A stretch of 24,466 nt of DNA. Origin: a virus. Positions 1 to 24,466 of the stretch are shown here, one piece after another. The position numbers and the translations under genes were made by a program. Numbering within the stretch: position 1 is the first letter of the stretch; each line of letters starts with the position of its first letter. The DNA lies in the IMG/VR virus record IMGVR_UViG_3300008217_000091, positions 1-24,466 of that record; one strand, given 5' to 3'. Below the pieces are notes generated by a model. That model saw only the letters and a program-made list of their open reading frames with translations, did no database searches and was not told the origin of the DNA.

Positions 1-320
1 CCAACAATACTCATAACATTGTCAGCTGCTTGCCTGACTAATTTATCTGTGAGGATAACCTTGGCTCCAACCTCTGCTGCCGTGAGGTCAACAGTAGTCA
101 TACCAATTTCTTCCTCGTCAACTATATCTTGTCCATCGACAAGATCGCTCATTGACATCTGGGCAACCTTCGGTACGGTTACTTGTTTCGCCCCTTTAGG
201 CAATGTAAAACTCTCAATGAGATTTATTGCTGGAGCATTATGCTCCTCTGTGTACCTCGCTGCTGCGAGGATTATTCTCTGGGCATTTTCCAGATTGCCC
301 GTTGTTGCTGTCTGTGCCAT
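1..320 (-). CDS. Major capsid protein, N-terminal part (cut by window edge)
   Basis: The gene reads from ATG at 320 leftwards off the edge, so only about 106 N-terminal residues are seen. The start is supported by a strong AAGGAGGA at 329-336, eight bases upstream. The visible protein begins MAQTATTGNLENAQRI and has a basic then acidic stretch (FTLPKGAKQVTVPKV, then DGQDIVDEEEIG), followed by TTVDLTAAEVGAKVILTDKLVRQ. The form 'L-T-x-x-E-V/I-G-x-x-V-x-x-T-D-x-L-V/M-R-Q' is what I know from phage major capsid proteins of the HK97-fold type. Position agrees: it comes directly after a scaffold-like gene, as capsid genes usually do. A different coat or decoration protein is possible, but the family look and context make capsid the best call. 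The fold assignment is inference because the C-terminal core is missing. Confidence 0.72.
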   Translation of the reverse strand, partial: MAQTATTGNLENAQRIILAAARYTEEHNAPAINLIESFTLPKGAKQVTVPKVAQMSMSDLVDGQDIVDEEEIGMTTVDLTAAEVGAKVILTDKLVRQAADNVMSIV

Positions 321-340
321 CGGCTATATCCTCCTTATGG

Positions 341-1135
341 CTATTCAATACCCAGTGCTCTACGAGCAGCAGCTGTAGCATTTGGCGATCTATCTCCTGC
401 ATTATAACGATCTAACCAACTTCCGTCATTAGCTGCTACTTCAGGTGCTCCCTGTGAATTATCAAATTGCTGTGGTGGCACCTGTGATTTTCTTAGTTGT
501 GCAAGTTCATCTCTAACCTTACGGTCATCTGAAATCTTCTTAGCTATCTGTTCCATCTGTTCAGGTGTTTCAGCCAATCTAAGAGTAGGCATATCTTCAA
601 AAGATAGCTTGTGCTGTTTTGCAAAATGTTCGGCTGCTGCCTGTTTACCCAGTAACTGCTGGGTCTGTTGTTCATTCTGTCTCATCATATCCATTTGAGC
701 ACCCCTACTCTGCATGAACTGATGAGAAATTTGTTGTGCCTGATCAGGCATATATCCCTGAGATTCAAGTTGTTGTTGATATCTCTGTGCCTCTTGTTGA
801 AGAGATGCTCGCTGCTGCACCTGTTGATACTGTGCAGCCTGTTGTTGCATCTGCTGTATCTGTTGAGGTGTATATTGTTCTGGTACAGCAGGAGCAGCTG
901 GCATATTAGTAGCAATAGGAGTATCAGGAACTTCTGGTACAGGAGTCTGGGGTATGGTTGGAGTCTCCGCTACAGGTGTCTCTATAATAGGAGCCTCAGT
1001 AATATCAGAATCAGATACACCATTAAGTCTATCTGCTTCCGCTATCAATGGATTTACTTCAGGTATGACTGTATCTCCACCTGAATCCATATCAGGCAAT
1101 GGTGCCTGTACTGGTTCTTTATTCTCGTTAACCAT
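341..1135 (-). CDS. Putative capsid scaffolding protein, Gln-rich
   Basis: This is a 264-aa protein. Residues 1-90 are acidic and proline-rich with repeated PxxE/PVPE-type segments. Residues about 90-175 are extremely glutamine-rich with heptad-like spacing, suggesting a coiled coil. Residues about 175-215 form a charged helix (ETPEQMEQIAKKISDDRK), and the end is short and basic (ATAAARRALGIE). No enzymatic motif is visible. A disordered acidic N-terminus, a coiled coil and a basic C-terminus directly upstream of the capsid gene are the usual composition of tailed-phage scaffolds, where the basic end contacts coat subunits. Start ATG 1135 has AAGGGGG about 13 bases upstream. The gap to the capsid gene is 20 bases and holds the capsid ribosome-binding site. 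The role rests on composition and location, not on homology that I recognise. Confidence 0.6.
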   Translation of the reverse strand: MVNENKEPVQAPLPDMDSGGDTVIPEVNPLIAEADRLNGVSDSDITEAPIIETPVAETPTIPQTPVPEVPDTPIATNMPAAPAVPEQYTPQQIQQMQQQAAQYQQVQQRASLQQEAQRYQQQLESQGYMPDQAQQISHQFMQSRGAQMDMMRQNEQQTQQLLGKQAAAEHFAKQHKLSFEDMPTLRLAETPEQMEQIAKKISDDRKVRDELAQLRKSQVPPQQFDNSQGAPEVAANDGSWLDRYNAGDRSPNATAAARRALGIE

Positions 1136-1147
1136 CCTTATTCCCCC

Positions 1148-4100
1148 TTAGTTTATTGATGCCATTCGTGTTGGTAGAACTCCATATAGGCTCTCATATA
1201 AGAATAGATTGTCACGGTGCATAGGCACACGACCAAACCATTCAATAACTATCATATCAATTTCTTTTCCAATCTGTGGGTCTGACAATAGTTCATTCCT
1301 ATATCTAGTCCGTTCTCTACCAAGCATTAAAATTGTATCTCTATAAGGACTGGTACGTTCAATCCTTCTACGTTCTTCACTACTTGCCTTTAACCATTCT
1401 TCCCAAATTTCTAACAATCCTGTTCCATCTTTTCTCTTCGGCATCCTATTGCTCATCTGAAGTGCCAGTGCATTAAGTTTCTTACTATCAAACCATCCAA
1501 CTTTGTCTAATCTATCCATAGCCTGATAATAAGCATTAACTCTGTCAGCATGATCAACTGATGATTTGTTTGCTCTGTGAGCATCAAATCTGTTAATTAA
1601 TTCTTCACCCCAGTCTTCCTGCTCCTTGTTTAAGGCTGCATTAAAAGCATCATAGTCCATCTTTTTAAATGCCTCTGAATGCTCATTAATCAACATTGCA
1701 TACTGGTGCCATGCCCACCTTAATGGAGTATCATGCCTCATTTGATTTAATTTTTCCTGAGACATATTTTCTTTATCAAGATTTGCCATTGCTACCATGG
1801 GATCTTCACCGTATTTCTGACTGATCATATCCTGTCTAACACGATGCTCTTGGTTTATTTTACGGAGATCATTCTTAAATTGAGTTGGTTCCCATGACTT
1901 ACCTTCTCGTGATCTAAGTTCATATCGTGCAACTAAGTCCTGTTCCGCTTGCATTCTTGAACTCTTTACCTCATCCCTCTCAACTCTCTGTTGATCAAAT
2001 ACATCATCAAGTGCTGCACCTTCTTTAGATCGTGTCTTCAACTCTTCACGAAGAATACGATTATCAGGGTCTTCTTCAATTTTTAATACAGCATCTGCAT
2101 CTAATTCCCTTAATCTCTTAGCATTTGAATTAGGGAATGTATTTAGAATCATCTTCCTCTGTAGATCAACAGAACTTGGTGCTCGTATATTTTCACCTGT
2201 TGCCTCAAGCATCATGCCAGCCATTCCAAGTGATTGTTCAGATACTGGAAGAACATCTCCCAGTTTTGTATCAGGTGCAATTATGGAACTTCCCATAAGA
2301 TCAACCGCAGGAAGTTGCTGTTCACCAAAAGCTTCTCTTGCAGCACCAATACCAGCTTCACCCATTCCAATAGGCACTCCTATATCAAATGCAAATTGCA
2401 TTACCCTACCAATATGTCCGAACTTATCTGTTTCCCTTCCATAAAAATCTTTACCAGTAACAAGGTGTTGTAATGCTCCCATCGTTGCACCTTGTCTAGA
2501 TGTAATAAAGTTCAAAGGTTGTAACATACGACCTGCCGTGTCCAACTGTCCCAACATATCGATCATAGCCCTTTCCCCGGATCGTGTTCTTATTGGAATA
2601 TCAGGGGATAAAAAACTACTTTGATATCCAATAGGCCATCCCTTATCTTTTACACGTACAGGAACATACCTGTCTTTAGGTAATGCTTTTGCTTCTCCTT
2701 CTGTTACCAAGGTTGTAGCAGCATGAATAATGTTTGCTGTGAATGTAAAGAATAACCCGGCACTAAGCCAGTACTTAGCCCAGAACGCCTTCTCATGTCC
2801 AAATGCAACCTTGAATACTTGTCTTAAGAGAGATTCATTCTCGTTAAGGGAGAACATGGTACGTGTAAGAACTTCCCTAAAGAATTGAGTTACCCTGCTC
2901 TGTGATCTTAAAAGCGTGGAGTATTTTAGATTAGCCTGTCTTGCCACCAGTGCCATAATCTCGTTAGGAGTAGCGTTGGGATACATTCTCTTGGCAATAG
3001 GAACAAGGTTATATTTAACATCTGTCATTATGGCAGCTGGATAAGCCCTATTAAATAATCCCCTTCTTGATGAATATTCTAGTTCCTTGACATGTTGCAA
3101 CATCTTCTTGGGAAAATTAGCACTTCTGGCAATGTCATCTACCATCTCTACGACATCCTGACCGGGGAGTATGGTTAAGTCTCTGGTATTTAATCCATTT
3201 CTTACCAGACCATCCCATGTTATATCCGTACCTTCCATAACTGCATTAGGGCCAGTTGTATCTGTACTCTTTAAAAGGTTACGATAGTGACTAGTTTTTC
3301 CTGCACTAAAATACCCACCCCACATATCAACCCATCCCTTTCCTATACTGCCAACACTCTGGCTAGATTCTGCTACAACACGACCAGCATCAAATGCTTC
3401 GTTTGGTGTCATACCACGATTAAGTCCAGACCATACTGACTCTACAACACCATGAATTCCACCAACTCCTATCCTTCTAGCAAAGTCCATTACCTGAAAA
3501 ACAGACCCAAACAGCTTGATACGTTTAGGAATAAAAACAAGGGCATCAATTAGTTTGGTAATATCTCCTGCCATAGTTATATTCGTTTTTGGAATATGAA
3601 TATTAACTACTTTATTCCATTGTGGAGCACCACCATGGAATATAGATTCCAATGCATTTGCTACTTCATCTGGTACAGCAATAGCACCCGGTCTTGCTAT
3701 ATCATCAACTTGTGCTGATTGTATTTTCAGGAATTCTTCTACCTGTGCACCCTCTAAAACTTCACTTGTATCCTTCTGTTTCATAATTGCATGACCCTTT
3801 CCTTCAAAAGCAGGGCCAATTTTAGGAACACGGAAACTCTTTCCATGGATTGTCTTTAAATTAAGTAGGTCACTCTTAAGAGGTGCGTAAAAAGCAACAT
3901 TAAGTTGTGGACTTAAAAGATATTCAGCAAGTTCTACCTGTAATCTATACTTAAGTCCTGCCTGTCTTGAATGTAATGCCATATGCCATGGGTTTCTGTA
4001 TAAAGGTTCCATACCAGCATCTTCTAATTCCCAGTATGACACGGTAGTACGTGCTTTCTGATATGAAGGTGTTTGTGCCAAACGAGATATATTGACGCCT

Positions 4101-6475
4101 ACAGTGTCTGTAGACAAACCTTCAGCTACCCTCCAGCCACGATAAAAATAGTCCTGTGCTATAAACCCTTGCTTGGGATCAAAATCTATTCTCATAGATT
4201 CTTCCCATTTAGTGAAACCCTTTAAATCATTAAAAAGTTTTTGTCGAGCATTAAGATTCTGTGGTGACATAGCAGGATGTGCAAGAGCAGAGTCAGTCAT
4301 ACCACGACCTGTTACCCAAATATTTTCAGATAAGGCTCTAGTATTTTCAGAGAATGGCATACCTTTAACTTCACCATGAAGTGCACGATACAGAAATCTT
4401 AATGGGCCGGGAGCCTCTCTTGTTCCCCAGTCTAATTCTTTAAGAAGAAATGTTTTTTCAGGCCCAAACGTTACACCGGCAACTCTTTCCCCGAAACCAA
4501 GTTCCTGCATCTGCCCTGCACCTTGTACCGCTTTTTCATCCATCTCATTCATATGACGGTTCATGGTGCCTTCAAATCTAACAACAAGCTGTTGACCAGC
4601 AGCGGTACGACCATTGGTATTCCTTAATGTATAACCAGCTGCTGCTTCATCAGGAGTAATTAATTCTCTTAGGGCTTTCTCAAGTTCTAACTCAGTATTA
4701 ACATTAGGCAGTATCTTCTCTAATTCTCTTTCCCCTCCACCTGATACTAATCTCCTGACCGCAATTAGTGGAATCGGGAATCCTTCATTTTTCCTCAGTG
4801 CAATTGCTTCCTCTACTGCTTTAGGCTTTGATCCTATATCCAGCAAAGGTAAATCTAGTTGTACTGAATATCTATTTAGTTCTCTTATAGATTGAGGATC
4901 ATCATTAAATAACTGTTGTCGTGATATATTTATATCTTCTCCAGTAAACATATTTCTTCCATGTATAGGAAGTTCACCCTGAGATATCTCGTCAAGATAT
5001 TTATCCAGTGCAGCTGGAGTCATTTCAGTTGTTGTTGCAAGTTGGTTACGTAGTCTTCCATAGTATGATTTATATCCGGGTAAACGATGTTTGCCTTCCT
5101 GTCTTAATGACATAAGGTTGTCCATCTCTAATTCTATTTCAGGACTAAACCTAGTTTGTTGGGCATAGGTTGTTTCAATTGATTCTGCTATATCTTCAAT
5201 CAACTGTTCATCAGGTGTGAGTCTTCTTCCGAATGTTTCTTCTGAAGCTGCCTGATTAACCAACCTAAGAATTTCTTCTGACTCTAATCCAGTCTGTCTT
5301 GCTATATAATTACTGGCTCTTTTTGTCTGAGCGTTATTAAGACTGCCATCTATTAATTGATCAAATCTATCTCTAACATTATTCTGTGCACGTTCCTTCC
5401 AAGCTCTTGTCTTGAGTGTACTGGTACCAGCACGGATAATATTCTTCCCACTAACATCATAGGTATCAGTTACATTATTGATAATCTCATCAATTTGACC
5501 TCTGGCTACTGGTTGTATTGCACCTATCTCTGATACAGGCATATCAGGAACAAGCTGTTCTGGTGGTGGCCCTTCAAGTGGTATCTGTCTAGGTTCTGTA
5601 GGAAGTAACCCAAGCTGTATTGGTTCTACTGGAACCTCTTCTGCAACTTCTCTAGCAGGTTCTGATACAGGAATAACACCTGTATCTCCAGCAAATTTCT
5701 CCCATGCACCGGGAGCCTGTTCAGGATACTGTTTTGCTATACCTTCTGCTGTTGCCCTTGCTGCTCGTTTTGCTGTTTGTCTTCCTGCTTGTCTTGCTAT
5801 CTGCGATGCTGCCCCTGCATATATACCAACACCGGGAATAAGTTCTTCAGGACTGGTAAGAACTTCAACAGGTATTCGATAATACCAAGGTATGTCAGCC
5901 TGTTCATATGCTCCTGTTATTGAGGCAAGAGGCCCGATACCCTGATCTCTTAATGCTTCTCTGGTACTGACCATATTATATGGATCAGTTCCAGTTAAAC
6001 GACCACCGTAATGCCAAGCTGCTGCTGCTGATGGGTCTAGAAATCTTTCTGAAATAGTTCCAAGACCCTGAAGAGTTGGAAGAAGTGGATCACTAACTGT
6101 TCTCCAGAATCCTGCATCTTCAGGAGTATCAAAATCTCTAGGCTCTACTCCAAACAACGATGACATCCCTTCTTCTGTACGTTGTTGGAAGTCAATTCCG
6201 GGGACTATGTTCAATGGCATCTGTGAAATGTTAGCAAGACCGCTTGCTATATCTCTTCCTGCCTCTCTCCAGTTAACTGGTTCTGGAACCTGTATATCTG
6301 TTCTAGGAGCAGCCTGTGCCTGTCTTGCAGTTTGAACTTCTGCTATAACATTTCTTGGCAATCTACCACTCTGATCAAGTGGCACTGTCTTTCCATACTT
6401 ATTTAGTAGTTGAGGAAACTTTTCAATCTGCCTTGACCACCATTCATCAACCTTTTTTTTATCGTCTGGAGACAT
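1148..6475 (-). CDS. Very large (1775 aa) putative internal virion / ejection protein
   Basis: One uninterrupted 5.3-kb frame. Residues about 1-250 carry segments rich in Ala, Gly and amphipathic helix (GIYAGAASQIARQ, then ATAEGIAKQ). About 250-340 is proline-rich and linker-like. About 340-1230 is mixed alpha/beta with no motif I can name. A hydrophobic stretch near residues 1235-1257 (YWLSAGLFFTFTANIIHAA) is a plausible membrane segment. About 1470-1700 is highly charged and helical (long runs of E, K, R and Q), probably coiled coil. A giant multidomain protein with one membrane segment among head genes is typical of internal proteins ejected with DNA in short-tailed phages, or of large polyvalent proteins. 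I searched for but did not find a convincing RNA polymerase, lysozyme or protease signature. The start overlaps a palindrome that contains its only Shine-Dalgarno (AAGGTG). The next gene downstream begins 12 bases after its stop. Confidence 0.55.
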   Translation of the reverse strand: MSPDDKKKVDEWWSRQIEKFPQLLNKYGKTVPLDQSGRLPRNVIAEVQTARQAQAAPRTDIQVPEPVNWREAGRDIASGLANISQMPLNIVPGIDFQQRTEEGMSSLFGVEPRDFDTPEDAGFWRTVSDPLLPTLQGLGTISERFLDPSAAAAWHYGGRLTGTDPYNMVSTREALRDQGIGPLASITGAYEQADIPWYYRIPVEVLTSPEELIPGVGIYAGAASQIARQAGRQTAKRAARATAEGIAKQYPEQAPGAWEKFAGDTGVIPVSEPAREVAEEVPVEPIQLGLLPTEPRQIPLEGPPPEQLVPDMPVSEIGAIQPVARGQIDEIINNVTDTYDVSGKNIIRAGTSTLKTRAWKERAQNNVRDRFDQLIDGSLNNAQTKRASNYIARQTGLESEEILRLVNQAASEETFGRRLTPDEQLIEDIAESIETTYAQQTRFSPEIELEMDNLMSLRQEGKHRLPGYKSYYGRLRNQLATTTEMTPAALDKYLDEISQGELPIHGRNMFTGEDINISRQQLFNDDPQSIRELNRYSVQLDLPLLDIGSKPKAVEEAIALRKNEGFPIPLIAVRRLVSGGGERELEKILPNVNTELELEKALRELITPDEAAAGYTLRNTNGRTAAGQQLVVRFEGTMNRHMNEMDEKAVQGAGQMQELGFGERVAGVTFGPEKTFLLKELDWGTREAPGPLRFLYRALHGEVKGMPFSENTRALSENIWVTGRGMTDSALAHPAMSPQNLNARQKLFNDLKGFTKWEESMRIDFDPKQGFIAQDYFYRGWRVAEGLSTDTVGVNISRLAQTPSYQKARTTVSYWELEDAGMEPLYRNPWHMALHSRQAGLKYRLQVELAEYLLSPQLNVAFYAPLKSDLLNLKTIHGKSFRVPKIGPAFEGKGHAIMKQKDTSEVLEGAQVEEFLKIQSAQVDDIARPGAIAVPDEVANALESIFHGGAPQWNKVVNIHIPKTNITMAGDITKLIDALVFIPKRIKLFGSVFQVMDFARRIGVGGIHGVVESVWSGLNRGMTPNEAFDAGRVVAESSQSVGSIGKGWVDMWGGYFSAGKTSHYRNLLKSTDTTGPNAVMEGTDITWDGLVRNGLNTRDLTILPGQDVVEMVDDIARSANFPKKMLQHVKELEYSSRRGLFNRAYPAAIMTDVKYNLVPIAKRMYPNATPNEIMALVARQANLKYSTLLRSQSRVTQFFREVLTRTMFSLNENESLLRQVFKVAFGHEKAFWAKYWLSAGLFFTFTANIIHAATTLVTEGEAKALPKDRYVPVRVKDKGWPIGYQSSFLSPDIPIRTRSGERAMIDMLGQLDTAGRMLQPLNFITSRQGATMGALQHLVTGKDFYGRETDKFGHIGRVMQFAFDIGVPIGMGEAGIGAAREAFGEQQLPAVDLMGSSIIAPDTKLGDVLPVSEQSLGMAGMMLEATGENIRAPSSVDLQRKMILNTFPNSNAKRLRELDADAVLKIEEDPDNRILREELKTRSKEGAALDDVFDQQRVERDEVKSSRMQAEQDLVARYELRSREGKSWEPTQFKNDLRKINQEHRVRQDMISQKYGEDPMVAMANLDKENMSQEKLNQMRHDTPLRWAWHQYAMLINEHSEAFKKMDYDAFNAALNKEQEDWGEELINRFDAHRANKSSVDHADRVNAYYQAMDRLDKVGWFDSKKLNALALQMSNRMPKRKDGTGLLEIWEEWLKASSEERRRIERTSPYRDTILMLGRERTRYRNELLSDPQIGKEIDMIVIEWFGRVPMHRDNLFLYESLYGVLPTRMASIN

Positions 6476-6487
6476 AGGTGTACACCT
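6476..6487. repeat. Palindrome AGGTGTACACCT at a gene junction
   Basis: A perfect 12-base palindrome fills the whole gap between the stop of the 104-aa gene (TAA, 6489-6487) and the ATG of the 1775-aa gene (6475). It contains the only Shine-Dalgarno-like sequence for that ATG (AAGGTG, minus strand). The same palindrome recurs at 18211-18222, 19364-19374 (11 of 12 bases) and 23702-23713. Confidence 0.7.
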
Positions 6488-6801
6488 TAGAAAACAAATC
6501 TAGTGGCTGGATTATATCTTCCTACCCTACCTCGTTCCTGTGGGGAAACATTCTGGTAATACATCTGGGTAAATGGCATGTTCTCAAGATAATCATCAAA
6601 GGTTCCAAACTGCTGTCCTGATCTGGTGGCACTACCCAGTTCTCCCATGTATCTATTCCATACATTTCCAAACTGCCCACGCCAGTAATTTTGTTGGGCA
6701 GGAGAGTATCCCTGTTGTTGTGATGTCGTAAATGGAGCAGAACTAAAGTAAGACCACTGTGGATTTTCAGCTAATAGAAAATCTTCCCATCCTGTAGGCA
6801 T
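6487..6801 (-). CDS. Small structural-module protein, 104 aa, Q/Y/F-rich
   Basis: The protein is rich in Gln, Tyr, Phe and Asn. It has a central segment resembling QNYWRGQFGNVWNRYMGEL and an aromatic, basic end (RYNPATRFVF). Its start overlaps the stop of the 558-aa gene by one base (TAATG), so translation is probably coupled. Parts resemble motifs in its two upstream neighbours (an aromatic YxxG/NRYM segment, and an FNP/YNP segment followed by an aromatic pair), so it may be the shortest member of a family of three. No signal peptide or membrane segment is visible. Position between portal and capsid genes suggests a virion or head-assembly component. I do not recognise a named family. Confidence 0.6.
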   Translation of the reverse strand: MPTGWEDFLLAENPQWSYFSSAPFTTSQQQGYSPAQQNYWRGQFGNVWNRYMGELGSATRSGQQFGTFDDYLENMPFTQMYYQNVSPQERGRVGRYNPATRFVF

Positions 6802-8477
6802 TATACAAAGGCTCCAAATCTACTTGGTGCTAGTTGTTCCAAATGTGATAAGTATCCAGCAGGAGATGTGTGTCCTTTCTGTATACCTGCTTGCATATAT
6901 CTGTCATATATATTACGCATTGTCTGCTCTACAGCCCTGCCAGCATATCCACCTACAGGCGCACCACCACCATAATATCTAGCCATTGCCATAGCCCTTA
7001 CTGCCTCTGGGTCTTGCATGGCATAAGCCATACCCGGTGATCTACTGGAAAGCCTATTCCATTCAGAACTTCCGGGCATTTCTTGAGAAAACTTTCTAGC
7101 CATATCCCATCCAGTACCTATATTACTTGAAGGTAGGGCTTCTCCTATTACAGCTGACATTCCTTGACCTACACCTGTAAACCAAGGTGCGAATGCCATG
7201 TTAGTTCCCAGACCCTGTGTATCATTACCATATCCACCAAGAAGAAATCTTCCGAATGTAGGATTAAACTGTCTCTGTGCCATAGTACTGTATCCGGGCA
7301 TATAGTACTGTGGAAGGGCAGTAGACATTATAGATGCGTACTGTTGTTGAGGAGTAAATTCTCCAAAAACAGGACTACCTTCCCAATTGGTTCCTACATT
7401 AGCCCATGGCGATTCACGCAGCGAAGCTGAACTTATGCCGGGAAATCCAAGATCAAACTCATCCGGGGTTAGTTGATAAGGTCTACCGTTAGCCATATTG
7501 CCTCCTGTTGGTTGGTATACATTACCACTTCCATTAGTAGATTGACCACCGCCAGTAAAAGTAGAATAAGGATTACGAATACTACTGCCACCACCATAGT
7601 TATCTTGATAATAGTTAGTCTCTATCGTAGGTTGTGTTCCAGTTACTGTTACTGGTTGTCCCTCAACTAGATTAGGCCCACCAGTTCCTACATAACCAGA
7701 TGGAATTATATTTCCCTCTTGATCAAGAACAAATTCTCCGTAAGTACCTTTACTCATATCTATTGATGGTACAAACGGTCTTCTATTGGATATCCATTCA
7801 GTAGTGTATGGATTATTTGGTGGAAGTCCTGCGGTATTCCAGTTACCAGCCTGTTCAAGATCAGTAGGGCTAAACTCAAATCCAAAGCCTCTGGCAATCC
7901 CCTGATAGTCAGCCTGACTGAGAGTAGCCCCAGTCTGTTGTGCTGACCTGATAGCACCAAGATAATCCCAGTACCTAGTCTCGATTGGCCCCTGTGATGA
8001 TCCGTATATCTGCTGTAATGATGGGTTGTACTGGTTCCACTGAGATGGATCAGATATCTGACCAGTGCCTAAAGCCCTATCCCTTTCTATCCTAGCTATC
8101 CTTCTTGCCTCTGCCAAGAATGGACTGACACTGGCCTGTGCATCAGTTATATCCGCATCTGACTCTATATCTACATATGTCTGATATTCCTGTTGCTCTC
8201 TTTCTTGTCTTCTCTGTCGTGCTTGTATAGATGCATTGATGATAGATTGTTGGTCAGGGCTGTAATTTTCTTGAATAAGAGCCCTTCTCTCTACTTCATT
8301 TATTTTACCTTTTGACTCTAGTTCACCAATAGCCTTATCAAGTACAGCAGGATTAATGGACTCACCGCTTTCAAGGCCAAGTTCTTCTCTTAACTTGTCC
8401 TGCAAGTCACTTAGATCACCTTGACCGATCTGAGTAGGTTCTCTATATTCTCCTGCCCTATCATCTATAACAGCCAT
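6801..8477 (-). CDS. P/G/Q-rich structural-module protein, 558 aa (paralogue of the 601-aa neighbour)
   Basis: The N-terminal third is charged and helical, with a coiled-coil-like QARQRRQEREQQEYQ near residues 85-100. The middle (about 260-340) is low complexity, rich in Gly, Ser, Asn, Thr and Tyr. The last about 70 residues contain AMARYYGGGAPVGGYAG, then NIYDRYM, and end in PSRFGAFV. The same layout (AVARYYKGQPVQAGYAD, NIYDDLQ, PDRFGR) ends the 601-aa neighbour, and both share an earlier GE(F/Y)...QYAS.M block. The two genes are therefore probably ancient paralogues. The stop of the preceding gene lies two bases away and the next gene starts inside the TAA. A virion-associated role is inferred from context only. 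Confidence 0.6.
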   Translation of the reverse strand: MAVIDDRAGEYREPTQIGQGDLSDLQDKLREELGLESGESINPAVLDKAIGELESKGKINEVERRALIQENYSPDQQSIINASIQARQRRQEREQQEYQTYVDIESDADITDAQASVSPFLAEARRIARIERDRALGTGQISDPSQWNQYNPSLQQIYGSSQGPIETRYWDYLGAIRSAQQTGATLSQADYQGIARGFGFEFSPTDLEQAGNWNTAGLPPNNPYTTEWISNRRPFVPSIDMSKGTYGEFVLDQEGNIIPSGYVGTGGPNLVEGQPVTVTGTQPTIETNYYQDNYGGGSSIRNPYSTFTGGGQSTNGSGNVYQPTGGNMANGRPYQLTPDEFDLGFPGISSASLRESPWANVGTNWEGSPVFGEFTPQQQYASIMSTALPQYYMPGYSTMAQRQFNPTFGRFLLGGYGNDTQGLGTNMAFAPWFTGVGQGMSAVIGEALPSSNIGTGWDMARKFSQEMPGSSEWNRLSSRSPGMAYAMQDPEAVRAMAMARYYGGGAPVGGYAGRAVEQTMRNIYDRYMQAGIQKGHTSPAGYLSHLEQLAPSRFGAFV

Positions 8478-8479
8478 AT

Positions 8480-10285
8480 CTATCTTCCAAAGCGATCAGG
8501 ATTATTTTTTGATATAAAGTTTAAGAAATGAGCAGGTACATTTCCTGTAGTACCTTCTTCTCTCATTGCCTTTAACTGAAGGTCATCATAAATATTACTA
8601 AGGCTTGACCATAAAGCTGAGTCAGCATATCCAGCCTGTACAGGTTGTCCTTTATAGTACCTAGCAACAGCAAGAGACAATAAGTCTTTCTTTTGATTCT
8701 TGTTTATATGACCCGATAATATAGGATTATTTGCCGTCCATTCTCCTAATTTGTCAACATCATTAGACTGTTTCAAATCAGAATAGTCTAATAGGCTATC
8801 CCACTGGGAATCAAATTGTTCCCAGTTAAGGACTGGTAACTTTTCAGCTTCTATGTTGGATAGAAATTTACCCCATTGTTGATCCGTTGCACCCAGAGAT
8901 GTTGGTGTCTGTGGATAAGTTTCTGAACTTCTTGGTTGTAACCAGTAATATCCCTGCAATGCTCTAAGCTGTCGATTATAGAATGACTCTATATTTGGAC
9001 TTCCCCAATTACTAACGAGAGGTTGCATATAGGATGCATACTGGTCTGGAAGTGAATATTCTCCAAAACCCGGTGGGAATTCTCTATCCCCAACTCCTAT
9101 GGTTAATTCAGTACCAAGTCCAGTACTTGGTAGAGGGGGTGTAACTCCACGCATACTCTGGAACCCCGGCTCACCTACTGGAACGTAGAACCCCGGATCA
9201 CCTACTGGAACGAATCCTGTATCCCTTGATACATCACTCACTATATTTGGGTTACCCAGTATGCCCAGTTCAAATTGGCTATCATCCTCTTTTGCTTCTA
9301 CGGCTTCGTAGGATGTCGATGGGACTTTGAGTGGTTCCCGGAAAGCCTTAGCAGTAATTATCGGGTCAAAAGATTTTATTGGAGGTTCAGGTGGGACTGT
9401 TGGGATACCAAGTTCTATCCTTCTCTCATTTAGTATTTTACTTTGGTATCCCGGATTCTTAGGTGGAAGTTTATCTCCTATTGGGCCTTTGTACCAAGGG
9501 CGAATGTCTTCAAGTAATCTATCCAAGTAACTTGTAGGGTCTTCACCTCCAGCAATATAGTAGTCAAGCCACGCATTGTCCCATTCTTCCTCTGTCATAT
9601 CGTAGGGCTTATTATTCCAAGTAGGTGGCATATTTGGTACATCATCTGGAGTATCAGTAAATACAGGTTCCTTAAAAGGATCAGACATATCAAGTCTTGG
9701 AGATGTTGATGGGGCAAACATTCCTTCTGTACCTGTTAACTCTCCACCAAATCCAAATGGAAACGCACCACCTTTAGTTTGTGGAGAAGGTGGCAATGGA
9801 TTGAAGAGGGCTTCCCCTTCTATACCAGTGGAAGTAATTCTATTTAATACTTCTTCCGCAGATATATCGTTGTACGCATTTACCATTGCATCTGAAGAAA
9901 CATCCATTTCTTTAGAAACATCATTAACCAGAGAACGTGCAATAGTGCCGGGATATCTTCCATAAAGTTGTTGTGCAGCTGTGTCAACCTTGGCTTGTTC
10001 TAATCGTGCATCTATATCTACACCACGTGATGACACATCATCTATTACCATGCTTGTGGCAAGATTTGGATCACCACCAGATACCTGTAAATACTGATCT
10101 ATCAATGGCCCATCCATGGGCATAGGAGCACCCATTCCCATGGAAATCTCATCTCTTAAAGCCATCTCCCGATCAGGATCACGACCTTCAAGCATATCAA
10201 CTAGATACTGAGGATCACCACCAGACTTCAGCACAGACTGTGGTAAGCCACTAAATATACTTGGTATGTTGTCTCCTATTGCCAT
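8480..10285 (-). CDS. Proline-rich structural-module protein, 601 aa
   Basis: The first about 150 residues are acidic and helical. Residues about 150-400 are proline-rich and probably disordered, and include a short in-frame tandem repeat of nine residues (VPVGDPGFY / VPVGEPGFQ). The C-terminal about 190 residues are more ordered and carry a GEYSLPDQYASYM block and the ARYY...GYA...NIYD block shared with the 558-aa neighbour. It lies three bases after the portal stop. No catalytic motif was seen. The long Pro-rich linker and paralogous C-terminal domain suggest a structural or assembly protein that binds the same partner as the neighbour, but this is inference. Confidence 0.58.
   Translation of the reverse strand: MAIGDNIPSIFSGLPQSVLKSGGDPQYLVDMLEGRDPDREMALRDEISMGMGAPMPMDGPLIDQYLQVSGGDPNLATSMVIDDVSSRGVDIDARLEQAKVDTAAQQLYGRYPGTIARSLVNDVSKEMDVSSDAMVNAYNDISAEEVLNRITSTGIEGEALFNPLPPSPQTKGGAFPFGFGGELTGTEGMFAPSTSPRLDMSDPFKEPVFTDTPDDVPNMPPTWNNKPYDMTEEEWDNAWLDYYIAGGEDPTSYLDRLLEDIRPWYKGPIGDKLPPKNPGYQSKILNERRIELGIPTVPPEPPIKSFDPIITAKAFREPLKVPSTSYEAVEAKEDDSQFELGILGNPNIVSDVSRDTGFVPVGDPGFYVPVGEPGFQSMRGVTPPLPSTGLGTELTIGVGDREFPPGFGEYSLPDQYASYMQPLVSNWGSPNIESFYNRQLRALQGYYWLQPRSSETYPQTPTSLGATDQQWGKFLSNIEAEKLPVLNWEQFDSQWDSLLDYSDLKQSNDVDKLGEWTANNPILSGHINKNQKKDLLSLAVARYYKGQPVQAGYADSALWSSLSNIYDDLQLKAMREEGTTGNVPAHFLNFISKNNPDRFGR
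9161..9214. repeat. 27-base in-frame tandem duplication
   Basis: Two near-identical copies begin GAACCCCGG at 9161 and 9188 and continue TCACCTACTGGAACG, with one visible substitution inside that stretch. They give two copies of a nine-residue VPVGDPGF-type unit in the disordered region of the 601-aa protein. Confidence 0.7.
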
Positions 10286-10288
10286 ATG

Positions 10289-12133
10289 TTATCCCCTTGG
10301 GCCTACAAGACCCATCTGTCTAAGTCTTGCATCTTCACCCATAGCACCGGGTCTTGGTGATCCGGGTGGAACATTTGGCCCTGCCTGTGGTGTAGGTGTA
10401 GGTGGTGGCATACCGCTCATCATAGCTGGTGGAGCAACACCGGGTGGAACACCGGGTGGCCCTACTGGTGGTGGAGCACCCATAGGCACAGGGGAAGGTG
10501 CACCAGCGGATTGGGCTGGCGGTACCCCACCACCTAGATTATCCGATATCATCTTAGCTTTACTCAACATAACAACCATGAGTTCACCAAGATAGAACTG
10601 TGCAAGATCATCTCTTCCCTGTTTAAGTGCTGCCTGATACAGACTCCACAACCCTGCTTCTGGAAGAGTCCTTTCCGCTATTTGCTCCTTGATAGCATCG
10701 TCTGTCTGGTCTGCGTCCTGAATGCCAAGTATATTGTCCCTGATCCATAGGTCTGGCATGAGTGGGGTTGGCCCTTCTCTTGCGATCTGAGCCATGGAGT
10801 ACTTGGACATATCGTCCTGTGGCAGTCTCGCTACCACGGAAACCTCAATCATTCCACCGTCTTTTACTCTCTCAGGTGTTATAGTCTCAGAAAAATACAT
10901 CCTGTTATTGTCACGACCTGAAAGCTCAACAGCAGAGAATGATCCACTAGCGTACTGGTCTGACAATAGATTACATATCTGCATATAGGCATGTTCAAGT
11001 GCCGTGATCCTAGGTGAAAGAACAGACTCAACACCCTGTCTCAGGGTATTGATAGCAAATCCTGATAGCTGAAACTGTAGTTCGCCGTATACCGAATGAG
11101 GAATAGAACCTCTTTGCATCTCACCAGATACCATTCCCATGTATGCACCAGTCTCTCTGGCAATCTCCATGAGTCCCAACGGTTGGACATCCTCACCCTG
11201 TGCTAGGGATATTTCAGTTCCTTCCTTGTATGGGTCTTCTTCCAGTGTTTTCTGACCATCTCTGGAAGTTATCTTTATTCCCTGTCTTCTGGAACGTGCA
11301 GTCATCTCAAGCATTACACTCATCATAAAGTTATGCTTTTCATAAAGTTCTCTTGTGGACTTGAAGATCGACTCCCCATAATCTTCAACGGTATCTTCTA
11401 TAGATGACCATTCCAGTGACTGGACAAGTGGGTTTGAACCTACAGGGCCAAGGAATACAGGAACACCTGTTCCACCGTGTGCAGTTCTTTTCTTTATAAA
11501 CCTGTGTGGTATAGCTACAAAGTTATCCTCACGATCATAAAAGTCGTAGACATCTATCCCATCTTCATCTATACGCTCTGTGCCAAGCCTGACATTATAC
11601 TGGGACTCTATCTCTCCTCTGGTCTTCTTCATCTTGTAGCAAGCCCAAGCAAGACCCTCTGAATCCGTACCCCAGTAGGTGTGCATCGCATCCCATGGTG
11701 TGATATCTATGTGAGTCTCATCATTATCATTCTTAACAAGAAGTGCTCTTCCTGCATACCATCCACGTAAGGTGATATACCATGCCAGCTGGTCTTGAAG
11801 TCTGGGAAGAAGTCTTCTTACAAGTCTTTCATCGGCAGCCTTGAGAGCACCGATGATAAATCGTTCCTTATCATTATTGACTTCTCTTGTGTTTCTTGGA
11901 TTACCAGCAGGTGGAATACGTATAACCCTGTCAGCAGACGACAGCCAAGAGATTATCTTATCCGCATATGTCTGCGGTTCATTGGATGTGTATGACTGGT
12001 ATCCATCTCCTGCGTCATATGGTGCCAATCTATACAGATCATGGTCAGCATCCATTCTGGATCGGAGTGGTTCAGTGGAATCGTAGTGCGAATCTACCAG
12101 ACTTATAATATCTTCTACTTTTCTTCGGGCCAT
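10289..12133 (-). CDS. Portal protein
   Basis: 614 aa. The N-terminal half has the typical features of phage portals: an early helical stretch with SYTSNEPQTYADKIISWLSSADRVIRIP, then RRLLPRLQDQLAWYITLRGWYAGRALLVKND, an ITPWDAMHTYWGTDSEGLAWACYK strand pair, and a long helical stem/crown region around residues 230-360. The C-terminal about 90 residues are an unusual Pro/Gly/Ala tail with repeated PPxG and GAPxP units, probably disordered. The ATG follows the terminase large-subunit TAG without a gap, and GAGGTGG lies just upstream. In the virion, portals form the dodecameric ring through which the terminase pumps DNA. The assignment rests on family resemblance and the TerS-TerL-portal gene order. 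Confidence 0.82.
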   Translation of the reverse strand: MARRKVEDIISLVDSHYDSTEPLRSRMDADHDLYRLAPYDAGDGYQSYTSNEPQTYADKIISWLSSADRVIRIPPAGNPRNTREVNNDKERFIIGALKAADERLVRRLLPRLQDQLAWYITLRGWYAGRALLVKNDNDETHIDITPWDAMHTYWGTDSEGLAWACYKMKKTRGEIESQYNVRLGTERIDEDGIDVYDFYDREDNFVAIPHRFIKKRTAHGGTGVPVFLGPVGSNPLVQSLEWSSIEDTVEDYGESIFKSTRELYEKHNFMMSVMLEMTARSRRQGIKITSRDGQKTLEEDPYKEGTEISLAQGEDVQPLGLMEIARETGAYMGMVSGEMQRGSIPHSVYGELQFQLSGFAINTLRQGVESVLSPRITALEHAYMQICNLLSDQYASGSFSAVELSGRDNNRMYFSETITPERVKDGGMIEVSVVARLPQDDMSKYSMAQIAREGPTPLMPDLWIRDNILGIQDADQTDDAIKEQIAERTLPEAGLWSLYQAALKQGRDDLAQFYLGELMVVMLSKAKMISDNLGGGVPPAQSAGAPSPVPMGAPPPVGPPGVPPGVAPPAMMSGMPPPTPTPQAGPNVPPGSPRPGAMGEDARLRQMGLVGPRG

Positions 12134-13477
12134 CTACCACCTCTTGACCCTGATGAGGCTGTTATTCCTCAGATGTCCGTATCCGAACCTGTCCACAAGC
12201 CCATAAATAACAGCTTTAACACCGTGGTTGTTTTTATCTTCAGGAGATTCACCCACTATATTACCATCTCGATCAGTTCTCCAGCGATATGCTTTCGTTT
12301 GTCCATCAAAAGGATTAGGTTCTGATCCAAATTCAGATAAAATTCCACGACAATTAGGATTAAAAATGATTTTTGGAGTATTAGAAATCGGATCGGGCTT
12401 CAAAAATGACTTTAACCTTTCAGTTCCCTCGTTGATACGAACTTTCTGAGCAGCAAGGTATATCCCTGTTTGCTCCAGCCATATCTCTGCCGGGGCAGAC
12501 ATAGCCTGATGCTGGTATCCAGCTATGTCTATTACCCCACCTTGGACATCTTTCCACCATGGTCGTGCCTTGGCTATATCGATCATCTCTGTTGTGATCA
12601 AACCCTGTTCGTATATCTCGTCTATTACACATATCTGACCATTTATATCCTGAACTACTTCTACGGCATAGCCACCTGAATAACCGGGGTCTATCCACAG
12701 GTATACAGGCTCACCTATCAACCACTTGGCCTCATCACTTATATGTATGTCAGGACGGAACTCACCAAACACCAGACCCTGTGGCGGTGTTGGTATACCT
12801 TCAATCCTCTCCATGAAGAACTCGTCAGATGCAACAGCCTTAAGTCTTAATATCTCAGGATCAGACTTACCGCCGGGATAGAGATACTCGTTTGAGTAGC
12901 TGGGAAGGGAGAAGGACTGCTCCTCATCACCACCATGTTGCCATTGCTGGAATAACTGGGGATACCATCCAAGTGATCCTTCAAAAGTACCACCAAGAAA
13001 CATCCACCCCCTCTTAGGTGCACACCTACTTCTCATCCTGTGGAAAGTTTCAAGGTCTAACTGGCTTGCCTCACACCCTATAATTCCATCTGGTGCTCTC
13101 ATAGCCAGTGTCCTTGGGTCTTTTGCAGACTTTGTTTCTATCCTAGTGCCGTCAGCAAGGACAATTCTTCCCGGATCAACACGCTTGGTAACCTCAGATA
13201 GGATACCAAGTGTGGCAAAGTCCTGTGTCAGGTACTCAAACTCCGCTCTTGTCCTCTCATAGTCAGCAGCAACCAGCCAGTAAAGACCTGCATCGTCTGT
13301 TTCCAGAAAGCGTGATAGGAGATACTTGCTAGCTACCATGGACTTACCAGCCTGTTCACCACCAGCTACAAGTATGAACCGTTTTCTGGAGTCAAGTATG
13401 GGTGCCTGTTTAGGTGTAGGCTCAAAGTCCAGCTTTGAGAACAGGTAATCCGTTATATCAGGACTAGCTGTTGTCAT
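12134..13477 (-). CDS. terL: Terminase large subunit (ATPase and nuclease)
   Basis: 447 aa. Walker A is GGEQAGKS at residues 39-46. A Walker B-like strand GIIGCEAS lies near 131-138, with the acidic residue E136. The coupling motif region is GWMFLGGTFEGSLGW near 157-171. The RNase H-like nuclease follows, with D263 (LWIDPGYSGGYAVEV), an acidic residue near 287 (VIDEIYE), D317 (GVIDIAG) and a final acidic cluster in SPEDKNNHGVKAVIYGL. The length is normal for TerL. The enzyme couples ATP hydrolysis to DNA translocation into the prohead and cuts the concatemer. Its start overlaps the upstream gene by 14 bases and has no strong ribosome-binding site, so translational coupling is likely. All key motifs appear intact. 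Confidence 0.93.
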   Translation of the reverse strand: MTTASPDITDYLFSKLDFEPTPKQAPILDSRKRFILVAGGEQAGKSMVASKYLLSRFLETDDAGLYWLVAADYERTRAEFEYLTQDFATLGILSEVTKRVDPGRIVLADGTRIETKSAKDPRTLAMRAPDGIIGCEASQLDLETFHRMRSRCAPKRGWMFLGGTFEGSLGWYPQLFQQWQHGGDEEQSFSLPSYSNEYLYPGGKSDPEILRLKAVASDEFFMERIEGIPTPPQGLVFGEFRPDIHISDEAKWLIGEPVYLWIDPGYSGGYAVEVVQDINGQICVIDEIYEQGLITTEMIDIAKARPWWKDVQGGVIDIAGYQHQAMSAPAEIWLEQTGIYLAAQKVRINEGTERLKSFLKPDPISNTPKIIFNPNCRGILSEFGSEPNPFDGQTKAYRWRTDRDGNIVGESPEDKNNHGVKAVIYGLVDRFGYGHLRNNSLIRVKRW

Positions 13478-13760
13478 AGGACATACTGTAATAGGGATTC
13501 ATGTATACCCATATGGGAGTCTTTTCCCCAACCCACGAACCCTTTACGTTGTAATCGAAAAACTCCAATGCCTCTGTACGGTTCATACCGTCACGGCTCA
13601 TAAGAATATCGATACATTTATCTACATCATATACAGCAACAGAGCCAAGGTTAATCCGCTCACCTATTCCGATGAGAGCATCTTCAAAACCATCTGCCGT
13701 CACCAACTTCCCTAATTCCTCTTCCCCAATCAGAGTTTCAAAGTATTTACCTATCATCAT
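13464..13760 (-). CDS. Conserved phage protein, 98 aa, between terminase genes
   Basis: I place the start at ATG 13760, behind GGAAGAGGG with six bases of spacing, rather than at the further upstream start at 13799, which would lie deeper in the small terminase gene. The protein reads MMIGKYFETLIGEEELGKL and then GFEDALIGIGERINLGSVAVYDVDKCIDIL, MNRTEALEFFDYNVKGSWVGEKTPIWV. The pattern F-x-x-A/V-I/L-x-G-x-G-E-R-x-N, V-Y-D, E-A-x-E-F/Y-F-x-x-N-V-x-G and V-G-E-x-T-P is one I have seen in small conserved phage proteins of unknown function. It overlaps TerS at its start and TerL at its end (14 bases each), so all three are probably made together and it may act in packaging or assembly. Confidence 0.72.
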   Translation of the reverse strand: MMIGKYFETLIGEEELGKLVTADGFEDALIGIGERINLGSVAVYDVDKCIDILMSRDGMNRTEALEFFDYNVKGSWVGEKTPIWVYMNPYYSMSYDNS

Positions 13761-14232
13761 CAGATTCCCTCTTCCTTGAGAGTATCTTTTCAACCTCATC
13801 TATGGCATTTTTTCTTGCGTCTACTTCTTCAGCACTGACAGAAACACTCTGTTTCTGATCTTTCCGCAACTGTTTTAGTTCGGCAAGTATCATCTTGGCC
13901 TCAGATGTGTCAGATTGGCTAGTCCTCTTGAACTCAGGTACGAAAGCATTCAGGTATGAGAGTAACAACACAGGATTGTCAGTAGGTTTCTGTGCCTTTA
14001 TACGCTCCCATCCAATATCCTGAAGGGATTCTCGCCATACCTGAAGGGCTTCCAGCTTCTTATCCCTGAAATTGTAGGTGTTTTCACCTTCCCACTGGTA
14101 TATGGTAGCCCTAGAAACAGATGCCTTGGTTCCCTTTAAGGCTTTCACTGCTGAAACAACGGTACCACACTGACTGTACGCTACAAGAAAAGCATCCTGT
14201 ATAGCCTTTGTCTGGTCTTTTCCTCTTGCCAT
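13747..14232 (-). CDS. terS: Probable terminase small subunit (DNA recognition)
   Basis: 161 aa. The N-terminus holds a helix-turn-helix-like unit near residues 9-50 (AIQDAFLVAYSQCGTVVSAVKAL, then ASVSRATIYQWEG). The middle is helical (EALQVWRESLQDIGWERIKAQK, then NPVLLLSYLNAFVPEF), and the tail from about 105 is a charged coiled coil (EAKMILAELKQLRKDQKQ ... EVEKILSRKRESDDDR). HTH, oligomerisation helix and charged tail are the usual TerS order, and the gene lies upstream of TerL. TerS rings bind the packaging site and regulate TerL. A transcription regulator with an HTH is the alternative, made less likely by gene order. Confidence 0.75.
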   Translation of the reverse strand: MARGKDQTKAIQDAFLVAYSQCGTVVSAVKALKGTKASVSRATIYQWEGENTYNFRDKKLEALQVWRESLQDIGWERIKAQKPTDNPVLLLSYLNAFVPEFKRTSQSDTSEAKMILAELKQLRKDQKQSVSVSAEEVDARKNAIDEVEKILSRKRESDDDR

Positions 14233-14237
14233 ATTAT

Positions 14238-15047
14238 CTACCTACTGAAGGGATTGATATGTGTAAAAGAGCGTGTTGGTAAAAGTTGGCTAGCTAGATA
14301 CGATGACCATGGATATTTTTCTATATATGGGTCTAGAGCATTCTCTATTCCCCTTCTCATGCGAGTAGTTGGTGGTGTCCAGTTAGTAAAATCTGAATAT
14401 AATTGTCGATAATCTTCGACTTCATTTCGTACACCCGGAAAGAATCGTGAATACGGATCTCTGTCCCATATATTCTGCCACATAGATTGAGGATTAAACA
14501 ATCCTCTATCGGTAGTATCTGAAAGTCCAAGTCCTTCAAAACCTGCATGAGGATAGGGATCACTTATACCCTGTGGTATCCCCATTGGTGGAGTTGCATC
14601 GTAAGTAATTGAAGGGGGCAATATACCAGTTTGAGGTATCTGTCCTCGTGTATCCATATTAGGTGGCATTGTAGGAAGTGGTTGTGGATTATATGACCAT
14701 GGATTTATTAATCCTTCAAGATGTGGTTCATCCCTAACGGCTGAAGGAAGCCAAGCAGGAGCATCTACGTTAAAAATTTGATGAGCAGGTGTAGATGATA
14801 ACGGACTTGGTCGTGCTCGAATATTAGGAAATACAGTAGGGGCAAAGTTCTCAGGAGGAATACCTCTTCTAAGAACATCACCGGGACTCACAGAAGGTTC
14901 AACATAGGGTTGCCTGTTCCACGGATAGGAAGGCTGATCAATGCCCACCCTGCGTTGTACTAGGTTAGATATATCTTCTGTAGCCGATCCTCTATCCACA
15001 TCTCTTTCGTGGCCCAGTAAAGGATTTAATGGTGTTATATGTGGCAT
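14238..15047 (-). CDS. Proline-rich protein, 269 aa, late operon
   Basis: Most of the protein (residues 1-200) is low-complexity sequence rich in Pro, Asn, Gly and Arg with many P-x-x-P and NPW/NPQ units, probably disordered. The last about 60 residues look folded, with an aromatic and basic helix (WTPPTTRMRRGIENAL, then YPWSSYLASQLLPTR) ending in FTHINPFSR. There is no signal peptide or membrane segment. It starts 13 bases after the small membrane-protein gene and stops five bases before TerS. The composition resembles the 601-aa and 558-aa proteins, so a minor virion or assembly function is plausible. I recognise no family. Confidence 0.6.
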   Translation of the reverse strand: MPHITPLNPLLGHERDVDRGSATEDISNLVQRRVGIDQPSYPWNRQPYVEPSVSPGDVLRRGIPPENFAPTVFPNIRARPSPLSSTPAHQIFNVDAPAWLPSAVRDEPHLEGLINPWSYNPQPLPTMPPNMDTRGQIPQTGILPPSITYDATPPMGIPQGISDPYPHAGFEGLGLSDTTDRGLFNPQSMWQNIWDRDPYSRFFPGVRNEVEDYRQLYSDFTNWTPPTTRMRRGIENALDPYIEKYPWSSYLASQLLPTRSFTHINPFSR

Positions 15048-15059
15048 ACCGATTTTCCT

Positions 15060-15254
15060 TTAACTATCTGATTGAAGTACATCCTTTGCAAGGGCAATAA
15101 TACCTGCAACACAACCAACTGTCACCTCAACCATACCGTTAAACATACCAACAATAGCAATACCGCCAAGAAGCAAGATAGATAGAAATATCTGTGGACG
15201 CACCTTGCCAATAAAATCTTTTAACGATGCCCTGCCTTGATATCCACTAGTCAT
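15060..15254 (-). CDS. Small membrane protein, 64 aa (holin candidate)
   Basis: A basic N-terminus (about 20 residues, SGYQGRASLKDFIGKVRP) is followed by two hydrophobic stretches, about 21-38 (QIFLSILLLGGIAIVGMF) and about 42-57 (VEVTVGCVAGIIALA). They are joined by a short NGM turn, and the C-terminus is short and acidic. Two short transmembrane helices and the size fit a class II-type holin or another small phage membrane protein. No endolysin is visible in this window, so the lysis role is only a guess. It is the first gene of the minus-strand late block; the ATG has TGGAG about nine bases upstream. A TATACT/TATGAT-rich stretch precedes it but no convincing -35 was seen. Confidence 0.55.
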   Translation of the reverse strand: MTSGYQGRASLKDFIGKVRPQIFLSILLLGGIAIVGMFNGMVEVTVGCVAGIIALAKDVLQSDS

Positions 15255-15294
15255 AACGTAACTCCATTTCCTATGAACAGTATCATATAGTATA

Positions 15295-15348
15295 AGAGTG
15301 TTTCACCCTATATAACCCCCTTAAGGGGGTATAGGTGAAACACACTCT
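15295..15348. repeat. Large imperfect hairpin, left flank of the hairpin field
   Basis: The outer arms are AGAGTG..TTTCACC and GGTGAAACACACTCT, and the core is the perfect ACCCCCTTAAGGGGGT (15315-15330). Small bulges break the middle. It lies between the small zinc-protein gene and the membrane-protein gene, both on the minus strand, so it could act as a terminator or attenuator, but no T-run follows on either strand. It shares its outer and core motifs with the hairpin at 18261-18308. Confidence 0.7.
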
Positions 15349-15359
15349 ATTATTACTAA

Positions 15360-15605
15360 TTAACTTAACCTGTTGTTTCGCCTGAAACAAGGCGAAATTT
15401 CTTTGAAACATACATCGTGTTTCGTTGAAATTTCAGCATGTTTCACTGAAACATCGTCTGGTTGATTGGCCCAGTTTGTTTCTGGGTCACATTCAGGATG
15501 CCAACTCATTCGGAATCCTTCATGATGAATCTCATCTCCTTCCTTGATGTCGTTACATCCAGATAGATAAGCGAAGTAACAAGGACTGTCAAAGGTAGCT
15601 TTCAT
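15360..15605 (-). CDS. Small putative zinc-binding protein, 81 aa
   Basis: Starting at ATG 15605, the protein begins MKATFDSPCYFAYLSGC and continues IKEGDEIHHE, then MSWHPEC. The arrangement C9, C17 ... 'I-K-x-G-D-E-I' ... W-H36-x-x-C39 matches small treble-clef or zinc-ribbon domains in which C-x(n)-C, a 'KGDEI' hairpin and W-x-H-x-x-C hold one zinc. C9 to C17 is longer than the usual CxxC, so C9 may not be the ligand. The last 30 residues are encoded by an array of TGTTTC/GAAACA half-sites and may be less constrained. No Shine-Dalgarno stands at a proper distance; a promoter-like sequence places the transcript start next to the ATG, suggesting leaderless translation. A TTG at 15641 is a weaker alternative start. 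Confidence 0.6.
   Translation of the reverse strand: MKATFDSPCYFAYLSGCNDIKEGDEIHHEGFRMSWHPECDPETNWANQPDDVSVKHAEISTKHDVCFKEISPCFRRNNRLS
15369..15484. promoter_or_regulatory. Cluster of TGTTTC/GAAACA half-sites (operator-like)
   Basis: Half-sites occur at about 15374, 15384, 15405, 15418, 15439, 15448 and 15478. The best pair is the 17-base ATGTTTCACTGAAACAT at 15438-15454, with arms of eight around a central C. Neighbouring structures are a 7-bp stem at 15376-15397 (TTTCGCC/GGCGAAA) and TGAAATTTCA at 15426-15435. Further copies form the arms of the two large hairpins. Spacing and symmetry suggest binding of a dimeric repressor, but part of the array also encodes the C-terminus of the small zinc protein. 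Function is inferred. Confidence 0.45.
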
Positions 15606-15612
15606 ATCTGAT

Positions 15613-15641
15613 ATTGTATGTAGGTAGACCCCCTTTAGCAA
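15613..15641 (-). promoter_or_regulatory. Candidate sigma70-like promoter for the small zinc-protein gene
   Basis: On the minus strand TTGCTA (15641-15636), a 17-base spacer and TACAAT (15618-15613) match 4/6 and 5/6 of the bacterial consensus. The -10 ends seven bases before ATG 15605, so the transcript would begin at or almost at the start codon. Confidence 0.45.
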
Positions 15642-15857
15642 AAAAATTCTGTCAGGGGTAGAAGCTCTTTTTATTAGAGAGACTCAAGCCATGCCCCCTA
15701 CTTTGTCCGAAGCCAGCCGACCTCCAGCCCAGACCCCCAGAAGCGTAGCTTCTGACTGACGGACGTCTTCAGCTGCCCTCAGAAGTCGAAGACTTCTGCC
15801 CTGATTCCTTTTTACCATGTCTGGCACGTAACAATTTGTTCCTATCGTGCCTAGGGT

Positions 15858-15886
15858 TTGACATCCTTCCCCTTACTACGTAAGAT
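15858..15886 (+). promoter_or_regulatory. Candidate early promoter P1 (TTGACA-17-TAAGAT)
   Basis: The -35 TTGACA (15858-15863) is perfect. The spacer is 17 bases and the -10 is TAAGAT (15881-15886, 4/6). The hairpin CTTAC-TAC-GTAAG (15872-15884) spans the spacer and the -10. Transcription would start near 15893 and read into the early genes from 16022. The sequence GTTTGACATCC is shared with the promoter at 18343. Confidence 0.6.
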
Positions 15887-16021
15887 AGGCACCGGAGTCC
15901 ACCCCAGACCGAAGGTCGAAGCCGAAGTCAAATCCAAAGGGTGAAGTGGAACTACGTTCCAACTAAGCGGCGAGTTAATCGCTGGAAACACAAGCTGCCC
16001 CGAAGGGGCAAGGAGAACAGA

Positions 16022-16582
16022 ATGACGACGAAAACAACAGAGAAAGTTACACACCAGTCAACCCCGAAGGGGTTGAAGAAACTGCTCCATGTCAAGTGGA
16101 CTGAGGGCAGGGAGTTACTACGTAACTCAAGACGCTTCGATGGCAAGGAAGGCTGGGAGCCAGTTAGTACCGTAGGTACTAGGGTGGTGTTTGACACTGA
16201 GTGGAAAGAGTACGGCGTTTATGTATACATAAACGAAAAACGCTACTACCCTGCCGATGCCTATCGGCAGGACAAGAGCGAAGCTCTTGAACTGGCTAAG
16301 AGCCTACGGCTCTGCTCCGACTTCACCGTCAGGGCAGCACCTTCGAAGAAGGTGACCAAGAAGGCAAAGCCTTCTTCGAAGAAGAAGCCAGTAGCCAAGA
16401 AGGCAACGTCACCGAAGGTGACGAAGAAGACAGCTACCAAGGCAAAGGCTTCACCGAAGGTGAAACCAGAAGCCAAGAAGGCTGTAGCCCGAAGGGCTAG
16501 GCATCAAAGGGGTCGAACTCCAACCCTTACAGGGTTGAGATTTGAGATCACAGCTAACAATCAAGTGAAATTTATCAGCTAG
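16022..16582 (+). CDS. Lysine-rich, histone-tail-like DNA-binding protein candidate, 186 aa
   Basis: The start ATG 16022 is chosen because AAGGAG lies seven bases upstream; an upstream in-frame ATG at 15941 has no ribosome-binding site. Residues about 1-100 look folded, with WTEGRELLRNSRRFDGKEGWEPVSTVGTRVVFDT, EYGVYVYINEKRYYPAD and an acidic helix. Residues about 105-160 are an Ala/Lys/Pro tail of the histone H1/HU type, with repeated KKxxKK, SPKV and TKKA units (about one third lysine). The final about 25 residues are again ordered (LTGLRFEITANNQVKF). Many tail units, such as the SPKV segments, are encoded by GAA-loop hairpins. A role in binding nucleic acid is inferred from charge. It is the first gene of the plus-strand block and is followed by a 29-base gap with a hairpin and a ribosome-binding site. 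Confidence 0.65.
   Translation: MTTKTTEKVTHQSTPKGLKKLLHVKWTEGRELLRNSRRFDGKEGWEPVSTVGTRVVFDTEWKEYGVYVYINEKRYYPADAYRQDKSEALELAKSLRLCSDFTVRAAPSKKVTKKAKPSSKKKPVAKKATSPKVTKKTATKAKASPKVKPEAKKAVARRARHQRGRTPTLTGLRFEITANNQVKFIS
16216..16235. repeat. 20-base perfect palindrome CGTTTATGTATACATAAACG
   Basis: This is the longest perfect even palindrome seen inside the field and is read through as coding sequence of the lysine-rich protein. Unlike its neighbours it is AT-rich and has no odd triloop. Confidence 0.8.
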
Positions 16583-16611
16583 TCACCCCGAAGGGGTGAA
16601 GGAGAGAAACC

Positions 16612-17565
16612 ATGAAAGCGAATCCGTTTAGTGCACCAAAGGTGCAGTACGACAACACGACCCAGACTTGGACATCGGACATTCCCACCGAAGGTGGGAT
16701 TGATCCGAAGAAGGGTGAATTGCTCAGCTTCGGTAATGGCAATGCAAAGCTGAAAGCTTTGAGGAAAGCAGCTTCAGCGAAGCTGAACGTGCCGATAGCT
16801 AGGGTAAGAATACTTACCCTCACCTTGCCAGCTGGTTGGAGTTGTCCCGGTGCCAACGAATGCTTAGCATTCGCCGACCCTGTGACTGGCAAGGTCTGGG
16901 ACAGTCCTGAACTAAAGTTCAGATGCTTCGAGGCCAGTGCTGAGAGATACGAGAACGTCAGGCAACAGAATTGGCACAACTTTAACCTACTCCGTAGGTT
17001 AACTGGGTCAAGTGCAATCTCAATCTCTATCCTTATCAGCGATAGCCTCATAGAGGCTACGAAGAAGTTCAAGTCCGATGACGTAGTCATCGTGAGAATC
17101 CATGTCGGTGGAGACTTCTACAGTACGAAGTACTTAGAAGGCTGGGCAATAGCCCTTCGGGCTACTCAGCTACCACAAAACGAATCGATGCCTAGGATTA
17201 TAGGCTATGCCTATACCAAATCACTGCACCATGTAGCGAAGCTACTGCGCGTACTCACCCTGCCTGAGAACTTCGTTCTCACAGCCAGTGAGGGTGGAAA
17301 ACACGACCACCTGATCCAGTCCCTAGAGGGACTGAAGTCAGTCAAGGTGGTCTTCAGCCCAGAGCAAGCCCAGTCCGAAGGACTGGAGATTGACCATGAC
17401 GATAGTCATGCAGTGTTCGGCAAAGAGTCCTTCGGACTCTTGATACATGGGACACAACCGAAGGGCAGTGAATCAGGTAAGGCCTTGTCTAGCCTAAAGG
17501 CTAGGGGTATCCAGTCTGGATACTCCGAAGCTGTACTCAAAGAGTACAGGGAAACTATCAACTAA
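16612..17565 (+). CDS. Phage Gp88-family protein, 317 aa
   Basis: The core resembles the phage 'gene product 88' family as I know it: RVRILTLTLPAGWSCPGANE, CLAFADPVTGKVWD, then FRCFEASAERYENVRQQNW, with C78, C84 and C105. A later part contains VVIVRIHVGGDFYSTKYLEGW and IIGYAYTKSLHHVAKLL, then FVLTASEGGKHD. Mycobacteriophage and other phage members share the 'G-x-x-C-P-x-A-x-x-C' and 'F-R-C-x-A-x-S' blocks; their function is unknown. The cysteine spacing suggests metal or cluster binding. The start has AAGGAGAG directly after a GAA-loop hairpin (16583-16599). Nearly every 40 bases of this gene hold a hairpin, more than 20 in total, yet the reading frame is intact and the family motifs are preserved. 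Confidence 0.75.
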   Translation: MKANPFSAPKVQYDNTTQTWTSDIPTEGGIDPKKGELLSFGNGNAKLKALRKAASAKLNVPIARVRILTLTLPAGWSCPGANECLAFADPVTGKVWDSPELKFRCFEASAERYENVRQQNWHNFNLLRRLTGSSAISISILISDSLIEATKKFKSDDVVIVRIHVGGDFYSTKYLEGWAIALRATQLPQNESMPRIIGYAYTKSLHHVAKLLRVLTLPENFVLTASEGGKHDHLIQSLEGLKSVKVVFSPEQAQSEGLEIDHDDSHAVFGKESFGLLIHGTQPKGSESGKALSSLKARGIQSGYSEAVLKEYRETIN

Positions 17566-17597
17566 GTGCACCACGTAGTGGTGAAGGAGAAAAGAAC

Positions 17598-17840
17598 ATG
17601 AGTACGAAGTACTTCAAAAGTTTGGACGAGTCAGTTCCCGAAGGGAAACTGGTTCGACTGAAGGACGTTAAGAAGGGTGACTGGCTCAAGCGTAGCTTGA
17701 ATACTGGAAAGGTCTACCGACGATCTCACTACGTGAGAGATGGGGGATTCAAGCGGTACTCTTGCGATGATGTCGAAGACATCAGCCGTGAGATATTCCT
17801 GAAAGGTAGCACGATTGTGTGGGTCGGGTTTACATACTAG
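17598..17840 (+). CDS. Small conserved phage protein, 80 aa
   Basis: A Shine-Dalgarno AAGGAG lies ten bases before the ATG, right after the hairpin CACCAC-GTA-GTGGTG. The sequence is KGDWLKRSLNTGKVYRRSHYVRDGGFKRYSC, then DVEDISREIFLKGSTIVWVGFTY. The layout 'K-x-G-D-x-x-K-R ... V-Y-x-R-x-H-Y-x-R ... K-R-Y-x-C-x-D-x-x-D-I ... L-K-G-S-T-x-V-x-V-G-F' is one I know from small phage proteins of unknown function. It is basic in the middle and probably all-beta, and could bind RNA or DNA. There is no membrane segment. Confidence 0.7.
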   Translation: MSTKYFKSLDESVPEGKLVRLKDVKKGDWLKRSLNTGKVYRRSHYVRDGGFKRYSCDDVEDISREIFLKGSTIVWVGFTY

Positions 17841-17858
17841 CCTACGGCTAGGAAGGAG

Positions 17859-17879
17859 ATGCCTATGGTGACTAACTGA
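17859..17879 (+). other. Possible six-codon leader ORF (MPMVTN)
   Basis: The sequence GGAAGGAGATGCCTATGG sits just after hairpin CTAGCC-TAC-GGCTAG, in the same arrangement as the genes around it. ATG at 17859 or 17865 opens only four to six codons before TGA at 17877. It may be a leader peptide, or the remains of a gene lost downstream. An excellent ribosome-binding site with almost no frame is unusual. Confidence 0.35.
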
Positions 17880-17930
17880 TGACTGGCTAGGTACAAACAA
17901 GTGTGTCCCTTTGGGACAGGAGAATAAAAC

Positions 17931-18032
17931 ATGAACGAACTGATCAGTGAATTACTTGACAACGCCTACGGCGAAGTGAACATCAACGAAGTTGAGGTGG
18001 AGATAATTGCAGAATTTGAGACAGCTAAATAA
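17931..18032 (+). CDS. Very small acidic protein, 33 aa
   Basis: ATG 17931 is preceded by ACAGGAG with eight bases of spacing, directly after hairpin TGTCCC-TTT-GGGACA. The product is acidic and helical, beginning MNELISELLDNAYGEVNINE and ending EIIAEFETAK. Two short hairpins (17963-17973 and 17983-17995) lie inside it. It is too short to assign. Its start context and position in line with the other early genes make translation likely. Confidence 0.6.
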   Translation: MNELISELLDNAYGEVNINEVEVEIIAEFETAK

Positions 18033-18070
18033 CTAACGTCCCGAAGGGACAAACAACTGGAGTGTAAATC

Positions 18071-18208
18071 ATGAGCGAACTATGCAAATTTTGTAACGAA
18101 GAATTCGCTGGGAATCATTGTCCCGATTGCTCCTGCTGTGAGTATGAGGACGGAGATTGCAAGAATGTCTACTGCGAAGCAGACCTGATAGACAGAGGAG
18201 AATGTTAA
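18071..18208 (+). CDS. Cysteine-rich mini-protein, 45 aa (zinc knuckle candidate)
   Basis: The protein starts MSELCKFCNEEFAGNHCPDC and continues SCCEYEDGDCKNVYCEADLIDRGEC. It has ten cysteines, including CxxC pairs at residues 5/8 and 17/20, enough for one or two zinc sites. It is acidic overall. CTGGAG precedes the ATG by eight bases, after hairpin GTCCC-GAA-GGGAC (18038-18050). The gene itself has none of the hairpins that fill its neighbours, and its stop is followed after one base by the palindrome at 18209. Confidence 0.65.
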   Translation: MSELCKFCNEEFAGNHCPDCSCCEYEDGDCKNVYCEADLIDRGEC

Positions 18209-18224
18209 GTAGGTGTACACCTAC
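18209..18224. repeat. 16-base palindrome GTAGGTGTACACCTAC
   Basis: A perfect palindrome containing the recurrent AGGTGTACACCT (18211-18222), placed immediately after the TAA of the 45-aa gene. Confidence 0.75.
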
Positions 18225-18260
18225 GAATAATCGGGGAGTGAAATAACAGTATCTAAATCA

Positions 18261-18308
18261 AGTGTGTTTCAGATGTACTCCCCTTAAGGGGGGTACATCA
18301 GAAACACT
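18261..18308. repeat. Large imperfect hairpin, right flank of the hairpin field
   Basis: Arms AGTGTGTTTC and GAAACACT, inner stem GATGTAC/GTACATC and core CCCCTTAAGGGG (18280-18291) pair over nearly the whole length with one mismatch and small bulges. It resembles the element at 15295-15348 in outer arms and core. No T-run follows. It lies upstream of promoter P2, so it might end the first early transcript or act as an operator. Confidence 0.7.
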
Positions 18309-18342
18309 AATTAAAACAGGAGAAATTGAACACGCTAATAGT

Positions 18343-18371
18343 TTGACATCCCCTTTAGGGGAGTGTATGCT
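18343..18371 (+). promoter_or_regulatory. Candidate early promoter P2 (TTGACA-17-TATGCT)
   Basis: TTGACA (18343-18348), 17 bases and TATGCT (18366-18371, 4/6) lie 55 bases before the proposed start of the metallopeptidase gene. The spacer contains the inverted repeat TCCCC-TTTA-GGGGA (18349-18362). The predicted transcript begins with another hairpin (TGTGC-ATTT-GCACA, 18382-18395). It shares TTTGACATCC with P1. Confidence 0.6.
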
Positions 18372-18425
18372 AAGTATCCGTTGTGCATTTGCACAGCCTC
18401 AACAAGTACAGGAGAACGTGGAGAA

Positions 18426-19361
18426 TTGGTTAAGAAAGCAGAGGTACTAGACGTAGAGAAAGTAGAGTTCACAGAAATCACACTGCCAAAGGAGCAGACT
18501 ATAAATATGTTGAAAGAAATTACAGCACCACCGACACCTAAGAAACCTCGCAAGGCCAACAAGAATGGCAAGCCCAAGACGGTCAAGAAAGGTAAGGTAA
18601 ATCCTATTCTTGATAAGGCCTCATTTAACGGTAAGTTAGAGGCCACCCTTACCAATCAAAAGATTGCACTTGAGACTGAGATTATGAGGATTGGTATCGC
18701 CACTATCAAACAACTCTGTAAAGAAGGGGGAGATGATGAGGGGATGGACATGATCAACATGGGCAAGTGGCACATCGTCCCTAACCTATCCACCACTGGG
18801 TCTAGAAAAGGCAACACTGATGCGGATAGTACAACCAAGGGTTACTACTGCCCTTCCACATCCACAGGACAATGGGTTGTTGATGGCATGGTTGGCAAGG
18901 AACTGACTATCAACTACTGGAACCTGCACAAGATGGGTGCTGAAGAATTTTTTAACTTTGTAGTCCATGAGTTTGTCCATGCCTACTCTGATCTCAGTGC
19001 CAAGACTGATAAGGATCGGGACTGTGCCAAAAACGGAGCACACAAGAAAAGGTTTGCTGATCTGTGTGCACAGGTAGATTGGATCGAGGCTATCCCAGCC
19101 AGTGGGTACGTCAAGATGACATCCCAAATCACTGACGAGGGTCGAAAGATGGTTAAGAAACTCAAGGTCAAGGCTCCCTCGATTGGTAAGACCCCGGCTC
19201 CTAAGAAACCCAAGGCCAAGAGGGTAAGTCTTGAGTGCAAGAACTGTGACCTCAAGGTCATGGTTCCCTTTGGTAAATGGGAGAAAGGTAAGGTAACTCT
19301 TAACTGCCTATGCCTTGGAAAGGAGAATGGGGTAGAGATGAAAGCCAACGTGATTGGCTAG
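18426..19361 (+). CDS. SprT-like zinc metallopeptidase, 311 aa
   Basis: TTG 18426 is the best start: it stands five bases after GGAGAACGTG, exactly where ATG stands in three later genes. A GTG at 18363 in the same frame lies inside the promoter. The first about 70 residues are basic and disordered (KKPRKANKNGKPKTVKKGK). The domain then carries the zinc motif HEFVH at residues 181-185 (FVVHEFVHAYSDL), with a likely third ligand H206 in GAHKKRFADLCAQ, as in phage SprT-like proteins where 'H-N/K-K-x-F' follows. The tail has a zinc ribbon, C271-x2-C274 and C294-x-C296. Human and phage SprT-type proteases act on DNA-bound proteins; the substrate here is unknown. Unlike the genes before it, this gene has no hairpin field. 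Confidence 0.75.
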   Translation: MVKKAEVLDVEKVEFTEITLPKEQTINMLKEITAPPTPKKPRKANKNGKPKTVKKGKVNPILDKASFNGKLEATLTNQKIALETEIMRIGIATIKQLCKEGGDDEGMDMINMGKWHIVPNLSTTGSRKGNTDADSTTKGYYCPSTSTGQWVVDGMVGKELTINYWNLHKMGAEEFFNFVVHEFVHAYSDLSAKTDKDRDCAKNGAHKKRFADLCAQVDWIEAIPASGYVKMTSQITDEGRKMVKKLKVKAPSIGKTPAPKKPKAKRVSLECKNCDLKVMVPFGKWEKGKVTLNCLCLGKENGVEMKANVIG

Positions 19362-19363
19362 AT

Positions 19364-19374
19364 AGGTGTACACC
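19364..19374. repeat. Palindrome GGTGTACACC after the metallopeptidase stop
   Basis: AGGTGTACACC begins three bases after the TAG at 19359-19361; the core GGTGTACACC (19365-19374) is symmetrical. It is followed by a GC-rich stem CCCCCTG/CAGGGGG (19377-19398) just before the Shine-Dalgarno of the next gene. Confidence 0.65.
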
Positions 19375-19420
19375 ACCCCCCTGTCATTTGGCAGGGGGTA
19401 ACTAGGAAGGAGAAAAGGAA

Positions 19421-19804
19421 TTGGCTTATCAAAGGAAAACAATCCGCAAAGCTCCAGAACATGTACGTCCCCTGATGAAGATCGCTAATGAACTGGATGT
19501 GCAGTTGAGAAGGTTGATGAAGGCAATCACATCACAGATTGAGATCGCAGAAATGTATCACGAGCAGGAAATTATGGTGCGGTTATTAAACCACCAGCTT
19601 TCAGAGGCTCGACAAGCAGTAGCCTCATCGACTAAGGAATATATTCAGGTTGACTCACCTGAAGAGCTAGAACTGGAAGGGATGCCTGACTTCGGGACAC
19701 GCAGTGCAGGAAACAACACAGGGTGCCTGTGCATGGGGGGATGGGTAGACCCTAGTCAATGTGATCACAACGGTAGTGATATGCAACAGGGAGAACGTGT
19801 ATAG
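19421..19804 (+). CDS. Hypothetical protein, 127 aa, coiled coil plus Cys tail
   Basis: The start is TTG 19421 with AAGGAG eight bases upstream, in the context GGAATTGG, which echoes the TTG start of the previous gene. Residues about 10-70 are helical with heptad-like leucines (RPLMKIANELDVQLRRLM, then MYHEQEIMVRLLNHQL). The C-terminal part is acidic and has CLCMGGWVDPSQCDH, which could bind a metal. Its last codons overlap the GGAGAACGTG cassette of the next gene, whose ATG follows the TAG directly. No family was recognised. Confidence 0.65.
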   Translation: MAYQRKTIRKAPEHVRPLMKIANELDVQLRRLMKAITSQIEIAEMYHEQEIMVRLLNHQLSEARQAVASSTKEYIQVDSPEELELEGMPDFGTRSAGNNTGCLCMGGWVDPSQCDHNGSDMQQGERV

Positions 19805-20152
19805 ATGACAGCGATTAAGACAGACCGCAAAATAGCTACAGCCATGATGGAAGTACACGCTAGTACTACTACTGTTTGGTATGAGGAGAGAGCGTTAAAG
19901 GATAGTCCCCTCTGGTACTGCTCTGCGTGTGGACTCCTCTGGGACAGGCAGTGGCAAGCTGAGCAGTGTGGTGATGGTACGTATCAAGAGTGCAATCCTG
20001 TTACGCATATCAAGCGTAACCACCGCACCTCGTTTCCCCAGTACTACGGTGGGTACGTAGAGAACAATGTATATAAACCATCCGCAACCTACATTAGAAA
20101 ATCCTATGGTCGGGTCAAGCTACCATTGGCGAATGGAGGTAGATATGAGTGA
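19805..20152 (+). CDS. Hypothetical protein, 115 aa, CxxC motif
   Basis: The gene starts with ATG directly after the previous stop, five bases behind GGAGAACGTG. The middle has WYCSACGLLWDRQWQAEQCGD, a zinc-finger-like pattern with C-x2-C and a later C, preceded by a charged N-terminal helix and followed by a basic Tyr-rich tail (YGGYVENNVYKPSATYIRKS). It overlaps the next start by eight bases. Function unknown; small early phage proteins with a single zinc finger are often host-takeover factors, but nothing here proves that. Confidence 0.62.
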   Translation: MTAIKTDRKIATAMMEVHASTTTVWYEERALKDSPLWYCSACGLLWDRQWQAEQCGDGTYQECNPVTHIKRNHRTSFPQYYGGYVENNVYKPSATYIRKSYGRVKLPLANGGRYE

Positions 20153-20429
20153 GACATTTAACACTACTAACGACCTCACAATCGAGTTCAGTGATGAGTA
20201 CAAATGGTATACCGTCTACGAGTTTGGAGTTTTCCCTCGTAGCTCTGTACTTGCTGGACAAACCATGAAAACCCATCGGGGTTCCTTCGATACCGTAGAG
20301 GAAGCCCAGACGGCTTACCCTCACGCTACGGTAGGATACCGTGACCCTCACAATACGTTCAACCACCTGCCAGACTATGAGATGTCAGCGCATGAGGAAG
20401 AACTATATTGGAACGGAGCCGATTACTAA
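20145..20429 (+). CDS. Hypothetical protein, 94 aa, acidic
   Basis: I choose ATG 20145, behind ATGGAGG at six bases; a longer frame from 20067 would lie fully inside the previous gene. The protein starts MSETFNTTNDLTIEFSDEYK and contains TVYEFGVFPRSSVLAG, then GSFDTVEEAQTAYPHATV and a very acidic end (EMSAHEEELYWNGADY). The 'F-x-T-V-E-E-A-x-x-A-Y-P' helix occurs in many small phage proteins. No catalytic residues are evident. Confidence 0.62.
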   Translation: MSETFNTTNDLTIEFSDEYKWYTVYEFGVFPRSSVLAGQTMKTHRGSFDTVEEAQTAYPHATVGYRDPHNTFNHLPDYEMSAHEEELYWNGADY

Positions 20430-20458
20430 CACCAAGTAGAAAAGGAGAACGTGAAGAG

Positions 20459-20926
20459 ATGAGCCACGAAGGAAATGATGCAGTCATTGACAGGAAAAGA
20501 GATGAACTGGAGGTTAATTATTGTGACTGCGGTAGCTATGACGAATGGCAACCGTCTGATACCAACGGCACTGAAGTGGAACCTGACATTCACTGGTCAG
20601 GCCACTACAAATGTATGAATTGTGGGAACGTAGAACTGCTTGTTAAGTTACTACTGTCAGTTACTGGTAGTCACGGTGAGCTAATGGTTAACAGTAATAC
20701 AGGAGAAATTCTCAAGCGTAGCATTGGGAAGTGCGACTGTACAGAATGTGAATCCTACCTGTCGTACCCGGAAATAGATAAATTTGATCTTACCGATGTA
20801 ACCGTCCCAATTTACTGGGACTCCAATGGTATTGGGTACATAGACATTGTCCGAATTGGATACTGGGAAAACAACGGTGAGTATGTACCCCCTGTCATTA
20901 TTACAAATGAAGGAGAACGTGAATAG
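20459..20926 (+). CDS. Hypothetical protein, 155 aa, two Cys pairs
   Basis: ATG 20459 stands five bases after GGAGAACGTG. The N-terminal half has CDCGSYDEW ... YKCMNCGNVELLVKLL, giving C-x-C and C-x2-C pairs that can form one zinc ribbon. A second CDCTEC lies in the middle, and the C-terminus is beta-rich and acidic (VTVPIYWDSNGIGYIDIVRIGYW). Ends with NEGERE, encoded by the cassette of the following gene. No family recognised. Confidence 0.62.
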   Translation: MSHEGNDAVIDRKRDELEVNYCDCGSYDEWQPSDTNGTEVEPDIHWSGHYKCMNCGNVELLVKLLLSVTGSHGELMVNSNTGEILKRSIGKCDCTECESYLSYPEIDKFDLTDVTVPIYWDSNGIGYIDIVRIGYWENNGEYVPPVIITNEGERE

Positions 20927-21376
20927 ATGACAGATGAAGGAAAACAAATTGGTTTCTACTCCAGCATTCTCATTGATGCTGTTGAGAGTGGTTGGATCTC
21001 ATGGGCTAGGGTTAGAAATTACGAATGGAAAGGTCAAAACGGTGGCACTGTTAGTATTCCTGTTCCTAGTAAATGGAGCAGAAGCCAACTGAACCCTGAC
21101 TACATAATAGCCACTGTTCAGCTGGCACCTGATGATCCTGAGTATGTGACGGTACCAATGATTAATACTAACGGTATAGAACTGCGTGTCACTGTTGACT
21201 ATAAGATGATAAGGAAAGGGCTAAATAAAATCCTCTCCGGTGATGTCAGGGCATCTGACTGGATAGTCACGGCATGTACGAAGGCAAAGAAAGAATGGGA
21301 CGGTGCCTACATGGATGCCATCTGTGCTGACGCTGTTGTACAGTCAGCTGTGTTTGACGAGGTCATCTATGGGTAG
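20927..21376 (+). CDS. Conserved small phage protein, 149 aa
   Basis: ATG 20927 follows the previous TAG directly and stands five bases after GGAGAACGTG. The protein contains IGFYSSILIDAVESGWISWARVRNYEW near the start, and ends DGAYMDAICADAVVQSAVFDEVIYG. The pairing of 'I-D-A-V-E-S/G-G-x-x-x-W-A' with 'D-A-x-x-A-D-x-V-V-Q-x-A-x-F-x-E-V-x-Y-G' is one I know from small actinophage and other phage proteins without assigned function. Eight bases overlap the next gene. Confidence 0.7.
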   Translation: MTDEGKQIGFYSSILIDAVESGWISWARVRNYEWKGQNGGTVSIPVPSKWSRSQLNPDYIIATVQLAPDDPEYVTVPMINTNGIELRVTVDYKMIRKGLNKILSGDVRASDWIVTACTKAKKEWDGAYMDAICADAVVQSAVFDEVIYG

Positions 21377-21749
21377 AACAAAAGAGATGATCCGCAGGAT
21401 GATAGAGTTTAATCCACTGTTGACAAACACAGAGATCGTAGAGGCAACTGGCCTGTCGAGACAGTTGGTGTCTTACCATGCACGTACCCTCAAAATGCCA
21501 CGGCAATCGGCTAACAGATCATGCTCGTTCTGTGGGCTAAGAATCACACGTTACAACGCATCAGGATTGTGTCGAAAATGTAGGCCGTTAGCATTCACAT
21601 ATGAATTTCAATGTGCATGGTGTGGAGAGGTGTATGCAGTACAGGGAAAAGAGGCTGCCAACAGAAGAAATTCTAAGAAGCACAAAAAGAATCCTGACCT
21701 TGATTTCTGTACCCTTAGTTGTGCTCAACGATACAACCACCGCCAGTAG
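21369..21749 (+). CDS. HTH and zinc-finger protein, 126 aa
   Basis: The start ATG 21369 overlaps the upstream stop (ATGGGTAG); an upstream in-frame start lies deep in the previous gene. Residues 1-45 form a helix-turn-helix (MIRRMIEFNPLLTNTEIVEA, then TGLSRQLVSYHARTL). Two zinc-ribbon-like units follow: CSFCGLRI ... CRKC, and CAWCGEVY ... FCTLSCAQRYNHR, the second resembling ribbons found near phage HNH enzymes, but no H-N-H residues are present. DNA-binding regulator of the early or middle genes is the likeliest role. It ends a tightly overlapping run; the next gene has its own 76-base leader. Confidence 0.7.
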   Translation: MGRTKEMIRRMIEFNPLLTNTEIVEATGLSRQLVSYHARTLKMPRQSANRSCSFCGLRITRYNASGLCRKCRPLAFTYEFQCAWCGEVYAVQGKEAANRRNSKKHKKNPDLDFCTLSCAQRYNHRQ

Positions 21750-21825
21750 ACATAGCTACGACTAGATGATAAAATCTAGGTATAGACTGTGCGTTCACAC
21801 ATCATACTAGAGAGGAGAGTAGAGA
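21750..21825 (+). promoter_or_regulatory. Short gap with hairpin and weak promoter candidates
   Basis: The 76 bases contain the inverted repeat CTAGAT-GATAAA-ATCTAG, a GTGCGTTCACAC stretch, and CATACT shortly before the ribosome-binding site GAGAGGAGAG of the next gene. No TTGACA-like -35 at 17 bases was found, so the promoter call is weak. Confidence 0.3.
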
Positions 21826-22116
21826 ATGATTAAGGTTGGTGACACTCACTGGTATTCTCTCGCAGAAGCTAGCCAGATAATAGTCAAAGATCGGTTTGGT
21901 AATTCAGTGAAGGGCATACACAGTGAGTCGTTGCGAAGAACACACAGACAATTCTCTGCCGATCCTCGCAATCCAGAGGTTGCGAAGCGGATCGGCAGGG
22001 ATTTATTTTTTAGAGAAAGTGATCTCAAGACTCTTGGATACGATGTATCTGATGACACCAGCAACTGGTTTGAGATCGGAGAGGTTATTCAATTATTTCC
22101 AGAGGAGAAGATATGA
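21826..22116 (+). CDS. Excisionase/MerR-like winged-HTH protein, 96 aa
   Basis: The sequence WYSLAEASQIIVKDRFGNSV, then GIHSESLRRTHRQF and KRIGRDLFFRESDLKTLGY follows the pattern of small excisionase or MerR-type DNA-binding domains ('L-x-E-A-a-x-l-l ... s-T-l-R-r ... r-x-g-r-d-l-x-F-x-x-s-D-L'). The C-terminal 20 residues are acidic. GAGGAGAG precedes the ATG, and the stop overlaps the next gene by four bases (ATGA). A 43-base imperfect hairpin lies in the middle of the coding sequence (21956-21998). No integrase is visible, so a regulatory or replication-related role is as likely as excision. Confidence 0.62.
   Translation: MIKVGDTHWYSLAEASQIIVKDRFGNSVKGIHSESLRRTHRQFSADPRNPEVAKRIGRDLFFRESDLKTLGYDVSDDTSNWFEIGEVIQLFPEEKI
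21956..21998. repeat. Long imperfect hairpin inside the HTH gene
   Basis: CTGCCGATCCTCGCAA (21956-21971) pairs with TTGCGA (21980-21985) and GGATCGGCAG (21989-21998) around an eight-base loop and a three-base bulge: 16 base pairs in all. The outer CTGCCGAT/ATCGGCAG arms equal those of the hairpin at 16251-16270. Confidence 0.75.
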
Positions 22117-22673
22117 CAACAGTAAAACTATCATTCAGGGGTACAGTTACAGCAACAGATACTAAACATGGACAGAGTGGAAGGGGGCCGTATAAATTTC
22201 AGTTAGAAGATGATACTCATCAAGCGAGATGGTTCTCAAGTTTCGATAAAAAACTGGAACCCATGGTGGAAAAAGCTGGCCTTGGTGCTGGCTGGGTAGT
22301 CGAGTACGTGGAAAAACCTTGGGGAGAGAACAACGACAGGATTTCCTACGATGTGACTGGTATTACAAGTACTCCTAGAGTTGCGAATAAGGCACCTGTT
22401 CAAGACGAGCCGAAGCCTGAGACTGTATCAGAGCCAGCCGTTATTAAGAACGAAGACATAACTGTCTGCCAGCACGGTGTATCACAGGTGGTGTACAACG
22501 CTAAATGTGGGATATGTATTATCCGTCAAGTTGGTTTCAAGGAGATCGAAAACAAAAGTGACATCTCTGAGAATGAACTATGGAGACTCACTAATCTTTA
22601 TCAAGACATTCTCCTAGGTCATTACATACCCGAAGATGAAACTGATCAGTTCATTGCGTCTGTACCACAATAA
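22113..22673 (+). CDS. Probable OB-fold ssDNA-binding protein, 186 aa
   Basis: Residues 1-85 look like a small OB-fold: TVKLSFRGTVTATDTKHGQS, FQLEDDTHQARWFSSF, AGWVVEYVEKPWGENNDRISYDVTGI, with five predicted strands. A Pro/Glu/Lys linker follows (about 90-113). A short domain then holds CQHGVSQVVYNAKCGICIIRQ, a zinc-ribbon-like C-x-H ... C-x2-C, and a helical acidic end. Position between an HTH gene and a RecB-like nuclease and ATPase fits a replication or recombination role. Sequence similarity to a named SSB was not recognised, so the call rests on strand pattern and context. Confidence 0.5.
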   Translation: MTTVKLSFRGTVTATDTKHGQSGRGPYKFQLEDDTHQARWFSSFDKKLEPMVEKAGLGAGWVVEYVEKPWGENNDRISYDVTGITSTPRVANKAPVQDEPKPETVSEPAVIKNEDITVCQHGVSQVVYNAKCGICIIRQVGFKEIENKSDISENELWRLTNLYQDILLGHYIPEDETDQFIASVPQ

Positions 22674-22690
22674 ATTTTCTGGAGAAACTT

Positions 22691-23521
22691 ATGGCTAATG
22701 TAATAAAAAAAGATATACCTATGGCTTTGTCTAATGAGATGATGACGCAGATCACCAACGAAAATGGGGGCAACCGTAAATATAAGGTGAACGGTAGAAC
22801 CTACACATCAGTGACAAGTATTATTGGTGGTCTACTGAAAAGCTATGGACTTGAAAAATGGAAGCAGGAATGGATTGACAACCAGCTAACCCACTTTGAA
22901 GGGTGGAGAATCACTCCGCAACTCGCCAATGAGATAGTCACAGCCAGTAGTAAAGAGGCCGAAGAATCTGCACGGATCGGTACTGAGATGCACGATATCA
23001 TTGAGCGTCTTCTCAGAGGGGAAGATGTTAACGATGTCCCTGATCAGCTTGAGCCAGCTGTAAGGGCGTGGCTCAAGTGGAGAAAAGAATTTATCGAATG
23101 GGAACTCGTAGCTACAGAAGTGGGGGTCTTCAACCCCCACGCAGCTGGGCAGGTAGATGCCCTCTTCAGAAAGGGAAATGATTACTTGGTAGTAGATTGG
23201 AAAACATCAAGTGGATTGTATGACTCTAGCTTTTTGCAGGTTGCTGCGTATGCGAAAGCATTATCCCATATGTATCCGTTTAGGTATACCTCATTGTACG
23301 ATTCTGGTATCAATATTAATTCTGTGCAAGCCTGTGTTGTCAGGTTGGTCAATGACTACCCACGACTACCTAATAAAAAGAAAAACCGAAGGGAGCCAAA
23401 AGTATTTTCAGATCGATGTGAGTACGTCATGGTGGACACAGATATGTGGTACGAAACTTTCGTTTCGCTAGTGAGACTCAGTCATAGAATGAAAGAGAAA
23501 GTACAAAAGGTAAGGCTGTAA
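22691..23521 (+). CDS. PD-(D/E)XK nuclease, RecB/Cas4-like exonuclease, 276 aa
   Basis: The motif series of the RecB nuclease family is complete: GTEMHDIIE with H101, E143 (ATEVGVFNP), AGQVDALF with D156, VVDWKTS with D169 and K171, and LQVAAYAKAL with Q183 and Y187. Upstream, YTSVTSIIGGLLKSYG matches the N-terminal segment of phage Cas4/RecB-type exonucleases ('T-S-V-T-x-I-l'). The enzyme probably resects DNA ends for recombination or replication. CTGGAG lies six bases before ATG 22691; the stop overlaps the next start (TAATG). No four-cysteine Fe-S cluster is present, so it is nearer phage RecB-like exonucleases than Cas4 proper. A perfect 8-bp hairpin lies at 23120-23140. Confidence 0.82.
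   Translation: MANVIKKDIPMALSNEMMTQITNENGGNRKYKVNGRTYTSVTSIIGGLLKSYGLEKWKQEWIDNQLTHFEGWRITPQLANEIVTASSKEAEESARIGTEMHDIIERLLRGEDVNDVPDQLEPAVRAWLKWRKEFIEWELVATEVGVFNPHAAGQVDALFRKGNDYLVVDWKTSSGLYDSSFLQVAAYAKALSHMYPFRYTSLYDSGININSVQACVVRLVNDYPRLPNKKKNRREPKVFSDRCEYVMVDTDMWYETFVSLVRLSHRMKEKVQKVRL
23120..23140. repeat. GC-rich hairpin GTGGGGGT-CTTCA-ACCCCCAC in nuclease gene
   Basis: A perfect 8-bp stem with a five-base loop, coding for the segment just before the D156 motif. It is an isolated instance in an otherwise hairpin-poor gene. Confidence 0.7.
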
Positions 23522-23769
23522 TGGAAGAACTATTTTGTAGAACAACTGAATGCAACCTGCATGATTTTAAAATCAACGCAGGTGGTGTGTGTAAATATGT
23601 AGATTTCATGTGGTTGCAACAACAGATGATACCAGCACAACCAGAAGTTACTGAGCGTGTTGTAGAGATAGAGAAACCAGTGTATATCCAATCAGAGAAA
23701 GAGGTGTACACCTACTCAAATAAAACTAAGCCAGCCGAAGTTGAACAAGGGGGTTACAGGTGGAAGTAA
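23521..23769 (+). CDS. Hypothetical protein, 82 aa, between nuclease and ATPase
   Basis: Start ATG overlaps the nuclease stop by one base. The N-terminus has FCRTTECNLHDF ... GGVCKYVDFMWLQQQM, with C, C, H and C spaced as in a small zinc finger. The C-terminal half is charged with many V-E-K repeats (VTERVVEIEKPVYIQSEKEV) and is likely an extended linker. The palindrome AGGTGTACACCT lies within it (23702-23713). It ends ten bases into the next gene. It may be an adaptor between nuclease and ATPase, but this is only context. Confidence 0.6.
   Translation: MEELFCRTTECNLHDFKINAGGVCKYVDFMWLQQQMIPAQPEVTERVVEIEKPVYIQSEKEVYTYSNKTKPAEVEQGGYRWK
23702..23713. repeat. Palindrome AGGTGTACACCT inside the 82-aa gene
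   Basis: The fourth copy of the palindrome, read through in frame as part of KEVYTYSNK. It is the only copy not placed at a stop codon, and lies 47 bases before the ATPase start. Confidence 0.7.
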
Positions 23770-24466
23770 CGATAGAAAAACAAGGATCAGGATATGCAGT
23801 TAAGTGGGACTCTAGTAACGTAGAGATGATAGTTCGCCACATCAAACCAAAGGGATTCAAGGCAGAGGTATCAACTTTCCTTAATGGTATCCCGGTACAT
23901 AGAAGTAACCCTACCCTTGATTCGTCAAGTGGTATGCAGACATTTGCTAGGATGTTAAATAAACGTAGGCCAGAGAGTGATTATGGGGTTGACTGGGAAC
24001 AGATAGTTGAAGACCTGTCTGGAATTGTGATTGATACCTATCGTACAGGGCAACCTGCCCTCAAGCTATCAGAGGTTGATCTAAGCAGTAGTATCGCATG
24101 GTGTATTGAAAATGTATTACTCGATGGAGAAATCAATCTCATCTGGGCCGATGGTGGTACTGGTAAATCCATGTTTGCTTTATTCTTATCGGTACTAGCA
24201 CAACAGTCATGGATGTCCACTGACCATGGATTAATTGTAGAACCTTCTAATGTTCTCTACTTAGATTACGAAACTAAACCTAAAGAAATAGCCACACGAG
24301 CAAGGATGATCCATGCAGGTTTGGGACTTGAGGAACCAGATGTAGAAAGAACTGGAAGTAAGATCACCTATAACAAGTGTGAGCATACGTTGGTGGAAGA
24401 GGAAGATTATATCCAAGACTTGATCTATAAGAATGATATCTCCTTGGTTGTCATAGACTCCATGGG
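23760..24466 (+). CDS. RepA-like / RecA-fold ATPase, N-terminal part (cut by window edge)
   Basis: The frame opens at GTG 23760, behind AAGGGGG with seven bases of spacing, and runs off the edge after 235 codons without a stop. Residues 1-95 form an N-terminal domain of charged beta and helix with no known motif. The ATPase follows: LIWADGGTGKSMFALFLSVL with Walker A at 130-137, NVLYLDYET at 165-172, and Walker B LVVIDS at 229-234. The 'V-L-Y-L-D-x-E' strand between the two Walker motifs is typical of phage and plasmid RepA/AAA_25-type helicases. It probably acts as replicative helicase or helicase-loader ATPase. It overlaps the upstream gene by ten bases. Its C-terminal part is not in this window. 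Confidence 0.75.
   Translation, partial: MEVTIEKQGSGYAVKWDSSNVEMIVRHIKPKGFKAEVSTFLNGIPVHRSNPTLDSSSGMQTFARMLNKRRPESDYGVDWEQIVEDLSGIVIDTYRTGQPALKLSEVDLSSSIAWCIENVLLDGEINLIWADGGTGKSMFALFLSVLAQQSWMSTDHGLIVEPSNVLYLDYETKPKEIATRARMIHAGLGLEEPDVERTGSKITYNKCEHTLVEEEDYIQDLIYKNDISLVVIDSM

Follow-up and report, generated by a model that had tools for sequence, protein, structure and literature searches.

REP sequences are many short palindromes, all copies of one sequence. The palindromic elements of Rickettsia are likewise numerous, short copies of one sequence, and some lie inside genes (as described in PMC6649704). Mitochondrial genes of Nematomorpha carry perfect coding inverted repeats with arms of up to 142 bp, scattered over the genes and with no constant loop reported (PMC6649704). 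The early promoters of phage N4 are DNA hairpins with a 5-7 bp stem, a three-base loop, a C-G closing pair and a purine turn, and C-GNA-G loops extrude in N4 at physiological supercoiling (PMC4496689). Hairpins can arise and persist through template switching (PMC8794818), and such switching, or quasipalindrome conversion, is a mutational process rather than an element that gives perfect arms, matched multi-base changes and hairpins made from local sequence (PMC8794818, PMC7202029). The locus described here lies in a stretch of ocean-virus DNA of 24,466 nucleotides, analysed whole (the window), and we found no described system of its design among the open-access papers that we searched, in keeping with the original prediction. 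As in Nematomorpha, its repeats are perfect, lie in conserved coding genes with no excess of imperfect ones, and are gained and lost between species with both arms coding (PMC6649704). In contrast to the nematomorph repeats, the arms are 6-9 bp, the turn is a constant C-(G/A)(A/T)A-G (C-RWA-G), dozens stand in one block and pairing is conserved in place by compensatory change. Unlike the Rickettsia elements, the stems all differ and are replaced without insertions, and the shared stem sequence of a REP-like dispersed repeat family is absent.

Between positions 15738 and 18050 of the window there are 39 perfect hairpins with a stem of at least 6 bp and a three-base loop, whereas 100 dinucleotide shuffles gave a mean of 0.66 and a maximum of 3; for stems of at least 7 bp the figures are 26 and 0.21. 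Positions 1-15737 hold 1.2 of the former hairpins per length equal to the field, and the density profile along the window has a single peak, at 15.5-18.0 kb. The first hairpin (15738-15754) and the last (18038-18050) fall on the edges originally predicted, and the contrast then drawn between more than 30 observed and fewer than one by chance is confirmed; no shuffled sequence reached a comparable density. Stems of at least 5 bp number 46 with a three-base and 10 with a four-base loop. At this looser threshold 52 non-overlapping hairpins lie between 15700 and 18080, spaced 45 +/- 17 bases apart, compared with an earlier estimate of at least 53 inverted repeats, one every 40-45 bases. Helical phasing of the spacing gave no clear signal, and GC skew flips sign at the left edge of the field, at about 15.7 kb. 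The features are as follows.

15738-18050, no strand: field of 45 perfect mini-hairpins that do not overlap (stem of at least 6 bp, loop of 3-4 bases)
15738-16010: non-coding left part of the field, with hairpins at 15738-15754, 15780-15798, 15947-15961 and 15996-16010
16022-16582, + strand: gene for a Lys-rich protein of 186 aa with a basic Ala/Lys/Pro/Ser tail, 14 hairpins inside
16583-16599: hairpin TCACCCC-GAA-GGGGTGA, immediately 5' of the ribosome-binding site for gp88
16612-17565, + strand: gp88 gene, 317 aa, 20 hairpins inside (stem of at least 6 bp, loop of 3-4 bases)
16982-17002: example of compensatory change, TTAACCTAC-TCC-GTAGGTTAA here and TTAACTTAC-TAC-GTAAGTTAA in the relative L003
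17043-17059: example of two amino acids changing together, with CTC..GAG (Leu/Glu) in the window, ATC..GAT (Ile/Asp) in L003 and ATT..AAT (Ile/Asn) in L096
17598-17840, + strand: ORF of 80 aa, 3 hairpins inside, with a homologue in L023, which has no field
17931-18032, + strand: ORF of 33 aa at the field's right end, with hairpin 18038-18050 after its stop

Open reading frames contain 37 of the 45 hairpins. The gp88 gene of the window has 16 with a three-base loop and a stem of at least 6 bp, against 0.41 in synonymous-codon shuffles, and six gp88 genes have 13-17 each against 0.3-0.6. The two kinds of shuffle together rule out chance or base composition as the source of the field. The virus is a dsDNA phage with a terminase. 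The Gp88 assignment, anticipated by the original prediction, is confirmed by a profile match to PF17338 (E 2.6e-32), and the search of solved structures returned no confident match for Gp88. Only gp88 among the field genes is common to all clade genomes that span the field; the Lys-rich protein is absent from L006 and L096, which removes it as a common cause within the window's clade.

The hairpins share a core and little else. Those of the field with stems of at least 5 bp have the loops C(GAA)G (20), C(TAC)G (6), C(GTA)G (5), C(AAA)G (3), C(TTC)G (3) and C(TCC)G (1), overwhelmingly C-RWA-G or its complement. Among 144 unique hairpins from six genomes, 125 have a C-G closing pair and 120 an RWA loop or its complement; A or T almost always occupies the middle position (GGA 4, GCA 0), and AAA loops (15) are as frequent as GTA loops (15). 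The strong loop bias noted earlier thus persists on a full count, while the class then proposed, GNA, proves too broad, given the rarity of GGA and GCA and the commonness of AAA. Stems range from 5 to 10 bp and are mostly of 6-8 bp; lengths of 6, 7, 8, 9 and 10 bp occur in 59, 47, 22, 11 and 5 hairpins, roughly halving with each base pair. As had been claimed, stems differ in sequence: 183 distinct hairpins have no stem sequence in common. This, together with hairpin turnover without insertions, rules out the insertion of repeat copies. Within the window's clade information is confined to the 5-mer core, with flanks at background out to 30 bases on either side.

This last result bears on whether a virion RNA polymerase could initiate at each hairpin, as in N4. 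Stem length, three-base loop and C-G closing pair agree with the N4 promoters, as does the sheared purine turn (the sheared pair by analogy), and the loop class is, as originally noted, one of high stability in DNA that N4 employs (PMC4496689); the field also lies in the early region. However, N4 promoters conserve positions -17 to +1, whereas here no base is conserved outside the core within 30 bases, and N4 has three promoters and a dedicated giant polymerase, in contrast to about 45 hairpins here, lying inside genes and in both orientations. The window's largest ORF matches no solved polymerase, and an ORF of the size of such an enzyme (~3500 aa) was seen neither in the window, as already reported, nor in the examined parts of the longest relatives (38-40 kb), all of these records being fragments. 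We therefore regard it as highly improbable that an N4-like polymerase lands on the field, as once suggested.

The field is present in eight related contigs, and these relatives retain proteins as well as hairpins, with compensatory changes in the stems. With the shuffles and the full loop count, this was the third check by which the original prediction could have failed, and none of them refuted it. In the gp88 alignment 22 pairs (37 cells) have changed in both arms, against 10 pairs (13 cells) after shuffling and at most 7 pairs (11 cells) when positions are slid; a second phage group, described below, gives 52 pairs (97 cells) against 24 (33) in the control. Double changes show almost no G-U intermediates in either group. 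The hairpins overlie conserved Gp88 residues, matched two-arm changes sometimes alter two amino acids at once, and the frames are open in all genomes; because the field is conserved in separate metagenomes, where its changes are matched and the frames intact, an assembly artefact is ruled out. Before the gp88 ribosome-binding site, wholly different stems occupy the same place, CACCAC-TAC-GTGGTG in L003 and CAGCCC-GTA-GGGCTG in L006. Stems diverge about half as fast as the remaining field (0.11-0.13 against 0.21-0.22; 0.016 against 0.059 elsewhere in the field for the pair L003-L005). A doubled protein constraint could also slow stem divergence. As read from these alignments, the relatives conserve the hairpins and not the stem sequences. 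Relatives with the same backbone and no gp88 have no field, and in L022 and L023 a DUF7227-like protein stands at the place of gp88, its gene free of hairpins. Gp88 families with no more than 49% identity, that of Synechococcus phage S-EIVl among them, also have no field. Since these distant homologues lack hairpins, Gp88 itself does not require them, and a role for it as a general hairpin reader is not supported.

Core-pattern scans of viral contigs revealed similar fields in unrelated contigs with no homologue of any window protein, each confined to one neighbourhood of its genome; a third scan added only weak or short candidates. Of the 27 loci of the second phage group, 20 reach a density of 16-28 hairpins per kb within a single Lys-rich gene, compared with 1-3 outside. 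There the field tracks this one gene and its 5' leader and ends within 100 bp of the stop codon, a pattern that counts against a DNA-level explanation and is expected of an RNA-level or transcription-coupled feature. Isolated phages with a field were sought through the Lys-rich field proteins, the field protein of L232 and two further field contigs, and none was found.

The original prediction had also proposed that RNA hairpins protect the early mRNA, and one can envision mini-hairpins packed into that mRNA against nucleases, guide-RNA attack or Rho termination, or for an RNA-binding protein. Besides the extent of the second-group field, such a role accords with the start of the window's field at the beginning of a rightward unit, with non-coding hairpins that sit just upstream of ribosome-binding sites (15996-16010 ends just before that of the Lys-rich gene) and with predicted RNA folding that beats shuffles, albeit on both strands. 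Compensatory changes are present too, although paired DNA and paired RNA alike would show them. In several fields the loops favor the coding strand (20:10 in the window, 18:4 in L204), and in L239 they favor the opposite one. Coding bias can itself produce such a lean in Lys/Glu-rich genes. Loops in non-coding DNA point both ways, with 31 sense and 16 antisense in the window's clade, 30 sense and 44 antisense around the Lys-rich gene of the second group. Fifteen fields pooled contain 501 perfect stems against 17.6 expected, while stems with a single internal mismatch are at background: 37 G-U against 29, 34 A-C against 34, and 144 others against 130. In the second group, too, G-U pairs are neither enriched over shuffles nor more numerous than A-C mismatches, in coding and non-coding DNA alike. 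Because G-U is no commoner than A-C, which is G-U on the other strand, an RNA-level reading is disfavored; the scarcity of G-U intermediates, a favored loop that is a special DNA turn, and an Rfam search of the region that returned nothing convincing point the same way. We consider protection or packing of the mRNA quite unlikely. On the mismatch counts, what is maintained is the complementarity of the DNA, and neither strand tolerates wobble pairs.

The main rival to a DNA structure under selection is template-switch copying without function. A nascent strand would fold back at a C-GNA-G turn, copy 5-9 bases of its own arm and return to the template, leaving perfect hairpins whose loop is constant and whose stems are arbitrary, and in which later mutations are repaired or spread; confinement would mark a region with much exposed single-stranded DNA. 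This accounts together for the different stems, constant core, perfection, double changes and missing imperfect intermediates. Functionless copying would likewise leave almost no imperfect stems, a point against the structure under selection. Switching is known to make and keep hairpins (PMC8794818), the same idea has been proposed for the perfect coding palindromes of nematomorph mitochondria (PMC6649704), and the halving of stem numbers per base pair is what copying might give. Matched two-arm changes are common. Yet loop inversion, a mark of hairpin inversion by switching, accounts for at most 3 of 99 loop differences (the reverse complements), a rarity that speaks against hairpin inversion as the main process, and loops change mostly through single substitutions. 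Unbiased conversion alone should not slow divergence, whereas stems diverge half as fast; GCA and GGA turns, although just as stable, hardly occur in the window's clade; and in some fields, though not all, the hairpins are spaced more evenly than at random. The fields also stay in the same genes, with none in the remaining genome. Switching alone leaves unexplained why the hairpins keep to certain genes, use so few loops and are evenly spaced, and we judge a functionless by-product to be somewhat unlikely.

We tentatively favor, at a little under an even chance, a model in which the region is a structural DNA field over the first rightward (early) genes, kept perfect by strict selection and possibly by self-templated copying. 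Supporting this model are the hairpin density and codon shuffles, the covariation and lack of wobble tolerance, the slower stem divergence, the information confined to the core, the different stems at the same place, the recurrence in unrelated contigs, the GC-skew switch at the left edge and the extrusion of such loops in N4 (PMC4496689). Some 45 different Watson-Crick mini-hairpins, mostly with 6-8 bp stems and C-RWA-G loops, run across coding and non-coding DNA alike. They would form in DNA when the region is negatively supercoiled or single-stranded, perhaps at the start of early transcription or during replication near the skew switch, helped by the very stable turn. Selection against unpaired arms would keep both arms perfect, and self-templated copying may assist by rewriting an arm from its partner in one step. 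If so, whole genes would evolve under a second, DNA-structural code, strong enough that amino-acid pairs change together, a constraint not described for phages. A functional field would imply an unknown early step common to unrelated phages, such as supercoil sensing, replication start or nucleoid assembly; a functionless one would be among the clearest cases of hairpins made and kept perfect by self-templated copying, testable in phage. Either way, fields can be searched for computationally in any genome.

These findings raise the possibility, which we regard as somewhat doubtful, of a new class of structural DNA element in several unrelated groups of environmental phages: gene-length fields of perfect C-RWA-G mini-hairpins over early genes that are extruded during infection and read by a dedicated structure-specific protein, perhaps Lys-rich and self-encoded. 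A single stretch of DNA would then specify both a conserved protein and a structure repeated along the DNA. More speculatively, and with rather low likelihood, a DNA-binding protein that recognises structure could use the extruded array, where the early region starts, as its platform or as a supercoil sink. First candidates for such a protein would be the Lys-rich, linker-histone-like proteins that are encoded inside many fields; the one of the window has homologues in L001, L003, L004 and L005.

The window is a virus record of 24,466 bases, in which structural genes run leftward and early genes run rightward from about 16.0 kb, with the sign of the GC skew flipping near 15.7 kb. The original prediction placed a field of mini-hairpins at 15738-18050, and these coordinates are exact since the final hairpin ends at 18050. 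Within them lie 39 perfect hairpins (stem at least 6, loop 3) versus a mean of 0.66 in 100 dinucleotide shuffles, none of which held more than 3; positions 1-15737 contain 1.2 per length equal to the field. Against synonymous-codon shuffles, gp88 has 16 hairpins (0.41 expected), the Lys-rich gene 12 (0.33) and the terminase gene 0 (0.4).

Features of the window around the hairpin field
10289-12133, leftward: portal-like gene
12134-13477, leftward: terminase gene
15303-15348: terminator-like long hairpin, left of the field
16022-16582, rightward: Lys-rich gene
16612-17565, rightward: gp88
18264-18307: terminator-like long hairpin, right of the field

The two long flanking hairpins have arm ends GTGTTTC..GAAACAC and centre CCCCTTAAGGGG, and may mark where transcription units end or where modules meet; comparable ones occur in the field-less relatives L022 (5432-5477, 7048-7093) and L023 (5815-5860). 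Just right of the field, an ORF (18363-19361) that matches PHROG 6361 and has no Pfam match carries the motif HEFVHAYSD, of a type typical of SprT-like zinc proteases. A leftward ORF of 1775 aa (1148-6475) has counterparts of 1781-1822 aa in G002, G003 and G004 and no match in Pfam, PHROG or PDB.

The field follows close relatives of gp88. Viral contigs encoding Gp88 homologues of 61-84% identity (L001-L006, L096 and L013, the last stopping within the field) all carry it, peaking at 14-22 hairpins per kb; none of the remaining fetched loci (Gp88 of at most 49% identity, or terminase only) exceeds 6. L022 and L023, records of 38-40 kb with a terminase 89% identical, lack both gp88 and the field, and L008, whose Gp88 (39% identity) is encoded at the same position beside the terminase, is free of hairpins. 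In L096 the field spans gp88 plus about 100 bases past it, and in L003 it thins rightward into a CobS-like gene. Among these relatives, all of them metagenomic fragments, the field is therefore a derived trait, specific to the clade and with gp88 at its centre.

Six genomes of this clade contain 183 distinct hairpins, with stem lengths peaking at 6-8 bp, a C-G closing pair in 125/144 and the loop RWA or its complement in 120/144. When hairpins are aligned on their loops, information is confined to the 5-mer C-R-W-A-G, with only background levels in the outer stem and in the flanks up to 30 bases away. Successive hairpins in the window lie 45 +/- 17 bases apart. Spacing is more regular than expected for random positions in L003, L006, L205 and L232, and at looser settings in most of the clade, but not in every field. 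In gaps between genes a hairpin often lies directly 5' of the ribosome-binding site, with a different stem there in relatives.

Stems co-vary. With the window hairpins as structure, the gp88 alignment has two-sided changes in 22 pairs and 37 cells, versus 10.2 and 12.8 for shuffled and at most 7 and 11 for slid controls, and 89.7% of cells are paired. One hairpin runs through GTAAG..CTTAC, GTCAG..CTGAC and GTTAG..CTAAC, and the paired arms CTC..GAG, ATC..GAT and ATT..AAT produce joint two-residue swaps (Leu/Glu, Ile/Asp, Ile/Asn). Covariation is again clear in a second, unrelated group of phages whose field sits over one Lys-rich gene (52 pairs and 97 cells versus 24 and 33). Several hairpins are absent from another lineage, which has an unlike hairpin 6-14 bases from that site instead, and divergence in stems is about half that in the remaining field sequence.

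Selection on mRNA structure is expected to tolerate G-U pairs on the coding strand. Pairwise comparison gave 14 G-T and 15 A-C internal single changes. Pooling 15 fields, perfect stems number 501 versus 17.6 in shuffles, and stems with one internal mismatch 37 versus 29 (G-U), 34 versus 34 (A-C) and 144 versus 130 (other). In the second group, coding DNA has 262 perfect stems versus 23 and 15 G-U stems versus 19.5; non-coding DNA has 145 versus 8 and 14 versus 13. Because G-U pairs are not tolerated on the coding strand, pairing is maintained at the DNA, not the RNA, level. Loops occur in both orientations, intergenic hairpins included.

The sequences show perfect hairpins that are maintained at the DNA level, are clade- and gene-specific in location and recur in other phages. 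Nematomorph mitochondrial palindromes likewise have perfect arms, which were interpreted in that case as evidence of active conversion (PMC6649704). The phage hairpins could be a functionless by-product of template switching, a process described in PMC8794818, and the lack of imperfect intermediates fits that origin; the slower divergence of stems, narrow choice of loops, replacement in place and even spacing instead favour function. Both may act jointly. In phage N4, loops of this kind are extruded at physiological supercoiling (PMC4496689), and by analogy the hairpins would form in DNA when the region is supercoiled or single-stranded. The open-access papers searched yielded no description of such fields.

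Mini-hairpin fields recur among phages. Viral contigs were scanned three times for pairs of hairpin cores separated by 16-48 bases, and the contigs retrieved hold far more hairpins than the two cores that led to them; their number is uninformative on prevalence, since the cores retrieved them.

Field contigs from the core scans
L204/L255: GC 0.59; Terminase_3 family, Lys-rich 238-aa gene, GP88 gene nearby
L205/L257: GC 0.58
L239: GC 0.62; 83 mini-hairpins; ORF matching CobS-like phage ATPases
L214: GC 0.66
L232
L240/L244
L220, L237, L243, L249, L253, L224: high-GC loci, gene content unclear

The main contigs tested had no match to window proteins, and searches from field proteins and field contigs found no isolated phage with a field. 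The scans also gave a Lys-rich protein family, whose search returned 27 loci, 20 of them with 16-28 hairpins per kb in the gene versus 1-3 outside; the field in this second group extends from about 500 bases 5' of the start codon to about 100 past the stop. The longest field found (L239 1240-7421, in a locus of 8.3 kb) carries most of its GNA loops on the strand that does not encode the long ORFs.

Gp88 was modelled with a mean pLDDT of 86 as a predicted alpha/beta fold, barrel-like by our reading, and has three invariant cysteines (C78, C84, C105). It has no confident match in the PDB (best E 0.1); viral models matched are other Gp88, one Gp37/Gp68-like and one DUF7227 protein. A 245-264-aa protein (L186 3526-4320, L189 11664-12401) occupies the gp88 place in L022 and L023 and is perhaps a functional replacement; the L022 copy matches DUF7227 weakly. 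Several fields (window 16022-16582, L204, L205, L240 and the Lys-rich family) encode Lys/Ala/Pro/Ser-rich tails. Since linker histones prefer cruciform DNA, these proteins are by analogy candidate hairpin partners; the tails may also be merely what hairpin-rich coding sequence can encode.

L276 and its relatives have a long inverted repeat, AGATATAGATTA..GAATTC..GAATTC..TAATCTTAATATCT, directly 5' of the Lys-rich gene's start codon (L276 positions 4935-4995; columns 530-595 of alignment A5), near-invariant in nine genomes. L192, a contig of 63.7 kb, has in positions 1-8301 many hairpins, whose loops take every size from 2 to 8, and an intergenic GTTTGGATACAATCCAAAC that recurs, alongside genes for a MoxR-like ATPase and a DUF2201 metallopeptidase/VWA protein; this palindrome enrichment is of a different kind from the mini-hairpin fields.
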